From assembly GCF_014876775.1 (NCBI RefSeq), contig NZ_CP062310.1, forward strand, positions 310,001 to 374,000: a stretch of DNA of 64,000 nt. The letters run 5' to 3'. Below the pieces are notes generated by a model. That model was given only the letters and a program-made list of their open reading frames with translations. It did no database searches and had not been told where the DNA came from. The translations under genes were made by a program, and so were the position numbers. Each line of letters opens with the position of its first letter. Positions within the stretch are counted from its first letter, which is position 1. This document shows positions 1-64,000 of the stretch, piece by piece. This stretch comes from Infirmifilum lucidum (lineage in GTDB: Archaea; Thermoproteota; Thermoprotei; Thermofilales; Thermofilaceae).

Positions 1-660
1 ATCTCGAGGGAGCTTGTGAAAAGGGGGTACAGGGTTATAGGAGTAGCACGGAGAGAGGAGAAGCTGAAAGCGCTCCAAGCAGAGCTCGGTAGCAGTTTCA
101 CATACATTGTGAAAGACCTAGCAGAGGAGGATTCCCCTTCACTCATAGCAAAGCTCGTCGTGGAGAATTTCCCGCAGCTAGATGTTCTCGTCAACAATGC
201 TGGTTTCGCTGTTTTCAAACCGGTAGTCGAGCACACCCTCCGTGAAGTAGAGGAGGTGTTCCTCGTGAACGCTGTGAGGCCGATCCAGCTCGTCATAGCC
301 TTAAGGGAAGTGCTTCGCCCAGGCGCCACCGTCGTGAACATAATCACACCGGCGGCCTTCGCGCTTAGCCCGAGGTTGGCTACGTACAGCTCGTCGAAGG
401 CCGCACTGCATGTCCTCTCCCTTGCCCTTGAGAAGGAGCTCGAGCAGGCGGGGGTACGCGTAGTCAGAGTGTATCCCGGCCCTACTGCGAGTGAGTTCTT
501 CACTAGGGCAGGTGTTCGAACTCCACGCCACGCCTTAAAGCCTGAAAAAGTTGCCGAGAGAGTAGTCGATTGCATTGAGCATGGTTGCAAAGAAGTATTT
601 ATACCGAGAGTGCTCGGCGTCCTCGGGTTCTTCTCGCCTATCAACGTCTACCGCGTTTGA
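1..660 (+). CDS. Short-chain dehydrogenase/reductase (SDR), 5' end outside window
   Basis: The reading frame is open from base 1, so the gene starts upstream of the window; the GTG at 16 is internal. The Rossmann nucleotide-binding glycine motif is therefore mostly missing. Visible SDR signatures are VNNAGFA (the NNAG motif), then a conserved Ser region and YSSSK, the catalytic YxxxK. The PGPTASEF segment fits the family's substrate-loop region. The role is NAD(P)-dependent oxidation or reduction of an alcohol or carbonyl; the substrate cannot be read from sequence. The last 20 bp overlap the convergent HAD gene. Assignment to SDR is firm, the specific function is unknown. Confidence 0.85.
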   Translation: MSRELVKRGYRVIGVARREEKLKALQAELGSSFTYIVKDLAEEDSPSLIAKLVVENFPQLDVLVNNAGFAVFKPVVEHTLREVEEVFLVNAVRPIQLVIALREVLRPGATVVNIITPAAFALSPRLATYSSSKAALHVLSLALEKELEQAGVRVVRVYPGPTASEFFTRAGVRTPRHALKPEKVAERVVDCIEHGCKEVFIPRVLGVLGFFSPINVYRV

Positions 661-1387
661 CTTCCACGGCGGGCCTCTCGCCAGCGAGAGCCTCGTATAA
701 CTGGCAGAGGTTCTCTAGGACAATCACGCCGTCGTTCACGGGGCGTTCAGGGTTGAACATGCCCGTTTTAACGAGAATAGACTGGAAGCCGGCTTCCGCC
801 ACGTTGTTAGCGTGCTCGACCCGGTCATCTACGTGGACGACTTCGCTGTAACTAGCTTTGTACTTCTCTGCTACGCGTGCCAGGGCTTCAACCCTGGACG
901 GGGCGTCCTCCGGGACAACGATTATCTCGTCGAAGAACTTCGAGAGCTCGCCTTGATCTATTCTCTTCCTCTTCATGCCAGGAACACCGTCACCGCCCGA
1001 CACGGAGACAACAACTTTCCCCTTGTTCTTCAGCTCCCGCAGGACTCTCACTGCACAGGGTAGAGTGGGAGAAGCCTTCACGCGCGCCTCGACGAGGAGC
1101 TCGTCGAACTCTCCCGCGTCCGGGCTCAGCTTTAGTCCTCTCTTGCCTGCGGCTTCTAGGAGGATGATGAGCATCTTCGAGTAGTCCATTGTCCCGCTCC
1201 TCTCAAGCCTGTACCACTCGTCGACAGCGTCGTTAGACACGGGCTGGAGCATGTTCGCCGGCACTCCGAGGTAGAGTAGCAGGATCTCGATGACGTCACG
1301 CATGTAGCTGTAGCTGTCTATAATTGTGCCGTCGATGTCGAAGGAGAACACCTTGACCCGCTCGACGAGTGCTTTTAAATCCTGCAT
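641..1387 (-). CDS. HAD-superfamily hydrolase (phosphatase)
   Basis: A 248-residue protein with the HAD motif I FDIDGT; Asp17 is the expected phospho-acceptor nucleophile and Asp19 the acid/base. A helical cap follows, then motif II around SVSGG and motif IV HVDDR. The C-terminal half resembles phosphoglycolate phosphatase/PpaX-type members. The start ATG lies 13 residues ahead of the first beta strand, which suits the family. It converges on the SDR gene and lies 63 bp downstream of thioredoxin, probably in one transcript. Substrate unknown. Confidence 0.8.
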   Translation of the reverse strand: MQDLKALVERVKVFSFDIDGTIIDSYSYMRDVIEILLLYLGVPANMLQPVSNDAVDEWYRLERSGTMDYSKMLIILLEAAGKRGLKLSPDAGEFDELLVEARVKASPTLPCAVRVLRELKNKGKVVVSVSGGDGVPGMKRKRIDQGELSKFFDEIIVVPEDAPSRVEALARVAEKYKASYSEVVHVDDRVEHANNVAEAGFQSILVKTGMFNPERPVNDGVIVLENLCQLYEALAGERPAVEVKRGRR

Positions 1388-1450
1388 GCTACTCGACCCC
1401 TCAAAAGCAGGGCGGGGCTTAAAAGATTTTAGCGGTAGTGGTTGCTACGC

Positions 1451-1855
1451 CTACACCATAAGCCTCATGATGGCCTTTTCGAGCTCGCCTCGGAGAAACG
1501 GGCTGTAGCCCACGAACCTCTTGAACTCTCTACCCCTCCAGAAGACTATTATCGTGGGGATACTCATGACGTCGTACACGGCGGCGACTTCAGGGTTCTC
1601 GTCGACGTTAACCTTTAAGACCGCGACGCGACCTGCAAACTTCTCGGCAACTTCCTCGACAATAGGGCTCGTCAACCGGCACGGAGCACACCACTCGGCC
1701 CAGAAGTCGACGACTGCTACCTGGCACTGCTTTAGGGCTATATCCATGCTTGTCTTGTCTGCTCTACCCTCATACGGGCACTTCTTCTCTACCGGTCGTG
1801 GAGAGATCATCTCCTTGAGGAGCCTCCGCTTGATTAGCTCGAGCTCGGCCTCCAT
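1451..1855 (-). CDS. Thioredoxin with N-terminal extension
   Basis: A 134-residue thioredoxin-fold protein. The active site WCAPC has redox cysteines at about residues 56 and 59. The cis-Pro region SIPTIIVF and the DFWAEW lead-in strand are typical. About 40 residues precede the normal start of the fold and include an extra Cys in KKCPYEG; such extensions occur in archaeal thioredoxins. No signal peptide is visible, so it is a cytoplasmic disulfide reductase. It is divergent from glycerol kinase across a 139-bp A+T-rich gap. Confidence 0.88.
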   Translation of the reverse strand: MEAELELIKRRLLKEMISPRPVEKKCPYEGRADKTSMDIALKQCQVAVVDFWAEWCAPCRLTSPIVEEVAEKFAGRVAVLKVNVDENPEVAAVYDVMSIPTIIVFWRGREFKRFVGYSPFLRGELEKAIMRLMV

Positions 1856-1933
1856 AGCACCTCCAGGTAACGTAACCCCCAGGGGTTAATATATTTAGGA
1901 AGTCGCTAGCTCGATATATCTCGTCGTTTAGTC

Positions 1934-1972
1934 AAAATAGTAAAAATTCTATTTTTAGCAAAAAATAAATAC
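1934..1972 (+). promoter_or_regulatory. glpK promoter region with 7-bp inverted repeat
   Basis: AAAATAG at 1934-1940 and CTATTTT at 1949-1955 form a perfect 7-bp inverted repeat with an 8-bp spacer. It lies just upstream of a TATA-like A+T stretch at about 1961-1972. The GTG start of glpK at 1995 is 23 bases further on, and a G-run (cagttggggg) sits just before it. Inference: TATA promoter for glpK, with the dyad placed where an operator could act. Confidence 0.45.
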
Positions 1973-1994
1973 TCTCTGTACAGTTGGGGGTTTT

Positions 1995-3572
1995 GTGAGA
2001 GAGAAGGGAATAGTTCTCGTAGTCGACCAGGGAACAACTGGGACACGTGTCGCTTTGTACGACAAGAACGGGAGCCCTATCCCAGGCGGCTGGGCCTATA
2101 GGGAGCATTCACAGATATACCCTAAACCCGGGTGGGTTGAGCACAACCCTCTGGAGATCTGGGAAAAGACGCTGCTGTGCATAAAGGAGGCGCTGGAACG
2201 CTCTAGGGTTGACCCCGGGGCGGTTGCCGCAATCGGCGTGACGAATCAGCGCGAGACTGTTGTCGTCTGGGATCCGCGGACTGGCCAGTCCCTCTACAAT
2301 GCTATCGTGTGGCAGGATCGCAGGACTGCCCCTGTAACCGACGCGTTGCGGGAAAACTACTTCGAGACGATATACGAGAAAACAGGCCTCGTCCCAGACC
2401 CCTACTTCTCTGGGAGCAAGATCCAGTGGCTCCTCGAGAACGTGAGCGGGCTAAGAGAGAAAGTCAGTAGGGGGGAGGCTATATTCGGAACTATTGACAC
2501 GTGGATTATCTGGAACCTCACTAAAGGCTCCCCCAATACTCTCACGCCAGAAAAGGGGGGCGCGCACGTAACCGACTACTCTAACGCCTCAAGGACGATG
2601 CTGTTCAACATTAGGCGACTCGAGTGGGACGAGGAGCTACTTAGCATCCTCGGAGGCATCCCCGCGGAAAGCCTACCCCTCCCCCGCCCCTCAAGCGACA
2701 AGGAAGTCTACGGCTACACAGGCCCCGAAGTTGGTGGAGTCTTCAACGGCTACAGCATACCAGTGACCGGCGATGCCGGCGACCAGCAGGCTGCACTCTT
2801 CGGCCAAGCAGGATTTGACGCTGGTGAAGTTAAGTGCACGTACGGCACTGGGAACTTCATTCTCGTGAATACGGGGAGCCAGATAGTCAAGTCTAAAAAC
2901 AACCTTCTCAGCACAGTCTTCTACAGCCTCGAGCCGGGAAAAGCCACGTACGCGTTAGAGGGCAGCATCTTCGTTACAGGTGCCGCCATACAGTGGCTAC
3001 GCGACGGACTTAAGATAATTGAGGTCTCCCCCGAGGTAGACCCGCTCGCAGAGTCTGCAGATGACACCGGCGGGTTGTACTTTGTACCCGCGTTTACTGG
3101 CCTAGGGGCTCCCTACTGGGACCCATACGCGAGGGGCCTAATCATAGGCATTACGCGCGGTACTACGAGGCGCCACCTCGCTAGAGCCGTTCTAGAGAGC
3201 ATAGCTTACCTTACACGCGACGTCATTGAAGCCATGGAGAGGGATACGGGTTCCCGCATCAAGTGGCTTAAAGCGGATGGAGGCGCATCTAGAAGTGACG
3301 TCTTGTTGCAGTTCCAAGCCGATATTCTCGGCGTGGAGGTTATAAGGCCGCTCGTCAGGGAGACGACGTCTCTTGGCGCCGCATTCCTGGCCGGCCTGGC
3401 TATAGGATTTTGGGAAAACCTGGACGCGATCAAGAAGCTGTGGAGAGCCGAGAAAGTCTTCAAGCCGCAGATGGACGCCGAGAAGAGGGAGCGGCTCTAC
3501 AGTGGCTGGAGAGCAGCCGTCAGGCGTGCGCTCGGTTGGGCTAGAGAGGTTCCATGGGCTTACGGCTACTAA
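1995..3572 (+). CDS. glpK: Glycerol kinase
   Basis: A 525-residue FGGY-family kinase that phosphorylates glycerol to sn-glycerol 3-phosphate with ATP. The N-terminal phosphate-binding motif DQGTTGTR, the [10 protein letters not shown] segment, [10 protein letters not shown] (sugar/glycerol-binding Arg), [13 protein letters not shown] and the ATP-site motif TYGTGNF are all present. Length and motif order match bacterial and archaeal GlpK throughout. The GTG start at 1995 puts the ATP-binding strand at residue 7 as expected. The neighbouring operon at 4624-7170 encodes a membrane-linked glycerol-3-phosphate dehydrogenase, so the two units probably form a glycerol catabolic route. No glycerol facilitator gene is visible nearby. 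Confidence 0.97.
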
Positions 3573-3575
3573 AAC

Positions 3576-3920
3576 TTATGATTTGGTGAGCCTAATGGCG
3601 TCCTGTATTGGCACTAGTTTTGCCCTTCTCTTGTACGCTTCCAGGCTTCTCCCATCTATAACGTGTATTTCAAATGGATCCTCGATACCGGCTTTCCACA
3701 GTTCCGCCAGGATTTTCGGCGGAGGAAGGTTTGTAACTACTAGTATGTCTATGTCGCTGGAGAGCAGGCTTCTGCCCTCGGCTACACTGCCAAACAGGTA
3801 GATTTCGGCATTCTCGTCAAGCCTTAGTACAGTGTCGCGTATGAGCTTAAGGTATTCTGGGAGGTTCCTGAACACTTCCGCCCTACGCTTTGCTTCTCTC
3901 ACGAGCAACTCCTCCGACAA
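3576..3920 (-). CDS. MNT-type minimal nucleotidyltransferase (HEPN/MNT pair 1)
   Basis: A 114-residue polymerase-beta-fold nucleotidyltransferase. The motif FGSVAEGRSLLSSDIDIL contains Gly44-Ser45 and the metal-binding Asp56 and Asp58. It overlaps the end of the upstream HEPN gene by 38 bp, the standard arrangement of HEPN/MNT toxin-antitoxin modules; in characterised pairs MntA-type proteins AMPylate the HEPN partner. The start is TTG at 3920. It ends 4 bp from the convergent glpK stop. Confidence 0.85.
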   Translation of the reverse strand: MSEELLVREAKRRAEVFRNLPEYLKLIRDTVLRLDENAEIYLFGSVAEGRSLLSSDIDILVVTNLPPPKILAELWKAGIEDPFEIHVIDGRSLEAYKRRAKLVPIQDAIRLTKS

Positions 3921-4290
3921 CGCTCACCACCTCCTCAACGGTTCTCCTAACTCTCTCAACTTCATCAGCAGTATAGCTTCTGGCCACGTACCTGGAGGTT
4001 ATGTACGCGTCTTCCAGGACTCCTAGCTCCACGCTAAACTTTGAAAGGAGCTCCGCAATCTTATTGTCGTCTGTAACTTCCCGTATAAGCTCTAAGAGCC
4101 TTCTGACGCTGTGTGTTCTAGGGAAATCTACGCCGAGCATGAGTAGGGATGCTTTAAGGTACAGCTGGAGGGACTGTTCAAGGCTAAAACAGGCTAGGTC
4201 ATAGAAACCCCTTTCAATCTGCATGAGCGCAGTCTCGTAAAACCTCTTAGACCTCTCAACGAGGTACTCATACTCCTCCCTCCGGCCCAA
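3883..4290 (-). CDS. HEPN-domain protein (HEPN/MNT pair 1)
   Basis: A 135-residue all-helical HEPN protein. It shows the AxxxLEQSLQLYLKASLL helix, which corresponds to QxAEKAxKALL in the other two HEPN proteins of this window, a conserved His in PRTHSVRRLLE, and the ITSRYVARS motif matching the Y/V-x-SRYP segment of the relatives. HEPN proteins paired with MNT are usually the ribonuclease toxin; a canonical Rx4-6H site is not obvious here. The start is TTG at 4290, placed almost on a TATA-like ATATTTT, so the true start is uncertain. Confidence 0.8.
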   Translation of the reverse strand: MGRREEYEYLVERSKRFYETALMQIERGFYDLACFSLEQSLQLYLKASLLMLGVDFPRTHSVRRLLELIREVTDDNKIAELLSKFSVELGVLEDAYITSRYVARSYTADEVERVRRTVEEVVSVVGGVARERSKA

Positions 4291-4623
4291 AATATACCAC
4301 CAGCAATAACCTCCTGGCCAAGGTAATAAACCATAGCCTCATGTCCACCCACGGCGGGTGGTGGGGGGGGGTAATTCTCTAGTAGGCCATAGCCTTATCA
4401 TGCTCCTCGGTAAGCTATACCCAGAGCAATTCCAGGCATCTAAGCCTACGGGTATGGCTCCGCTCTACAGAGGGCTCGAGAAAACCCTGGGGGCTTGATC
4501 TTTGTAGAGGCGCCGCGCGTGGCGGGCTCGCGTAGCCTGCTCCTCTGGCTTTTCTGTTGTGCCCTCTGAATAATAACAAAGATTGAAATATTTTAGGCCT
4601 GATTTCCATCTCTGAGGTTCTCG
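4291..4623. other. Intergenic region with GC hairpin and glp operon promoter
   Basis: No convincing gene in 333 bp. At about 4348-4364, CCACCC and GGGTGG enclose ACGGC, a perfect 6-bp stem with a 5-nt loop, followed by a G-tract; it is not followed by a T-tract on the + strand. Close to the downstream gene an A+T-rich stretch (gaaatatttta, about 4583-4593) is a TATA candidate for the operon starting at 4624, with GAGG about 7 nt before the ATG as a weak ribosome-binding site. Confidence 0.4.
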
Positions 4624-5778
4624 ATGCCGAATGTACTAGTGGTTGGCGGTGGAATTACAGGAGTAGCAGTAGCCTATGACCTTGCCCTCCGAGGAGCTAG
4701 AGTTACTCTCGTCGAGAGGGGCTCTCTTGGAGCAGGGACTAGCGGCCGAACACACGGCCTACTCCATAGTGGTTGCCGGTACATCGCAGATGTCGAGGTT
4801 GCCAGGGAGTGCTACACGGAAAACGTTATTCTGAGAAGGATTGCTCCTTTCCTCTTCGAGAAGAACGGCGGGCTCTTCGTAGCCATTTCAGACGACGATC
4901 TGGGGTACAGGGACTTCTTCCTCAAGCAGTGCGACAAAGCAGGTATCCCTGTCCAGGAGCTTTCCAGGGAGGAGGCCTTGAGGCTAGAGCCTAACCTTAA
5001 CCCTGGGCTTAAGGCTGTAATCCGGGTTCCCGATGGAACCTTCGACCCCCTGAAGGTAATCCTCAGTTTCGCGGCTTCTGCAAAGCTTCACAGCGCAGTT
5101 ATAAAACCGTTCAACGAAGTCACTGGTTTCAAGGTTGAAGGCGGGAGGGTAGTCTCAGTGCGAATACTGGACAAGACAGTCCCCCGGGAGTACGAGGTAA
5201 AGCCGGATTTCGTTGTGAACGCTACCGGCGCTTGGGCGGATAAAGTTGCGCGCCTTGCAGGCCTGAGAGTCCCTGTTAAGCCTAGTCCAGGCGTCATGGT
5301 AGCCCTGGATGGGAGGATTGGAAACATGGTTTTCAACAGACTCAATAAGCCAGGCGACGGGGACATCATTGTCCACCACAGGGGGACGAGTGTAGTGGGG
5401 ACAACCTCCTGGGTCGTCGAAGACCCTGATAAAGTCGCCCCGCCTAGAGAGCATATCGAGTTGATGATTAGAAGAGGCTCTGAGCTAGCACCGGTAGTGT
5501 CCAGGCTCAGAGTTAAAGCCGTATACGTGTCCTCCAGACCCCTAGTCGGGGAGGGTGCTGCAAGCAGCGGGAGAGAGGTCAGTAGGAGTTTCGCGGTCAT
5601 AGACCACTCCCGTGAGGGCGTCGAGAATTTTGTGAGCATAATAGGCGGGAAGTTCACGACTGCAAGACTTATGGCCGAGAAGCTAGGGGACTTTGTCTCT
5701 GAGAGGCTTGGAATCGCGAGAGAGTCTAGTACTGCGAGCACCCCTCTTGCGCCTTACTGGCTGTTCTTCGAGGGGTGA
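4624..5778 (+). CDS. glpA: FAD-dependent glycerol-3-phosphate dehydrogenase, GlpA/GlpD type
   Basis: A 384-residue DAO-family flavoprotein that oxidises sn-glycerol 3-phosphate to dihydroxyacetone phosphate. The FAD-binding motif VVGGGITGVAVAYDL is followed by the acidic end of strand 2 (VERG), then SGRTHGLLHSGCRY, the G3P dehydrogenase-like substrate loop; NATGAWADKVA is the conserved second FAD motif and the C-terminal SIIGGKFTTARLMAE contacts the flavin. It is shorter than E. coli GlpA (about 540 residues) because the C-terminal BFD-like Fe-S region is missing. The next gene supplies Fe-S clusters instead. It is the first gene of a tight four-gene operon; the next start codon directly follows its stop. 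Confidence 0.9.
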   Translation: MPNVLVVGGGITGVAVAYDLALRGARVTLVERGSLGAGTSGRTHGLLHSGCRYIADVEVARECYTENVILRRIAPFLFEKNGGLFVAISDDDLGYRDFFLKQCDKAGIPVQELSREEALRLEPNLNPGLKAVIRVPDGTFDPLKVILSFAASAKLHSAVIKPFNEVTGFKVEGGRVVSVRILDKTVPREYEVKPDFVVNATGAWADKVARLAGLRVPVKPSPGVMVALDGRIGNMVFNRLNKPGDGDIIVHHRGTSVVGTTSWVVEDPDKVAPPREHIELMIRRGSELAPVVSRLRVKAVYVSSRPLVGEGAASSGREVSRSFAVIDHSREGVENFVSIIGGKFTTARLMAEKLGDFVSERLGIARESSTASTPLAPYWLFFEG

Positions 5779-6450
5779 TTGGTGTTGAAGTATAGGCTTG
5801 TCGTGAGGAGGGTTAAAGCTACAGGGGGCCGGAGGTTTGACGTGTTCGAGGTTGAGGCTGAGCCGGACGAGAGCGTCCTGGACGTTGTCGAGAGGGTTAG
5901 CCTCCAGGGGGACAGAACCCTGACCTTCGAGCACGCCTGCCACCACGGCGTCTGCGGGGCTTGCGGCATGGTTATAAACGGCGTCGAGAGGCTCGCCTGC
6001 ATAACGAGGATAGGGGAGGTGGCTAGGGGAGGGGTTGTCGTAGTGGAGCCTCTACGGGGCTTCAGGGTGGTAAGCGACCTGGCTGTAGATAAATCGCGAA
6101 TGTTCGGCAAGTACAGGCTCGTCACGCCTACAACTCTCGAGAAGCTGGACTCCAGATTGGATAGAGTCGAGTTTGAGAAGCTCTACGACTGCACAGAGTG
6201 CGGAATATGCTACTCTGCCTGCCCGATTGCCAACACCTTCAAAGACTACCTCGGCCCCTCACTGCTGGCCATTGTTTCGAGAAGCGCCGAGGGGAGGGTT
6301 CCAGCCGTCATTGACTCTAGAGCTGGTGTCTGGGCTTGCCACGCCGCATTCGAGTGTAGTGTAAGGTGCCCCGTCGACTTTAAGCCCGGCGAGTCTATAA
6401 TGAGGCTCCGCCGGAGGCTCCTGAAGGGTGAAGTTGAGGTAGAGGGGTGA
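5779..6450 (+). CDS. SdhB/FrdB-like iron-sulfur subunit linked to GlpA
   Basis: A 223-residue relative of the iron-sulfur subunit of succinate dehydrogenase/fumarate reductase. The N-terminal ferredoxin domain carries a [2Fe-2S] motif C-x4-C-x2-C-x11-C at Cys54, 59, 62 and 74. The C-terminal domain has C-x2-C-x2-C-x3-CP at 138-148 for [4Fe-4S] and C-x5-C-x3-CP at 187-197 for the [3Fe-4S] site. No SdhA/FrdA flavoprotein is present; the adjacent flavoprotein is a G3P dehydrogenase. Inference: it passes electrons from GlpA to the membrane subunits. The start is TTG at 5779, or GTG at 5782. Confidence 0.88.
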   Translation: MVLKYRLVVRRVKATGGRRFDVFEVEAEPDESVLDVVERVSLQGDRTLTFEHACHHGVCGACGMVINGVERLACITRIGEVARGGVVVVEPLRGFRVVSDLAVDKSRMFGKYRLVTPTTLEKLDSRLDRVEFEKLYDCTECGICYSACPIANTFKDYLGPSLLAIVSRSAEGRVPAVIDSRAGVWACHAAFECSVRCPVDFKPGESIMRLRRRLLKGEVEVEG

Positions 6451-6836
6451 TGCTAATGGAGTTGGTAGGGGTTTTAAAGAGCTGGTTTAGGGTGAGGGGG
6501 AGAAGCTTTGAGCACTTCTCTTTCAGTGTTAGGAGGCTTACGGGTGTGGTTATGGCCCTATACCTCCTGTTGCACTTGATCGACATCTCTACTCTTGTCC
6601 TAGGGAAAGAGGCATATGATGCGCTCCTTGGACTCTTCGGAGGGAGGCTTGGCCTGGTAGCCGACTCGCTGCTCTGGAGCGCCCTGGTCCTGCACGGAAC
6701 ACTAGGTGTTTACTCAGCCATCGTGGAGCTCGGATACATGCTCGAGCATAGACGCCTCTTGCTGATACTGGCGTGGGCCTTGGCAGTGGTGCTAATAGCC
6801 GTTGGGGTCTGGGTGATTGCTTGTGCTCTCGCCTAA
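6450..6836 (+). CDS. SdhC-like membrane anchor subunit
   Basis: About 128 residues with three predicted transmembrane helices: LTGVVMALYLLLHLIDIS, a second around SLLWSALVLHGTLGVYSAI, and a third around LLLILAWALAVVLIAVGVW. The SVRRLTGVVMALYLLLH segment is like the S-x-x-H/R-R-xTG signature of SdhC. Histidines in helix I (LLLHL) and helix II (VLHGT) are candidate haem b ligands. The ATG at 6450 overlaps the previous stop (TGATG); a GTG at 6447 is also in frame. Function is inferred from operon position and topology: quinone-reactive membrane anchor for the G3P dehydrogenase/Fe-S module. Confidence 0.75.
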   Translation: MLMELVGVLKSWFRVRGRSFEHFSFSVRRLTGVVMALYLLLHLIDISTLVLGKEAYDALLGLFGGRLGLVADSLLWSALVLHGTLGVYSAIVELGYMLEHRRLLLILAWALAVVLIAVGVWVIACALA

Positions 6837-7170
6837 GAAGGGTGCAGGCTGGGTACTTCAAGTGCTGACAGGCGCTCTCCTGACGTTGCTTGTCACACTG
6901 CACCTCGTGCGGGTACACGTTCAGGGCTCGTACAAGGGCCTACCAACATACGAGGAGGTTCTACGAGCTTTCAAGAACCCTGTCACTGTAGCGCTGGAGC
7001 TCGCACTCGTCGGTGCCGTCCTCTACCACGCCCTCTACGGGTTACACATGGTTCTAGTCGAAGCTGGTATCCTCCGCGAGGATATATCGAGGAAAATATT
7101 GTCTGTGCTCGGGATCCTGATATTTACCTACACCCTAGCCCTAACACTATACCTAGCCACAAAGCCTTAA
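6817..7170 (+). CDS. SdhD-like second membrane subunit
   Basis: A 117-residue, three-helix membrane protein. Helices lie around VLQVLTGALLTLLVTLHLV, VTVALELALVGAVLYHALYG and SVLGILIFTYTLALTLYLA. Histidines in TLHLVRVHV and YHALYGLHM are placed as in haem-binding SdhC/D subunits. It overlaps the previous gene by 20 bp (TTG at 6817; GTG at 6823 possible), so translational coupling is likely. It completes a flavoprotein, Fe-S and two-anchor unit shaped like succinate dehydrogenase. Confidence 0.72.
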   Translation: MLVLSPKKGAGWVLQVLTGALLTLLVTLHLVRVHVQGSYKGLPTYEEVLRAFKNPVTVALELALVGAVLYHALYGLHMVLVEAGILREDISRKILSVLGILIFTYTLALTLYLATKP

Positions 7171-7296
7171 TTTCCAAGAAGTTTCCACAGGATCCATTTT
7201 TGTGGAAGCAGAACTTCCTCAAAGGTGATGTATAGGAGAGCTGAAAAGCGAAATAATAACCTTCATGACTATTAATGTAGAGTAAGGGGGTCGGGT

Positions 7297-7647
7297 TTGG
7301 GCGTAGTATTCATTGAAGGGAAAGTAAAAGGGCCGGCGGGCGAAGAAAGTGTTCGATTCCTGGTGGACAGCGGGGCCACATACACTGTTCTCCCGGAGGA
7401 AGTTTGGAGAAAAATCGGCCTTACGCCGTTACGTGAGCACGAATTCGTACTAGCAGACGGGAGAACCGTAAAACGGAAAGTATCGGAATGCTACATCTCG
7501 CTCCCACAAGGTGAGGGACATACTCCCGTAGTCCTCGGGGAAGCCGATGACCAAGCACTATTGGGCACAGTGACGCTTGAAATCCTCGGGCTCGTCCTCA
7601 ACCCATTTAAACGCACACTAGAGCCTATGCGGATGTTCCTTGCCTAG
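7297..7647 (+). CDS. Retropepsin-like (clan AA) aspartic protease
   Basis: A 116-residue single-lobe aspartic protease. The catalytic motif is FLVDSGATYTVLP with Asp24; the second hydrophobic-Gly element is LLGTVTLEILGL. Single-lobe members of this clan act as homodimers. A ribosome-binding G-run (aaggggg) lies about 8 nt before the TTG start. It is the first of eight loci of this family in the window (others at 40491, 43230, 48511, 50999, 51792, 53574 and 57575). It stands alone here, between the glp operon and the GH36 gene. Target unknown. Confidence 0.8.
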   Translation: MGVVFIEGKVKGPAGEESVRFLVDSGATYTVLPEEVWRKIGLTPLREHEFVLADGRTVKRKVSECYISLPQGEGHTPVVLGEADDQALLGTVTLEILGLVLNPFKRTLEPMRMFLA

Positions 7648-7683
7648 ACAACCCCTCTCTGCGGGAAGTTGCGGGGCCTTTGA

Positions 7684-9753
7684 CTACTGCAAAGCCTTGA
7701 TTTTCAAGACAGTTCTCATCGGGTGTATTTCGTGGAAACCCGGAGCCGATTCCTCGCCGTCTACCAGGACGCTCTTCTCGAGGTAGAGCATTATGGGCCT
7801 GAGCTCCCGCAGGTGGACGACTATTTCCCCTTTAATGTCCTCGGCGTAGTCAACTACTGCTGGGGTTATGTACAGCTCTCGAGTCCCTAGTACCCCGACT
7901 CCATGTCTCAAAGGTGCTATAATGTAGAGGTGGACGCCGTTAGGCTCGAGAGCACTCTTTATCTCCTCGTGGGAGTCCACCTTACGAGCGGTGCCTGAGA
8001 AAAACTCGTAGACGATGACTTCGTCGCCCTCGGCCCCCAAGTCTCCTGGCTTGAAAGAGTACTCTATTCTCTCGTGACCCCTATAGATGTTAAAGACTCC
8101 TAGGAGACTGTAGGTGCCTAAGCCCGGCACAGTCAACTTGTTTTCAAGCTTCAGCACGACTTTCTCGTTGTAGGGGTCAAGCATGACCGTGTCGCGCGTG
8201 GGGCGCCCAACCCCGTCGAGGCGGGGGATTCTCCCGTCCCTGAACGCGAGGGGGGACAGTATTTCGCCTCGGGTTTTCCCAGGCTCGTCCGTGACGTAGA
8301 CCGGCCCGCCGCTCAACGCTCTTGCAACGGCATGAATGAGGGCCAGCGGGTCGTAAGACTGGAACATGTCCCAGTCGGGCCAGGCCAGTTGGGATAGCCA
8401 GATAGAGTTATAGGCGTTGAAGTATACGTGGAGTTTCGACCTAGAGACACTATGCGGTACGCTGTAGTCGATCGACGCTCTCACGACGCTAGACTTGTAC
8501 CAGTTGAAGAAGTGCTCGGGGTTGAGAGACATGCAATTCAGAACTTCCAAGCCGCACAACGCAGCTGCAGCCTCGACTGCTTCGTGGAGCTTCTGTGATG
8601 CAAGCTCAACCGGGTAGCTCTCGGCGTAGACCGTGGACAACGCGTACTGGTTATCTACCTTCACGAAGTCGAAACCCTTAGCCCGGATGGACTTAAACCA
8701 GTCTATGTAAAAGCTATGCGCCCTCTCTGGGTTAGGCGCTAACTGTCCACCCACCTCTACGAGCTCATCCCTGTATGATTCAGCCAATTTGCTCTTAGGG
8801 TCAACGCCATTCCAGTAGCCGTTTAGAGTCAACCAGAGGCCCACGCTTCGTACGCCGTTCCTCTTCAGAGAGTCCACTATGCCAGCAAGCCCCCGCGGGA
8901 ATTTTTGCCTGTCCTCCTCGAAGTCCTTTAACTTGCCATTCTCCTCTGTCATCCACCCGTCATCCACGAGAACCATGCGGACAGGCGCCTTCGCCATTAT
9001 CTCGCGCGCTCCATCAACTACCTTCTGCTCATCTAGGTTTCGCCAGAAAGCGTTCCAGGTGCACCAACCGAGAAAACCTAGCGCGTCCGGGAACCTCTTC
9101 CTGGTTCTCAGGGAGCATACCCTATCGAGGTACGAGGCTACAGCCTTGTACACTGTTTCAACGGCCGTGTAAGGGTCGTTTGAAGTAGCGTATGCAAGCA
9201 GGGGTAAGTCCCTCCAGTTATGCTGGGTGCCTGCTGTAACGACTAGCTCTAGAGATGCTCCCTTAGGCTTAGTGAAGTACGGGGCATAACCCCTTGAAGG
9301 GACAGCTAGGAGGAAAGCGTACCCCTCCTCGACTTCTAGCAGTAACTGGCTTATCTTCAGCGACGTGGGCATTTCGTCGAGGCTCTTCGCGTGCCATGGA
9401 AAAGTCCAAGGACTTACCATGAACCCCCCTACCTCCTGGGCTTGGGGGTAATGGTATGGCTCACTCGACCCGCCCAGATACCCGGGCGGGTCGTAGGTAT
9501 GGTGGAAGGCCAGTACGCGGCGGTAGTGCGGGAGCCTTACTCCCAGTATGGCGGCAACCCCCTCCACCGTCGACGTGCCCGAGCCTAGGAGCTCCAGGAT
9601 GGAAACTCCGTGGACGCTTCTCCTGGAGAGTCTAGCCTGGCGCCCGCTACTAGTTAGGTATACTCCTCCGGTAGAGGCAGTGGTTTTCTCGAGAAGCCCC
9701 TCAAACGAGACGAACACCTCTGTAACGCTAGGGCTGAAATCATCACCAGGCAT
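7684..9753 (-). CDS. GH36 alpha-galactosidase (raffinose synthase/GalS-like)
   Basis: A 689-residue glycoside hydrolase of the Sip1/raffinose-synthase branch of GH36, the group containing Sulfolobus alpha-galactosidase GalS. FLGWCTWNAFW begins the TIM barrel and VLVDDGWM is a substrate-contact strand. The nucleophile is expected at Asp367 in FVKVDNQYAL, and the acid/base at Asp429 in VRASIDYSV. No signal peptide is visible, so the enzyme should be cytoplasmic and act on imported alpha-galactosides. The galK/galT pair 5 kb away would use the released galactose. The ATG at 9753 is followed by a normal N-terminal beta-sandwich region. Confidence 0.88.
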   Translation of the reverse strand: MPGDDFSPSVTEVFVSFEGLLEKTTASTGGVYLTSSGRQARLSRRSVHGVSILELLGSGTSTVEGVAAILGVRLPHYRRVLAFHHTYDPPGYLGGSSEPYHYPQAQEVGGFMVSPWTFPWHAKSLDEMPTSLKISQLLLEVEEGYAFLLAVPSRGYAPYFTKPKGASLELVVTAGTQHNWRDLPLLAYATSNDPYTAVETVYKAVASYLDRVCSLRTRKRFPDALGFLGWCTWNAFWRNLDEQKVVDGAREIMAKAPVRMVLVDDGWMTEENGKLKDFEEDRQKFPRGLAGIVDSLKRNGVRSVGLWLTLNGYWNGVDPKSKLAESYRDELVEVGGQLAPNPERAHSFYIDWFKSIRAKGFDFVKVDNQYALSTVYAESYPVELASQKLHEAVEAAAALCGLEVLNCMSLNPEHFFNWYKSSVVRASIDYSVPHSVSRSKLHVYFNAYNSIWLSQLAWPDWDMFQSYDPLALIHAVARALSGGPVYVTDEPGKTRGEILSPLAFRDGRIPRLDGVGRPTRDTVMLDPYNEKVVLKLENKLTVPGLGTYSLLGVFNIYRGHERIEYSFKPGDLGAEGDEVIVYEFFSGTARKVDSHEEIKSALEPNGVHLYIIAPLRHGVGVLGTRELYITPAVVDYAEDIKGEIVVHLRELRPIMLYLEKSVLVDGEESAPGFHEIHPMRTVLKIKALQ

Positions 9754-9793
9754 ACTAGGGTATAAAAAAGAGAAAAAGAGAAAAAAACTTATT

Positions 9794-10903
9794 TTAACCT
9801 CTAGGGCCCTTGCCTTTGCCCTCTTCCTCGCTCTTTTCTACCTCCTTCTCTATTTCTTTCTCGGTTTCCTTTAGCTTCTTCTCGAGGCCAGGAGGTAGTG
9901 GCTTCTCTTTGGGTGGCTTGGCAGAGATATCTATCTCCTTCTCTTTTCCGTGTTCTTCTTTGATTTTCTCCTTCAGCTCCTTAACGGCCTCTTTAACAGC
10001 CTTAGTTATGTTCCGAACCTCCTTCTCCACTTCCTTTAGTACTGCGGCTGTCTCGTTTATCCCTGTTCTCGTCCTGTTCCTAATCTCCTTGAACTTGGGT
10101 GCCGTGTGGTTGAGTAGCGTCATATTGAGGAATGATGTCTCATTCTTCTTCAATAACCCTAGCTTCATTGCCCTTATGACCGTCAGGTGGAGTGACAGCC
10201 TGTTCAGCTCTGCGTTTATGAGGCCTAGGATCTTCTTCACTACAGCTAGGTTTACGGCTAGCTCTGAAACCGTTATGTTTCCACTGGCAAGCTTCTCCTC
10301 GGTCTGTGCCAGGACGTCTTTAGCGTACGCGATCAGCGTATATACGTATGTCAGGTTGACTTGAGACTGGTTTATCTTAGACAGAGCCGCTTCGAGCTGG
10401 CTTAGCCTGGCTTTAAGTACTTGGAGTTGGAGCGTGAGTGCTGTCTTGTTGATGGCTACTGTCTTGTTGAGGGAGACTGTCACGTTAGCGGCTGTCCGGT
10501 TCCCGGGGGCCTCAACTTCAACCTCGACCTCGAGTTCTACGCCGGCTTTCTCAGCGATTTCTTCGATCAGCTCTATCGCAGCATCATATGTGTTGAGGGC
10601 GTAGATGGCGTACGTCTTAGCCCCAGTGAAGTTTCCGGAGTTGTAGAGCTTGATGCTTAGGTTCAAGTAGCTATCTGCTTCTGAGAGTAGAGACTTTACT
10701 TCTGTCAGGTTAGACGCGTACTGCGAGGTGTTTACCGCCGAGGTTAGGAGCGAGAACTTCTCGTAGGCTATCTTCTGGAGTTTCTGGGCGTTGGCTATTA
10801 AGACCTCTAGGGACAAGTCTGTGCTCGCGGCGACGCGGAGTACTGACGCGACGGATGCCAGCAACAGTGTTACTAGTGTTAGGGCGACCAGTTTCTGCTT
10901 CAT
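9794..10903 (-). CDS. Secreted or surface-anchored helical coiled-coil protein
   Basis: No family recognised. The protein (about 369 residues from the ATG at 10903; a TTG at 10915 is also in frame) starts with MKQKLVALTLVTLLLASVAS, a clear Sec signal sequence. The rest is Leu/Ala/Lys/Glu-rich, with two Asn-rich helical segments carrying many N-x-S/T sequons (NTS, NLS, NRT, NVT, NKT), expected N-glycosylation sites on the cell exterior. The C-terminal 80 residues are highly charged Lys/Glu heptads ending in Gly/Pro. It probably forms an extended extracellular coil. Its stop is 41 bp from the GH36 start, in the same direction, so co-transcription is possible. Confidence 0.7.
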   Translation of the reverse strand: MKQKLVALTLVTLLLASVASVLRVAASTDLSLEVLIANAQKLQKIAYEKFSLLTSAVNTSQYASNLTEVKSLLSEADSYLNLSIKLYNSGNFTGAKTYAIYALNTYDAAIELIEEIAEKAGVELEVEVEVEAPGNRTAANVTVSLNKTVAINKTALTLQLQVLKARLSQLEAALSKINQSQVNLTYVYTLIAYAKDVLAQTEEKLASGNITVSELAVNLAVVKKILGLINAELNRLSLHLTVIRAMKLGLLKKNETSFLNMTLLNHTAPKFKEIRNRTRTGINETAAVLKEVEKEVRNITKAVKEAVKELKEKIKEEHGKEKEIDISAKPPKEKPLPPGLEKKLKETEKEIEKEVEKSEEEGKGKGPRG

Positions 10904-11050
10904 ACCGGTCAACAACTGTTGCGCAATGGGGGTTATTTAGGAAAACTGTGGCAAGACGCGAGAAAAGAACTTTCCGCCATGAGAAAAGCAGAGCTACTTG
11001 CTGAAGAATTAAGTTTATTTTTATATTGTGCAGTTTGAGGCCCTGATCCC

Positions 11051-12088
11051 ATGAGGGTTAAGAGGGTTGACAGCGAGGTTGGGAGCTTCCTGGAGGTCGA
11101 GCTGGGAGACGGCGAGGAGGCTGTCGTCGTATCGGATGTACACTTGGGGTTGAGGCTCCGTAACAGGGAGCTGTCTAAACATGGAGAGTTCGCTGATTTC
11201 TTGTCAAGTTACTGTAGCGACGAGAAAGTGAAACTCGTAGTGCTGCTTGGCGATATATTCGAGTTCTGGAATGCTAGAGTGGGGGACATCGTCAGGAACG
11301 CGTACTACCCCGTGAAAGCTCTGGCGAAGGTCGACAAGGACGTAGTGTACGTTGCAGGGAACCATGACAGGCTTGTGGCAAGCCTACGCCTCGAGAGTAG
11401 TAGGGGGAGAGGAGATCTGTATATTGTGCCAGACTTCTTCGTCCTTAAGGTTAACGGGAAGAAGTTTCTCCTTCTCCACGGCCACCAGCTTGATACTTTG
11501 TTTCTGAGAGTTAAAAGCCTGTGGAAGGTGCAAAGCTACATATACATCCTATCTGAGTCCTTTCTCTCGCTTCCAGGGCCCTTAGAGTGGTTTTTCGCAG
11601 GCTTGGCCACGCTAATCCTGCTGCTAATAATCGGAGCCCTCGGTGTCTCGACTCTAACCGGAGAGATTCTCCTAGTCCTCGCCGCCTTCTTCCTTCTATC
11701 ACCGCTGGCGATACTCTCGTGGCGCAAGCTCCAGGACAAGATATGGTACGGCATTGTAGAGGGTATAGGTGTCAAGCTCCTTAAGAGTAGGTTACGTGGT
11801 AAGAGCCTCAGCCACATTGCTGTCAGCAAGCCACTCCGCGCCATAGTGAATGTGCTTGAAAGTGTGCCGGAAGTGGGTAGGGTTGATGGCGTCATCCTGG
11901 GGCACACCCACGTGCCTGAACTGCTACTGGAAAACAGCCGCCTGCTGGCGAACACTGGGTCGTGGGTCGAGAACGGGGAGAACGATTACTGCACGTTCGT
12001 GCGGGTGTCGAGCAGAGCGGTTACTCTGGGTAAGTGGGAGGGCAATGGCGTGAGAGTTCTCGGCTCGATCGACTTTAGCGATAAATAG
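11051..12088 (+). CDS. Calcineurin-like metallophosphoesterase with membrane hairpin
   Basis: A 345-residue phosphoesterase of the LpxH/Icc-like type. The metal-ligand motifs are in order: SDVHLG, LLGDIFEFW, GNHDR, LLHGHQLD and LGHTHVPE. Between the fourth and fifth motifs there is a hydrophobic hairpin (about residues 180-225, including ATLILLLIIGALGVS and LLVLAAFFLLSPLAIL) that should hold the enzyme on the membrane. Substrate unknown; a nucleotide-lipid or phospholipid pyrophosphate is plausible by family. It precedes the TPR/P-loop gene by 31 bp on the same strand. Confidence 0.82.
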   Translation: MRVKRVDSEVGSFLEVELGDGEEAVVVSDVHLGLRLRNRELSKHGEFADFLSSYCSDEKVKLVVLLGDIFEFWNARVGDIVRNAYYPVKALAKVDKDVVYVAGNHDRLVASLRLESSRGRGDLYIVPDFFVLKVNGKKFLLLHGHQLDTLFLRVKSLWKVQSYIYILSESFLSLPGPLEWFFAGLATLILLLIIGALGVSTLTGEILLVLAAFFLLSPLAILSWRKLQDKIWYGIVEGIGVKLLKSRLRGKSLSHIAVSKPLRAIVNVLESVPEVGRVDGVILGHTHVPELLLENSRLLANTGSWVENGENDYCTFVRVSSRAVTLGKWEGNGVRVLGSIDFSDK

Positions 12089-12119
12089 TCTTGACGGGTA
12101 GCTATAGGAGGTGTGAACC

Positions 12120-14111
12120 TTGAGTTACTACGCTTGTGTAGCTAGCAGGTTGCGGGACGAGAGCCTCAATCTATGCGATATTGCTACCTGCGCTGTAAAC
12201 CACTGGAATGACGTCGAAGTTGTTGTTTCGAGTATAACCAGCCTGGAGGAAGCAGAGAAAGTGAGAAGCCGCCTAGACAGGCTATCAAGGGTTCAGGGCC
12301 CGTGCACGCTCGACAATGAATCCCTTACTGTCCTATCACTCGTAGTCGAGGTGTTCCTCGGGGGCCTCGACCTGGCCCTGCTGGACGCTAGGAGCTTAGA
12401 AGGGCTTCAACGACTATACGAGCTCCTAGTTGAGAGTGGCGCTCTACCCGACGAGAGACCTAGAGTTTGGAGGAGGATAATCGCAGAGGTAAGGGAGAGG
12501 GCCGGCAAGGAGGTTATGGTGTTCGAGGGCGGATCGGCAACACCTGTCTTAGCGGTATTCGCCGAGGATATTACATGGTCTCTCGGCTACCTGTGGCCAG
12601 TATTCGTAGAACAGGTTCGGGGGGAAGGCGCAGATAGCGTGATAGGAGAGGCGGTATCAGCTATCCGCGCAGGTAAGGGCGTAGAGTTCTCTGGGCCTCG
12701 CGGATCCGGCAAGCTCTCACTAATGTACCAAACACTAGTGGAGCTTTCAAGAGAAGGCTTTACTCTCTACGCAGGCGCGCAGAGCATTGCCTCGAAGCTC
12801 GTCGGGAAGAAGGTGGTCTTTACACCAGGTAAGCCTAGAGTTATTCCGGCTGGGTGGGGTGGTGAGTATGTCCAGATAGATGTCAACAACAGGTACACGG
12901 CTGGGGAGTTAGAGGAGATTGTGAGGAGGCTGGCAGATTGGGATGGAGTTTCGCTTGCTGAGCCAGAGACTGCTGAGGTTTTGAAGAACTCTAGCGGCAA
13001 TCCGGGGTACGTCGAGACAACACTACTTTACGTCTCTCTGTCCAAGCTTCACGGCAGGAGTTTCGTTATCCCAAAGTCCATCGAGGAAGCAGGAGCGAGG
13101 CTGAAAAAGGTTATCCCTGAACCCCTACTTAACAAGCTCGCCGTCCCAGCATCCCTGGGGTCACGCTGCTTCCCCACAAGCTTGCTTGAAGTCAGTGAAG
13201 AGGAAGAGGCTCTACTGGACAGGCTGTTACTGCGTCACGACGCCTACTCCCTGTACTCCTGGAGAAGTGATGTCTCAAGAGAAATATTTAAGAAAACTCT
13301 TCTAAGCCCTCCTAACATTTACGAGCATGTTTTCACCTCCGAGTCCCCCTTCCACGCGGCGTGGTCTACTGTTGTAGGGGCTCCGGGGACGGCGAGATAC
13401 ATCGCACTTGCCGCCATAAATAATATATCTGAAGAGGCGAGTATCCAGGCTCTAGAAGCTGTGGCTGTTCTAAGTAGTGGTACTATATCCAGGTTGCTCA
13501 GAGGGGCGACTGCCTTCAGGCTAGGGGTTCTTGCTAGGGCCGCTGAAAGCGCGGGTAGCCTTGCTGTAGCCGAGGAGCTGGTCTCAAAGGCTCTAGGCAT
13601 TCTGGGAGCACTGGGCTCTGAGGAACTCCGCTCTGAGTATGCTTCCCTCGCGGTGAAACTGGCAGAACTCCGGGTTAGCCGTTTCCTACCTGAGCTCGCT
13701 CTACAGCTTCTAGACGAAGTGAGAGTAGTGAACGATGAAACAATGTATGATGTTAGCAGGGTCAAAGGCGTTGCCTACCTTGGCATGGGACTCTACAGTG
13801 ATGCTGAAAGGCACCTGCGCGAGGCACTTCGCTACGCAGAAGAGAGAGAGCTGAAACAGGAGTATTACTCCCTACGCGTTCTACTCGTTGACGCTATGCT
13901 AGGCGGGGGGCGTTCTGCCGAGGCAGTTGAGGAGGTTGACAGACTCGTCAAGGAACTCGTCAGAAAGGAGTGTACACTCGTTGGAATCCTATACGACGCC
14001 GCAGTTAGGTGGAGGCAGCTTAAGGGCAGGACTAACTACGCTGTGTGTGCGACACTCATGCGTTGCGGCTACCCTGACTTGGCCGGAGCTTACGGCTGCT
14101 TCGAGAAGTAA
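12120..14111 (+). CDS. Large P-loop-like protein with C-terminal TPR-type repeats
   Basis: A 663-residue protein of unknown function. Around residue 195 it has GPRGSGKLSLMYQ, resembling a Walker A loop but with Leu where GK[ST] is expected, so ATP hydrolysis is doubtful. About residues 420-640 consist of helical pairs with TPR character (LGMGLYSDAERHLREALRYA). The architecture recalls archaeal STAND/AAA proteins. The start is TTG at 12120, supported by an excellent ribosome-binding site (aggaggtg, about 8 nt upstream). It is likely co-transcribed with the metallophosphoesterase. Confidence 0.65.
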   Translation: MSYYACVASRLRDESLNLCDIATCAVNHWNDVEVVVSSITSLEEAEKVRSRLDRLSRVQGPCTLDNESLTVLSLVVEVFLGGLDLALLDARSLEGLQRLYELLVESGALPDERPRVWRRIIAEVRERAGKEVMVFEGGSATPVLAVFAEDITWSLGYLWPVFVEQVRGEGADSVIGEAVSAIRAGKGVEFSGPRGSGKLSLMYQTLVELSREGFTLYAGAQSIASKLVGKKVVFTPGKPRVIPAGWGGEYVQIDVNNRYTAGELEEIVRRLADWDGVSLAEPETAEVLKNSSGNPGYVETTLLYVSLSKLHGRSFVIPKSIEEAGARLKKVIPEPLLNKLAVPASLGSRCFPTSLLEVSEEEEALLDRLLLRHDAYSLYSWRSDVSREIFKKTLLSPPNIYEHVFTSESPFHAAWSTVVGAPGTARYIALAAINNISEEASIQALEAVAVLSSGTISRLLRGATAFRLGVLARAAESAGSLAVAEELVSKALGILGALGSEELRSEYASLAVKLAELRVSRFLPELALQLLDEVRVVNDETMYDVSRVKGVAYLGMGLYSDAERHLREALRYAEERELKQEYYSLRVLLVDAMLGGGRSAEAVEEVDRLVKELVRKECTLVGILYDAAVRWRQLKGRTNYAVCATLMRCGYPDLAGAYGCFEK

Positions 14112-14338
14112 TGTCCCAGGGCTTTTCGGGCTCCGTAGAGGCCGTTACCTCGTTTGAGTAATTGCTTAGGTCTAGGTTGTCCTGGCTGATTCGTAGGGCT
14201 GAGAGTGGTAGGGGCCAGCTCAGCGGGCCAGGTAGTCCCGTCTTCCGAGGGGGCTAAAATAACCTGGAGACCCCGGGGCCTCACCCACACCCAAAGCAAC
14301 AGAGATTACTGGAGCATAGAGCGGAGCCGACCACTGTT

Positions 14339-15478
14339 TCAGATATGGTACTCGATCCTAGCACCCTGGTCTGGCTTCAGCGGCCAGCCCTTCCTAGCTC
14401 CAGCTTTCAGCGCACTGTCTATGACCTTTACTTTCTCCTCTACTCCCTCTCCTGTCAGGGCGAAGAGGCTCCCACCTAGCCCTGCACCGCTGATCTTAAC
14501 CGCTATAGCTCCCGAGCTCATCATGACTCTACGTAGCTCTTCCAGCTCGGGTAGGCTTACGTCGTAGTAGTCCCTGAGGAGCTCGTGCTGTACATTGATT
14601 TCCCGTGCCAGTAGCTCCCTACTCAGCGACCCACTCTTAATGAGGTCTACCGCCCGCATAGTCGACTCGTGCATGAGTATGGTGAACGCAACGCGCTTGG
14701 CGAGTCTGTCGGGGAGGCGGTCTAGGAATGGCTTCACCTCATCGAACGTGATCTCCTCCCACCTAGCCCTAGAGTAGTCTGGCGCGAGTTTCTCTCTAAG
14801 CGTGGGGGGCAGATCCTGGAACGAGAGGAGCAGGGAGAGAGCCTGGTTTATCTCGGCCTGCCTTCTGGGGTGGATTTCTGCAACGCTGTGCCTTATCCCC
14901 GAGTCGACGACGATGAAGTCGAGACTACCTATGTCCAGCGGCTCGACACGCACGGGGGGCCTCGGATACAGGAGTATTGCTCCGCCGAATGCCGAGGCGT
15001 ACTGATCCAGCCGTCCGCAGGGTATCCCGGCGACAGTGTTCTCGGCGTAGAAGGCTGTCTCTGCAAGCTCCTGCGCTGATAAACCCAGGTTGAAGAACGA
15101 GTCGAGTGCCTTCAGGAAGGCTACTTCGAGCGCCGCGCTACTCGACAGGCCTGAGCCAACTGGCACCTCGCTGTAGATCAGTGCTTTGAACCCCTTGCCG
15201 AGCTTGACGCCCGCCTTCCTTTCTAGTGCGATGACACACGACCTGAGGTAGTTCCCCCACCACCTCCCGGGCAGGAGCTGCGGCTCGGGGCCGAACCTGT
15301 CCCTGTACTCCTGGCCTTCTTCCCGCAAGTTTAGGCTCTCAACCTCAAAGAGAGTCGACTCCTCGAGGACGGCGACATATGTCCTCAGGTTCACCGCTAT
15401 CGGGACAACAGGGAGCCCCTTGTAGTCTTGGTGGGTGTTCAGGAAGTCGACGCGGCCCGGGGCTGACGAGACGAGCAC
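14339..15478 (-). CDS. galK: Galactokinase (GHMP kinase)
   Basis: A GHMP kinase that phosphorylates galactose at C1. The sugar-binding N-terminal motif is PGRVDFLNTHQDY, with His and Asp of the usual GEHTDY conserved but Glu replaced by Thr. The ATP loop is PVGSGLSSSAALE and the C-terminal motif is ISGAGLGGSLFAL. The frame is open to 15541, but the GTG at 15478 puts the PGR motif at the same distance from the start as in short archaeal GalKs; GTG at 15523 is an alternative. It is divergent from galT with almost no gap. Confidence 0.88.
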   Translation of the reverse strand: MLVSSAPGRVDFLNTHQDYKGLPVVPIAVNLRTYVAVLEESTLFEVESLNLREEGQEYRDRFGPEPQLLPGRWWGNYLRSCVIALERKAGVKLGKGFKALIYSEVPVGSGLSSSAALEVAFLKALDSFFNLGLSAQELAETAFYAENTVAGIPCGRLDQYASAFGGAILLYPRPPVRVEPLDIGSLDFIVVDSGIRHSVAEIHPRRQAEINQALSLLLSFQDLPPTLREKLAPDYSRARWEEITFDEVKPFLDRLPDRLAKRVAFTILMHESTMRAVDLIKSGSLSRELLAREINVQHELLRDYYDVSLPELEELRRVMMSSGAIAVKISGAGLGGSLFALTGEGVEEKVKVIDSALKAGARKGWPLKPDQGARIEYHI

Positions 15479-15524
15479 GGGCCTCTTCGGAGCGACTTCG
15501 AATAGTACGGCGGGTACTTTCACA

Positions 15525-16568
15525 ATGAATATAGTGGGCACGGTGGAATTAAACTTCGTGGAGGGCTACAACGAGTTGAGGTGGAACCCTCTTCTCGGCT
15601 GCTGGGTCATAGTGTCAAGTGGGAGAGCTGTAAGGCCCTGGCGGGAAGCTGAGAAGTGCCCCTTCTGCCCCGGGTCTGAGGAGACGGGTTACGGCTGGGA
15701 CGTAGTGCTCCTGGACAACAAGTACCCAGCTTTGAGGAGGGATGCGAAAGTCTCACGCCAGAGCCTGGATCTCTACCGCGTGGAGAGAGCCTACGGCGGT
15801 GCAAAGGTCGTGGTGGAGACGCCGAGCCACGAGGGCGACCTAGACACGATCCCCGCCGAGAACCTTGTAAAGTACATTGGGATCCTAGCCAGAGTAGCCG
15901 AGGAGGAGTGCAGGGACCCCGCTGTCGAGTACGTCCTCCCATTCAGGAACAAGGGGGAAGTTATCGGCGTCTCCCTAACACACCCCCACTCCCAGATATA
16001 CATCCTGCCCTTCGTCCCGCCGAGGGTCAGGCGGGAATATGAAATGATGAGACAGCATAGGGCTGAGCGCGGCAGGTGCCTGCTATGTGACGTACTAGAC
16101 CTCGAGTACGAGGAGGGCTCGAGGGTGCTCTACGAGAACAGCGGGTTTACAGCCTTCCTCCCCTTCTTCGCCATGTGGCCCTATGAAGTCCACATCTACT
16201 CTAGGAGGCATGTAGAGAGCCTTATAGAGCTGAGCGCAGACGAGAGGGCTTTGCTCGCGGACGCCATTAAAGTCATTGTAGCGGGGTATAATACCCTCTT
16301 CGGCTTCAGCCTGCCGTACATGATGATCTTCCATCAGAGGCCCTGTAGGGGATACGAGGGCTTCCACTTACACGTCGAGTTCTACCCCGTCCACAGGACT
16401 GCTGATAAACTAAAGTACGCTGCAGGGATAGAGTGGGGTGGGTGGGTGTTCACGTATGATGGCTTGCCGGAGGAGAAGGCTGGAGAGCTTAGGGGGGCGC
16501 TGGCTAGAGCAGTAGAGAAAATGCGGGAGCAGGGGTACATTGCCATGGGGAAGGTCTATTCTCGGTAA
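15525..16568 (+). CDS. galT: Galactose-1-phosphate uridylyltransferase
   Basis: A 347-residue HIT-superfamily enzyme exchanging UMP between UDP-glucose and galactose 1-phosphate. Zinc-ligand Cys residues occur in CPFCPG. The catalytic THPHSQ places the UMP-accepting nucleophile at His155. A second metal/His cluster occurs in GFHLHVEFYP. The upstream frame is open to 15435, but that part overlaps galK; the ATG at 15525 gives the family's normal N terminus. No galE is seen next to it. Confidence 0.93.
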   Translation: MNIVGTVELNFVEGYNELRWNPLLGCWVIVSSGRAVRPWREAEKCPFCPGSEETGYGWDVVLLDNKYPALRRDAKVSRQSLDLYRVERAYGGAKVVVETPSHEGDLDTIPAENLVKYIGILARVAEEECRDPAVEYVLPFRNKGEVIGVSLTHPHSQIYILPFVPPRVRREYEMMRQHRAERGRCLLCDVLDLEYEEGSRVLYENSGFTAFLPFFAMWPYEVHIYSRRHVESLIELSADERALLADAIKVIVAGYNTLFGFSLPYMMIFHQRPCRGYEGFHLHVEFYPVHRTADKLKYAAGIEWGGWVFTYDGLPEEKAGELRGALARAVEKMREQGYIAMGKVYSR

Positions 16569-16693
16569 GCCTAGTCACTGCGCGACAACCCTCTCCTATA
16601 CCCTCCTTAAATACAAGAAGTGCGGCCGCACCGGATGCTACCTATTACGGTCTTTGCATACGCGGGGGTTTCCTCTCAAGGTAGAGTTAAGTC

Positions 16694-16700
16694 TATAAAT
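16694..16700 (+). promoter_or_regulatory. TATA box of a leaderless gene
   Basis: TATAAAT at 16694-16700 lies 23 nt before the ATG at 16724, the spacing expected when transcription starts at or next to the start codon. This argues against the earlier in-frame ATG at 16706, which would lie upstream of the transcript start. Confidence 0.5.
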
Positions 16701-16723
16701 GTATCATGTGCTGTAAAGTGGGT

Positions 16724-17626
16724 ATGAAGAGCTTACACCCGCTCCTCCTGTCTCTCCTGCTAGCTATTTCCACACTTAGAGCTCTCTGTTCTCCAACTAG
16801 CCTAGTGAAAGTTGAAGTGTTCGTGGATGGTAGTGCCCACGTTGTGTACACCTTCCCCACGAACGGATCAGCAGTCATAGACCTCCGGCTAATAGGGCAG
16901 CCAGACCCAAACTTCCTTGTGCTCGTGCAGAACGAGAGGGGGGAGCTGCTAACCTACGCTATCAACGAGACGAGCAGCGTGATGACTATCATAGCTATAA
17001 ACTCGACACAAGTCACTGTCGACTACTATACTCAAACGATAACTTCAAAGGTGGGTGGCAGGTGGGTTGTCAACTTCACGACCCCTCTCCCCGCTGTCGT
17101 AAAGCTACCGCCGAACGCGACGCTCTCCGCACTCTACGTTATACCAGCAAGCATAGCCACCGAGGGGCAGAGCATAGTTCTCACGTACCCAGCTGGACCA
17201 GTCAAACTGGCATACATCCTCCCGCCGGCCGTAAAGACACAGCCCAAGCCCCCACCGCAGACACAGCCCCCCTCAAATGCGTCTCAAGTTCAGCAGCCTC
17301 CACCCCAAGTACAGCAGGAGAAAGGGCAGCCCCAGGGCTTTAGCCCGCTCTTCTACGGGCTGGCAGCGGTGACTGCTGCAGTAGTAGTAGCCTACTTCCT
17401 TCTCAGGAGGAGAGAGGCTGGAGAGAGGTTATCGGAGGTGGACGTGCAGATACTAAACATCCTCAAACAGAGCGGCGGAGGCCTCTTCCAGTCTGAGCTT
17501 GCAAGCCTACTCGGACTCCCAATAACCACTGTGTGGAGGCACGTAAAAAAGCTTGAGTCAAGGGGGCTTGTAGTCGTAGAGAAGAGAACGGGTAGGAACT
17601 TCGTGAAGCTTACAAGGACAGTCTAA
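16724..17626 (+). CDS. Membrane-anchored winged-helix regulator
   Basis: A 300-residue protein with an N-terminal signal peptide or anchor (LLLSLLLAISTLRALC), an extracytoplasmic beta-rich domain of about 190 residues with N-glycosylation sequons, a Pro/Gln-rich linker (KPPPQTQPP), one transmembrane helix (GLAAVTAAVVVAYFLL) and a cytoplasmic C-terminal winged helix-turn-helix (VDVQILNILKQSGG to KTGRNFVKL). Archaea use such one-component membrane regulators; here a DNA-binding domain is joined directly to an outer sensor-like domain. It lies between galT and the GH1 gene, overlapping the latter's end by 17 bp (convergent), so control of galactoside genes is a fair guess only. Confidence 0.75.
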   Translation: MKSLHPLLLSLLLAISTLRALCSPTSLVKVEVFVDGSAHVVYTFPTNGSAVIDLRLIGQPDPNFLVLVQNERGELLTYAINETSSVMTIIAINSTQVTVDYYTQTITSKVGGRWVVNFTTPLPAVVKLPPNATLSALYVIPASIATEGQSIVLTYPAGPVKLAYILPPAVKTQPKPPPQTQPPSNASQVQQPPPQVQQEKGQPQGFSPLFYGLAAVTAAVVVAYFLLRRREAGERLSEVDVQILNILKQSGGGLFQSELASLLGLPITTVWRHVKKLESRGLVVVEKRTGRNFVKLTRTV

Positions 17627-19181
17627 CCCCCTTCACCACCTCTAAGGCTCTCTTGAGGTACTCGTCTGGAACTGTCCCCTCTCTTATGATTGTAGCCATC
17701 ACGTCGGCGCTCGGCCGCTTTATCCTCTTCTTTGTTTCGAGGTCTACGGCGTAGAGGCCGAACCTCATCCTGAAGCCTTCAGCCCACTCGTAGTTGTCTG
17801 TGAGCGCCCAGTGCAGGTATCCTCTTAGGTCTGGCTTCCTCTGGGAGATGTATTCCTCAACAACTCTTAGGTGGAGTGCTATGAAGTGTGGCCTCAGCCT
17901 GTCCTCCCTGTCTGCTATCCCGTTTTCTGTAATGAGTACAGGCCTACCGTACTCGAAAGCTATGTCCAAGGCTTCCGCGATGCCCTCGGGGTAGACCTCC
18001 CACCCGAAGTCGCTTGTAGGCCTCCCTGCAAGGCTCTGGGAGTTGGGCTGGCACTCGTTACCGTAACCTTTAACCATCTCCGGATAGGCCGGGATCCTGG
18101 CTAGAATGCGGATGATGCTGGTTCTGTCCCTAGTCACTTGCCTCGAATAGTAGTTCACGCCTATCCATTCGAGCTTGCCCTTGTACGCTTCGAAGACCTC
18201 GCTCGGCTCCATGCGCATGTCTATGTCTAGGTCTACCCAGCCTTTCGCTACTGCGTTTAATATCCAGCGGTTGTGCAGGTGATCCGAGAATTTTGAGGCC
18301 ACGACGTCCCGCTTACTACCGGGTCGTAGTGGATAGAAGGGTATTATGTTGTGTATTATGCCCACGTACGCCTCGCTCGGGCTCTCGCTGTAGGCTTTCT
18401 TCCTGTCAAACCTCTTGATAACATCGTACGCCAGAACGTGGGCTTGTGCAATGTTCACTAGTGCCCTCTTATAGCCGTCCAAGCTGAAGAGTCCCGGTGG
18501 GAATCTCCCGTTTCTAAAGAGGAAGCCTGCTTCTACAACTACGCTCGGCTCGTTAAACGTAGACCACATGTCGACTAGGTCTCCAAACTTCCAGGCCACG
18601 TACGCGGCGAACTTAGCAAACTCTACTGGGAAGCGCGGGTCGGCGTACCCCAGAGGGCCTCTTCTAAGCTTTGATGCACGTGCTAGTAGGGGGTCGTGGA
18701 GCCATATCGGGAGCGTGAAATGTACGAGGTTTAATATGACGTAGAAGCCCTTCTCCCTCAAGTCGTTTATAACCTCCCTATAGTGCTCCACTGCCGTCTT
18801 GTTTGCAAGCTCGTCGAGCTTTGCAAGGTCGCCTTCGTCGATGCCCACTCTCTTTAGTAGCTTTTCCTCCCGCTCTACCTCAACTTCTACGTTAAAGGTG
18901 GGTTTAGGGAACACTCTGCTCCACTCGACATTGAGCCTGTAGGCGTTCATGCCAAGGGACTTCGCGATGTCGTGGTCTTCCCTGAACCTGTGCCAGTAGT
19001 CTATGCCGTTCTCGGGGAGATCCCCGCTGACTATGCCTCTTTTAATGTTCGACCTGTCGTGCACCCACGCAAACCAGTCTGTACTGGGGTCTATGGCTTC
19101 CCCGGCGGGATCCCCCATCTCGAACTGGAAGCCCGCCATTGAAACGCCCCACAGGAAACCCTTCGGGAACACCTGGATCAC
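17610..19181 (-). CDS. GH1 beta-glycosidase/beta-galactosidase (LacS-like)
   Basis: A 523-residue GH1 enzyme close in layout to Sulfolobus LacS. The N terminus FPKGFLWGVSMAGFQ is characteristic. The acid/base is Glu211 in TFNEPSV and the nucleophile Glu419 in ITENGIAD. It hydrolyses beta-galactosides or beta-glucosides retaining configuration, in the cytoplasm (no signal peptide). The start overlaps the end of the MFS transporter by 4 bp, so transporter and hydrolase form one operon for beta-glycoside uptake and cleavage. It is slightly longer than LacS (489 residues) because of insertions near residue 100. Confidence 0.92.
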   Translation of the reverse strand: MIQVFPKGFLWGVSMAGFQFEMGDPAGEAIDPSTDWFAWVHDRSNIKRGIVSGDLPENGIDYWHRFREDHDIAKSLGMNAYRLNVEWSRVFPKPTFNVEVEVEREEKLLKRVGIDEGDLAKLDELANKTAVEHYREVINDLREKGFYVILNLVHFTLPIWLHDPLLARASKLRRGPLGYADPRFPVEFAKFAAYVAWKFGDLVDMWSTFNEPSVVVEAGFLFRNGRFPPGLFSLDGYKRALVNIAQAHVLAYDVIKRFDRKKAYSESPSEAYVGIIHNIIPFYPLRPGSKRDVVASKFSDHLHNRWILNAVAKGWVDLDIDMRMEPSEVFEAYKGKLEWIGVNYYSRQVTRDRTSIIRILARIPAYPEMVKGYGNECQPNSQSLAGRPTSDFGWEVYPEGIAEALDIAFEYGRPVLITENGIADREDRLRPHFIALHLRVVEEYISQRKPDLRGYLHWALTDNYEWAEGFRMRFGLYAVDLETKKRIKRPSADVMATIIREGTVPDEYLKRALEVVKGVRLSL

Positions 19182-20452
19182 CCCCTCAACTGCTCCGCCC
19201 TCTGCCTAATTATACTCCTAAGCCTGTCAATGTCCCTGGGGATTATGATGGCGAGAATCATAAAGAAGACGAAGCAGAGGAGCCACGTCGACACGCCTAC
19301 GAGAGTGATCGCCGCGCCTAGCGAGAGACCTTCAGCCATGAAGCCTGTGAGGGCCGGGGAGGCGGCGCTACCGATGTTCTCGAAGAATCTCAGGTAGCCT
19401 GTAGCGCTCGCCCTTAGCTCCGGCTCAGTGACGTCGGTTATCGCAGCTGAGACATTGGGGCCAGCCATGGGTATTTCGAATGCTGTGAGCGTGCCGAGCA
19501 CCAGGAATTCTTCTGGAGTCCTGGAGTTCATGGTTAGGTATAGTAGGATAGCTGAGAACAGCACTACTATTGCCCCGAAGAGTGCGCGCCCACGCTTAGT
19601 TAACCGGAAGAGCATGTCGCCAATGTAGCCTGCGATTATGTTCCCGGCTGTCATCGCTACGAGCCACAGAACCATTACCAGCATCACAAAGCCGGGCGTA
19701 AAGCCTCTCTCCTTCTCCATGTACGTTATGATCCAGAATGTGATAGCGTTCCACGGGAAAACGCCCCAGAACCCCTGCAAGTATAGGAGCAGAAGGGATC
19801 TATTTCTCAGCAGTTTCTTAAGGTCGGAGAACCTCGCCTTGTATACATCCTCTTTGAGCAGTCCTTCAAGCTCGGGCTCAGAACTCCCACGAGGAATGTC
19901 CTTCACGAGGAGTATCGTGAGAACCCCTATGAGAACCCCGATGGGACCCGTTATGAAGAAGGCATTCCTCCACGAAATGCCAGCCCCGACTATTGATAGT
20001 GCTAGTATCGACCCGATAATAGCTCCCAGGGGCCCTGTAGCGTTCAAGAGTCCCATCGCCCTCCCCCTCTCGTACGGTTCGAAGTAGTCTGCTACGAGGC
20101 TGTATATTCCCGGCGGAGCCGCGTCGTCTATCCCAGTGGCCAGCCTCGTTGCGAAGAACTGAGCGAATGTCCTGCTTAGGGCGTTGAATATCGTGGTAAA
20201 GCCCCATATAATAGCTGCCAATCCGGCGAGAAGCTTCCTGGAATACCTGTCGTAGAGGTAGCCCCACAGGGGGTAGAGGACTGCCGCGATGAGGACTGTC
20301 AGCGAGAACACTAGGCCCAGTTGCCCATAAGTGACTTGGAACTCGTCCATGACCTGCGGTGCCACGGCGGAGATTATGAAGCGGTCGGCTTGGTGCGTGG
20401 TGAGGAAGAGCACGAAGAAGAGTACTACGAACCACCTGTACCTTTTATGCAT
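19178..20452 (-). CDS. Major facilitator superfamily transporter (likely sugar)
   Basis: A 12-helix MFS protein of about 424 residues. The loop 2-3 motif GYLYDRYSRKLLAGL matches the MFS signature G-x-x-x-D-R-x-x-R. It opens with MHKRYRWFVVLF after the ATG at 20452. A TTG at 20473 is in frame, but a TATA box (TATAAAG on the minus strand) lies about 25-29 nt before the ATG, favouring a leaderless start there. It is translationally coupled to the GH1 glycosidase, so the substrate is probably a beta-galactoside or beta-glucoside. Confidence 0.85.
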   Translation of the reverse strand: MHKRYRWFVVLFFVLFLTTHQADRFIISAVAPQVMDEFQVTYGQLGLVFSLTVLIAAVLYPLWGYLYDRYSRKLLAGLAAIIWGFTTIFNALSRTFAQFFATRLATGIDDAAPPGIYSLVADYFEPYERGRAMGLLNATGPLGAIIGSILALSIVGAGISWRNAFFITGPIGVLIGVLTILLVKDIPRGSSEPELEGLLKEDVYKARFSDLKKLLRNRSLLLLYLQGFWGVFPWNAITFWIITYMEKERGFTPGFVMLVMVLWLVAMTAGNIIAGYIGDMLFRLTKRGRALFGAIVVLFSAILLYLTMNSRTPEEFLVLGTLTAFEIPMAGPNVSAAITDVTEPELRASATGYLRFFENIGSAASPALTGFMAEGLSLGAAITLVGVSTWLLCFVFFMILAIIIPRDIDRLRSIIRQRAEQLRG

Positions 20453-20544
20453 ACAATTAAACTTGCGCAACAATCTTTATATTATTTACTCTCTTTGGAA
20501 AAAACCGCTGCTTTTCGGTACTCTTTGGGAGAATAAAACCTAAA

Positions 20545-20553
20545 TTTATAAAA
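20545..20553 (+). promoter_or_regulatory. TATA box of the DUF2139-like gene
   Basis: TTTATAAAA, preceded by A-rich sequence, lies 25 nt before the ATG at 20579, fitting a leaderless transcript. The divergent MFS promoter is in the same 126-bp gap. Two imperfect copies of TACTCTYTTTGG lie between the promoters and could be binding sites. Confidence 0.4.
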
Positions 20554-20578
20554 GTGCAGGCTCTAGATCGAGAAGTGT

Positions 20579-22042
20579 ATGGAGAAGCTGCACGTGTTCC
20601 CGCCAAGGTATGGGCCAGAATGGGGTAGCGGTGGGGTCTTCGGGTTGAAGTTCTACAAGGGAGTCCTCTACTTTACGGTAGCGTTCGAGGCAGAGGCGCA
20701 CTTCGTCAGGAGTGGCGGCGAAAGAGTATACAGGTTTGAGCAGGTCGGCAGCCTCCCTACGAGCGGTGGCGACACGTACAACGCTGTCGACGTCGTCGAC
20801 GACTCGATATACTTTGGAGGGTGGGTTCATGCCCCGGCTAGGTATGCTGGCAGAGCAGGGAGAGGGGGGCGAATATACTTTTACGATAAGTTCAGCCATG
20901 TACACGAGTACAGCATTGGCGAGGATAGAGTGAGACTGTTGTGGAAGGAGGGTATTGGCCATGAGTCAGAGTGGGCTGGTGAGATATCCAATATAGTCTA
21001 CGATCCTGTTAACGACAGGCTACTCCTCTCTAGGGCGGACGGCCACAGGAACCTCGGCGTGTATGCCCTGCCTAGGAAGGGCGGGAAAGCAGAGAAGATC
21101 AGCGAGAACCCGTCCCTCAAGGGGGCTCTCCTCTCCGACTACGCGTGCTTCGACGTGATGAGGGAGTGGAGGAGGGGGGTGGAAGCGATACAGTGTCTGG
21201 ATCTAGTTAGCGGGAAGTGGGACTACTTTAGCCTCGACTACTCGAAAATCAGCGTGGACTCGTACCCAGTATTCTTCGCCATGAGCGGGCCTGCAATCTC
21301 AGCCTACGGGAGGTACTTCCACTTCGTGAGGGGCGGCGTGCTCGTGGGCAACCCACTAAACGACGAGGGCGTCTCATTTGTCAGGATGTTCGACTTCGGG
21401 CTCTCGGGCTACGGCCCCCTGAGGACAACTGCTACGCCCCTCGGAGGCGGCGTGCTCGTAGCGTTCAACGCCTTCACGCACGGCGTGCTTTACCCGAGGA
21501 ACGAGGAAGAGAGGGAGATGGCGCGGGCAATGAATACTATTGTTGGCCCGAGTGTCCTCGTGTACATAACTCCTCCGTTAGCGCGGATAGTTGGAGCCCT
21601 CGGGGCCCGCGTGACGTCCATAGAGAACGCTGGGAGTGTAGTCTACTTGGGCACGTCCACGACTGCCAACTACGGGGCCCTAGACGCCGGCCCTGTCGAC
21701 GCCGGGTGGAAGGAGGTCTTGGCCGTCGACGTGGGAACACTCCTCAGCAGTACTCCACCAGTCTACTTTACAGTCTCTGGGTCACAGGTCTTGGACATGC
21801 CCTGGGGCGGGATACCCCTTTACGGCTACAGGGAGCCGAGGCTCGTGTTGAGGAGTAGCAAGGACAACACGCTCAGGGTCTTCTCCTACGACTTCAGCCT
21901 GCCGCCTGCCAGGGCTGAGGAGGACAGCATTAGCATAAAGGAGGGGCGGAACACTATAGACCTCGGCGCCTTCAAGGGCATCGTGGCATTCCAGCTCGCG
22001 GAGGAGGATCCCGAGTTGAAGGCGAAAGTCGTCCTAGAGTAG
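20579..22042 (+). CDS. DUF2139-like archaeal protein, probable beta-propeller
   Basis: A 487-residue cytoplasmic protein rich in short beta segments with repeated G-x-Y/W-x-F/D motifs (GGVFGLKFYKGVLYF, VDDSIYFGGWVH, YDPVNDRLLLSRADGH), suggesting a propeller. I believe it is the archaeal family catalogued as DUF2139; function unknown. It is divergent from the MFS/GH1 operon and 62 bp upstream of a phosphoribosyltransferase-like gene, so it may be co-transcribed with that gene. Confidence 0.6.
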   Translation: MEKLHVFPPRYGPEWGSGGVFGLKFYKGVLYFTVAFEAEAHFVRSGGERVYRFEQVGSLPTSGGDTYNAVDVVDDSIYFGGWVHAPARYAGRAGRGGRIYFYDKFSHVHEYSIGEDRVRLLWKEGIGHESEWAGEISNIVYDPVNDRLLLSRADGHRNLGVYALPRKGGKAEKISENPSLKGALLSDYACFDVMREWRRGVEAIQCLDLVSGKWDYFSLDYSKISVDSYPVFFAMSGPAISAYGRYFHFVRGGVLVGNPLNDEGVSFVRMFDFGLSGYGPLRTTATPLGGGVLVAFNAFTHGVLYPRNEEEREMARAMNTIVGPSVLVYITPPLARIVGALGARVTSIENAGSVVYLGTSTTANYGALDAGPVDAGWKEVLAVDVGTLLSSTPPVYFTVSGSQVLDMPWGGIPLYGYREPRLVLRSSKDNTLRVFSYDFSLPPARAEEDSISIKEGRNTIDLGAFKGIVAFQLAEEDPELKAKVVLE

Positions 22043-22104
22043 GTCTCCCGAGAAAGATAGTTTTTTAAGACGAGGCATTCCACGGGCTTAGAGTGTAGCG
22101 TGTA

Positions 22105-23130
22105 ATGGAGTCAGAGATTGAGAAATTCGCAAGCAAAGTCGGCTTGCGGCTACTCAACGGAGAAGAGGTTTACAGAGGCAACGATGGTGCAGTGTACAGG
22201 GTTCCCCTCGAGGTGAATGGCGAAGCCTTCATCGTCCACTCGGTTCAAAGCGCCTTAGTAGCGAGTAGGCCCGAGATAGTGGGCAGGAAGCTCGACTCGC
22301 TCGTCACGCACCCGGCGCGCCTGGTAGCAGGCTACTTGAGGCGTTCAGGCCTCGCCGATAGAAAGGTGGTGTTCATGCACGTCCTGAGGGGCTCTCAGGG
22401 CTACAGGCTTGACGTCGCGCTCAGAGAGGCAGGGTTTAGTGTGGAGAGCCAGTTTGTTAAGGTCGTCTACGCCGGTGGATTAGGCGAGAAGCACGCGGAA
22501 GCGAAGCCCCACGTAGCCAGCGCCCAGCTCACAGGGCTCTCTGGGGAGGAGAAGACGCTCGTTGTAGCAGACACCGTGGCGACTGGGAGGACTCTAAAGG
22601 AGGCGCTACGCTTCATGCTAGACATGGCGGTGTTTAAAGGTGTTCAATTCGAGAAAGTTGTCATCTACGGCTTCATCTCCGAGAGCGGTGCCAGGGTTGT
22701 GGGCGACTTCCTAGGGGAGAACGGGATAACACCTCTCTTCTTCGCCCTCGAAGACTTCGCCGCGCTTGCCTCAAACCAGTACGACATGCCACTGTACGGC
22801 CCCGACATCGGCCCAAGGGGTGTCGACGCCGAGAAGACTATTGCAGGGGTCTCGGTACCCGAGGCTCTCAGAGCTATGCTCGGAGAGTACTTCCCGGGGA
22901 TGGATCAGCCCGGCGACTGGAGCGAGAGACAGTGCCTCCTCTTCAACGGGTACGGGTACGAGCGTGGGAAGATAGGGGAGCACCTCGAGCGGAGCCTCAA
23001 AAGCCTGGAGGTGCTACACAACGCCGTCCGCGGGGCCTCCTGGTACGAGGAGTGGCTTGAAGAAGTCTTCAAGAAGAGGAGAAAAGGGTTAAAGAGAGCT
23101 ATGGGCGTTGATGCCTGTACCCCCGAGTAG
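22105..23130 (+). CDS. Phosphoribosyltransferase-fold protein of unknown specificity
   Basis: A 341-residue protein with a PRPP-loop-like motif VVADTVATGRTLKEALR around residues 150-170, preceded by VVFMHVLRGSQGYRL. The C-terminal third (LNGYGYERGKIGEHLE onward) matches nothing I recognise. It is larger than ordinary phosphoribosyltransferases and may be a salvage enzyme or a ligand sensor. Its end overlaps the convergent ECF ATPase gene by 32 bp. A second PRTase-fold protein flanks the other side of the ECF operon, hinting at nucleobase or nucleoside metabolism. Confidence 0.6.
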   Translation: MESEIEKFASKVGLRLLNGEEVYRGNDGAVYRVPLEVNGEAFIVHSVQSALVASRPEIVGRKLDSLVTHPARLVAGYLRRSGLADRKVVFMHVLRGSQGYRLDVALREAGFSVESQFVKVVYAGGLGEKHAEAKPHVASAQLTGLSGEEKTLVVADTVATGRTLKEALRFMLDMAVFKGVQFEKVVIYGFISESGARVVGDFLGENGITPLFFALEDFAALASNQYDMPLYGPDIGPRGVDAEKTIAGVSVPEALRAMLGEYFPGMDQPGDWSERQCLLFNGYGYERGKIGEHLERSLKSLEVLHNAVRGASWYEEWLEEVFKKRRKGLKRAMGVDACTPE

Positions 23131-24757
23131 GCGTGACGCCAGCCTCCCTACAGACTAAAACCTCGACTGGCTGTTTTAGGTGAGCCTCCCTCACGACGTC
23201 GTCGTCGCTCAGCACGACTCTTGGGTGCCCGTCTGCTATTATCCTCCCAGAGGCCATTACCACAAGCCTGTCGGCGTACTTGAAGGCCAGGCTGACGTTG
23301 TGCGTCACTACTAGTACTGTTTTACCCATCTTCGCGAGGGACTTGAAGATAGACATTAGGTGCTCGCTAAGCCTCCTGTCCTGCCCGGTTGTCGGCTCGT
23401 CTACAATGAGTATCTTCGGCCCTAGAGTGTAGACGCTGGCTATCGCTAGCCTCCTTTTCTCGCCCTTGCTCAGGAAGAAGGGGTGCTCGTCTTCGAGGCC
23501 CTCGAGGTTGAAGAGCTCTAGCGCCTCTCTAACTTTCTCCGCGTACTCCTCCTCGGGGACACCTCTTATCTTCCAGCTAAACGCTACCTCCTCCCAGACA
23601 GTCTGGTTGAATAGCTGGTGCTGGGGGTTCTGGTAGACGTATGCCACCTTAGACGAGAGCTCTAGACGCGTATACCTGCTAACTTCAACTCCGTCTATCA
23701 GGACAGAGCCTCTACTGGGTTTTAGGAGCCCGGCGATGACTTTCGATAGAGTCGTCTTACCACTGCCGTTAGGCCCCATAAGGGCCACAAGCTCGCCTGC
23801 TCTAAGGTCAAGGTCTACTCCCCTGAGGACGTCTTTACCTCTAGTATAGGAGAACCAGACGCTCCTGAGCGAGGCAACAACCCCTCTCTCGAGGCCTAGG
23901 GGTGATACTGAGTCGCAGAGGGGCTGGACGTTTAGCATGCCTTCCCGGGCAACCTTTAGGAGCTGGTCGAGAGTCGGGGGGCTCACCCTCAGCTGTTTTG
24001 CGAGCTCGAAGTAGTCGGGCGGGTAGGCCGCGTGCTCCTTTGCTCTCACACCTAGCTCGTAGACTTCGCTGGGGGTGCCTTCAAGCACCACTCTACCGTT
24101 GTCAATAACAACTAACCTGTCTGCAAACTCTTCGATGAGTTCTGGCTCGTGCTCTACCATGACGACCGTCGCCTTGAACTCGTCCCGTAGCCTCCTGATA
24201 GCCGAGACTACCTCCTCTTTGCCTACCGGGTCTAGATCCGAGGTGGGCTCGTCTAGGAGTAACAGTTTAGGCTTGCGGGCAATTGCTGAGGCTATTGCTA
24301 CCCGCTGCTTCTCCCCTCCCGAGAGCTGGTTAGGCGAGCGGCTCAGGAAAGTCTCGTCTAGGCCTACGAGGTTTAGAGCCCAGTAGAGCCTTTCCCTCAA
24401 CTCGCTCTCGTCTAGGCCCAGGGGCTCTAGGCCTAGAACTATCTCGTCTTCGACCGTACTCATCACAAACTGGATTTCCGGATCCTCGAAGACTATGCCC
24501 ACTTCTCTTGAAATATCGTAGACATCTGTCCTCGAGGCGTCGCGCCCGAGAACTCTGACTCTGCCGCTGAACTCTCCCGGGAGCCTCTGGGGTATTATTC
24601 CCGTTAAGGCCATGAGCAGTGTAGTCTTCCCAGAGCCGCTGGGCCCGGTTATTGCCAGGAACTCCCCCTCCCTAACGTCCAGAGTCACGCCTCTCAGGGC
24701 TGGCTCCCTAGACCCCCTATACCTCCAGTAGAGGTCTCTTACCTCCACTGCAGCCAT
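23099..24757 (-). CDS. Energy-coupling factor ATPase, two ABC domains fused
   Basis: About 552 residues with two complete ABC ATPase domains. Domain 1 has Walker A GPSGSGKTTLL, signature LSGGEKQRVAIA and Walker B LLLLDEPTSDLD. Domain 2 has GPNGSGKTTLSK, LSKGEKRRLAIA and KILIVDEPTTGQD. The fused EcfA-EcfA' form powers a group-II-type ECF importer. The ATG at 24757 (MAAVEVRDLYWRY) is preferred; an upstream GTG at 24769 is in frame. It overlaps the end of ecfT, indicating coupling. Confidence 0.92.
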   Translation of the reverse strand: MAAVEVRDLYWRYRGSREPALRGVTLDVREGEFLAITGPSGSGKTTLLMALTGIIPQRLPGEFSGRVRVLGRDASRTDVYDISREVGIVFEDPEIQFVMSTVEDEIVLGLEPLGLDESELRERLYWALNLVGLDETFLSRSPNQLSGGEKQRVAIASAIARKPKLLLLDEPTSDLDPVGKEEVVSAIRRLRDEFKATVVMVEHEPELIEEFADRLVVIDNGRVVLEGTPSEVYELGVRAKEHAAYPPDYFELAKQLRVSPPTLDQLLKVAREGMLNVQPLCDSVSPLGLERGVVASLRSVWFSYTRGKDVLRGVDLDLRAGELVALMGPNGSGKTTLSKVIAGLLKPSRGSVLIDGVEVSRYTRLELSSKVAYVYQNPQHQLFNQTVWEEVAFSWKIRGVPEEEYAEKVREALELFNLEGLEDEHPFFLSKGEKRRLAIASVYTLGPKILIVDEPTTGQDRRLSEHLMSIFKSLAKMGKTVLVVTHNVSLAFKYADRLVVMASGRIIADGHPRVVLSDDDVVREAHLKQPVEVLVCREAGVTPTRGYRHQRP

Positions 24758-25575
24758 AGAGACCACCACGCAAGCAGTACTGTAGTAGCGACTGCAACGG
24801 CCAGGAAGAAGACATCGAGCAGCGTGAGCCTGTCCCTGTGGTACTTGGCGGAGAACCTGGTAGAGGGGGCTATACCCCTGGACTCGAGAGCCAGGGAGAT
24901 TTCGAGGCTCCTCGTGACCATGAGGGAGAGCAGGGGTATCAGGGCGTTAGCATAGAGCAGGAAGCGCTTGGCGAGGCCCGTCTTCTCGAAGTCAACACCC
25001 CTAGCCATCATAGCCTCCCGCACGGTGAAAAAGTCAGATACGAAGAAGCTGAGCCCCCTGAAGAAGAGAGACGCAGAGACCGCCAGGCCTGCGGGCAGGC
25101 CTAGCCTGCGGAGACCCCACACAATGTCCCTGTCTGAGACTGTGGCTACAAATATCGTGGCTACGAGGATCATTGCGAGTATCCTGGCTATGAAGAAGCC
25201 TGCCTTGGTTAGGGCTGCGTCGGTGACTACGAGCTTCCACTCCCATAACCCCCTCTCTGCCTTCAGGCTGAGTAGTGTGGCCGAGAATAGGACGTTCCCG
25301 GGGACTTGGGTGAAGAGGACGAATGACAGAACTATGAAAGCCGAGAGGCTGATCACGAGTAGCAGGTAAGATTTTAGGAACCTGAGAGGCACCCCGGCAA
25401 CTGCTACGAAGAAGAGAGAGACCAGTATCAGGAGGAGTGTAGATGGTATGTCCTTCACGAATAGAACGCCTAGCGACAGAAAAAGTGGGACTAGTATCCT
25501 AACAGTGCCGTTCACCTTGCTGTAGACTGTAGGGCGCACAGGAGCCCCGGCGAGTTCCTCGAGTATAGTCGGCAT
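24739..25575 (-). CDS. ecfT: Energy-coupling factor transmembrane protein EcfT
   Basis: A 278-residue membrane protein of the EcfT/CbiQ family. Several transmembrane helices precede the two coupling-helix motifs: AMMARGVDFEKTG and LESRGIAPSTRF, both with the Ala/Ser-Arg-Gly core that binds the ABC subunits. It follows the S-component gene by 3 bp and overlaps the ATPase gene by about 20 bp. Confidence 0.9.
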   Translation of the reverse strand: MPTILEELAGAPVRPTVYSKVNGTVRILVPLFLSLGVLFVKDIPSTLLLILVSLFFVAVAGVPLRFLKSYLLLVISLSAFIVLSFVLFTQVPGNVLFSATLLSLKAERGLWEWKLVVTDAALTKAGFFIARILAMILVATIFVATVSDRDIVWGLRRLGLPAGLAVSASLFFRGLSFFVSDFFTVREAMMARGVDFEKTGLAKRFLLYANALIPLLSLMVTRSLEISLALESRGIAPSTRFSAKYHRDRLTLLDVFFLAVAVATTVLLAWWSLWLQWR

Positions 25576-25578
25576 CCT

Positions 25579-26373
25579 CTAGCTCCACCATCCTTCGACG
25601 TATAGCTCGGTACGCTTGAACACAGGAGTCAGCGCTACTAGTATAGCTGTTGAGATCACCGAGAGTACTATGAGATCCCCGATAACCCACCCCGTGAAGA
25701 CAGGCCAGAAGAGCTCAGAGGGCAGGGGCGGCGGGAAGTTGAAGACGGTGAGCGTCCCCGCGCCCCACAGGCCTGAAAGTACTGATGTCAGAATGACTCC
25801 CGCTATGTACGTGGCCCAGGTCTTCGCGTTGCCGACGAGAAGGCCGAGCATTATGCCTACCAGTGCTAGTGCTAGGCCTGTGTACACGCTTCCGACGTAG
25901 ATAGACGTGAAGGGTTCTCCGAGAGAGCCCCAGAGAACCTGTATTATGATCCCAAGCACCAGGATTGCAAAGCCCAGTGAAACAAACACTGGGAATAGCT
26001 TGGCGGCTCTCCCGCGTTTAACAGTGAAGTCTGGGTCTACTCGGAGGAGCCTGAAGAGCATGGCCGGGACAATTGCCTCGATAAAGTCTGCAAAAGACCA
26101 GACTGCAGACTGGATGACGGTGTACCCGCTCGGGTAGAGCCCCAGGAAGAAGCAGCTAAAGTAGCCTGCCAGCGCCCCCCACATCCCCATCCACACGCCG
26201 AGAGGCACGTACACTGCGGCCGCGACGTAGAGGGCTGAGACGCCGGGAGCCCCGAGTACGGGGAATATGAGGGAGGACAGGACGGCAAGGACGTATGCGA
26301 TAGCTGTTGCCAGCACGAACGATACTATGTGGCCCCAGGTCACTCTCCTCTTAGCTCGTGTTCCCCCCGTCAC
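25579..26373 (-). CDS. ECF transporter substrate-binding (S) component, unknown substrate
   Basis: A 264-residue integral membrane protein with about six helices, first in the operon S-T-AA. It has S-component features (Gly/Ala-rich helix ends; GVWMGMWGALAGYFSCFFLG) but is longer than most S proteins. GTG at 26373 is the start, with a TATA element 22 nt upstream on the minus strand (leaderless). The substrate cannot be read from sequence; flanking PRTase-fold genes suggest a nucleobase-, nucleoside- or vitamin-like compound. Confidence 0.78.
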   Translation of the reverse strand: MTGGTRAKRRVTWGHIVSFVLATAIAYVLAVLSSLIFPVLGAPGVSALYVAAAVYVPLGVWMGMWGALAGYFSCFFLGLYPSGYTVIQSAVWSFADFIEAIVPAMLFRLLRVDPDFTVKRGRAAKLFPVFVSLGFAILVLGIIIQVLWGSLGEPFTSIYVGSVYTGLALALVGIMLGLLVGNAKTWATYIAGVILTSVLSGLWGAGTLTVFNFPPPLPSELFWPVFTGWVIGDLIVLSVISTAILVALTPVFKRTELYVEGWWS

Positions 26374-26395
26374 ATGAGCACTACTTTACATGTTT

Positions 26396-26434
26396 ATATA
26401 AACTTTTCTTTATTTTAAAAGGAAAAGTTTATAT
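26396..26434. promoter_or_regulatory. Symmetric divergent promoter: 13-bp inverted BRE/TATA repeat
   Basis: ATATAAACTTTTC (26396-26408) and GAAAAGTTTATAT (26422-26434) are perfect reverse complements separated by 13 bp. Read outward, each arm is a purine-rich BRE followed by TTTATAT. The right box ends 24 nt before the ATG at 26459 and the left box 22 nt before the GTG at 26373, so both genes should be leaderless. A dimeric regulator binding the dyad would control both; the divergent GfcR-like protein is the obvious candidate (inference). Confidence 0.7.
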
Positions 26435-26458
26435 GGATTTATCTTGAATATGATAACG

Positions 26459-27187
26459 ATGGGCTCTAGGAGAGTAGACGAGGTACTAGCACAGCTCGTG
26501 TGCCAGAAGGCCCTCCACGCGCTCAGGGCATACGTCCAGCCGCGCGTGATACTCGAGGCCCTAAGCGCGAGGGGGCTGGAGCTCTCGCCTGTAGACCTGA
26601 GCCGGTACCTGAGCGGGTCTGTCCTGCCGGCCCCCGAGAAGGCCTACGCTATACTTGACATAATCTACCGCAGCGGGCTTGTAGGGGAGGCCTTCCGGAG
26701 GGCAGTAGAGGTGGACTCGCAGGGTATAGTCAACGTGCCACTTATAGCCTACAACGCCCAGCTACTCGACCTCGCGGCGTCAGTCGCCTACGCCCTGTTC
26801 AGGGGCAGGGTCGACGTAGTCGTCACGGCGGCGACCAACGGCATACCTCTCGCCGCGCTCGCCTCCTCCTTCCTCGGCACCAGGCTAGCTGTCGCCAGGA
26901 GGGAGCGCGAGAGCCCGACGCTCAAGTACCTGGAGGCAGACCTCTTACTCAGAGACCCTCCCTCCTACGTCCACCTGTACATGCCGGCCGACATGCTGAG
27001 GGGCGGCGACAGAGTCTTAATCGTAGACGACTTGTTCCGCACGGGCAGGACTCTCAGAGCCCTCGTCAATATAGCCGCGAAGGCCGACGCACGGGTTGTG
27101 GGCGGCGTATCGATGGTCGCTCTCGGGGAGGCGTGGCGCGAGGCCGTGCCGGCAGGCTCTGAGTTCGTGGCCCTCTTGAGGCTGTAG
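26459..27187 (+). CDS. GfcR-like regulator: helix-turn-helix plus PRTase-fold domain
   Basis: About 242 residues. The N-terminal 60 residues form a helix-turn-helix (VDLSRYLSGSVLPAPEKAY). The remainder is a PyrE-like phosphoribosyltransferase fold with the PRPP loop VLIVDDLFRTGRT. This layout matches archaeal PyrE-like regulators such as GfcR, where the PRTase domain is thought to sense a metabolite. TTG 26444 and ATG 26450 are in frame, but the ATG at 26459 fits the TATA spacing. It is divergent from the ECF operon and probably its regulator. Confidence 0.75.
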   Translation: MGSRRVDEVLAQLVCQKALHALRAYVQPRVILEALSARGLELSPVDLSRYLSGSVLPAPEKAYAILDIIYRSGLVGEAFRRAVEVDSQGIVNVPLIAYNAQLLDLAASVAYALFRGRVDVVVTAATNGIPLAALASSFLGTRLAVARRERESPTLKYLEADLLLRDPPSYVHLYMPADMLRGGDRVLIVDDLFRTGRTLRALVNIAAKADARVVGGVSMVALGEAWREAVPAGSEFVALLRL

Positions 27188-27416
27188 TGTTTCTGCAGGT
27201 CTGGAGGCAGAGTCTAGAGAGTGCCCAGAGCTGGCTTCTGCTGGCAGGTCGATGTCCTCTTCAATGACGGCGAAGTTGCAGTAGTCGAAGTCGAGTAAAG
27301 CACTAGGGAGGGTACTAGCGAGTTCCGATGATGGGAGAGCTAGGTATAGTAGTTTACGGGAGTATTCTGGGTAGCACCAAAGTTTAATTACTTAGGCTGG
27401 TGACAATGTGGTGGCA

Positions 27417-28121
27417 ATGAAGAAAAGTAATGTGTTGTTTGTCGTTGATTATGACGGAACACTTGCCCCCGAGAACTCTCCTGCTGACCCGCGCGTAATC
27501 GAGGACTTGTCGCGCTTGAAGAGCACGCACAGCTTTAAACTCGTCCTAGCTACAGCTAGACCAGAAGCTGATGCCTGGAGGTTTATAAAGAGGGTTGATG
27601 TCTTCGACGCCTTGATACTTGAGCTAGGATCCGTTATCTACTTCACAGCTGAAAGCCCCACCCTGAAGGGCGGGGAGGGGGTCAGCTCTAGAGAGCTCGT
27701 CATCTTTAAGCCGGGGGGCTGGGAAGAGCTCATCGATATTGTTTCCCGCGAGGTGCCTCCAGTGAACAAGGGAGAAGTGCTATACTACTTCGACCAAGAC
27801 TGGCTGGCAAGGGCCGAGAAGGTTGCTACAGGGGTTAGCACGGCTTTGCTGGAAATAAAGAAGGTCGGCTCTAGAACATACGTTTTCGCCCCTAGGGGGC
27901 TTGACAAAGGCGTTGGCCTTTCTAGGCTTCTAAGGCTGGCTAGATGGAAGCATCGAGTTGTCGCAATCGGGGATAGTGCGTCAGATCTCCCTCTATTCGA
28001 GCTAGCTAGCATCCGAGTAGCTGTTGCCAATGCAGACGAGTCTCTTAAGAGAAGTGCCGATTACGTCACTAGTGGGGAGCGGGGAGAAGGCGTTATCGAA
28101 GCTGTAAAAAAATTAATTTAA
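27417..28121 (+). CDS. HAD-IIB (Cof-type) phosphatase
   Basis: About 234 residues. Motif I is FVVDYDGTLAPE, motif II LATAR, and the C-terminal motif IV region VVAIGDSASDLPLF has the GDxxxD pair of Cof-type phosphatases. The size fits archaeal phosphoglycolate phosphatase or sugar-phosphate phosphatases. In-frame GTGs at 27408 and 27411 precede the ATG. It ends 9 bp from the convergent PTS IIC-IID gene, so a sugar-phosphate substrate is plausible. Confidence 0.78.
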   Translation: MKKSNVLFVVDYDGTLAPENSPADPRVIEDLSRLKSTHSFKLVLATARPEADAWRFIKRVDVFDALILELGSVIYFTAESPTLKGGEGVSSRELVIFKPGGWEELIDIVSREVPPVNKGEVLYYFDQDWLARAEKVATGVSTALLEIKKVGSRTYVFAPRGLDKGVGLSRLLRLARWKHRVVAIGDSASDLPLFELASIRVAVANADESLKRSADYVTSGERGEGVIEAVKKLI

Positions 28122-28130
28122 ATTTGTTCT

Positions 28131-29735
28131 TTATCCTAGAATTCCTAGGATTGCCAGGATGAAGGCTACGAGGAATAGTACTACTACGGCTTTGCCGTAG
28201 CTGTAGCCTTTATACTTGATGAGCCAGTATGTGAATAGCGTGAAGAGTAATGGGAGCAAGGAAGGCATCAGCTGGTCTAGTACCGGTTGTAGTTTTATGG
28301 CCTGCCCGCCATAGGCTGCTAGAACTATCGGGGTTGTTGCTCTGACGTATGTGGCTGTTATTCCTCCCATTATCGCCATTGCGAAGCCTGTTATCGCTTC
28401 CCTGAAGACTTTCAGCACCTCTCCCTTTAACACTTCCGCCATGGATAAACCGTATCTGTACCCGTAGACGAGAGTATAGTACTTCACAGCCCATGACACA
28501 GGTATCCAAATTAGGAGCGCTATTATCGGTCCCAGGATATTACGCTGAACACCTAGAGAGGCCCCCAGTAGGAATGCTATAGGCAGTATTGTGAACCACA
28601 TTATAGAGTCGCCTAGGCCTGCAAAGGGCCCCATGAGTGCAGTTTTAATGCCGCGTATTGTGTCCTGGTCTGCCCCCTGCTCTTCGAGTGATATGACCAT
28701 TCCGTATATCGCGTTGTGTAGGTGTGGCTCTGTGTTGTAGAACTCGTTGTGAAGCCTGAGCCATGACTTGATCTCTTCAGGGTCTTTTCGCAACTTCTTT
28801 TCCACTTCAAGCATGCCATGTGCGAATCCCGTTCCCATCATTCTCTCGTAGTTCCAGGAGGATTGAATAAACCATGAAACACCAAACCACCGCAGGAAGT
28901 CTCTTGCCGTCGCCTTGCCAGTTGGAGGGGTAACTGTCGAAGAAGATTCTGTACCTTCAAGAACCTCTCTGTGGGTAAAGAGGTATAGAGCAAAGATTAT
29001 TGAGCCAGCTATGAGTGCTATGGCTAGTAGGCTCAGCTTTAGGTAAGCGGCAAGGGCGAATCCGAGAATATAGAAGGCTATGTTTCTCCTGGAGAGCATC
29101 ATCTTCATCATTATTGCAGCACCTAGAGCTGGGAGCACAGCTCCAGCAACGCCCATAGCGTCCCAGAACCTTATAGTCAGGGGGCCTACATGGATCACTT
29201 GCAATGAATCAATGAAAGCCTTGACACCTTGAGGATTGATGGCAAGTGCTCCTACAAACCCCCAGATGGGGATGGCCCTGCTGAGGCCCCAAGGAACAGC
29301 ACCTACTATGTTTATCAACGGTATTGCTCCGAAGTTTCCTCTCTCGATTTCTCTGTCAGCCCAGTGGGTGAATACTGCGTCAAAAGACCTTACCACTATT
29401 TCGAGGTTCATTGTGAGAACTGCTATAGGTATAGCTAGAGGAACCGCGGCTTCAGGTTTCAGGCCTGTAGTTATGGCTACGACTACAGATGCTATTGTCC
29501 CAGTTGCAGCTTCGGGTACTGTTCCTCCACCGATAGTGAAGAGACCTGCAAATACAAACTCTAGAAGTGCCCCTACTACTAGACCTGTTATCGGGTCTCC
29601 TAGAATTAACCCTGTGAGCGTCCCAGCAACTACTGGTCTCCAGATGCCTAGGGGTGTTACCCATATGTAGTCGAGGCCGAATATAAAGGCGAGGAGGCCA
29701 AGCAATCCGACTTCAAAAGATCCTAGTGCTGTCAT
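28131..29735 (-). CDS. PTS permease, mannose family, fused IIC-IID
   Basis: A 534-residue membrane protein. Residues about 1-250 are a mannose/sorbose-type EIIC (PVVAGTLTGLILGDPITGL; FTIGGGTVPE; AIPIAVLTMNLE). Residues about 275-534 are EIID (WFIQSSWNYERMMGTGFA; FYNTEPHLHNAIYGMVI; MGPFAGLGDSIMWF). These are separate polypeptides in the usual bacterial systems; here they are one. It is the sugar channel, working with IIA and IIB encoded divergently. The start ATG lies about 25 nt from a minus-strand BRE/TATA (leaderless). Confidence 0.92.
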   Translation of the reverse strand: MTALGSFEVGLLGLLAFIFGLDYIWVTPLGIWRPVVAGTLTGLILGDPITGLVVGALLEFVFAGLFTIGGGTVPEAATGTIASVVVAITTGLKPEAAVPLAIPIAVLTMNLEIVVRSFDAVFTHWADREIERGNFGAIPLINIVGAVPWGLSRAIPIWGFVGALAINPQGVKAFIDSLQVIHVGPLTIRFWDAMGVAGAVLPALGAAIMMKMMLSRRNIAFYILGFALAAYLKLSLLAIALIAGSIIFALYLFTHREVLEGTESSSTVTPPTGKATARDFLRWFGVSWFIQSSWNYERMMGTGFAHGMLEVEKKLRKDPEEIKSWLRLHNEFYNTEPHLHNAIYGMVISLEEQGADQDTIRGIKTALMGPFAGLGDSIMWFTILPIAFLLGASLGVQRNILGPIIALLIWIPVSWAVKYYTLVYGYRYGLSMAEVLKGEVLKVFREAITGFAMAIMGGITATYVRATTPIVLAAYGGQAIKLQPVLDQLMPSLLPLLFTLFTYWLIKYKGYSYGKAVVVLFLVAFILAILGILG

Positions 29736-29823
29736 ACAAGTTTTTTGCGATGTAATTTCTTATAAACCTTTTTTAAATAGCAAAGATGATATAGCGAGGT
29801 TGTTTTCATAACAGTGTCAAAGG
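29736..29823. promoter_or_regulatory. Divergent promoter of the PTS gene block
   Basis: On the minus strand AAAAAGGTTTATA (complement of about 29761-29773) is a BRE/TATA about 25 nt from the IIC-IID ATG. On the plus strand a T/A-rich TTTTTTAAATAG (29771-29780 region) can serve the 29824 gene, 43 nt ahead of its ATG. The two elements overlap, so the two directions are probably controlled together. Confidence 0.45.
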
Positions 29824-30708
29824 ATGGCTAAAAGAGTATTAGACTTAACTGGAAGAGAGTTAGCTAGTATAAGTGCAAGAGAGTTTAAAGATGCCGTTAA
29901 AGCCTCAGAGGGGAGAGTAGTCGCCGCAGAGGTCGTTGTCGCTTCCAAACCTCTAGTTGACGGAGTGTCTAATGTCGAGCTCGCCGCACGGTTCGGTGCA
30001 GACATCCTCATACTGAACATGTACGATGCTCTCAATCCTAGCGTTGAAGGTGTACCAGAGGTACTTGCGTCTTTACAGGGCATAGCAGAGTTTGTCCAGA
30101 GGTTTGTTGGAAACAACCTCGAGCCTGTTGAAGAGGGGTTGATTCCTGAGGGAAGGAGGCTCTCTGAGAAGACTGTTAAACGGAGCATTGAGCTAGGCTC
30201 AAGGCTTATAGTAGTCACTGGAAATCCCGGCCTCGGTGTTACCTGGGATAAAATAGCTGTGGGAGTTGAGAAGACTGTAAGTATTACTGGAACTCGTGCT
30301 CTCGTGTTCGGTGGTAAGATGCACAGTGGGGGGTTAAAAAACGAGAAAATGTACGATTTAGCGCTTATCGAGAGAGTAATGTCTAGTGGTGCTGATGGAG
30401 TACTTGTTCCAGCCCCATTTACAGTTCCTGGAGCCTCTCCAGAAAACATCGAAAAAGTTGTCTCACTCGCCGAGAAATACGACGCTTTAGTTATGTGTAC
30501 TATCGGGACATCCCAGGAGGGGAGTCCCAAGGAGGTTATTAGGAGTATAGCGTTACACTCCAAAGCCTGTGGATGTGATATTCACCACATAGGCGATTCA
30601 GGTTACTCTATGGGCGTCGCTATACCGGAGAATATTTTGGAGCTCTCACTTGCAGTTAGAGGCGTTAGACACACATATAAGAGAATATCAATGTCCCATC
30701 TGAGGTGA
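29824..30708 (+). CDS. PTS-associated TIM-barrel-like protein (PEP phosphonomutase-like)
   Basis: A 294-residue cytoplasmic protein with alternating beta/alpha pattern: VVAAEVVVASKPLVDG, FGADILILNMYD, RLIVVTGNPGLGVTW, ALVFGGKMHSGG, ADGVLVPAPFTVPG, DALVMCTIGTSQEG. I recall relatives annotated as PEP phosphonomutase-like/DUF7916 beside mannose-family PTS genes in Firmicutes. Function is not established. It is first in the operon with IIA, IIB and the dehydrogenase, so a role in handling the imported sugar phosphate is likely. Confidence 0.65.
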   Translation: MAKRVLDLTGRELASISAREFKDAVKASEGRVVAAEVVVASKPLVDGVSNVELAARFGADILILNMYDALNPSVEGVPEVLASLQGIAEFVQRFVGNNLEPVEEGLIPEGRRLSEKTVKRSIELGSRLIVVTGNPGLGVTWDKIAVGVEKTVSITGTRALVFGGKMHSGGLKNEKMYDLALIERVMSSGADGVLVPAPFTVPGASPENIEKVVSLAEKYDALVMCTIGTSQEGSPKEVIRSIALHSKACGCDIHHIGDSGYSMGVAIPENILELSLAVRGVRHTYKRISMSHLR

Positions 30709-30714
30709 GTAGAG

Positions 30715-31155
30715 TTGAAGTTGGTCTTGGCATCCCATGGAGGTCTAGGATGCGAGATGATAAGGGCGGTAGCTATGATACTCGGAGTCTCTGTGCTAGA
30801 GAAGGCTAAATGTGTAGAGTTACTAGAAGGCGAGAGCCTTGAAAACTACTATGAAAAATTGTCCAAGAGTGTGGACGGGGAAACAATTGTTCTATGCGAC
30901 TTGTTTGGTGGGACTCCCAGCAGAGCCGCACTTATGCTCTTACAGGAGGGTAAAGTCAAAGCAGTACTAACAGGCTTCAACATGGCCATGGTTATTGACT
31001 TACTATCTAATGGAGCCTCCAGTGCAGAGGACGCTGCGAAAAGCGCTAGAGACGCTGGCTTGCAGGGCATTAGGGCATTCATAGGCCCTAGCCTAAGTGA
31101 AGTTACGGAGAGCCCAGGGGAGTCTTTTTATCGAAAAAATAAAGAGCAGATTTAA
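30715..31155 (+). CDS. PTS EIIA component, mannose family
   Basis: A 146-residue EIIA of the Man type. VLASHGGLG contains the phosphorylation site His8, and VLCDLFGGTPSRAALML is the conserved second motif. It takes phosphate from HPr and gives it to EIIB. The TTG start is preceded by GAGGTGAG at about 30702-30709. It lies 6 bp after the previous gene. Confidence 0.93.
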   Translation: MKLVLASHGGLGCEMIRAVAMILGVSVLEKAKCVELLEGESLENYYEKLSKSVDGETIVLCDLFGGTPSRAALMLLQEGKVKAVLTGFNMAMVIDLLSNGASSAEDAAKSARDAGLQGIRAFIGPSLSEVTESPGESFYRKNKEQI

Positions 31156-31173
31156 CAGGTGAAGTATGTGTCT

Positions 31174-31677
31174 ATGCAACAGAAGAATATTTTCATTAGA
31201 ATAGATGACCGCTTTATACACGGTCAAGTGACTGCTGCCTGGACGAAAAAAGTTGGAGCTACATCTATATGGGTTGTAAATGACAAAATTGCAGGAAACC
31301 CAGCCCTCAAACAGCTCCAGATAATGCTAGCACCTCCAGGAGTCTCTGTCGCTGTTTTGAAAATCGAGGAGGCTGTTGAGAAAATTAAAAACCTCAAAAA
31401 TAATGAGAAAGTTTTAATGTTATTTGAGAACCCTGTAGACGTCCTGGCATTTCTCGAGAAATCGGGCGTCAAGGTGGATTCTGTCCAATTGGGTCAAATG
31501 GGGTATAGAGCTGGAAGAGTAAAAATCGAGAAAACATTCGATATTGGCCCCGAAGACCACAAGGCACTCTTAAAACTGTTGGATATGGGGGTGAAACTCT
31601 ACTACCAGCAACTTCCAGACTTTCCGCCAAAGCCTGTAGACATGGAGCAGAAGATTAGAAGCCTAAGACTTGGGTGA
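31174..31677 (+). CDS. PTS EIIB component, mannose/sorbose family
   Basis: About 167 residues. FIRIDDRFIHGQVTAAW holds the RxDxRxIHGQ phosphorylation loop with His16. The SIWVVND and VQLGQMGYR segments are also typical. The ATG at 31174 has AGGTG at the right distance; a GTG at 31159 is in frame but would place the ribosome-binding site inside the gene. It receives phosphate from EIIA and donates it to the sugar. Overlaps the following gene. Confidence 0.93.
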   Translation: MQQKNIFIRIDDRFIHGQVTAAWTKKVGATSIWVVNDKIAGNPALKQLQIMLAPPGVSVAVLKIEEAVEKIKNLKNNEKVLMLFENPVDVLAFLEKSGVKVDSVQLGQMGYRAGRVKIEKTFDIGPEDHKALLKLLDMGVKLYYQQLPDFPPKPVDMEQKIRSLRLG

Positions 31678-32798
31678 TTAAACTGAGGCTTCGAGTGGGC
31701 CTTATAGGTTCTGGCTGGTCTGCCAATGCCCAGGCTTGGGCTTTACGCGCTCTAAGATTTACCGTACGCGAAGACGGGTTCCCTGAAGTAGAGCTCGTAC
31801 GTGCTATGAGCTCAACTCCCTCGAAGATAGAGTCTTTCGCTAGACAGTTTGGCTTTAAAGAGTGGACAACTAAGGAGGGGGACTTTTTCAAGGGCGATCT
31901 TGATGTCGTGATAATAGCTTCTCCTAACAATACACACGCGTACTACGCGTCGAGAGCCATAGAATCTGGTGCTGACATCATTGTTGAGAAGCCTTTCACA
32001 GTAACAGTTGAAGAAGCAAGAGAGATTGTATCTAAAGCCAAGAAGAGTAGGAGGAGAGGCGCAATATGCCTGGTTAGCCGGCTTCTACCAGCCTCTGTGG
32101 TTACTAGAGAGTTGATAAGTAGGGGAGAAATAGGGGAGATACGAGAATTCAGAGCTGTCATAGCGCATGCAAAGCACGCTTATGCAGATACACCTTTTGA
32201 GTGGCGTATGAGTAGAGAGGTCGCAGGAGGAGGAGTATTTGCCGACCTTGGTGTTCACCCCCTAGACCTCTCAGAAAACCTTACTGGGCTTAAGGTAAAG
32301 CGGATATGGGGTAGGACATATACACTGGTAAGTGAGAGGTTTGACCCACGCGTAGGGCAAAAAGTGAAAGTAGACACTGAAGACGTGGGGTTTGCAGTAC
32401 TCGAGTTTGAGAATGGTGGTGTCGGTAGCATTGAAGCCTCTAAGGTTTCACCAGGCTTCGAGGAGCAAATGAGGATAGAAATTCACGGAGACAAAGGAGG
32501 TATCCGCTTCTCAATAACTGAGCCCCAAACGATCTATATTTTTAAGAGGGGAACATCTAGAGTCGAGAAAGTAACGAGGGGTTTTGAGGATATTTACCCG
32601 TGGCTTATATGGCCTGCACCTAAAAGTTTTGAAGGCTGGGTTTATGCCTACCTTATTCTACACAAGAACTTCATCGACAATGTTTCAGGGCTCCGGGAGA
32701 GCACTGTACCAACCTTGGAGGATGGGCTCCGGAGCCAAGTCCTTCTAAGTAGTTTCTACGAATCAAGCACAAAGGGAGAACCTATCGATCTAGAGTAG
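31674..32798 (+). CDS. Gfo/Idh/MocA-family sugar dehydrogenase
   Basis: A 374-residue NAD(P)-dependent oxidoreductase. The Rossmann motif GLIGSGWSANAQAWAL, IASPNNTHAYYASRAI, the family hallmark VEKPFTVTV (EKP), and GGGVFADLGVHPLDL are present. The GTG start overlaps the EIIB stop by 4 bp, so it is translationally coupled to the PTS and probably acts on the imported sugar or its phosphate. Substrate unknown. It overlaps the convergent ceramidase-like gene by 9 bp. Confidence 0.88.
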   Translation: MIKLRLRVGLIGSGWSANAQAWALRALRFTVREDGFPEVELVRAMSSTPSKIESFARQFGFKEWTTKEGDFFKGDLDVVIIASPNNTHAYYASRAIESGADIIVEKPFTVTVEEAREIVSKAKKSRRRGAICLVSRLLPASVVTRELISRGEIGEIREFRAVIAHAKHAYADTPFEWRMSREVAGGGVFADLGVHPLDLSENLTGLKVKRIWGRTYTLVSERFDPRVGQKVKVDTEDVGFAVLEFENGGVGSIEASKVSPGFEEQMRIEIHGDKGGIRFSITEPQTIYIFKRGTSRVEKVTRGFEDIYPWLIWPAPKSFEGWVYAYLILHKNFIDNVSGLRESTVPTLEDGLRSQVLLSSFYESSTKGEPIDLE

Positions 32799-34010
32799 AT
32801 CCACTATACTTTTCTTGATCTTCTCGAAGGAGCTCTCGCTAACGAACTGTGCTAGTCTTTCATAGAATACCCCCTCTTCTGGATTTGATAGATAACCAAG
32901 GTACCCGTTTGTATATGAGAAAAGTAGAAGGTTTTTAACACCTTTCTTTTCTGCAACCTCGGCCAGCTCCTCATAGACGTTCATGTGAACCTCAAACGGC
33001 ACTGTTACAATAGAAGTATCCTCCATCCTTAGAAGTTGAAGCCGTGCAATATCTCTTGAAGGGTAGCCCGGACAGTCTATTAACTTGCTGAGCAACATTA
33101 AGCCTTCGTGCATAGATTCGCGAACTCTGTTGCTCCCTGTAGCCGGTAACTCAGACTTTAAAGTTGAGAGTATTTCCTCTGGGTTGGTTAGTTCAGCCTC
33201 TACTTCTTCGTACTTGTAAGATATATCGCCGGATAACGTCGTGCAATTTTCAGGCTTGGCTTCGATCTGGTCAGCTAGCAAGTAGCCGATCCTCCGGGCT
33301 TCATCAAACGTCTGTGACTTACGCGTGAAACGCGTAGAAATATTGCCGGCTGCACCATTGAAGAAAAGAACACCCTTTAAAACACTAAGTGATTTCAGAC
33401 GTTCAACAGTGTAGCCGATGAAGTCAGAAGAGATTAAGAGGTTTTCGGGCCCCAGTACAGTGGGGTGGATACCTGTATTGAAGAGGAGAATTTCCGAGGA
33501 AGTAGTTGTAAAAATCAATGAGTATGCGGGCAGTGTCTGGTATCTCATGGGATTATTCCTGTCTGTAGCTACACCTTGAACTAAAGACTTGCAAAGGTAT
33601 ATAGAGCTTGGCTGGACAGGATTGGTCTCTGAGAATAAGTTTTCGATTACACCTAGGAAGTGCGAATAGGAGTCAGGATCGAAAACATCTTCGCAGAATG
33701 TAAGTAGAGGGGATCTAAACAGTGTGGCTGGAGCAGAGTGAGTGTGTGTTGCCGAAATAATCAGGATGTTGTTGCCAAACGTCTGATTAGCAATTCTTAA
33801 AATATCTGAGTACATTTGATTGTCAACTCCTAGGAGGTCTAAGCTGACAGCCACTACTAGTCTTCCGGAGTCTTCTATGATTACTACCCTTGCAAATATG
33901 TCGTCGTGCACTCCTTGAGACTTCCCTGTTCGCGTAATATACCCGGCCAGGGGATGCCCTACGGGGTTAGGCGGCGTGATAGGTTTCTCGGAGAAGCAAG
34001 CCCTCGGCAT
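32790..34010 (-). CDS. Neutral/alkaline ceramidase-family hydrolase
   Basis: About 406 residues. The frame is open to 34463, but that part overlaps glmS; the ATG at 34010, 5 bp after the GlmS-like stop, is the start. NPVGHPLAGYITR and IISATHTHSAPATLF (HTHS, zinc ligands) are hallmarks of the neutral/alkaline ceramidase family, zinc amidases that cleave N-acyl bonds. No signal peptide is visible, unlike secreted ceramidases. It is third in the operon nagA, glmS-like, this gene, suggesting an amidohydrolase for an amino-sugar derivative rather than ceramide. Confidence 0.75.
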   Translation of the reverse strand: MPRACFSEKPITPPNPVGHPLAGYITRTGKSQGVHDDIFARVVIIEDSGRLVVAVSLDLLGVDNQMYSDILRIANQTFGNNILIISATHTHSAPATLFRSPLLTFCEDVFDPDSYSHFLGVIENLFSETNPVQPSSIYLCKSLVQGVATDRNNPMRYQTLPAYSLIFTTTSSEILLFNTGIHPTVLGPENLLISSDFIGYTVERLKSLSVLKGVLFFNGAAGNISTRFTRKSQTFDEARRIGYLLADQIEAKPENCTTLSGDISYKYEEVEAELTNPEEILSTLKSELPATGSNRVRESMHEGLMLLSKLIDCPGYPSRDIARLQLLRMEDTSIVTVPFEVHMNVYEELAEVAEKKGVKNLLLFSYTNGYLGYLSNPEEGVFYERLAQFVSESSFEKIKKSIVDLL

Positions 34011-34015
34011 CCCCG

Positions 34016-35845
34016 CTACCTTGTGACGGCTTTCGTCAGGTAGCGTGGCGCGTCTATTGGTCTCCCGAGCTCTACGCCTAGCCTGTACGCGAGGAGCTGG
34101 AGTGGGATGGCGTAGGCTATTGGGGCTAGGTGCCGCTCGGCTGGCGGAGTGGAGATAACGGCTAGTCTTTCGCTCTTGATTTCCGCTAGTCTCCCGTCGC
34201 CCTCGAAGCCCACGGCTACTACTGACGCCCCTGCCTCGGCGGCTGACTGTATTAGGGGGTACGTTGCCTCTGCCGAGAGCTTCTCGACGGGTACTATGAA
34301 GCCCGTGAAGAAGCCCTCCTCTACGAGGACGAAGGGGCCGTGCTTGAACTCTCCGGCCTCTACGCCTTCGGCGTGGAAGTAGGCCGCCTCTTTGAGCTTC
34401 AGGGCGGCCTCTAGGGCTAGGGGGTATGTTATACCCCTGGAGACCACGTACCCTCCCCTGCACCCCCTTACCAGCTTCACTGCCTGCTTTGCCTCTTCGT
34501 CTACCCTTGGGAGTGCTTCCGCGAGGCGGAGTGCCGCCTCCCTTGCTGAGGATACTTTCTGGGCGTACGTGCTTGCGTCGGTCTTGCCGGCCTCCCTGGA
34601 GGCTCTTAGGGCAACGAGGTAGAGTAGCAACAGCGTCGACGTGAACGTCTTTGTGGCTGGGACTGCGAGCTCGGGGCCGGCGGCTATGGGTAGGTAGACG
34701 TTTGACAGCCTCGCAAGCCTGGAGCCTATGTAGTTCGTTACACCTAGTATTGTCGCGCCTCGGAGCTTCGCCTCGTACAGCGACGAGAGCACGTCGCCTG
34801 TCTCGCCTGACTGCGAGATTGCTACGACTAGGCTCCCCGGGCTTACGTTCTCGACGTAGTAGAGGGGGAACTCTGCAGCGCTGGTGACGACTGGGCTTAT
34901 GCCCACAAGCTCCGAGAGGTAATACGATGCGACCATACCTGCGTGGAGGCTTGTCCCGTTGGCTATTATGTAGACATCTTCCGCGCCGAGCACTAGGCGT
35001 GCGGCGAGCTGGAGGTACTTCTCCTGGACGCTGCTCAGCGTCCTCAGGAGGGCGTAGGGGGCTTCGTACACCTCGCGTAGCATGTGGTGCTGGAAGCCGC
35101 CCTTCTCCACGAGTGAGGGGTCTACATCTACGGGGGACCCGGGTTTAAGCGGGGCTTCCCTACCCTCCTTGAATACTCGGACTCCCTCCCTGCAGAGTAG
35201 TGCTAGTTCGCCTGGCTCGATGGCAACGTAGCTGTCCGCGAAGCCGTAGAGGGCTGGCAGGGTATTTGTTATGTAGAGAGTGTTGCTCGACAGCCCTATG
35301 TACAGGGGTGTAGCCTGGGTGAAAGCTCCTATGCACTCTGCGTCTCTGTCTAGCACTGCTACCGCGTAGAACCCTTCCAGGGCACCCTGGAGGGCTTTAA
35401 GGGCCTCGGTGAAGCTCCTGTCTTTTTCGAGCTCCTCCTCCACGAGGTGCGCCGCTACCTCGAAGTCGCTTCTAGACTGTAGTCTGTGGCCTCCCATTAC
35501 TACCCTGTCCTTGAGCCTCTCGTAGTTGCTTATCGCGCCGTCCCCAGCAACAGCCACTCTCTGCCTGCAGTCGGCGAAGGGGTGCGTGTTCTCGGCTGTA
35601 GGCCTCCCGTGTGTAGCGTAGCGGGTATGGCCCAGTGCTATGCTGCTAGTCAGCCTGTCTAGGCCCAGCTTCTCTGCGACGTAGTCTACCCAGCCGGCGT
35701 CCTTGTACACTTCCAGCACGCCGCCCTCCACGACTGCTATGCCGGTGCCGTCGTAGCCCTTGAAGCGCATCCTCTTCAGGCCCTCGAGGACGCTAGGCAC
35801 TACATTAGCGCCGCTCCTGCTTACTGCCCCGAAGAGGCCTCCCAT
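34016..35845 (-). CDS. GlmS-like protein with inactive glutaminase domain
   Basis: A 609-residue protein with the layout of glucosamine-6-phosphate synthase. The N-terminal Ntn glutaminase domain starts MGGLFGAV where GlmS has MCGIxG: the catalytic Cys is Gly. The oxyanion-hole NG is DG (VAGDGAISNYE), although HTRYATHG and SDFEV remain. A stop codon just upstream in frame excludes a longer start with Cys. The two SIS domains are intact: ANGTSLHAG, ISQSGETGDVL, PATKTFTS, GEFKHGP, and the C-terminal lid RYLTKAV. Expected activity is ammonia-dependent isomerase or, in the catabolic direction, GlcN6P deaminase, like the SIS-type GlmD of Thermococcus. It lies 2 bp after nagA. Confidence 0.88.
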   Translation of the reverse strand: MGGLFGAVSRSGANVVPSVLEGLKRMRFKGYDGTGIAVVEGGVLEVYKDAGWVDYVAEKLGLDRLTSSIALGHTRYATHGRPTAENTHPFADCRQRVAVAGDGAISNYERLKDRVVMGGHRLQSRSDFEVAAHLVEEELEKDRSFTEALKALQGALEGFYAVAVLDRDAECIGAFTQATPLYIGLSSNTLYITNTLPALYGFADSYVAIEPGELALLCREGVRVFKEGREAPLKPGSPVDVDPSLVEKGGFQHHMLREVYEAPYALLRTLSSVQEKYLQLAARLVLGAEDVYIIANGTSLHAGMVASYYLSELVGISPVVTSAAEFPLYYVENVSPGSLVVAISQSGETGDVLSSLYEAKLRGATILGVTNYIGSRLARLSNVYLPIAAGPELAVPATKTFTSTLLLLYLVALRASREAGKTDASTYAQKVSSAREAALRLAEALPRVDEEAKQAVKLVRGCRGGYVVSRGITYPLALEAALKLKEAAYFHAEGVEAGEFKHGPFVLVEEGFFTGFIVPVEKLSAEATYPLIQSAAEAGASVVAVGFEGDGRLAEIKSERLAVISTPPAERHLAPIAYAIPLQLLAYRLGVELGRPIDAPRYLTKAVTR

Positions 35846-35847
35846 GG

Positions 35848-36999
35848 CTACTCACCGTATACTTCCACTCCCCCGACGATTGTCTTGACTACTCTTAGCT
35901 TCTCGTCTAGGAGGACGAGGTCTGCCAGGTAGCCGGGCGCTATGACGCCCAGCTTGCCCCCTAGACCTATGCTTAGGGCTGGCGTAGTAGAAGCCATGCG
36001 AACGGCGTCAGCGAGGCTGAAGCCCAGCTTCACAATGTTTGCGACTGCCCTGTCCATTGTGAGCGTGCTACCGGCAAGCGCTCCTGTCTCAGCAAGCCTC
36101 GAGACGCCTCCTCTAACTACAATTTTCAGGCCTCCGAGAGTGTACTCCCCGTCGGGTAGCCCTGTCGCGGCGACAGCGTCTGTTATCAGGACTGTGCGAC
36201 CCGGGCCTGCTACTCTCGCAACAAGCCTGGTTGTAGCAGGGTGTAGGTGGATTAAATCGGCTATCATCTCGATGAACACGTTTGGCTGCTCTAAGAGCGC
36301 GAAAGCTACTCCCGGCTCGCGGTGGTGGAAGTGTCTCATCTGGTTGAAGATGTGGTTGGCCTTTGAGGCGCCTGCTAGCACGGCTCTAACAGCATCCTCG
36401 TAGGTCGCATCTGTGTGCCCCAGGCCCACGGTGATACCCATCTCCACGGCGCGCCTTATGAACTCGGTGGATCCCGGGAGCTCGGGCGCGACCGTGACCT
36501 GCTTGATGTGCCCCCTTGAGGCTCTGTAGTACTCTGAGAGCTCTGCGGTTGAGGGCTCCCTGAAGAAGCGGGGATCCATTGCGCCCCTCATCTGCGGGTT
36601 CAGGTAGGGGCCCTCTAGGTGTATTCCGAGTATCCTCGCGCCAGACCCGGGCTCCTGCCTCTCGATTGCCACAGCAAGTTCAGACGAGGCCTTCAGCAAC
36701 ACCTCGTGGGGTGCCGCGACGAGGGACGCCAGGAACCCTGTTACCCCGTGCCTCGTAACCTCCTGAGCTACTCTCAGGGCGTCTCCGGAGCTCGCGAGCG
36801 TGAAGTCTACGCCTCCGTAGCCGTGAAAGTGCGTGTCTACAAAGCCGGGGGCTACTGTTAGGCCTGACGCGTCTACGGTCTTGTCGCCCGTCAGGTTACT
36901 GCCCACGTCGCGTATTACCCCGGACTCTATCGCAATATCCTTCTCGCCTAGATCTAGAAAGGGTGTTAGGACTCTGCCCCCTCTAACTATAACCCTCAT
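35848..36999 (-). CDS. nagA: N-acetylglucosamine-6-phosphate deacetylase
   Basis: About 383 residues of the amidohydrolase superfamily. PGFVDTHFHG carries the first metal HxH, HLEGPYLN the metal-binding Glu, GLGHTDA and NHIFNQMRHFHHREPG the substrate His cluster, and LITDAVAATG the catalytic Asp. It removes acetate from GlcNAc-6-P to give GlcN6P. The ATG at 36999 follows an in-frame TTG at 37002. It is first of the operon with the GlmS-like and ceramidase-like genes, 106 bp from the divergent Enzyme I gene. Confidence 0.92.
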   Translation of the reverse strand: MRVIVRGGRVLTPFLDLGEKDIAIESGVIRDVGSNLTGDKTVDASGLTVAPGFVDTHFHGYGGVDFTLASSGDALRVAQEVTRHGVTGFLASLVAAPHEVLLKASSELAVAIERQEPGSGARILGIHLEGPYLNPQMRGAMDPRFFREPSTAELSEYYRASRGHIKQVTVAPELPGSTEFIRRAVEMGITVGLGHTDATYEDAVRAVLAGASKANHIFNQMRHFHHREPGVAFALLEQPNVFIEMIADLIHLHPATTRLVARVAGPGRTVLITDAVAATGLPDGEYTLGGLKIVVRGGVSRLAETGALAGSTLTMDRAVANIVKLGFSLADAVRMASTTPALSIGLGGKLGVIAPGYLADLVLLDEKLRVVKTIVGGVEVYGE

Positions 37000-37108
37000 C
37001 AAGTGTTGTTGCGACAGCAGTGCTGAAAAAGTTTCTGTAACAACGGTACTTATGCCCCCGCTACTGGTTGGCTAAAGGCATATCTTTGGGTTCAAGGCTA
37101 TAGCAGTG

Positions 37109-38827
37109 ATGCGGGTGAAAGGCGTAGTCGCGTCTCCTGGCATAGCTATCGGTAAGGCCAATGTGCTTAGGAAAGTAGACGTACTAGCCGTCCCCCTCGA
37201 GGCTAGGGCTGTAGACGTGGGAGTGGAGTCCGAGAGGCTCCGGAGGGCTGGAGAGGTGCTCGCTGGAAAGCTCAGTGCCTTGAAGGAGCTCCTCCCGAAG
37301 CAGGAGCAGGAGATACTCGAGGCCCAGCAACTCATGCTAGAGTCTCTCGTGTCGGAGGCCCTCGAGCTAGTGTCCCAGGCTGGCTACTCCGCAGCATACG
37401 CTGTCAGGAGCGTCTATGAGAAGTATAGCGAGATGCTCAAGCAGGGCAGCGAGCTGTTCGCGCTGCGGGCCCAGGATCTGCGGGATCTAGCGTCGAGGCT
37501 CGTAACACTACTACAGGGTGCTGGAGCAGAGCAGTACGGAGCTGGGCTAGAAGTGGCGATTGGAGACGAAGTAGACCCCATAGAGTTCCTCGAGCTCGTA
37601 AACCGGGGGCTTAGGGGGCTTGTCACGAAGAGCGGCGGCGTGACGTCACACGTGGCTATACTTGCGAGGCTCAAGGGGGTGCCGTACCTCATCGTGAGTA
37701 GCCTCGACCTGGACGCTGTAGCCGAGGGCTCGCAGGTGATCGTCGACGCGTTAGAAGGCTACTTTATCGCAGACCCGTCTGGCAGCGACTTGGAGAAGTA
37801 CGCTAGGCTTGCCCAGCAGTACAGCAAGCTTCTCGAAGTCTTCGCCAGCGAGGCTAGGCTGGAGGCTCTTACCCTCGACGGCCACCGCGTCAACGTCTAC
37901 TGCAACGTGGGGAGCTTCGAGGAGCTGCGTATACTCGACCAGTACGGCTGCGAGGGGGTTGGGCTCTTCAGGGTAGAGTTCGCCTACATGGCGCGGTCTA
38001 CCCCGCCGAGCGAGGAGGAGCTCTACGAGCTCTTCTCGAAGTCTGCACAGCTCATGGGTGGTAAAGCCCTGACGGTCAGGGCGCCGGACATTGGGGGAGA
38101 CAAGCCTGTCCCGTTCCTGGAGCTCCCGCGCGAGCAGAACCCCCAGCTGGGGCTGAGGGGTGCTAGGCTACTCTTCAAGTACAGGGAGGAACTCCTCCTG
38201 CCGCTCGTGAGGGCTCTACTCAGGGCTTCACGCCACGGCAGGCTTAGGCTGATGCTGCCCATGGTTAGTGCGGTAGAAGAGGCTGAAGAGTTCAGGCGAG
38301 TAGTCGAGGAGGAGAGGGAGAGGCTCGAGGCCTCAGGGGTGAGCACCGGGAGGCTTGAGCTGGGCGTCATGGTCGAGACGCCTTCTAGTGCGCTCCTCGC
38401 GGGGAGCCTAGTCTCGAGGGGCGGTCTCTCCTTCATAAGCTTCGGCACGAACGACCTCACGCAGTACGTCCTGGCTGCAGATAGGGGTAACAGCCTCGTA
38501 GCGTACCTCTACGACGAGCTGAGCCCCGCGGTCTTGAGGCTTATAGCCCAGGCTGTTAGGCAGGTCAAGGGTAGGGCCGAGATAGAGGTATGCGGCGAGA
38601 TGGCTTCGAGGCCCCTAGCGATCCCAGTGCTCCTGGGCCTGGGGGTTGAGAGCCTAAGCGTCGCCCCCCAGTTCGTAGGTAGGGTGAAGTACGTCGTGAG
38701 GAGGCTTAGAGTAGAGAACATCAAGAGGGAGGTTGGGGAGCTTCTAGAGTACGCCGAGGGGCCGGGCGACGTCAGGGAGTGGTCCAAGAAAGTCCTCGAC
38801 GAGAGCGGGGTAGCTGTCTACGAGTAG
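37109..38827 (+). CDS. ptsI: PTS Enzyme I (PEP-protein phosphotransferase)
   Basis: About 572 residues. It autophosphorylates from PEP and passes phosphate to HPr. The N-terminal helical HPr-binding domain is followed by GGVTSHVAILAR with the active His181, then the PEP-binding barrel: FRVEFAYM, LTVRAPDIGGDKPVPFL, NPQLGLRGARLL, MVETPSSALLA, FGTNDLTQY and VCGEMASRP with the active-site Cys. All key residues are present, so the enzyme should be functional. A GTG at 37106 is also in frame. Confidence 0.96.
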   Translation: MRVKGVVASPGIAIGKANVLRKVDVLAVPLEARAVDVGVESERLRRAGEVLAGKLSALKELLPKQEQEILEAQQLMLESLVSEALELVSQAGYSAAYAVRSVYEKYSEMLKQGSELFALRAQDLRDLASRLVTLLQGAGAEQYGAGLEVAIGDEVDPIEFLELVNRGLRGLVTKSGGVTSHVAILARLKGVPYLIVSSLDLDAVAEGSQVIVDALEGYFIADPSGSDLEKYARLAQQYSKLLEVFASEARLEALTLDGHRVNVYCNVGSFEELRILDQYGCEGVGLFRVEFAYMARSTPPSEEELYELFSKSAQLMGGKALTVRAPDIGGDKPVPFLELPREQNPQLGLRGARLLFKYREELLLPLVRALLRASRHGRLRLMLPMVSAVEEAEEFRRVVEEERERLEASGVSTGRLELGVMVETPSSALLAGSLVSRGGLSFISFGTNDLTQYVLAADRGNSLVAYLYDELSPAVLRLIAQAVRQVKGRAEIEVCGEMASRPLAIPVLLGLGVESLSVAPQFVGRVKYVVRRLRVENIKREVGELLEYAEGPGDVREWSKKVLDESGVAVYE

Positions 38828-38829
38828 GG

Positions 38830-39105
38830 CTACTTGTCCTGCTCCGGGAGGACTTCCAGTAGGAGCTTCGTGAGGTGCTCGATCGCCTTGTCCTCGTCCG
38901 GCCCCTCGGCTACAATCTCTATCTCGTCCCCCATGTCTATGCCTAGCGACAACAGCTGGAGTATGTTCTTCGAGTCCGCGGACTTGCCGTTCTTCCTCAC
39001 AACTATCCTCGAGGAGAAGCTCTTAGCGTTCTGGACGAAGATGGCTGCCGGCCTGGCGTGGAGCCCGCTCTTGTTCACAACCTTCAGCCTGACCTCCCGA
39101 GTCAT
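38830..39105 (-). CDS. ptsH: PTS phosphocarrier HPr
   Basis: A 91-residue HPr. SGLHARPAA contains the phosphorylation site His16. At the position of the regulatory Ser46 of Gram-positive HPr (KSI) this protein has KNI (Asn47), so HPr-kinase-type regulation is not expected. MSLG-like LLSLGIDMG is retained. It is convergent with ptsI, stops 2 bp apart, so the two general PTS proteins are transcribed separately, unlike the usual ptsHI operon. Confidence 0.95.
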   Translation of the reverse strand: MTREVRLKVVNKSGLHARPAAIFVQNAKSFSSRIVVRKNGKSADSKNILQLLSLGIDMGDEIEIVAEGPDEDKAIEHLTKLLLEVLPEQDK

Positions 39106-39175
39106 CACAGTAAGGGGACGGTGCAGCCTTAAACGCTTTTCTCAGTAATCTTTAATAGAACTTCATGGAGGGTTT

Positions 39176-40240
39176 CTACGTTGCTGTCAGTCTCAAGTAC
39201 CTCCTGACGGCGTGCCTGAGGACGGGATCCGGTATGCGGTAGCCTCCCTCAGTCTTGCTGAGAAGCCCCATGTCTGAGAGGTTTCTAAGTATGTTGCTGA
39301 GGGTGTTCCTGGGTATCCTGCCGAGCTCCGCCTCGACGAACCTCAGTATCTCCGACCACCTCGCCTCCCCCCTCTCTGCGACAACTTTCAAGACAGCCGC
39401 GTACCTCGGCCTCGCCGCCGCAAACACCCGTAGCGCGTGCTCCAGCTCCTCGTAGGCGAGCCTTGCTGCAGCGCCGAGCACTGCTCTGGGATCCTTTAGC
39501 CCTAGCCTGGTATATGAGTAGCCGAAGTAGGCGAGCCAGCCTATGATGCCGTCGAAGAGCTCTAGGGCTTCCTCTATGGCGCTTAGAGGGGGCTCAACGC
39601 CCTCCTGCTCGAAGCCTCTGACGAGGAACTCGCGGGCTCTATCCGGACTTAGGGGCTTAAGCCTCACGTTGTAGAGCGGCCTCCCGTAGAGCGGCGCTGA
39701 AGGGTCGTTCACCCTCAGGAACTTGTACATCAAGCCGACCTGCGAGCCCGATAGTATCACCCTGACGCCCACGTGGTCGTAGAGGTATGCGAGCAGGTAG
39801 TCGAACCTGTACCTAGACCTCCTCAACTCCTGGGCCTCGTCGAAGACCAGAATCCTCCCCTCCAGCGACTCGAGGACTCTAACAAGCGTCCTGTAGTCTC
39901 TGCGGCGGAACCTGACGCCGAAGCCCCCGACCTGAACCCCCTCCACGGCCTCTGCTAGCTCTCTAAACCACGGCTTCGAGCTCAACTCGCCCTCGAGGAT
40001 GTACAGGATGTCGCTCGCAGAGATCATCCCGCTGGGCAACAGCCTGCAGTCGAGGAATACGTAGCTGGCGCCCATGTCATTCAGCGTAGTCAGAATCAGG
40101 GAAGTCTTCCCGTACCTCCTGAGCCCTGATACAACTACGAGCTTGGACGCTCCTAGCCCTCTCTTGAGCTCGTCAATCTCCTCCTCCATGTCGAAGAAGT
40201 CTTCAACTCTCCTCTTGGGCTCGGGATCGAAGTAGCCCAT
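39176..40240 (-). CDS. Archaeal-type P-loop ATPase with C-terminal winged helix
   Basis: A 354-residue member of the archaeal ATPase family related to AAA/STAND proteins. Walker A is GLRRYGKTSLILT, Walker B RILVFDEAQEL, sensor-like VRVILSGSQVG. The last 90 residues form a winged helix (ILRFVEAELGRIPRNTLSNI). These proteins are numerous in Crenarchaeota; their role is unknown. The region just upstream is a 17-bp tandem repeat that includes its ribosome-binding site. Confidence 0.8.
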   Translation of the reverse strand: MGYFDPEPKRRVEDFFDMEEEIDELKRGLGASKLVVVSGLRRYGKTSLILTTLNDMGASYVFLDCRLLPSGMISASDILYILEGELSSKPWFRELAEAVEGVQVGGFGVRFRRRDYRTLVRVLESLEGRILVFDEAQELRRSRYRFDYLLAYLYDHVGVRVILSGSQVGLMYKFLRVNDPSAPLYGRPLYNVRLKPLSPDRAREFLVRGFEQEGVEPPLSAIEEALELFDGIIGWLAYFGYSYTRLGLKDPRAVLGAAARLAYEELEHALRVFAAARPRYAAVLKVVAERGEARWSEILRFVEAELGRIPRNTLSNILRNLSDMGLLSKTEGGYRIPDPVLRHAVRRYLRLTAT

Positions 40241-40243
40241 GAA

Positions 40244-40278
40244 GTTACCCCCCTAACCAAGTTACCCCCCTAACTAAA
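40244..40278. repeat. Two tandem copies of a 16-17-bp unit at the ATPase start
   Basis: AAGTTACCCCCCTAAC occurs twice in tandem immediately upstream of the minus-strand ATPase ATG. On the coding strand each copy contains GGGGGG, so the gene has two potential ribosome-binding tracts in a row. Confidence 0.7.
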
Positions 40279-40490
40279 ATACTTTACCACTGAACACGGG
40301 GGTTCTAGGAATCTCCACAGTAGGCAGGAGGCTGGGGAGGGGCGCTACTATCAGTAACGGATTTATCAGGCTATAGTCCCTCAACACTGGGGTGTTGAAG
40401 TGAGGCTCGGCAGACTCGTTGGGAGGATTGGGCATATATACCGCATAAGGAGGCGGGTAGGGCACATATATAAGCTGGAGGGGTCTAGGC

Positions 40491-40913
40491 GTGGCTGTAA
40501 GGGTGAAGCTGAGAATAGCCAGTCGTAAGGGCAGAGAAGTCGCTACTTCAGCCCTCGTGAACTCCGGCTTTGAGGCAGAGACCCCTCAACTCTTAGTGCC
40601 GAGGAGGGTGGCCTACGAGCTGGGGCTCTGGCCTCCCCCTGTCGAGGCAGTCCTCGTGGAAGTCGGGACTGCAGGCGGCCCCGTTAGAAACTACCTCATA
40701 CCCAGGGCCGTGCATGTGTATGTGGAGGCAGGAGGGAGGACAGTAGGGCCTGTTGAGGCCGACGTGATGGTGTCTGACCACGAGTACGAGGTCTTGATAA
40801 GCGACGTGCTCGGGTCAGAGCTCGGCATAGTGATACTGGATCTCCGGGGCAAGTGGAAGTTCAGCGATGAAGAGGCTGTGAGGGAGACTGAGGAGCCGCA
40901 GTACTGGTTCTAG
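40491..40913 (+). CDS. Retropepsin-like protein, catalytic Asp replaced by Asn
   Basis: A 140-residue protein that aligns along its length with the clan AA proteases of this window: ALVNSGFEAETPQLLVP corresponds to ALVDTGFYGDLITAS, and VLISDVLGSELGIVILDL to ALLGVTALERLGLRINP. The catalytic Asp (position 24) is Asn, so it should not cleave peptides. It starts at GTG 40491 with GGAGGGG about 7 nt upstream and a TATA-like ATATATAA before that. It stands alone and is divergent from the ATPase. It could be a regulatory subunit, binding protein or decoy. Confidence 0.65.
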   Translation: MAVRVKLRIASRKGREVATSALVNSGFEAETPQLLVPRRVAYELGLWPPPVEAVLVEVGTAGGPVRNYLIPRAVHVYVEAGGRTVGPVEADVMVSDHEYEVLISDVLGSELGIVILDLRGKWKFSDEEAVRETEEPQYWF

Positions 40914-41087
40914 GGAAAATCCGACTACCGTCGCCTGGGCGAGCCCTTGTGGCCGGAAGCCCGCCCTCTAGGCAGGGGATATCACGGGGTACGGCATAGG
41001 CTTGAGTCCCACGCCTAGCTCGCTGTTTTGAAACAGGTCTGGGGTCAGGGACGTGGGCGCCTTTAACTTTGTGGTTGGAGCTCCCAA

Positions 41088-41894
41088 CTAGGAGGAGCCG
41101 GGTTTCTTCTCCTCTCCCCGCTTCTCTGTCTTCTCAGCCTCCCTAGCTTTTTTCCACGCGAACCCCACCATCATCGCCGCGTACATGTGCAGCTTCCACG
41201 CCTCCGGGTACTCCCCGTACTCCATTACGGCCTTCCTCGCGAGGTTCAAGAGCTCGTACGCCTCGTCCAACGAGAGTTCATCCTTCTCACTCTTGTCTAG
41301 CAAAACCTTCAACCTCTCCCACTCCTCTTTTGTGAACGGGTTCGACACTGCGAGTCTCATGAGGTTCCTGGCCTCTGTAGCTATCATCTCGGCCGCCTCA
41401 CGCCTTAGAACACCTTCTGAGACAAAATACTTCATTAGGAACTCTTGGTAGCTAGTGAAAGCGTATGCCAGTCTCTCGATCTTCCCGGCTAGCCTCCCTT
41501 CCACGTCTGCTATTCTTTTGTTTAGCCTCCCCTCGACTTCTACGATTCTCTTGTTTAGCTCATCCTTAGCTTCTGCAATCCTCTTATCCAACTTCTCCTC
41601 GACGCCTGTTATCCTCTCTCCGAGCCCTGCTATTTTACCCTCGAAGCCCGTTATCCTACTTTCGAGTCCTGTTACCTTGTTCTCAAGTCCTACTACCTTA
41701 TTTTCAAGTCCTATTATCTTGTTTTCAAGATCCCCGAGTCTTCTGTCTTGCTCTTGGAGCCTGGACTCTATTACCGCGAACTTCTTGCCCATTTGGTAGG
41801 AGAGCCTGGAGGCTGTTACGGCAAGGCCCACTAGTGTGGCCGCTGTTGAAGCAATAGTCGTCAAGGCCTCGAGAGACAGCACAGCACCTTTCAA
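41088..41894 (-). CDS. Membrane-anchored coiled-coil protein with heptad and hendecad repeats
   Basis: A 268-residue protein, no family recognised. A transmembrane segment spans about residues 10-30. Residues 55-102 are regular heptads (GLENKVV, GLENKVT, GLESRIT, GFEGKIA, GLGERIT, GVEEKLD). Residues 104-138 are 11-residue repeats ending in RLN/RLA (KRIVEVEGRLN, KRIADVEGRLA). The C-terminal 120 residues are globular and helical with a charged tail. The start is TTG at 41894 (GTG 41882 possible). Similar coiled-coil genes at 49539 and 50315 belong to the same island. Confidence 0.7.
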   Translation of the reverse strand: MKGAVLSLEALTTIASTAATLVGLAVTASRLSYQMGKKFAVIESRLQEQDRRLGDLENKIIGLENKVVGLENKVTGLESRITGFEGKIAGLGERITGVEEKLDKRIAEAKDELNKRIVEVEGRLNKRIADVEGRLAGKIERLAYAFTSYQEFLMKYFVSEGVLRREAAEMIATEARNLMRLAVSNPFTKEEWERLKVLLDKSEKDELSLDEAYELLNLARKAVMEYGEYPEAWKLHMYAAMMVGFAWKKAREAEKTEKRGEEKKPGSS

Positions 41895-42175
41895 TGCTGT
41901 ATGCTGTGGAGAAGTATATGTATATTCCCACTCTTAGTCCCCTCTTTACTAGCCGCCTCTGGGCCTGGCTGTCCGAATATCTGGAGAACCTCGGAGCCGC
42001 CCTTGTCGGGACATTCCAGCGGCGCTTAGAGCTAAGTACGTGTTCTTTATGCCCGCGGGTGTATATGCCCGCAGAGCGCTTCCAACATACACCCGCCTGG
42101 TGCTCCACGGAGGGCCGTGAAGCCCAGGTATTTATATAAGCACTCACCTTGGATACTTAACAGGGCACAGGCGGG

Positions 42176-42583
42176 ATGCGGGACGAGGCGCTCAGGTGGC
42201 TCAGCGAGGCTGAGTGGGATTACGAGACTGCTACAATACTGCACCGCGAGAGAAGGTACAACGCGGCCGCCTTCTACGCGCACCAGTCAGCTGAGAAAGC
42301 CGCGAAGGCCCTCCTCTACTACGTGAATGAGGCGCCTTGGGGCCACAGTATCAGGGTCTTGCTGGAGAGGTATTTCGCGAAGACCGGCATCAACTCTGAC
42401 CAAGAGCTGCTCTCCTGCGCCAGAGAGCTCGACATTCACTACGTTCCTTCGCGATACCCGAACGCGCACCCGGCTGGGACTCCGCACGAAGCCTATGATG
42501 AAGAAATGTCTAGGACAGCCCTCGAAGCCTCTATGAGGATCCTGAACTTCGCGAGGCGGGTCATCCGTGGCGGGCGAGACTGA
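42176..42583 (+). CDS. HEPN-domain protein (HEPN/MNT pair 2)
   Basis: A 135-residue HEPN protein: FYAHQSAEKAAKALLYYV helix, His in PWGHSIRVLLE, and IHYVPSRYPNA. It is likely the toxin or ribonuclease partner of the overlapping nucleotidyltransferase. A TATA box (TTTATATAA, about 42129-42137) lies 38 nt upstream. It is highly similar in motif layout to the pair at 48695. Confidence 0.85.
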   Translation: MRDEALRWLSEAEWDYETATILHRERRYNAAAFYAHQSAEKAAKALLYYVNEAPWGHSIRVLLERYFAKTGINSDQELLSCARELDIHYVPSRYPNAHPAGTPHEAYDEEMSRTALEASMRILNFARRVIRGGRD

Positions 42584-42998
42584 GTCCCTGGAGGGGCTCG
42601 TAAAGCTCCTCGTAGAGAGTTTACCCGTGAAGGCGATAATCCTGTTCGGGTCGCGGGCGCGTGGCGACTGGATTCCGGGCAGCGACTACGACCTGCTAAT
42701 CATAGCAGACTTTAAGGAAAATTATCTCGCCAGGCTGAGGCGCGTCCTCGAGATCCTCAAGGACGTCAAACTGCCGGTAGAACCACACCCCTATACCCTC
42801 GAAGAGGCGCTGAACATGCTCAGCAGGGGCAACCCGCTGATAGTCGACGCTATGGAGGAGGGGAGAGTGTTGTACTCGAGCAGTGAACTGGACGTACTGG
42901 TGGGCAAATACCGAGAGCTCAAGGAGAGGGGGCTCGCGAGGACGAGCACTACAATAGTAGTGCCCCCCTGGCAGGACGAGGGCTCTCCAAGCCAGTAG
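42567..42998 (+). CDS. MNT-type nucleotidyltransferase (HEPN/MNT pair 2)
   Basis: A 143-residue MNT protein. ILFGSRARGDWIPGSDYDLL has Gly28-Ser29 and metal-binding Asp40 and Asp42. The GTG start overlaps the HEPN gene by 17 bp. It is the likely antitoxin that modifies the HEPN partner. The C-terminal 50 residues are longer than in pairs 1 and 3. Confidence 0.87.
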   Translation: MAGETESLEGLVKLLVESLPVKAIILFGSRARGDWIPGSDYDLLIIADFKENYLARLRRVLEILKDVKLPVEPHPYTLEEALNMLSRGNPLIVDAMEEGRVLYSSSELDVLVGKYRELKERGLARTSTTIVVPPWQDEGSPSQ

Positions 42999-43229
42999 GG
43001 CTAAGGAGTGAAACTTGACTTCACTGCTCCAATGCTTGCGACCAAAGCCCTTCTTTAAGTCGGAGATGTTAGAGAAAAGTGTCTGGCTTAGTACTCTCTG
43101 GCCACGAGTGGAAAGCCCCAGTAAGTAGCACGCTTAGAGCTCGGCGTGGTGACGCCGGTTCCACGCAGGCGGGGTTCAGCGAGAGATGGGAGAAACAAGG
43201 GGCTGCAGGGCTGATTCTGGCTACCGTGC

Positions 43230-43625
43230 TCAAAGCATTAGTGGCAAACCTTTAACCAGCCTCCCTGTAACCGGGTCTACTCTGAAGCCCATCTGCTCGA
43301 GCACCACAACGCCGACAATAGGCGTCGTGCCTTCAGGTCTCCCGATAACAGGGCATTCAGCTATCCTGTCCTCGATCTGTACTATAGCCAGCCCGTATAG
43401 CGTGAGCTTAGCCCTCCCCCCGGCTACCTCGCCCTCAACCTCCCTCAAGAAGACCAGGCCTAGTTTCCCAATAATGTCTCTGGGGAGCGCCGGGTAGGTA
43501 GCGCCAGTGTCGACTAGAGAGTCGGCCTTAACTCTCCTAACACTAGTTTCTGGGAGCTCGCCGCTAACCCACCTCACGTAGTCAACAGCATTGTAGAATA
43601 CCGTCTTTACCCTAACGTGTCCCAT
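43230..43625 (-). CDS. Retropepsin-like (clan AA) aspartic protease
   Basis: A 131-residue protein: SLVDTGATYPALP has catalytic Asp39, and VVVLEQMGFRVDPVTGRLV is the C-terminal family motif. No signal peptide. It lies between HEPN/MNT pair 2 and the rml cluster, and is convergent with the former. The GLVFLREVEGEVAGGRAKL segment corresponds to the flap region. Confidence 0.82.
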   Translation of the reverse strand: MGHVRVKTVFYNAVDYVRWVSGELPETSVRRVKADSLVDTGATYPALPRDIIGKLGLVFLREVEGEVAGGRAKLTLYGLAIVQIEDRIAECPVIGRPEGTTPIVGVVVLEQMGFRVDPVTGRLVKGLPLML

Positions 43626-43824
43626 TACTCAATACAGCCTAAGCAGACCACTATTTTAAACTTTCACACCTGGCAGTGTGTAGTCGACGCCTAGCCCTCG
43701 AGTCGGGCTATCGGTTGTAGCAACAATGCTGGCTTCAATCGCAGGAGCATGATGCGTTGCGTGCTCCAGACGTCCTATAGGAGGGGCATTAGGTATATTA
43801 GCTGTCGAGGCGGGTATTAGAGCG

Positions 43825-44892
43825 ATGCTTCAAGGCGTTGTGCCTGCCGCCGGCGAGGGCTCCAGGCTGAGACCCATAACGTTCTCTGTGCCCAAGCACC
43901 TCATCCCCTTACTCGGGAAAACTCTAATCGAGCGCGTCATCAGCGACCTCGCCTCGGCCGGCGTGAGGGATATTGCCGTTGTAGTCGGCTACCTGGGCTA
44001 CATGATCCGCGAAGCCCTCGGGGAGGGCTCCAACAGCGGCGTTAGGCTGAGTTACGTCGTGCAGGAGAGGAGGCTCGGCATAGCCCACGCCGTGTTCAGG
44101 GCTCTAGAGGAGGGCTTCCTCAAGGGGCCCTTCATAGTCTACCTCGGCGACAACCTACTCGCGGAGGGCGTGGCGAAGTACCTGGAGGCTTTCCTGGAGG
44201 GCGAGAGCGACGTACACATCCTGCTGAGCAGGGTTAGAGACCCATCCAGGTTCGGGGTAGCAGTAGTCAGGGACGGCGTGGTCGTGAGGCTCGTCGAGAA
44301 GCCTAGAGAGCCTGTATCCGACCTCGCACTCGTGGGGGTCTACATGTTCAGAGACCCCGACCTGTATGCAAGGGCTTTCAAGAGCCTGAAGCCGTCGTGG
44401 AGGGGGGAGTACGAGATAACAGACCTCATACAGTGGTTCATTGACAGCGGCTACAGGGTTACGTACGGCTTCGTCGAGAAGTGGTGGAAAGACGTTGGGA
44501 CGCCTGAGAGCCTCCTTGAGGCTGTTAGCCTGCTCCTCGACAGCGTCGAGAGCAGGTTTAGAGGGGAAGTCACCGGCGACGTAAACGGGAGAGTTATAGT
44601 CGAGGAGGGCGCGGTAGTCGAGGGCAGAGTGTATGGCCCTGCCTACATCGGCAGGGGTGCATACGTGTCTAGAGGCTCAGTCGTGGAGAGCTACACGTCG
44701 CTTGAAGCCGGAACGAGGGTCGAGAGCGGCTCCCTGGCCAGGAGCCTTGTCCTCGAGAGAGCCCTCCTCGACACCAGGAGGCTTAGGCTTGTCAACAGCA
44801 TCGTCGGGAGGGAGAGCGTCGTGAAGTGTTCAAGAGAGCTGTACGGCGATTTCAGAGTCGTTATATCAGACTACAGCTACGTCGAGTTGTAG
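43825..44892 (+). CDS. rmlA: Glucose-1-phosphate thymidylyltransferase
   Basis: A 355-residue nucleotidyltransferase forming dTDP-glucose. The N-terminal signature is VVPAAGEGSRLRPITFSVPK; FIVYLGDNLL and GEYEITDLIQWF are the Mg/substrate motifs. The C-terminal 110 residues have left-handed beta-helix hexapeptide character (VVEGRVYGPAYIGRGAYV). It is of the long archaeal type. First gene of the rmlABDC cluster for dTDP-L-rhamnose, a surface-glycan sugar. Confidence 0.92.
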   Translation: MLQGVVPAAGEGSRLRPITFSVPKHLIPLLGKTLIERVISDLASAGVRDIAVVVGYLGYMIREALGEGSNSGVRLSYVVQERRLGIAHAVFRALEEGFLKGPFIVYLGDNLLAEGVAKYLEAFLEGESDVHILLSRVRDPSRFGVAVVRDGVVVRLVEKPREPVSDLALVGVYMFRDPDLYARAFKSLKPSWRGEYEITDLIQWFIDSGYRVTYGFVEKWWKDVGTPESLLEAVSLLLDSVESRFRGEVTGDVNGRVIVEEGAVVEGRVYGPAYIGRGAYVSRGSVVESYTSLEAGTRVESGSLARSLVLERALLDTRRLRLVNSIVGRESVVKCSRELYGDFRVVISDYSYVEL

Positions 44893-44901
44893 GTGGAGTT
44901 G

Positions 44902-45900
44902 ATGAGGGTTCTAGTTCTAGGCGGTGCAGGGTTCATAGGGAGCAACTTCGTGAGGCACCTCGTCTCCCAGGGGTACACTGTGGCAGTCTACGACGCGCTC
45001 ACCTACGCTGGGAGGCTCGAGAACATAACAGACCTGGTAGAGGGGGGCAGGGTGGTTTTCCAGAGGGGCGACTTGTGCGACGAGGAGCTCCTGGGGGACT
45101 TTGTGAAGAGGTTTGAGCCAGAGCTCCTCGTAAACTTCATCGCCGAGAGCCACGTTGACAAGTCAATAAATGAGCCCTCAAGGTTTATCAGGACGAACAT
45201 CGTGTGCCACCACATACTCCTGGAGATCCTGCGGAGGCTCGACAAACCCCTGCTCCACGTGTCGACAGACGAGGTATATGGGGATCTCCCCGAGGGGGTC
45301 TACGCTGACGAGCTCTACCCCCTCAACCCTAGCAGCCCGTACTCTGCTTCGAAGGCAGGCTTCGACCTCATGCTCAAGGCTTACGGCAGGACGTACGGGC
45401 TCAAGTACCTGGTAGTCAGGCCTAGCAATAACTACGGCCCCAGGCAACACCCTGAGAAGCTGATACCGAGGACTGTGATAAGGCTCGTGCTCGGCCTGAA
45501 GGCTACAATATACGGTGACGGCTCGCAGGTCAGGGACTGGCTATACGTCGAGGACAACTGCAGGGCCATTGAACTCGTCATGAAGAAGGGCTCCGCGGGG
45601 AGCATATACAACATATGTGCAGGCGAGTACGCGACGGTGAAGGATGTTGTCTCGAAGGTAGCTCTCCTCATGGGGAGAGAGCCGTCAGAGTGGGTCGTCC
45701 ACGTCAGGGGGAGGCCGGGCGAGGACAGGAGGTACGCCATGAAGTGCGAGAGGATCAGGGAGCTCGGGTGGAGGCCCCTCGTCAGCCTCGAAGAAGGACT
45801 GGCCAGGACTATCGACTGGTACAAGTCCAACGAGTGGTGGTGGAGGCCCCTCGTCGACGAGTACGTCCTCCGCGACGAGCCATGGGTGGCCCGGAGATGA
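44902..45900 (+). CDS. rmlB: dTDP-glucose 4,6-dehydratase
   Basis: A 332-residue extended SDR. NAD-binding GGAGFIGSNF, catalytic STDEVYGD (Thr, Asp, Glu), and YSASKAG (YxxxK) are present, as is NNYGPRQHPEKLIP. It converts dTDP-glucose to the 4-keto-6-deoxy intermediate. The ATG at 44902 has GGTGGAG upstream; GTG 44893 is in frame. It overlaps rmlD by 4 bp. Confidence 0.95.
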   Translation: MRVLVLGGAGFIGSNFVRHLVSQGYTVAVYDALTYAGRLENITDLVEGGRVVFQRGDLCDEELLGDFVKRFEPELLVNFIAESHVDKSINEPSRFIRTNIVCHHILLEILRRLDKPLLHVSTDEVYGDLPEGVYADELYPLNPSSPYSASKAGFDLMLKAYGRTYGLKYLVVRPSNNYGPRQHPEKLIPRTVIRLVLGLKATIYGDGSQVRDWLYVEDNCRAIELVMKKGSAGSIYNICAGEYATVKDVVSKVALLMGREPSEWVVHVRGRPGEDRRYAMKCERIRELGWRPLVSLEEGLARTIDWYKSNEWWWRPLVDEYVLRDEPWVARR

Positions 45901-46790
45901 GGGTGCTTGTTACAGGCGGAGCCGGGCTCCTCGGCTACTGGGTTGCCAGAATCTTCGCGGATAGGGGCTCCCAGGTCTACTCTACATTCCACGAGAAGAA
46001 GCCCCCGGATATTGAGGGGGTGGAGTGGCTCCACGTCAACCTGGAGGAGCGGGACTCTGTGGCCAGGGCAGTACAGTTTAGTAGGCCTGAGGTAGTCGTC
46101 CACACCGCCGCCTACACGGACGTCGATGGGTGCGAGGTCGACAGGGGGAGGGCCTACAGGGTCAACGTGCTGGGCACCAGGGCTATTGCGAGGCTGTGCA
46201 GGGACGTAGGCTTTAAACTCATCTACGTGTCAACAGACTACGTGTTCGACGGGTCTAGAGGCTTCTACAGCGAGGAGGACACGCCCAGCCCAGTGAACTA
46301 CTACGGCCTGACGAAACTCCTGGGGGAAGAGGCAGTGCTTTCCGCCTGTGAGGGCCCTGTCGTCGTCCGGGTGAGCGGGCTCTATGGCTACTCCCCTGCG
46401 GGCAAGAGGAACTTCGGCTTCAACGTCTACGAGGCCCTGTCAAAGGGCCTGGAAGTGAGGGCCTTCTCAGACCAGTACCTCTCCCCCACGTACGTCGTCG
46501 AGCTTGCAAAGTCCCTCGAGAGGCTGGCTAGAGCAGATTTCTCGGGCGTACTCCACCTGGCGGGCGAGAGGATGTCCAGGTACGAGTTCGCACTACTAGT
46601 CGCCAGGACTGGGGGCTTCAGCGAAGAACGAGTCAGGCCTACAAGCCTGAAAGACGCGAAACTCACTGCCAGGAGACCTGTAGACAGTAGCCTGAACACG
46701 GAGAAGGCCAGGGCGCTGGGCCTTTCACTACCAGCTACTAGTGAGTGTGTAAGAATGTTCGTAGAGGACATGAAGAGGTGGCTCGGCTAG
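45897..46790 (+). CDS. rmlD: dTDP-4-dehydrorhamnose reductase
   Basis: A 297-residue SDR. VTGGAGLLGYWVA, HTAAYTDVDGCE, VSTDYVFDG and YYGLTKLLGE (YxxxK) are RmlD signatures. It makes dTDP-L-rhamnose in the last step. The ATG overlaps the rmlB stop (ATGA). The frame is open further upstream inside rmlB, but that part is not protein-like. Confidence 0.95.
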   Translation: MRVLVTGGAGLLGYWVARIFADRGSQVYSTFHEKKPPDIEGVEWLHVNLEERDSVARAVQFSRPEVVVHTAAYTDVDGCEVDRGRAYRVNVLGTRAIARLCRDVGFKLIYVSTDYVFDGSRGFYSEEDTPSPVNYYGLTKLLGEEAVLSACEGPVVVRVSGLYGYSPAGKRNFGFNVYEALSKGLEVRAFSDQYLSPTYVVELAKSLERLARADFSGVLHLAGERMSRYEFALLVARTGGFSEERVRPTSLKDAKLTARRPVDSSLNTEKARALGLSLPATSECVRMFVEDMKRWLG

Positions 46791-47347
46791 TGCCCATAAA
46801 GTCCGCCAGGAGGCTCGCTATACCAGATGTGATCCTAGTCGAGAACGCCATCTTCCCCGACGACAGGGGGTTCTTTACAGAGCTCTACAAGAGGACAGAC
46901 TCCCTCGCCCACGGCATACCCTATGACTTCGTCCAGGTCAACTTGAGCTTCTCCAGGCGCGGCGTCGTGAGAGGCCTTCACTACCAGTTAAAACCCTTCG
47001 AGCAGGGCAAACTCGTCACAGTGGTAAGCGGCAGAGTCCTAGACGTAGCTGTAGACGTCAGGAAGGGGTCGCCGTGGTTCGGGAAACACGTCGTAGCGGA
47101 GCTCTACCCCGGCTTCGCCCTGTGGATCCCACCAGGCTTCGCGCACGGCTTCCAAGCCTTGGAGGATACCTACCTCTTATACCTGGTCACCAAGGAGTAC
47201 AACAGGGAGGCAGAGAGGTGCATAAGGTGGGACGACTCAGAGCTGGGCATACAGTGGCCCCTGAGAGAGGAGGTAATTGTGAGCGAAAAAGACTCAAAAT
47301 GCCCTCTCCTGAAGGAAGCCGAGACAAACTTCAACTACCCCATCTAA
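46790..47347 (+). CDS. rmlC: dTDP-4-dehydrorhamnose 3,5-epimerase
   Basis: A 185-residue cupin. DDRGFFTELYK, VQVNLSFSRRGVVRGLHYQ (catalytic His), VVSGRVLDVAVDVRKGSP and WIPPGFAHGFQAL are diagnostic. The GTG at 46790 overlaps the rmlD stop by 1 nt (TAGTG). It ends the cluster; gene order A-B-D-C. Confidence 0.95.
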   Translation: MPIKSARRLAIPDVILVENAIFPDDRGFFTELYKRTDSLAHGIPYDFVQVNLSFSRRGVVRGLHYQLKPFEQGKLVTVVSGRVLDVAVDVRKGSPWFGKHVVAELYPGFALWIPPGFAHGFQALEDTYLLYLVTKEYNREAERCIRWDDSELGIQWPLREEVIVSEKDSKCPLLKEAETNFNYPI

Positions 47348-47670
47348 ACCACTGGTTACACGGCAAGTAAGCATCCCGTGTCAGAGTACCGTTCATAGCC
47401 GGTACCCCATTCGCCAGAGGCCAGAGCCCTGTTAGCCTTAGGAAGCCTACTCGCCAGCACCACCCGTAAATCATCGCCGACGTTGAACCGCCGAGAAACA
47501 TAGCCAGGGTCATACAGTCTTGTACGCTCTACTTTACCACATTGCAGGGTCGACTCCACCCCCAGCCTCTTCACGGCAGCCACACCAAGCGTCGGTTGCA
47601 TACAGGGCACGTTTATCAGAAGACTTTGGGAAAGTTCATCCGTAAAATTTATATAGAGGGTGTTTAAAGT
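47348..47670. other. Intergenic region with an unassigned ORF fragment
   Basis: On the minus strand 47356-47610 is an 84-codon open frame (MPCMQPTLGVAAVKRLGVES at the start) that matches no family I know; it may be the end of a degraded gene. Near the right end AATTTATATA (about 47646-47655) is a good TATA box for the AbrB/PIN pair. Confidence 0.35.
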
Positions 47671-47925
47671 GTGGGTGTGGGAGTGGTAGTGGGAAGAGTG
47701 AAAATTGACAGTAAGTGGAGAGTTGTGCTACCTAGAGAAGTCAGGGAAGGGTTAAAGCCCGGCGACGAGGTTGTTGTCGAGCGTCTGGGGAGCACTATTG
47801 TCATGAGGAAGGCCAGTAGGGAGGAGCTTGTCAGGAAGTTCGAGGAGTTGAAGCTGTACGCGGGCAGGGGCGAGAACTGGGACGCTGAGGTAGGCAAGCA
47901 CAGGTTTGGCGGTGTGAAGCATTGA
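47671..47925 (+). CDS. AbrB/SpoVT-type antitoxin
   Basis: An 84-residue DNA-binding protein with the swapped-hairpin AbrB motif VDSKWRVVLPREVREGL-like (IDSKWRVVLPREVREGL) followed by GDEVVVERLGSTIVM. The C-terminal tail likely binds the PIN toxin. Several in-frame GTGs (47671, 47677, 47683, 47689) make the start uncertain; TATA spacing favours about 47677. It overlaps the toxin gene by 4 bp. Confidence 0.85.
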   Translation: MGVGVVVGRVKIDSKWRVVLPREVREGLKPGDEVVVERLGSTIVMRKASREELVRKFEELKLYAGRGENWDAEVGKHRFGGVKH

Positions 47926-48368
47926 GAGTCATCGACGCTGACATACTCTCGTACGCCCTACTCGAGAACCACATAGCAACACCCTACGCGAGGCCCATTC
48001 TTGTTAGAGCCCTCAAGGGAGAGCTTGAGGCCTATGTCCTCGACACAACCCTACTCGAGGCCTACCACACGCTGTACTGGTACTATAGAGTGCGCCCGCG
48101 CAGCGCCGTACTGGAGAAGCTGAGAATAGTAGCCGAGGGGCTAAACATCCTCTGCGCCTCCCCGCGGGGCCTGCTACTGGCCCTAGAGGAGGGCGTCCCC
48201 CCGGGAGACGGCCTCCTCGTCGCAACAGCGCTCCAGAACAGAATCCCCATCGTTGTCTCGGACGATAAGCACGTGAAAAGGCTTGCCGGGAAATACGGCC
48301 TGATATACGAGAACCCCATCCCAGAGGACGTCAAGGAGAAGATGGGCAAAGCTAACAGCCTACCTTAG
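47922..48368 (+). CDS. PIN-domain ribonuclease toxin (VapC type)
   Basis: A 148-residue PIN domain. Acidic residues are placed as in VapC: VIDADILSYAL (Asp5, Asp7), DTTLLEAYHTL (Glu), PPGDGLLVATAL (Asp) and VVSDDKHVKRLA (Asp). The TTG start overlaps the AbrB stop. It forms a VapBC-like module with the preceding gene. Confidence 0.85.
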   Translation: MRVIDADILSYALLENHIATPYARPILVRALKGELEAYVLDTTLLEAYHTLYWYYRVRPRSAVLEKLRIVAEGLNILCASPRGLLLALEEGVPPGDGLLVATALQNRIPIVVSDDKHVKRLAGKYGLIYENPIPEDVKEKMGKANSLP

Positions 48369-48510
48369 CATCCCCTCCCGCCAGCTACTTGCCTCCTCCT
48401 GGGTGCGAGAGGAAAAGGGCTGATGGAGGCCCTGCCCAAAAGTTACGAGAAATTTTCGACATCTCGAAGGGCCTCGCGTCGTGGAGGTAACGCGGTGCAG
48501 ACACCTTCTA

Positions 48511-48581
48511 TCCCCCTCGAGCGGTATTCTAACTACGTCGACCTCTAGCTCAAGCGCCTCGAGTGCCGTGACGCTGGGCAA
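48511..48581 (-). pseudogene. Remnant of a clan AA aspartic protease C terminus
   Basis: The minus strand encodes VTALEALELEVDVVR, nearly identical to VTALEAFGLEVDVVR of the intact protease at 50999-51394, and the DNA is also close (compare about 48529-48570 with 51079-51120). The rest of the gene, including the DTG region, is absent. The flanking 48369-48694 region holds no other gene. Confidence 0.6.
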
Positions 48582-48601
48582 GCACCTGAGAAGGAGCTGG
48601 C

Positions 48602-48622
48602 TATAGTGTTTAGGACGATGAG
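48602..48622 (+). repeat. 21-bp copy of the start region of the 49539 gene
   Basis: TATAGTGTTTAGGACRATGAG occurs here and at about 49523-49543, with one difference. There it spans the ribosome-binding site and ATG of the coiled-coil nuclease-like gene. Here it leads into no long frame, so it is probably a leftover of a duplicated copy. Confidence 0.5.
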
Positions 48623-48694
48623 TGCGACGTTTGCTTATGACGTAGGCGCGGGCCTGCTGAAAGGTTTTTTAATTTTTAGCGGTATGTCCATTGT

Positions 48695-49084
48695 ATGAGG
48701 GAGGAGGCCGTTAGGTGGTTTGAACAGTGTTTGGCTGATTTGAGCACAGCCGAGGATTTGCTAAGGACGGCGCACTACTACGCGGCGGCGTTTTACTCCC
48801 AACAGGCCGCCGAGAAGGCGCTTAAGGCCCTCTTAATAGCTAGTGGAAAGGCGGTTAGAACTCATGACCTAGTCGAGATGCTGGACATTATTGAACGCGA
48901 GTTAAGAGTCAGCGTAGACGAAATTAGGGCTGACGCAAGCAAGCTGACCATACACTACGTCGTGTCGCGGTACCCAGACGCGGCGAACGCTGTGCCGGCT
49001 AGGATTTATAGTAGGGAGGACGCCGAGGACTTATTGAGGAGGGCTAGTAGGGTGGTTGAATGGGTAAGGCGGCATCTGCAGTGA
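48695..49084 (+). CDS. HEPN-domain protein (HEPN/MNT pair 3)
   Basis: A 129-residue HEPN protein: FYSQQAAEKALKALLIA, His in VRTHDLVEML, and IHYVVSRYPDA. The ATG follows a T-rich TATA-like element (tttttaatttttag) by about 20 nt, suggesting a leaderless message. It overlaps its MNT partner by 25 bp. Confidence 0.87.
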   Translation: MREEAVRWFEQCLADLSTAEDLLRTAHYYAAAFYSQQAAEKALKALLIASGKAVRTHDLVEMLDIIERELRVSVDEIRADASKLTIHYVVSRYPDAANAVPARIYSREDAEDLLRRASRVVEWVRRHLQ

Positions 49085-49419
49085 AGAGCCAGGCGGCCAT
49101 GTTGAAAAGGGCTAAGGCGTTCGTGGAGAAGTTGAAGGAAGAGTTCAAGATCGAGGAGGTCTACGTCGTGGGCTCCAGGGCTAGGGGCGACTACCTGGAG
49201 GACAGCGACATAGACCTAGTGATCATCTGCGACGAGATGAAGGGAGTTAGGTACATCGACAGGCTCAACATGATGTCCAAGTACCTAGAACCCGGCGTCG
49301 AGTTCCTCGTGCTCACGCGGGAGGAGTGGGAGAAGTCCACGTCGCCCTACATGCTCGAGATGAAGAAGGAAGCCAGGAGGCTGGACGACCTCCTGAGAGA
49401 CTTGTCCTCTCAGCCCTAG
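49060..49419 (+). CDS. MNT-type nucleotidyltransferase (HEPN/MNT pair 3)
   Basis: A 119-residue MNT protein. VYVVGSRARGDYLEDSDIDL has Gly38-Ser39 and metal ligands Asp50 and Asp52. The start ATG lies inside the end of the HEPN gene. It is the presumed antitoxin of pair 3. Confidence 0.87.
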   Translation: MGKAASAVKSQAAMLKRAKAFVEKLKEEFKIEEVYVVGSRARGDYLEDSDIDLVIICDEMKGVRYIDRLNMMSKYLEPGVEFLVLTREEWEKSTSPYMLEMKKEARRLDDLLRDLSSQP

Positions 49420-49538
49420 GGTCGCCGCCGACAGCATAATCCTTGTGGTAACACTGTTCTCAATAGCCCAATCATTTCCGAGGAGAACAGAGCCCTTCTC
49501 AGCAGCCCAAGATAGCTCTGGATATAGTGTTTAGGACA

Positions 49539-50183
49539 ATGAGTAGCTCGCTTAAGAAAAAGATGCTCGAGTTGCTGGAGAGGGACGTCGAGTTTAGGTA
49601 CGCGGTGGCGGGGTACCTCGGCGTACTGGAGGTGCTGAAGAGGCTGGACAGCCTGGGGGAGGGGCAGGCCAAGATATGGGAGAACTTGAACAAACTGTGG
49701 GAGAACACGAATAAGCTATGGGAGGAAGTGAAGGCTTTGAGAGAAGACCAAAAGAAGCTGTGGGAGGAGCAGGGGAAGTTGAGAGACGATATTGGTAGGT
49801 TAGACAGGCATTTAGCCGCGTTGGGCGCTAGGTGGGGTATTATGATTGAGGGGGCTTTCAGAGAGGGCTTAAAGGGGCTGTTAAGCAGGGAGTTTGGAGC
49901 TAGTGTCGAAAAGTGGGAGTACATCGACAGGGAGGGCTACGTCTACGGCCGTGAAGCACCCGTTGAGGTCGGTATTGTCGTATCTGGTGGAAAAGTCATT
50001 GTAGTTGAGATCTCAGCGCACGTGAAGGCCTCCGACGTGCCGATATTCAAGAGAAAAGCTGAACTTTACGAGAAGGTTACTGGCAGGAAAGTTTCCAAGC
50101 TAGTGTTCGTCACGCCCTTCATCGACGACTACGCGAAACAGCTATGCCTAGCCTACGGGATAGAAGTTTATACAGCAGTCTAA
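49539..50183 (+). CDS. DUF3782-like coiled-coil protein with nuclease-like C terminus
   Basis: About 214 residues. The N-terminal half is a coiled coil of 7-residue units (NKLWENT, NKLWEEV, KALREDQ, KKLWEEQ). The C-terminal half resembles the PD-(D/E)xK-like fold of the DUF3782 group common in Crenarchaeota: VEVGIVVSGGKVIVVEISAH then KRKAELYEKVTG, with an E-x-S instead of the strict E-x-K. The ATG has AGGA just upstream; GTG at 49527 is in frame. Function is unknown; such genes often sit in mobile or TA-rich islands. Confidence 0.65.
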   Translation: MSSSLKKKMLELLERDVEFRYAVAGYLGVLEVLKRLDSLGEGQAKIWENLNKLWENTNKLWEEVKALREDQKKLWEEQGKLRDDIGRLDRHLAALGARWGIMIEGAFREGLKGLLSREFGASVEKWEYIDREGYVYGREAPVEVGIVVSGGKVIVVEISAHVKASDVPIFKRKAELYEKVTGRKVSKLVFVTPFIDDYAKQLCLAYGIEVYTAV

Positions 50184-50314
50184 ACAGAGAACGGTTCAGA
50201 AGATTTGCCATCTTTAACACCTGGAGAACTACAGTAGAGAGCTAGAGGGGATCCACCCTGAACATAGCCATTACGGCCTCGTGTAACCTCTGAACCCGCT
50301 CGCCCCTGCCGGCA

Positions 50315-50974
50315 CTACTTTGCCGACACGTGCCTGGATATTTCCAGCAGTACCTGGTGGATGCTAGACAGGAGCTTGTACAGGTCGTCGATCCTCTTAC
50401 TCACTTCATCGATCCGCCTGCTAAACTCAACCGCCAGTGCATCGATCCTCTTGTTAGTCTCATCGACCCTCTTACTCACCTCATCTATCCGCTTGCCGAA
50501 CTCGACGGTCAGAGCATCGATGCGCTTGTTGGTCTCGTCGATCCTCCTGCTGACCTCGCCCATCTGCCTGCTAAACTCAGCGGTTACAGCGTCGATGCGC
50601 TTGTTGGTCTCGTCGATCCTCCTGCTGACCTCGCCCATCTGCCTGCTAAACTCAACCGCCAGTGCATCGATCCTCTTGTTAGTCTCATCGACCCTCTTAC
50701 TCACCTCATCTATCCGCTTGCCGAACTCGACGGTCAGAGCGTCGATGCGCTTGTTGGTCTCGTCGATCCTCCTGCTGACCTCGCCTATCTCGGCCCTCAA
50801 CCGCGCCACTTCCTCCCTAACCTCTGCCCTTAATGCCCTCTGCTCCTCGACAATAGTGCCGAGGTACAGGAGGAAGATGTCCTCTGTGCTGAGCTTCTTA
50901 CCCTCCTTAAGCTTGTCGACAACAGCCCTGACTGCCTCACTCAACGCAGCCGATACAACAGGCTCCACAACCAA
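50315..50974 (-). CDS. Coiled-coil protein with five 25-residue tandem repeats
   Basis: A 219-residue protein. After an N-terminal helical region (SAALSEAVRAVVDKLKEG), residues 69-193 are five exact-length 25-residue repeats of the type R-I/V-DETNKRIDAL-x-VEF, followed by a short helical tail. This is the pattern of long parallel coiled coils such as those in phage tail fibres. No membrane segment or signal is visible. It lies 24 bp downstream of an aspartic protease gene on the same strand, so the two may form an operon. Confidence 0.75.
   Translation of the reverse strand: MVVEPVVSAALSEAVRAVVDKLKEGKKLSTEDIFLLYLGTIVEEQRALRAEVREEVARLRAEIGEVSRRIDETNKRIDALTVEFGKRIDEVSKRVDETNKRIDALAVEFSRQMGEVSRRIDETNKRIDAVTAEFSRQMGEVSRRIDETNKRIDALTVEFGKRIDEVSKRVDETNKRIDALAVEFSRRIDEVSKRIDDLYKLLSSIHQVLLEISRHVSAK
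50396..50770 (-). repeat. Five tandem 75-bp repeats inside a coding region
   Basis: Five 75-bp units code for the 25-residue repeats. Units 1-2 and 4-5 are nearly identical over 150 bp (compare the stretches near 50661-50760 and 50436-50535), 225 bp apart, pointing to recent unequal duplication. Copy number can change without a frameshift. Confidence 0.85.
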
Positions 50975-50998
50975 ACTCCTCCAAGGGGATATAAATGC

Positions 50999-51394
50999 CT
51001 AGCCCTGAAACTGCGGGCTACGGCCAACTTTCGATTGTAATAGCATTAGTAGCTCTGCCTCCCTGAGCGACCCCCTAACCACGTCGACCTCTAGCCCAAA
51101 CGCCTCGAGCGCCGTGACGCCGAGCACGACTATTTCGTCCACCTCACCAAAGACCACGGGCACTGTCCTACGCCTGCCCATGAGCACAACTCCGGCCTCG
51201 CCGACGTCCCTCTCCACGTAGCCTCCGAAAGCCCTGAACCTCCTCCTCTCCAGGGGCTTCACGCCCAGCTTATCGAGTACCGACCTCGGTACCACCGTGT
51301 ATATGACCCCAGTGTCTACTAAGCCCTCAACCTCAACCACGTCCCCCGGGTTCACGGGGTTATACACCCCAAACCTAACCCTTATGAAGCCCAT
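50999..51394 (-). CDS. Retropepsin-like (clan AA) aspartic protease
   Basis: About 131 residues. VEGLVDTGVIYTVVP has the catalytic Asp; VLGVTALEAFGLEVDVV is the C-terminal motif; ERRRFRAFGGYVERD is the flap region. The start is one of two adjacent ATGs (51397/51394). It is upstream of and co-directional with the repeat protein at 50315. It is the closest parent of the remnant at 48511. Confidence 0.82.
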   Translation of the reverse strand: MGFIRVRFGVYNPVNPGDVVEVEGLVDTGVIYTVVPRSVLDKLGVKPLERRRFRAFGGYVERDVGEAGVVLMGRRRTVPVVFGEVDEIVVLGVTALEAFGLEVDVVRGSLREAELLMLLQSKVGRSPQFQG

Positions 51395-51545
51395 CATCTC
51401 CAGTACCCGTGGTTCGCATATAAGGGCTTCTACGACTAAAAGCCAAGGTAGAACCTTAAAGGACTCTAACTATGCGTTTCAAGCTTTATACACGTCACTG
51501 ACTTACCCAGCAAACGCCGTCGTCAGCTTTAGTAATATTAGAATA

Positions 51546-51665
51546 TTGGGGGTTGAAAAAAGGTCTATGGATTATGAGGAAAAGCCTTCGGTTGTTGGGA
51601 AGCAAGAAGAAGATACCTATGTGTTGACGTTGTTAACTCCTGAAGTTATTGATGAGTTGATTTAG
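51546..51665 (+). CDS. Possible small protein (39 residues)
   Basis: An A+T-richer stretch within the 394-bp gap 51395-51791. The frame from TTG 51546 (or ATG 51567) encodes a charged peptide ending LTLLTPEVIDELI. A TATA-like CTTTATACA lies about 55 nt upstream. No family recognised; could be an antitoxin-like small gene or a chance frame. Confidence 0.25.
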   Translation: MGVEKRSMDYEEKPSVVGKQEEDTYVLTLLTPEVIDELI

Positions 51666-51791
51666 AGGTGTGAGTAACAGTTTTGAAGATAAAGGTTAAG
51701 GTATGTTATGGAAGACTAATGAACCTGTCCAATAAGGTTACATCCCCAATAAACTAGCAAGCCAGGCCGCTGCGAAATAGTCAAAACAGGC

Positions 51792-52160
51792 CTAGAGCAG
51801 GTAGAGCTCCGTCTTCTCCAGCTCCCCCGTCCTCGGATTGATCCTCAGCCCAAGCCTTTCCAGTGCCGTTACCCCGAGCAATGCGTCGATACCCTCTGGC
51901 AGCTTGAGGTCATCCCACACCTCCACGTCCCCGTATACGACGAGTCCCATAACCTCGATCTCCCCGCCCCCAAACCTAACCTTAACAAGCCTACCATCGG
52001 GCAACCTTCTCAGCCTCTCGTGCCTCAACTCAATACCCAAGCCCTCAATTGCCCTAGACGCCGTGATCAAATCGCCGTAAAACCCAGTATCGACTAAGGC
52101 CCTAAGCACAGCCTCGCGAGAGACACCGCGAACCTTAACCTCGACAACTACAGAGCCCAT
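51792..52160 (-). CDS. Retropepsin-like (clan AA) aspartic protease
   Basis: A 122-residue protein from the ATG at 52160 (the frame is open to 52235 but the extra part is not family-like). ALVDTGFYGDLITAS has catalytic Asp24 in the DTGF form; DALLGVTALERLGLRINPRTG is the C-terminal motif. It is typical of the archaeal clan AA DTGF group. Confidence 0.85.
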   Translation of the reverse strand: MGSVVVEVKVRGVSREAVLRALVDTGFYGDLITASRAIEGLGIELRHERLRRLPDGRLVKVRFGGGEIEVMGLVVYGDVEVWDDLKLPEGIDALLGVTALERLGLRINPRTGELEKTELYLL

Positions 52161-52195
52161 TGAGCAGCGGACGTGAACCCAGGATTTAAATCCTA

Positions 52196-52524
52196 TCACA
52201 CAGAGACTACCACAGTCGCGCCCGGCCTTGTCCACGCGGCTATGTCACAGTCGGGTCTCCTGAGACCCCGTTGCCAAATAAATAGCCTCTCAACGGCCTC
52301 CACTACCTCCTCGACAATGGGCAACACCCATCCCGTAGAGGACACGCCCAAATCCCCATAGGAGCCTCCTCAAGCCCAGTCTGGCACACTATAGCCACGG
52401 CGTCGAGGACATTCTGCAGGAAGGCGTAGAGCTCCTACCTGAGCGCCTCGCTCCTGGGCGGGTTCAAGCCCCTAGCCCTCCTGGCGCTGTTCAAGGCCTC
52501 GGCCAAAACCGCCTTTACCTCCAC
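52196..52524 (-). pseudogene. Broken gene with internal stop and frameshift
   Basis: From GTG 52524 the minus strand reads MEVKAVLAEALNSARRARG, hits a TAG, continues in frame as ELYAFLQNVLDAVAIVCQTG, then needs a frame change near 52350 to continue as GWVLPIVEEVVEAVERLF and stops at 52196. Each piece is protein-like and helical, so this looks like a decayed gene. Family not recognised. It fills the gap between the protease gene and the VapC gene. Confidence 0.45.
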
Positions 52525-52680
52525 GGCTCAAAACTCCACGTGTCCTTTTATTTCCCTTGCTACCACCTGCCAGCGAACGTCACCGAGGCGCCCTTACAAC
52601 TGCTCGTCCTCTGAGCCGGGAGAGGTGAGTGCGCCCGGAAAACTTGGTAGTAAAGGGGGTTACTGTCCCCTAATAGGGCG

Positions 52681-53163
52681 TTAAGAGGATCCAGGCCCCA
52701 CGTACGATGGACTCAGGTACTCGCTTCTCAACCCTTCCTCAACGGCTACTTCGTGCAAGCGTTTGTCTCCGGTCATGAAATGTGCGGCGTTGACGTACTT
52801 AGCACTAGCTATCTGCAGGGCGTCGGCCTCGTATATGTGGTGTTTTTCGAGGAGCTTCCAGCTCTCCTTGAGGACGCCGATCTTCAACGGGATTACTAGG
52901 GCAAGACCCAGCTTTACCATCCTCCTGGCCTCGAGCACGAACCTCCTCCTGGCCAACTCGTAAGCCTCGCCGCTTAGCCTGCCAGAGGCCCTGGCGCGGT
53001 CTAGAGCGCCCAGGACTTCGCCGATATTCCATACACTGTAGGATAGAACTAGCTCCCCGGAGTAGGCCTTCAGGAAGACCTCCCTGACTCTACTGCTCCC
53101 AGGCTCCCTGACGTACCTCTTCAACACGGCACTGCTGTCAAGATACACTACCTGACCTACCAT
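52681..53163 (-). CDS. PIN-domain ribonuclease toxin (VapC type)
   Basis: A 160-residue PIN protein. VVYLDSSAVLKRYV (Asp9), WNIGEVLGAL (Glu), YEADALQIASA (Asp) and MTGDKRLHEVA (Asp) supply the four acidic metal ligands. It overlaps the RHH antitoxin gene by 26 bp. Confidence 0.9.
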   Translation of the reverse strand: MVGQVVYLDSSAVLKRYVREPGSSRVREVFLKAYSGELVLSYSVWNIGEVLGALDRARASGRLSGEAYELARRRFVLEARRMVKLGLALVIPLKIGVLKESWKLLEKHHIYEADALQIASAKYVNAAHFMTGDKRLHEVAVEEGLRSEYLSPSYVGPGSS

Positions 53164-53404
53164 CCCTCAAAACCCTGACCAGCTCGCTTACTAAGCCGCT
53201 TGGCTCCACTGGTTCAAAATCTACCTCATAGTCCTCGGAGCTGACTAGCTCCGATACCGCCCTGAGAAGAGCCTCGCCGAGCAACTCGTCCCTGATAACG
53301 TCCTCGAGGAGCCTACTCACCTCCACGCCCCTGCTCCTCGCGTATCTCTTGAAGCTCTCCCATAGCTCCCTATCCACGTAGATGCTGGTCTTTGCCTTAG
53401 CCAC
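53138..53404 (-). CDS. Ribbon-helix-helix antitoxin (VapB-like)
   Basis: About 88 residues. AKTSIYVDRELWESFKRYA is a ribbon-helix-helix strand and first helix, followed by VEVSRLLEDVIRDELL. The acidic C-terminal half would bind the PIN toxin. The GTG at 53404 is chosen because AGGAGG lies about 8 nt upstream; GTG 53413 is in frame but too close to that site. Confidence 0.82.
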   Translation of the reverse strand: MAKAKTSIYVDRELWESFKRYARSRGVEVSRLLEDVIRDELLGEALLRAVSELVSSEDYEVDFEPVEPSGLVSELVRVLRDGRSGSVS

Positions 53405-53573
53405 CTCCACCACCTCCTATACCAATAATACCGATGAAAGTATAAAAAGTTGTCCAAGTAAAGCTAGTAGCTTGCCCCCGAGTTAGACGGCCTTACCGCT
53501 ATACGGAGATTTTGATAAAAATAGCAACACTCTTCACTTGAGGAATGATAAAATGCGCAGACAAGCTAGAACG

Positions 53574-53898
53574 TTAAACGGCGAGTAACGCCCCCGTCTT
53601 CCCAAGCTGCCTTGTTACCGGGTCTACCTCGAGCCTGAGACCCTCCAGCGCGTCTACTCCGAGAACCTCCGCATCGCCCTCTTCCGCGAAGACCACTACC
53701 CGCGTCGCCTTCTCCCCCATACACTCCACCCCTAAACCTCCACCTAGTCACGGGCTTCACGCCTATAGCCTCCAAGCGGCTACGCTTGACCCAGGTATAA
53801 CTCGAGCCAGTGTCTACAACTAACTCGAGGCCCATGCAAGCCTTCACATCACTGGGGTTGCATATCCTCACATTAGCTATAGTGTGGCCTAGGAGCAT
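53574..53898 (-). pseudogene. Frameshifted retropepsin-like aspartic protease
   Basis: The first part reads MLLGHTIANVRICNP and ELVVDTGSSYTWV (catalytic Asp29) up to TRWRFRGG. Near 53735 a frame change is needed, after which the same strand encodes ATRVVVFAEEGDAEVLGVDA and LEGLRLEVDPVTR, the family C terminus, stopping at 53574. About ten flap residues are also missing. It is either a genuine pseudogene or a sequencing error. Confidence 0.65.
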
Positions 53899-54287
53899 GC
53901 ACCCGTGTAGAGTTATACCCGCTAATTCTAAAGCTTTCCCCCGCGTGGCATGCTGCCTACAGTGCTATAGATCCCCGACCCCCCAAGCCCGAGTTGCCGG
54001 GAGTACCGGTACAAAGCAGATAGCTCGGCTGAGCCCTCGACAGCCCTAGACGATGCTACAGGAGTTTAACAGCGCCTATGTTTTCCGTGCCCATGAGCGC
54101 CTTAAAGGACATTAGTTTAGAAGAGGCGCCCTTAAACGCGAGAATGCCCGGCTAATTGTTAAACTTCAGGGCATCCCGGGCTAGGAACACGTACATTAGA
54201 AGTTCCTTATAAAGCCACGACTCAGAGGAATGCCTGAGGCTCAATAAAAACTTTTTAACTTTTGAGTCTGGATTCCTCGGAGTTAAA
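53899..54287. other. Gene-free region upstream of the isomerase-like gene
   Basis: No gene seen in 389 bp. GCCCGG and CCGGGC (about 54147-54181) could form a 6-bp stem with a long loop. ATAAAAACTTTTTAA (about 54245-54259) is a TATA-like element for the 54288 gene. Part of the left end (about 53899-53940) is similar to 57619-57655, next to another remnant of the same protease family. Confidence 0.4.
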
Positions 54288-55532
54288 GTGGGGCGTGTAT
54301 ACTTAATTCCCGTGGCTTCACCGTTGCACGACCCCCAAGCAGTTAACGAGGTCTTAAACCAGTATGTGGGAGCCCTTGGAAAACACGTTGATAAAGTCTC
54401 TAAGATCGTGACTTCTGAAGGAGAACTAAGCAACGTAGGCGTAACCGGCGAAGACCTAGCCCTAGTCGCCGTGCTGACGGGCGGCAGTGAAAACTTGATA
54501 GTTAGGGTGTCTGACCTCGCCGGCTATACAGTGCTATTACCCCACAAGACTATGAATAGCTTGCCAGCCTCTCTAGAGGCGTACGCCACGCTAACCGCGT
54601 CAGGCAAGCGGTCTTCGCTAATCGTAGAGTGGCCTCCGAGCGGCAAAGTCCTCGACTTCATTAATGCCTGGAGAGCCGCGTCAAGGCTCTCCAGCTTGAA
54701 GTTAGGGCTTATCGGAGAGCCCTCGCCTTGGCTGACCTACAGCTCGGGAACCGAAGTTGAGAGCAGGCTGAAAGAGCTCTTCAGCAACATGGAGTTCGTC
54801 AGGGTAGATCTCGAGAAACTCTACGAAGAGGCGGGCAGGGTTCCCGACTCAGAAGTTCCAAGTCTAGTTGAGAACGTGTTTAGAGGTGCTACGAGGAGCT
54901 CCGTAGCTAGGGAAGAGCTCGTGAAACCTCTCAAGATATACCTAGCTTTAAAGAGCATAATTAGTAGCTACGGGCTAGACGCTATAACGATAAGGTGCTT
55001 CGACGTGATTAAAGAGCTAAAGACCACCGCCTGCCTGCCGCTAGCCCTATTGAACTCCGAGGGCTTCACCGCAGGATGTGAAGGCGATCTACCGGCAGTC
55101 GTAACAATGTACCTAGCTTCTAAGCTAAGCAACGCGCCTGTCTTCATGGGCAACTTAGCCTGGGCTGAAGGCAATGAAGTTCTAATGGCCCACTGCACCA
55201 TAGCCTTAAAGCTTACCAGCGCTTACGAGCTAAAAACGCACTTCGAGTCCGGCCTAGGCGTAGGCATAGCTGGTCTCATACCCGAAGGCTCTAGAGTAAC
55301 TATGGCCAGGTTAGACCCCATAACTAAGACCTTGAGGTTCGCCGTGGGCACGGTAACTTCAGGAGTTCCTTCAAGCACTCAACACTGCAGGACTCAAGTT
55401 AGGATAAGACTTGACGCTGACTCGAAGAACTTAACAGAGCATCCTATAGGTAACCACTACGTTCTAGCGTTCAAGGACATTTCGGACAGGCTCAGATACG
55501 TCGCTGAAATACTTGGTTTAGCTGCCGATTGA
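54288..55532 (+). CDS. L-fucose/L-arabinose isomerase-like protein
   Basis: A 414-residue protein resembling the FucI/AraI-type sugar isomerases (COG2407-like): GLDAITIRCFDVIKEL, ACLPLALLNSEGFTAGCEGD (metal-ligand Glu/Asp region) and a C-terminal His/Glu-rich domain with NHYVLAF. It should be a cytoplasmic ketol-isomerase; the sugar is unknown. It stands alone, with its own TATA element, at the border of the TA island and the glycan cluster. GTG start. Confidence 0.65.
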   Translation: MGRVYLIPVASPLHDPQAVNEVLNQYVGALGKHVDKVSKIVTSEGELSNVGVTGEDLALVAVLTGGSENLIVRVSDLAGYTVLLPHKTMNSLPASLEAYATLTASGKRSSLIVEWPPSGKVLDFINAWRAASRLSSLKLGLIGEPSPWLTYSSGTEVESRLKELFSNMEFVRVDLEKLYEEAGRVPDSEVPSLVENVFRGATRSSVAREELVKPLKIYLALKSIISSYGLDAITIRCFDVIKELKTTACLPLALLNSEGFTAGCEGDLPAVVTMYLASKLSNAPVFMGNLAWAEGNEVLMAHCTIALKLTSAYELKTHFESGLGVGIAGLIPEGSRVTMARLDPITKTLRFAVGTVTSGVPSSTQHCRTQVRIRLDADSKNLTEHPIGNHYVLAFKDISDRLRYVAEILGLAAD

Positions 55533-55644
55533 TGTATCAGTGTAATAGCCCCCCCCCATCAACGTCTCCTAAAAGTCATTAAAGTCATTCCAGCAAATTC
55601 GCTTGACCAAACTTTCTAAAAAGCAACGTCCAATAAAAGACTGG

Positions 55645-56541
55645 CTAGTACGTTTCCCTAGTAAGCTTCGACGTCAGAAGCCTACCCGCACGCCTGCTCG
55701 CCAAGGCCCTGACGAGGTTCACGGAGGTAGACCTTGCGAGCCCGTCCTCGAATATCTTCCTGAGCAGGAGCCCCGCCCACGCGCCGGCCGGGATCCTGTA
55801 GGGCACCCTAATCCCGGCGCTCTCCACCAGCCTGTTCAGCCTCATGGCGTACTCCAGGGCCGGCTCGCACTTCAGCTCCTCCGCCAGCCTCCTGGTCTCT
55901 CCCGTGGCCCACTTCTTGACCGTGTAGTAGTCGTTCAGCGTGTACAGCTTCTCCTTGTAGACGGCGTGGGCCGCCGCCACCAGTGCCTCGGCATACGTGC
56001 TCAGGCTCCTCACCTCCACGCCGCCATACTCCGCCAGGCCCGCGTGCTCCAGGAGCCTCTGGCCGTCCATCAGTATGGCACCGCCCAGGCTCGGGTGCAC
56101 GTACAAGTCCACTACAGACCCGCCCCTCACCAAGGTCACGCAGTAGGGGTCTTTGACGGCAACCTCAAAGCCCAGGCTGATAAGCCGCTTGGCTGCTTGG
56201 ACAGCCTGGCCCGCCCTGACGAGGAGGTCTACGTCTGCCGGGACGTACGCTACGGGCTTAACGAGCTTGAAGAAAGCGTAGTCAAGGCCCCTTAAAGCCC
56301 CCGCAATGAGCTGGACAGTCCTCACCCTCTCCTTCAGGCTATTCTCCTGCGCCTCCCTCAAATGGTTCTGGACGTTTAAAGCCCTTAAAACGTGGAGGAG
56401 GATCTTATTCCTCCTGGCGTGCTCAATAAGGACATCCAGGTCGCCCAGCCGGACACCCCTACCCTCCAGCACGGCGATCAAAGCCTCCTCAACACCTCTC
56501 TTCTCTCTATCATCAGCATGTTTCCAAGTACTTATACTCAT
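55645..56541 (-). CDS. Nucleotidyltransferase-fold protein, GC-rich paralogue
   Basis: A 298-residue protein similar to the uncharacterised NTP_transf_5 family found in polysaccharide clusters. The core is VPADVDLLVRAGQAVQAAKR (G/A-DVDLLV is the metal-binding strand) and VVDLYVHPSLGGAIL. It is about two-thirds identical by eye to the protein at 57668-58360 but uses GC-rich codons. It has about 60 extra C-terminal residues ending in RRAGRLLTSKL. Role in surface-glycan assembly is inferred from neighbours. Confidence 0.7.
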   Translation of the reverse strand: MSISTWKHADDREKRGVEEALIAVLEGRGVRLGDLDVLIEHARRNKILLHVLRALNVQNHLREAQENSLKERVRTVQLIAGALRGLDYAFFKLVKPVAYVPADVDLLVRAGQAVQAAKRLISLGFEVAVKDPYCVTLVRGGSVVDLYVHPSLGGAILMDGQRLLEHAGLAEYGGVEVRSLSTYAEALVAAAHAVYKEKLYTLNDYYTVKKWATGETRRLAEELKCEPALEYAMRLNRLVESAGIRVPYRIPAGAWAGLLLRKIFEDGLARSTSVNLVRALASRRAGRLLTSKLTRETY

Positions 56542-56598
56542 CTACTCATCATATAAGTAGAAGTCTCCTTTGTAATACATGAGCCTCCCTAATATCTC

Positions 56599-57501
56599 CT
56601 ATTTAATTAATAAATCTTTTAGACCCTTAAGGAAAACATATAATGCCTCTCTGAAGGATTTCCTCTTCAAAATATAATTTGCCAATGTTCGTTCTTTGAT
56701 AGCTAAAGCCATAGCTATCAAATTTAATTCTTTCTCACTTAATTCATTATAAAATGCTGAACACATCGCATGCAATGTCTTTATTTCTCTATCTATACTG
56801 AAAATAAATTTATCGAAGGAAAAATCCTTTGAAAAGGTTAAGTTCGAGTCATGAGCTCTATAAAAAGGAGAAGTTTCTTCTACATATTTTGTTCGAAATT
56901 TTTTTAGACAAACAAAACCTAACAACCAATCTTCGTAAATCCAATCGTAATATCTTGAAGTTAGATATCTATATGAGATATCTATATAATAATTGGCTAC
57001 TTTTCTAGAAATTAAAATACTACTTATATCTATATAATTACCTTTGATTATCTTTTCAGGTTTAAGATAATCCTTTGGTACTCGTACTAGCTTTCCGATT
57101 ACAACGCCATTCTTATCAAATACTGTAGGATTTGTGAAGCAACAGTCATAATTAACGCAATTTTCAACCATCTTTGAAATATAGTTAGAGGGATATATGT
57201 TGTCATAATCTAAGAAAAAAATTAGGTCACCGGAGGCTAATTCTAAACCTTTTAACATAGCTCTATAGGCGGACATATGTCTATGAACATAAATTTTTAA
57301 ATCGATATTTTTAGATTGAAACTTGAAATTTTTAAGCCTTTCCAGGATTTCATCAGTTTCAGACCCACGATCATAAAGTAATAACGTTTCTATCTTACCT
57401 TTAAAATCTTGTGAGTCAATTGATTGAAGTGCATCGAATACATAGTTATTTGGATTATAAGTTCTTATAATAATTGAAATTTTCTGAAAATCACCTTCCA
57501 T
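56599..57501 (-). CDS. Family 2 glycosyltransferase, A+T-rich
   Basis: A 300-residue GT-A fold glycosyltransferase: ISIIIRTYNPNNYV start, DLIFFLDYDNIYPSNYIS (DxD-type motif) and a C-terminal helical region. Its DNA is strikingly richer in A+T than the surrounding genes (many AAA, ATA, TTT codons), which indicates recent transfer from another source. Cytoplasmic or membrane-associated; sugar donor unknown. Confidence 0.8.
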   Translation of the reverse strand: MEGDFQKISIIIRTYNPNNYVFDALQSIDSQDFKGKIETLLLYDRGSETDEILERLKNFKFQSKNIDLKIYVHRHMSAYRAMLKGLELASGDLIFFLDYDNIYPSNYISKMVENCVNYDCCFTNPTVFDKNGVVIGKLVRVPKDYLKPEKIIKGNYIDISSILISRKVANYYIDISYRYLTSRYYDWIYEDWLLGFVCLKKFRTKYVEETSPFYRAHDSNLTFSKDFSFDKFIFSIDREIKTLHAMCSAFYNELSEKELNLIAMALAIKERTLANYILKRKSFREALYVFLKGLKDLLIK

Positions 57502-57574
57502 TATTAATCACCCTGAATTACTATATATTATCTTTGGCTTTTATAAATAAGTAACTTTGAATGGTAAAGCCAAA

Positions 57575-57618
57575 GCATATCTTCACATTAGCTATGGTGT
57601 GGTTTAACGATGAACACC
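57575..57618 (-). pseudogene. Remnant of a clan AA protease N terminus
   Basis: The minus strand reads NHTIANVKIC, matching GHTIANVRIC at the start of the frameshifted protease at 53898, and the upstream flank (57619-57655, with AAAGCTTTCC) also matches 53899-53940. The rest of the gene is gone. It marks a duplication or recombination end between the TA island and the glycan cluster. Confidence 0.5.
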
Positions 57619-57667
57619 TAATATAAAAATCGCATTTACAACTTTTAAAGCTTTCCATACTCTTCCC

Positions 57668-58360
57668 TCATACGACACATTCTATCTGCCGGTTCAATTC
57701 TGTAGCATATTCTAGGGCTGGCTTATATTTTAGCTCCTCTGCCAATCTTATGGTTTCACTTGTAGCCCATTTTTTGACAGTATAATAATCATTTAGTGTG
57801 TATAACTTTTCCTTGTATATAGCGTGAGCAGCCGCTATTAGGGCTTCAGCATAAGCGCTCAAGCTTCTTATCTCTATACCCTCATATTCCATTAAGCTCG
57901 TATGCTCTAAGAGCTTTTGACCGTCCAATAATATGGCACCACCTAAGCTTGGATGCACATATAAGTCTACTATAGACTCGCCCCTTACCAAAGTTATACA
58001 ATAGGGATCTTTAACTACAACCTTATAGCCTAAACTAATAAGCTGCTTAGCCGCATAAACAGCTTGACTCGCCTTGATAAGAAGGTCTATATCTGCTGGA
58101 ACATACACTACAGGCTTAACAAGCTTAAAGAAAGCATAATCATAACCCTTTAAAACCTTTGTGATGAGCTGAACTGTCCTTACTCTCTCCTTTAGACTAT
58201 TCTCCTGTAACTCTCTCAAAGAATTTTGAATGTTTAACACCCTTAAAATCTGAAGAAGAACCTTATTCTTATTGGCATATTCAATGAGAACTTCTAGGTT
58301 ATTTAACTGAACATTCTTACCATCCAACATAGCAATCAAAACCCCCTCAACACTATCCAT
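57668..58360 (-). CDS. Nucleotidyltransferase-fold protein, A+T-rich truncated paralogue
   Basis: About 230 residues, closely matching residues 20-250 of the protein at 55645: VPADIDLLIKASQAVYAAKQ, VKDPYCITLVRG, VDLYVHPSLGGAILLDGQ, LYTLNDYYTVKKWAT. Synonymous codons are strongly A+T biased and the C-terminal 60 residues are missing; it ends LNRQIECVV. ATG at 58360 preferred to GTG 58369. It flanks the A+T-rich glycosyltransferase on the other side. Confidence 0.7.
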   Translation of the reverse strand: MDSVEGVLIAMLDGKNVQLNNLEVLIEYANKNKVLLQILRVLNIQNSLRELQENSLKERVRTVQLITKVLKGYDYAFFKLVKPVVYVPADIDLLIKASQAVYAAKQLISLGYKVVVKDPYCITLVRGESIVDLYVHPSLGGAILLDGQKLLEHTSLMEYEGIEIRSLSAYAEALIAAAHAIYKEKLYTLNDYYTVKKWATSETIRLAEELKYKPALEYATELNRQIECVV

Positions 58361-58461
58361 CGAACCCACTTTAGCAAAAACAAGAGTTTAGAAGGGAAAA
58401 TTCAAGCAGAGATGCTGAAAACCTACTAGCCATCTATATATTACCCAACGACTTTCCCAAC

Positions 58462-59082
58462 TTATGAACACTGCTTTACTAAGTCATATAAGATTCTAGC
58501 AGACTCCGCTACAGTCTTTCCCGTCGTATCTATTACTTGTGCATTTATAGCTTTAGCTATTTTATCGTACAGCTCAAGCTGCTTAACTATGAACCCAGAA
58601 CCCACATCATTCCTCCTCTTAGCCAGCTCGGCTTCAGACGCCCTCACATAAACTTTAACACTCGCCTTCTCCGACAACGCTAACAGGAACCTCGCCTCCA
58701 AACTCCTCAAATAGCTTACGTCTCTTGTAGTAAGTGAAACCCAGACTATGAAGTCAGGCAAATACCTCTCAGCTATCACACAATAGCCGAGCAATCTGGG
58801 CAAAATAAACCTTGAAAGAATAACTGGGATAACGGACGCGAACTCCAAGAGCTGCCACAACCTCCTCATCTTCCGGGGAATAGAAATATTGTAGTACGGG
58901 TTGTCGCGGCCCCTAAAAGCCCAAAACCTGGACAGAAAAACGGCAAGCAAGGAGGCGAGCGTGTGGGTGCCCCTCATCCAGGAAACTCTAACCCTAAAAC
59001 CCCTCCGGGTAAGCACTTCAGCGAGAACCCTGGCCAAACTACTCTTACCAGAGCCATCGGGGCCAAAAAGGCAAATTATCAT
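58462..59082 (-). CDS. P-loop kinase, thymidylate-kinase-like
   Basis: A 206-residue P-loop protein. Walker A is FGPDGSGKSSLARVL at the very N terminus; YCVIAERYLPDFIVW resembles the DRY segment of thymidylate kinases; a lid with Arg-rich AELAKRRND follows. Relatives occur in exopolysaccharide clusters, where the phosphate acceptor is unknown. ATG start at 59082. Confidence 0.72.
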   Translation of the reverse strand: MIICLFGPDGSGKSSLARVLAEVLTRRGFRVRVSWMRGTHTLASLLAVFLSRFWAFRGRDNPYYNISIPRKMRRLWQLLEFASVIPVILSRFILPRLLGYCVIAERYLPDFIVWVSLTTRDVSYLRSLEARFLLALSEKASVKVYVRASEAELAKRRNDVGSGFIVKQLELYDKIAKAINAQVIDTTGKTVAESARILYDLVKQCS

Positions 59083-59266
59083 ATTCCACCATCTTGTTAC
59101 CTATTCCTTTAGCAGCCAATAACACAAAGACTTCAAAACAGACTGTCAAAGAATGAGGTCTTCAGTTTGTAAAGACGTAGAGACTGCATGCCTTCATATC
59201 TGACCATTTCAAAGCATTAGTGATATACCCAAACTATTCAGGAGAAATATTTCTAGCGCTCAAAGA

Positions 59267-60346
59267 CTAGAAATCCACTTGTAATTCTTCCACGAGTTTT
59301 ACGATCTTTTTATCCACATATTCATGGAGCTTCCTGATTAAGACTAAGTACGGTATCGCTAGATGAAGGGGTATTCTGACTATTGGCGCCCTGTATAAAT
59401 CTATATCTTCGCCGAGTATGGACAGTATTTTTCCCATCCTTCTACCCATTAAGTATGCTTTATATTGAGAGTATATTAACTGTTTGCATTCTTTGGCTGG
59501 AATACCATAGCATGCCACTGGTGAAAAGCTTCTCAGTGCCAAGAGGCTGACTAAACCTTTGAGCCTGCTATTCGAGATATGGCTCAATGCTATTAAGCCT
59601 CTGAAGCCGAGATATATTTGCAGAGGCTTAACTTTTCCAAAAGTGCTTCCTCTATGGTGTTTTGCCGCAACGATGGGCAGTGAAGCGATTTTGAAGCCTC
59701 TGTTCCATAATTTAAGGCCTATGAAGTCGTCATCAAAATATCCATACGCGAAATCGTAGAATATTTTTTTATCATTCTTTAAAGATTTCTTTAAGGCATC
59801 TATACTGTACACGGCATAGGAACCATCTGCATACGTTATGTAAAACCCCTTCTTCACAGTCTGCCTAGGCATTCCCCTGTAAGCCATGTGTGAAGTCAAC
59901 AGTTCACTTAGGAAGCCTCCAGCTGTATCAATAATCTCGGGGTTAGATTGAGACACTATGATTCCTTGTACGGCACCGAGCCCAGGATTTTGTTCCATAA
60001 CCTCGATGAGTGTTGCTAAACTTTCAGGGTAAGGAACAGCATCATTATTGAGGAGTACCACGTACTTTGCGTCCTTGCTCCTAGATGCATAGCCTATGTT
60101 TACCGCAGCTGTAAACCCAATGTTCTTGTTTAACCTAATAATTTTCACTTTCATGTCTGAGGGCTTCCTCAACTCTATGTAGTTCTTTAAGTATTCAAAG
60201 CTTCCATCGGTGGATCCATTATCAATCACTATGAGCTCTACAGGAGAATAATCAATGTTGAGTGCGCCTTCGAGGCTCTCAAGCGTTAAATTTATAAATC
60301 TATAACTGTTATGGTTCACCCATATTATAGAGGTCAGGGGGTTCAT
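59267..60346 (-). CDS. Family 2 glycosyltransferase (rhamnosyltransferase-like)
   Basis: A 359-residue GT2. TSIIWVNHNSYRF, VELIVIDNGSTDGSFEYL, VVLLNNDAVPYPESL (DxD-like NND) and GYFDDDFIGLKLW are typical of the GT2 branch that includes dTDP-rhamnosyltransferases. The rmlABDC cluster 12 kb away can supply dTDP-L-rhamnose. It overlaps the next upstream gene by 4 bp. Confidence 0.85.
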   Translation of the reverse strand: MNPLTSIIWVNHNSYRFINLTLESLEGALNIDYSPVELIVIDNGSTDGSFEYLKNYIELRKPSDMKVKIIRLNKNIGFTAAVNIGYASRSKDAKYVVLLNNDAVPYPESLATLIEVMEQNPGLGAVQGIIVSQSNPEIIDTAGGFLSELLTSHMAYRGMPRQTVKKGFYITYADGSYAVYSIDALKKSLKNDKKIFYDFAYGYFDDDFIGLKLWNRGFKIASLPIVAAKHHRGSTFGKVKPLQIYLGFRGLIALSHISNSRLKGLVSLLALRSFSPVACYGIPAKECKQLIYSQYKAYLMGRRMGKILSILGEDIDLYRAPIVRIPLHLAIPYLVLIRKLHEYVDKKIVKLVEELQVDF

Positions 60347-61488
60347 CGGTTTGACACCAACTTATTGTAGAGGGAGATAAATTTTGTCCTAAAAACTTTA
60401 GCATCAAATCTCATGGCCATCTCCATGAACTTCTTAGCGAGGTGTGTGTCATAAATATTCAAAGCTCTCAGAATTTTCCCGGGAACTTCTCTGTAAGATG
60501 AATAAAGGTATTCATCATCAATGAACTCTGATACTCCACACTCTCTATGTACGATTGGTATAGCCCCGGCAGCCATCCCTTCGACTATGGCTATCCCGAA
60601 ATGTTCAAACGGCATTAAATGGAGTAAAACCTTTGCTCTAGACAGTATTCGAAGCTTTTCCTTTTCGGGTGTATTGATGGCGAAGCGTACGTTTACCGAT
60701 TTACGTTCAAATAAGCTTTTTAGTGCTTGGAAATATTCTGGATCATTGAGAGCGCCGAGGATTATAAAGCTGGTGTGGGGCTTTTCCTGGAGTACTTCTT
60801 TAGCTATAGGTAGTAGCATTTCAAGTCTTTTTCTACTGTCTATTCTACTTAATGTAACAACTAAATCTTCTTTAAGGTCAGGCTTCGCATGCCTGACTAT
60901 CCTCTCGACATTAACAGGTGGGTATAGTATTGTATGGGTGGCATTGTTGAATTTAAAATATGTAACAGGTATAGCCGGTCTAAGCGTTTTCATAACCTCC
61001 ATAGTTCTTCTAAATGTTAGCTTACTGTTATACGCTATAAACTTCGGTTCCATTAAAGCATTCACGGCATCGGCAAACTCAAGCATTAGACTCCCGTAAA
61101 TTTTTTCACCGAAATTCCTGAAGGTTGAAGAGAGGTCTAAGTGAAACGGCCAGTGGACGTACGTTATATCTCCTAATACTATAGAATATAACCCTGTAGC
61201 ATTTATTAAAAGATTACAATCAAGTTTTTTAAGAAGTCTGAGGAACCTTGCATTAAAGCTTCCCACTGCATGTTTTAGAGTAATAGGGCGCCGAGAATCA
61301 AATAGCCATAAAACACGTGTACTGCGAATCTCCTCTAAGAATTCGTGAAGAAGAGGATTCTTAGGGGGCTCAAGTAATATAAGAAGCGGTTCAGCTCCTA
61401 TATCTTTAAGCGCCTTAACCATCTCTAATACTACACGCTCACCTCCACCTATAGGATTAAGGGATACGTGAAGTATGCAAGTTTTCAT
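60343..61488 (-). CDS. Family 4 glycosyltransferase
   Basis: A 381-residue GT-B glycosyltransferase. HVSLNPIGGGERVVLEMVKAL is the acceptor-side Gly loop; VTLSRIDSRKRLEMLLPIA and the C-terminal donor motif FEHFGIAIVEGMAAGAIPI (E-x7-E type) are diagnostic. It resembles ALG11-type mannosyltransferases. Overlaps its neighbours by 4 bp on each side, so it is in an operon. Confidence 0.87.
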   Translation of the reverse strand: MKTCILHVSLNPIGGGERVVLEMVKALKDIGAEPLLILLEPPKNPLLHEFLEEIRSTRVLWLFDSRRPITLKHAVGSFNARFLRLLKKLDCNLLINATGLYSIVLGDITYVHWPFHLDLSSTFRNFGEKIYGSLMLEFADAVNALMEPKFIAYNSKLTFRRTMEVMKTLRPAIPVTYFKFNNATHTILYPPVNVERIVRHAKPDLKEDLVVTLSRIDSRKRLEMLLPIAKEVLQEKPHTSFIILGALNDPEYFQALKSLFERKSVNVRFAINTPEKEKLRILSRAKVLLHLMPFEHFGIAIVEGMAAGAIPIVHRECGVSEFIDDEYLYSSYREVPGKILRALNIYDTHLAKKFMEMAMRFDAKVFRTKFISLYNKLVSNR

Positions 61489-62171
61489 TTATTTATATAC
61501 ACCTCGTGCACTTCTCCTCCTAAAGTCCTTGCATATAAACGTCTTGCGAGCTCTAAGAATGTCCTACGTCTGTAAAGCCCACCAACTGTCGTTGTAGGCT
61601 TTCCCCTCTTAACAACTCTTTTCAGCTGTTCGGGGAAATCTATGTCGAGGTAAATATTGTATACCTTATACTGTTTAAGCATAGCTCTGTTCAGAGCCAA
61701 AACTCTTACTATAAGAGCTAGATGAAATCTCCACACCCTTGGATCATTTACACGTGTTGCGAGCTCTAAGTAGTTCCCAATGATATTTATGATGCCCTCA
61801 TCTACGATGATGCAGCCCCGCAGAAACAGCGGTAATCTAATTTTAATGTAGTATGCCAAATGCAGAGATAACAGTTCTATGTAGAAAATAATAGGCAATA
61901 ATCTGTAGTAAAGACTTGCTAACCTGGGATAATCTAAAAGACTGCTTTTTTTCAAGAAAAATGCCTTCGGATAAAGCACTATGAGAATTCCCTTTAGTAA
62001 TGCTAAGATCATGAATGTTAGGTAGTGGAATCCTAAGAAAGTACTCTTAGGACATGATAGTCTCCTAGATAATTTTAGCGATAGTGTTGTTTTTCCCGTA
62101 GCCTCAGGGCCTGAAATCAGTATAACGGCTCCCCTCTTCTGGCGATTTCTATACACGCCAAAGCACCGCAT
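61485..62171 (-). CDS. P-loop kinase-like protein of the glycan cluster
   Basis: About 228 residues. Walker A is ISGPEATGKTTLSLKL; VDEGIINIIGNY is the likely Walker B region; a basic lid (RVVKRGKPTT) follows, then a Tyr/Arg-rich C terminus. The ATG at 62171 puts Walker A near residue 20; an earlier ATG at 62240 lies deep inside the preceding gene. Phosphate acceptor unknown. Confidence 0.65.
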   Translation of the reverse strand: MRCFGVYRNRQKRGAVILISGPEATGKTTLSLKLSRRLSCPKSTFLGFHYLTFMILALLKGILIVLYPKAFFLKKSSLLDYPRLASLYYRLLPIIFYIELLSLHLAYYIKIRLPLFLRGCIIVDEGIINIIGNYLELATRVNDPRVWRFHLALIVRVLALNRAMLKQYKVYNIYLDIDFPEQLKRVVKRGKPTTTVGGLYRRRTFLELARRLYARTLGGEVHEVYINK

Positions 62172-63648
62172 ATGTTTCTTGGTCGTAGATTTTATCACGT
62201 TTATCAAGAAGGGTGTTGTAGAGCTGATCTGTATTCTCAAGCATCAGCTGCAACTTTAATCCATTACTCAGAATCACCACGTCAGTGCTATGTAGAGCTT
62301 TTATTCTAGATTGGGGGTCTTTGAATGTGTAAAGGGCTACTTCATCCACAGGAACAGTGACGTTAAGTTTCATTAAATAGTATCCTGGTGTAAGGGAGAC
62401 TCCATGAGATAGATGTTGCAACACCTTATTTAAAGCTATAGTGTATGGTGAATAAACAGCATAGTAGTCTTTTAACGGGACTCTTTCAACCGTGGCTAAA
62501 GGCGATGTCGCCAGGCCGATCAAGCACAAGGCCGTGAAAATATGCCTGAAAAGCTCCATTAGCTTGCCCAGTTTCTTCCTCTCCGCAGGCATTAGACTTA
62601 AAATATAAAGAGTATAGGGTGGTAATATGACAAAGTGCCATAACCATCTCCCGGTAAAGGCTAGTGTCAATGGCAGTAATGTTAAACCAACAGCCATGTA
62701 GAAAGCTACGGAACTAGTTAAACTTACGGTAAAGATTAAGACTGATCTATTCTTCAAGGAAAATCTGTTGAGGAGAAGAGCTATGTAAGGGATGATGAAT
62801 ACTACCACAATATATATTTTGACCACGATTGATCCTACGAATGGAAGTAAACCTTGAGGAGGAGGAGTAGTCACTAATTGTGAGTATCTTAAGGACTCAT
62901 GTACTAGTAACTCCAAGTGTTTTAAAAATGGAATGTAATCTCTCTTAACGATGTTCATAAGGGTTTCATTAAAAACTGTTGAAGCTATGCTGACTAGAAT
63001 AGAGGAGACACAACACACGTAGAGATTTCTGGAGCCTCTATTACTATGTAAGAGGGATGCTAGGAATAGCATAGCTAGCACGAGCGAAATAAAGTGTATA
63101 AGGGTGAACGGGTGTGATAATGCTAGTGAAGACCCTAGCACTGAAAGCAAGAGGGAGACCCTTCCGTAATCTGCGTCATGTGCAACGAACTTAAAGGCCG
63201 TGTATGAAGTAAAAGCAAAGACCAATACAGCGAACCATTGGTGATGAAACCCAAACTCATATATTGTTGAAGGATAGAGTAGAACAATAGCGGGGCTAAT
63301 AACAGCAAGAGCAGCCAGCCTATGCTGTCGCATAACAGAGACAGACAACATACCTAGCGATGTAAGAAATAGAACGGTAAATAAAAGATTCACATGCATG
63401 ATGTCCATGGCCAAGACCTCAAATACCACTGCACCCCATACAAATGGTACCGGAGTTAGGGGGCAAAACCCTCTAAGGGGGATATGACCACTATGGCTAA
63501 TTTCATAGGAGTCAGCAAGCTGCCCATAGGAAACGTGATGCATAACACTATATAGTCCAAGCAGAAAAATAGGAGCTGCAATGGACGTGACTAGAGAGAC
63601 TGTTATTTGAAGAATTCTATTTTCGTTCTTTGATAATGTAAGTTTCAT
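62149..63648 (-). CDS. Large polytopic membrane protein of the glycan cluster
   Basis: A 499-residue protein with about 11-12 hydrophobic helices, starting MKLTLSKNENRILQITVSL. The hydrophilic C-terminal 100 residues follow the last helix. Topology is similar to polysaccharide polymerases, ligases or dolichol-phosphate-sugar glycosyltransferases, but no diagnostic motif is visible. It is first gene of the operon that contains the kinase and two glycosyltransferases. ATG start with TTTAAA-like promoter sequence upstream. Confidence 0.6.
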   Translation of the reverse strand: MKLTLSKNENRILQITVSLVTSIAAPIFLLGLYSVMHHVSYGQLADSYEISHSGHIPLRGFCPLTPVPFVWGAVVFEVLAMDIMHVNLLFTVLFLTSLGMLSVSVMRQHRLAALAVISPAIVLLYPSTIYEFGFHHQWFAVLVFAFTSYTAFKFVAHDADYGRVSLLLSVLGSSLALSHPFTLIHFISLVLAMLFLASLLHSNRGSRNLYVCCVSSILVSIASTVFNETLMNIVKRDYIPFLKHLELLVHESLRYSQLVTTPPPQGLLPFVGSIVVKIYIVVVFIIPYIALLLNRFSLKNRSVLIFTVSLTSSVAFYMAVGLTLLPLTLAFTGRWLWHFVILPPYTLYILSLMPAERKKLGKLMELFRHIFTALCLIGLATSPLATVERVPLKDYYAVYSPYTIALNKVLQHLSHGVSLTPGYYLMKLNVTVPVDEVALYTFKDPQSRIKALHSTDVVILSNGLKLQLMLENTDQLYNTLLDKRDKIYDQETYAVLWRV

Positions 63649-63915
63649 TTAAATCTGCACCTTCAGTGTCGCCTGAAATTAATGTTTTTTAAATTCATTA
63701 ACAATATTGCTCTGCTTCTCGTTAGATAAGTAAGGTACCCGCAACCCTTGCTCGGGACTACTAGCAAGGCTTTCATGAGAGTCCTTGTATGCTTTTATAT
63801 GCTTTTATATTCAGAAAATATTAGGATTTGTTCCTGTCTCCCATGTATTTCGTTAATACGGCGAACCTTCTACTTAAGCTAGGGAAGAAGTGCATTGCAT
63901 GGTCGACTAGAATTA
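63649..63915. other. A+T-rich intergenic region with tandem GCTTTTATAT
   Basis: GCTTTTATAT occurs twice in tandem (63791-63800 and 63801-63810), giving two TATA-like boxes on the + strand. A 37-codon + strand frame (63843-63956) follows but overlaps the minus-strand frame below and matches nothing known. No convincing gene. Confidence 0.4.
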
Positions 63916-64000
63916 TTAAAAATCCTTCCTTGCTATACAATGATGAGACTCTCTGAAACCGTTATCTTCGAGGTATTCCTTAAAGGCTTTAAGTGTAGCT
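63916..64000 (-). CDS. C-terminal end of a gene running out of the window
   Basis: The minus strand is open from base 64000 to a TAA at 63916. The 27 visible residues, ATLKAFKEYLEDNGF followed by RESHHCIARKDF, look like a protein C terminus. Too short to assign; may belong to an upstream member of the glycan cluster. Confidence 0.3.
   Translation of the reverse strand, partial: ATLKAFKEYLEDNGFRESHHCIARKDF

Follow-up and report, generated by a model that had tools for sequence, protein, structure and literature searches.

The 64,000-nucleotide stretch of Infirmifilum lucidum DNA analysed here (the window) encodes on its minus strand, at 34016–35845, a full-length homologue of GlmS in which the glutaminase half is dead and the SIS half is intact. 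We refer to this protein as GlmSx. Immediately upstream, and also on the minus strand (35848–37002), is nagA, which encodes an N-acetylglucosamine-6-phosphate deacetylase (TIGR00221, 299.6 bits against a cut-off of 225.65) and whose stop lies 2 bp before the glmSx start. The question that this locus raises is what a protein built like a glucosamine-6-phosphate (GlcN6P) synthase, and apparently disabled as one, does beside NagA.

The two halves of GlmSx

The glmSx ORF begins with an ATG and encodes 609 residues with the N terminus MGGLFGAVSRSG, of which residues 1–240 form the glutaminase (GAT) half and residues 251–608 the SIS isomerase half. Its first codons are ATG GGA GGC, such that Met-Gly (ATG GGA, 35840–35845, minus strand) stands in place of the Met-Cys of GlmS. 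The in-frame sequence leading into the start reads TGA GTA GCC ATG. Because of this TGA, three codons upstream, there is no earlier start and none that could supply a Cys, as a previous sequence-only reading of the locus had argued, and a longer, Cys-containing form of the protein was excluded. The Pfam scan of GlmSx identified both SIS domains and the GATase fold, and no match to PF01182 (NagB, Glucosamine_iso).

Alignment to E. coli GlmS (2j6h/4amv) bore out the two substitutions that this reading had reported. Cys1 corresponds to Gly2, and Asn98-Gly99 to Asp102-Gly103, with the codon for Asp102, at the position of the oxyanion Asn98, at 35540–35542 (minus strand). The alignment also revealed a substitution that the reading had not mentioned, as Trp74 of the E. 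coli enzyme corresponds to Tyr76 of GlmSx. Trp74 is the gate of the ammonia channel in GlmS/GFAT (PMC7000685, PMC7948480). Ala602 (E. coli numbering), also of the ammonia channel, is Thr in the window protein. The SIS half was intact, as had been claimed, with all of its catalytic residues kept (Thr298, Ser299, Ser344, Gln345, Ser346, Thr349, Lys485, Glu486, His502, and Lys605).

Homologues were sought in 61 relatives, in 81 genomes from the class and in 398 genomes sampled from the phylum, and 111 full-length homologues were aligned. GlmSx was found to be one clade of 51 homologues spread over Thermoproteota, occurring in many families of the phylum, including the genus of Thermofilum sp. NZ13 (L010), with identities to the window protein down to 37%. 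In a tree of the SIS half these proteins fell on a single branch (support 99), two partial members included. A check of the nucleophile in a GlmS-family alignment had been proposed, and all 50 GlmSx proteins readable at the N terminus had Gly at the Cys1 position, as well as Asp at the Asn98 position. Trp74 was replaced in 51 of 51 (by Tyr, Phe or Ser in the 50 readable proteins); the 51st has a cut N terminus, yet Tyr at the Trp74 site and Asp at the Asn98 site could be read. C, W and N occupied these three positions in each of the 59 Cys-bearing GlmS proteins compared. A search of plasmids identified, among the matches listed, only GlmS homologues of less than 37% identity. One GlmSx, at 7992–9821 (+) of locus L008, reads GGVCGV, with a Cys three residues past the nucleophile position and Gly still at the Cys1 position; it is encoded directly after ptsI, inside a PTS cluster.

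The recurrence of Gly and Asp in 50 homologues from independently assembled genomes indicated that the change in the window was neither chance nor a base error, and a sequencing error in glmSx was rejected on this basis. Decay of the gene was considered alongside error, as the conservation of the GAT half is relaxed and there is a SIS-only relative in one genome (G050) and broken copies in another (G017). Intact ORFs with the same two substitutions across the clade, and a strongly conserved SIS half, refute both ideas, and we give them practically no weight. The SIS-only relative in G050 (L065:1445–2470, +) lacks the GAT half and is 97.6% identical over 331 residues to the SIS half of a full-length protein in L095. 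It may be either a short form that still functions or a gene in decay. Because it may be decaying and its genome has no NagA, we did not take it as demonstrating that the protein can do without its GAT half.

The two halves of GlmSx were conserved to different degrees. In the GAT half, 24 columns were at least 95% conserved among GlmSx proteins versus 58 among canonical GlmS, and the corresponding numbers for the SIS half were 72 and 77. The halves of canonical GlmS evolve at an approximately equal rate (GAT/SIS distance ratio 0.88–1.03), whereas the GAT half of GlmSx evolves faster (1.06–1.67). The Ala602 site, which like that of Trp74 is invariant in 59 canonical GlmS, is A, V, S or T in GlmSx, and the Arg-Asn of the C-terminal PRN, invariant in GlmS, is relaxed. 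By contrast, Ser303, Ser347, Gln348, Ser349, Glu488, His504, and Lys603 (E. coli numbering) are invariant across GlmSx. With a relaxed GAT half and channel and invariant SIS catalytic residues, this is the pattern of an enzyme that would no longer make or channel ammonia and would still act on a sugar phosphate.

The window genome also carries an intact GlmS with its Cys (L007, 5586–7403; N terminus MCGIVG). A canonical GlmS was identified in 31 of the 32 other GlmSx genomes checked, with none seen in the remaining genome (G356), and the idea that GlmSx is the sole GlmS of the cell was therefore rejected. Together, the clade-wide loss of the nucleophile, oxyanion Asn and channel Trp and the presence of a separate intact GlmS make glutamine-dependent synthesis by GlmSx very unlikely, in agreement with the earlier claim of a dead glutaminase.

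Association of GlmSx with NagA

The suggestion that GlmSx works in amino-sugar breakdown after NagA held beyond the window. Within the class, NagA was present in 19 of 20 GlmSx genomes versus 4 of 61 others (p about 1e-13), and in the phylum sample in 37 of 49 versus 24 of 349 (p about 1e-25). After correction for relatedness, with the GlmS tree as a stand-in for the species tree, there were about seven independent pairs, all in the same direction of GlmSx with NagA (median p 0.03). In addition, nagA directly adjoins glmSx in 17 loci and in three orientations. In Thermofilum relatives the two genes share a strand, whereas they are arranged head to head in seven genomes (G228, G310, and G333 among them) and tail to tail in four others (G119 and G213 among them). 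G287 and G333 were assigned as head to head by search coordinates, as over-extended starts had misled the automatic label. The re-formation of this adjacency in three orientations argues for its being kept by selection, rather than through inheritance of one arrangement. In the MAG G017, nagA and glmSx are both broken pieces (L163; G017:C23:12158–12577), and both genes are intact in its two congeners.

Classical NagB (PF01182) was identified neither in the 61 relatives searched nor in the window genome. A short SIS protein (328–388 residues) matching the GlmD model was present in 14 of 24 genomes that have NagA and lack GlmSx, versus none of 12 control genomes lacking both (p 7e-4); no such protein was seen in the other 10 at the cut-off used. 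Its gene is separated from nagA by 2 bp in G157 and is close to nagA in G021 and G023. Matches of the short proteins tested to the GlmD and NagB-II models were under the curated cut-offs. Based on the presence of a GlmD-like protein beside NagA where GlmSx is absent, and on the lack of NagB in the genomes searched, GlmSx occupies the slot expected for a GlcN6P deaminase. Its constant company with NagA suggests that GlmSx most likely runs backwards, breaking down GlcN6P, and from these sequence comparisons we consider it probable that GlmSx descends from GlmS and serves as a GlcN6P deaminase in catabolism.

The main rival explanation is that GlmSx is an ammonia-dependent GlcN6P synthase, which would take free ammonium in place of glutamine and thereby serve as an anabolic bypass where hot springs are rich in ammonia. 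The intact SIS catalytic site is consistent with such an activity, and an ammonium transporter gene lies beside glmSx in two genomes. In G362 the transporter (TIGR00836, over cut-off) adjoins glmSx, and in G350, whose glmSx neighbourhood is related to that of G362, the neighbour is a putative ammonium transporter (L177:5431–6636, +, and L178). This neighbour could hint at the use of ammonia and not its release. GlmSx also occurs without NagA, in 12 of the 49 GlmSx genomes of the phylum sample, eight of which belong to one Desulfurococcaceae-like family (f16). PIG-L was absent from 11 of these 12 genomes and so was not supported as an alternative deacetylase in them. Either GlcN6P is reached by another route in these genomes, or the role of GlmSx is wider or differs there. 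However, glutamine-dependent GlmS is retained in almost all of the GlmSx genomes checked, most GlmSx genomes show the link with NagA, the channel and gate residues are relaxed and the transporter is a neighbour in two genomes only. We therefore consider an ammonia-dependent synthase unlikely.

Substrate, proposed reaction and predicted fold

The nagA-glmSx pair is flanked by PTS genes. These encode a 534-residue mannose-family permease that is an EIIC-EIID fusion (28131–29735, −; PF03609 and PF03613), a mannose-family EIIA (30715–31155, +; PF03610), a mannose/sorbose-family EIIB (31159–31677, +; PF03830), enzyme I (PtsI; 37106–38827, +; TIGR01417, 414 bits, over cut-off) and the phosphocarrier HPr (38830–39108, −; TIGR01003, over cut-off). 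A DUF7916 protein in the cluster (29824–30708, +; PF25509, 344 bits) is conserved in L081, L082, and L083, and a Gfo/Idh/MocA family oxidoreductase is encoded at 31674–32798 (+; PF01408, PF02894). Among the 61 relatives, EIID was restricted to this genus; the fused permease has a 581-residue relative in L008. A PTS of Thermofilum pendens has been mentioned previously (PMC2678158).

The gene next downstream of glmSx (32790–34010, −; start inferred as the ATG at 34008–34010) encodes a neutral/alkaline-ceramidase-like protein (PF04734, E 6e-18), which recurs in L009, L081, L082, L083, and L161. PF04734 is an amidase family, and an N-acyl amino sugar may be the substrate of this protein. The protein encoded at 26444–27187 (+) ends in a phosphoribosyltransferase domain (PF00156) and may begin with an HTH; a relative of it is encoded near glmSx in eight genomes, among them the four of genus g25. 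Beside the PTS locus, at 23099–26373 (−), is an apparent ECF-type importer with a membrane protein, a CbiQ-like T component (PF02361) and a double ATPase.

Alternatively, GlmSx could be a deaminase/isomerase acting on a different amino-sugar phosphate, such as GalN6P or ManN6P, with an Aga-like PTS supplying the substrate. Aga-type models match EIIC and EIIA about as well as mannose models do, although all matches are below cut-off, and AgaS is likewise a SIS enzyme (PMC3668189). We regard this role as decidedly unlikely, as the deacetylase is over the NagA model cut-off, outside Thermofilaceae the NagA-GlmSx pair is mostly not accompanied by a PTS, and the sugar-binding residues of GlmS are kept in GlmSx.

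In the scheme that we propose for a deaminase, the mannose-type PTS would import GlcNAc, or a closely related sugar, as GlcNAc-6-P, from which NagA, based on its family assignment, would remove acetate to produce GlcN6P. The SIS half of GlmSx would then open the ring by means of His502 and transfer a proton between C2 and C1 by means of Glu486. Lys605 and water would complete the reaction, releasing ammonia and yielding fructose-6-phosphate; this would be the half-reaction of GlmS run in reverse. We propose this reverse isomerase half-reaction because the equivalents of Glu488, His504, and Lys603 are intact and there is no ammonia source. The GAT half would have a structural or regulatory purpose and would not supply ammonia.

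A phosphoglucose isomerase (F6P/G6P), or a regulatory pseudoenzyme that binds canonical GlmS, would also account for the retention of a dead GAT half, and GFAT has been reported to show F6P to G6P isomerase activity when glutamine is absent (PMC7948480). However, neither idea predicts the association with NagA, and a phosphoglucose/phosphomannose isomerase, scoring over cut-off, is already encoded in the window genome (L006). Both are, in our opinion, very improbable.

The AlphaFold model of the full GlmSx chain had a mean pLDDT of 93.5, with high confidence in the GAT half. Compared with full-length GlmS/GFAT structures, the model gave TM scores of 0.51–0.58 among the matches listed, whereas its SIS half alone gave about 0.9. 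An identically produced model of the genome's own canonical paralogue gave 0.84–0.91 to 1jxa, 2j6h and human GFAT, and 0.53–0.56 to 3ooj. The low full-length scores despite the matching SIS half, together with the match of the canonical paralogue, point to a GAT half of GlmSx that is predicted to dock unlike that of a synthase, although a monomer prediction is only suggestive of this.

Arg73, Gly99, and Asp123 (E. coli numbering) are invariant in GlmSx; in GlmS structures these residues hold the amino-acid part of glutamine. Based on their retention, the clade-specific invariant Asp98 and Gly1 and the altered predicted docking, we speculate that the dead GAT half may be a ligand-sensing regulatory domain, so that deaminase activity could respond to glutamate, glutamine or ammonium. 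We consider this less likely than not.

Comparison with known enzymes

SIS-type GlcN6P deaminases are already known. To our knowledge, there is no known case of a full-length GlmS turned into a GlcN6P deaminase, which is what GlmSx would be if our proposal is confirmed. We found no description of a GlmS of this type in the literature searched, which mostly excluded subscription journals, so a prior mention is possible. GlmSx would be the likely enzyme for the missing GlcN6P deamination step of GlcNAc breakdown across Thermoproteota, and an example of an amidotransferase that acquired a catabolic role through loss of function in its ammonia-producing half, while the domain itself was retained.

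GlmSx resembles GlmS/GFAT (TIGR01135) in having a GAT domain, two SIS domains and the C-terminal tail, with the same catalytic residues for F6P/GlcN6P. It differs in lacking Cys1, Asn98, and Trp74, in its relaxed GAT half and in the predicted docking of GAT to SIS. The window protein scored 473.7 bits against the NCBIfam glmS model TIGR01135 (cut-off 418.05), which matched 42 of 42 aligned GlmSx members. As it lies above the cut-off of this equivalog model, GlmSx is probably mis-annotated as a synthase in databases, a label that reflects homology but misleads as an equivalog name. The signature of Gly, Asp and one of Tyr, Phe or Ser would serve as a simple rule to separate GlmSx from GlmS.

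With GlmD, the SIS-type GlcN6P deaminase of Thermococcales, GlmSx has in common the SIS isomerase fold and the proposed reaction, and short GlmD-like proteins take its place beside NagA in related archaea. GlmD is SIS-only (a 323-position model), whereas GlmSx retains a GAT half of 240 residues and clusters separately from the short SIS proteins in the tree; the score of GlmSx against the GlmD model NF041128 was 72.6 bits, under the cut-off of 580. NagB-II of Shewanella and others (PDB 8eol) is similar to GlmSx in its SIS fold, in the reaction proposed and in its position after NagA, but has no GAT domain, and GlmSx scored 117.3 bits against the model NF046059 (cut-off 430). Classical NagB (PF01182) has an unrelated fold and would resemble GlmSx in pathway position and proposed reaction only.
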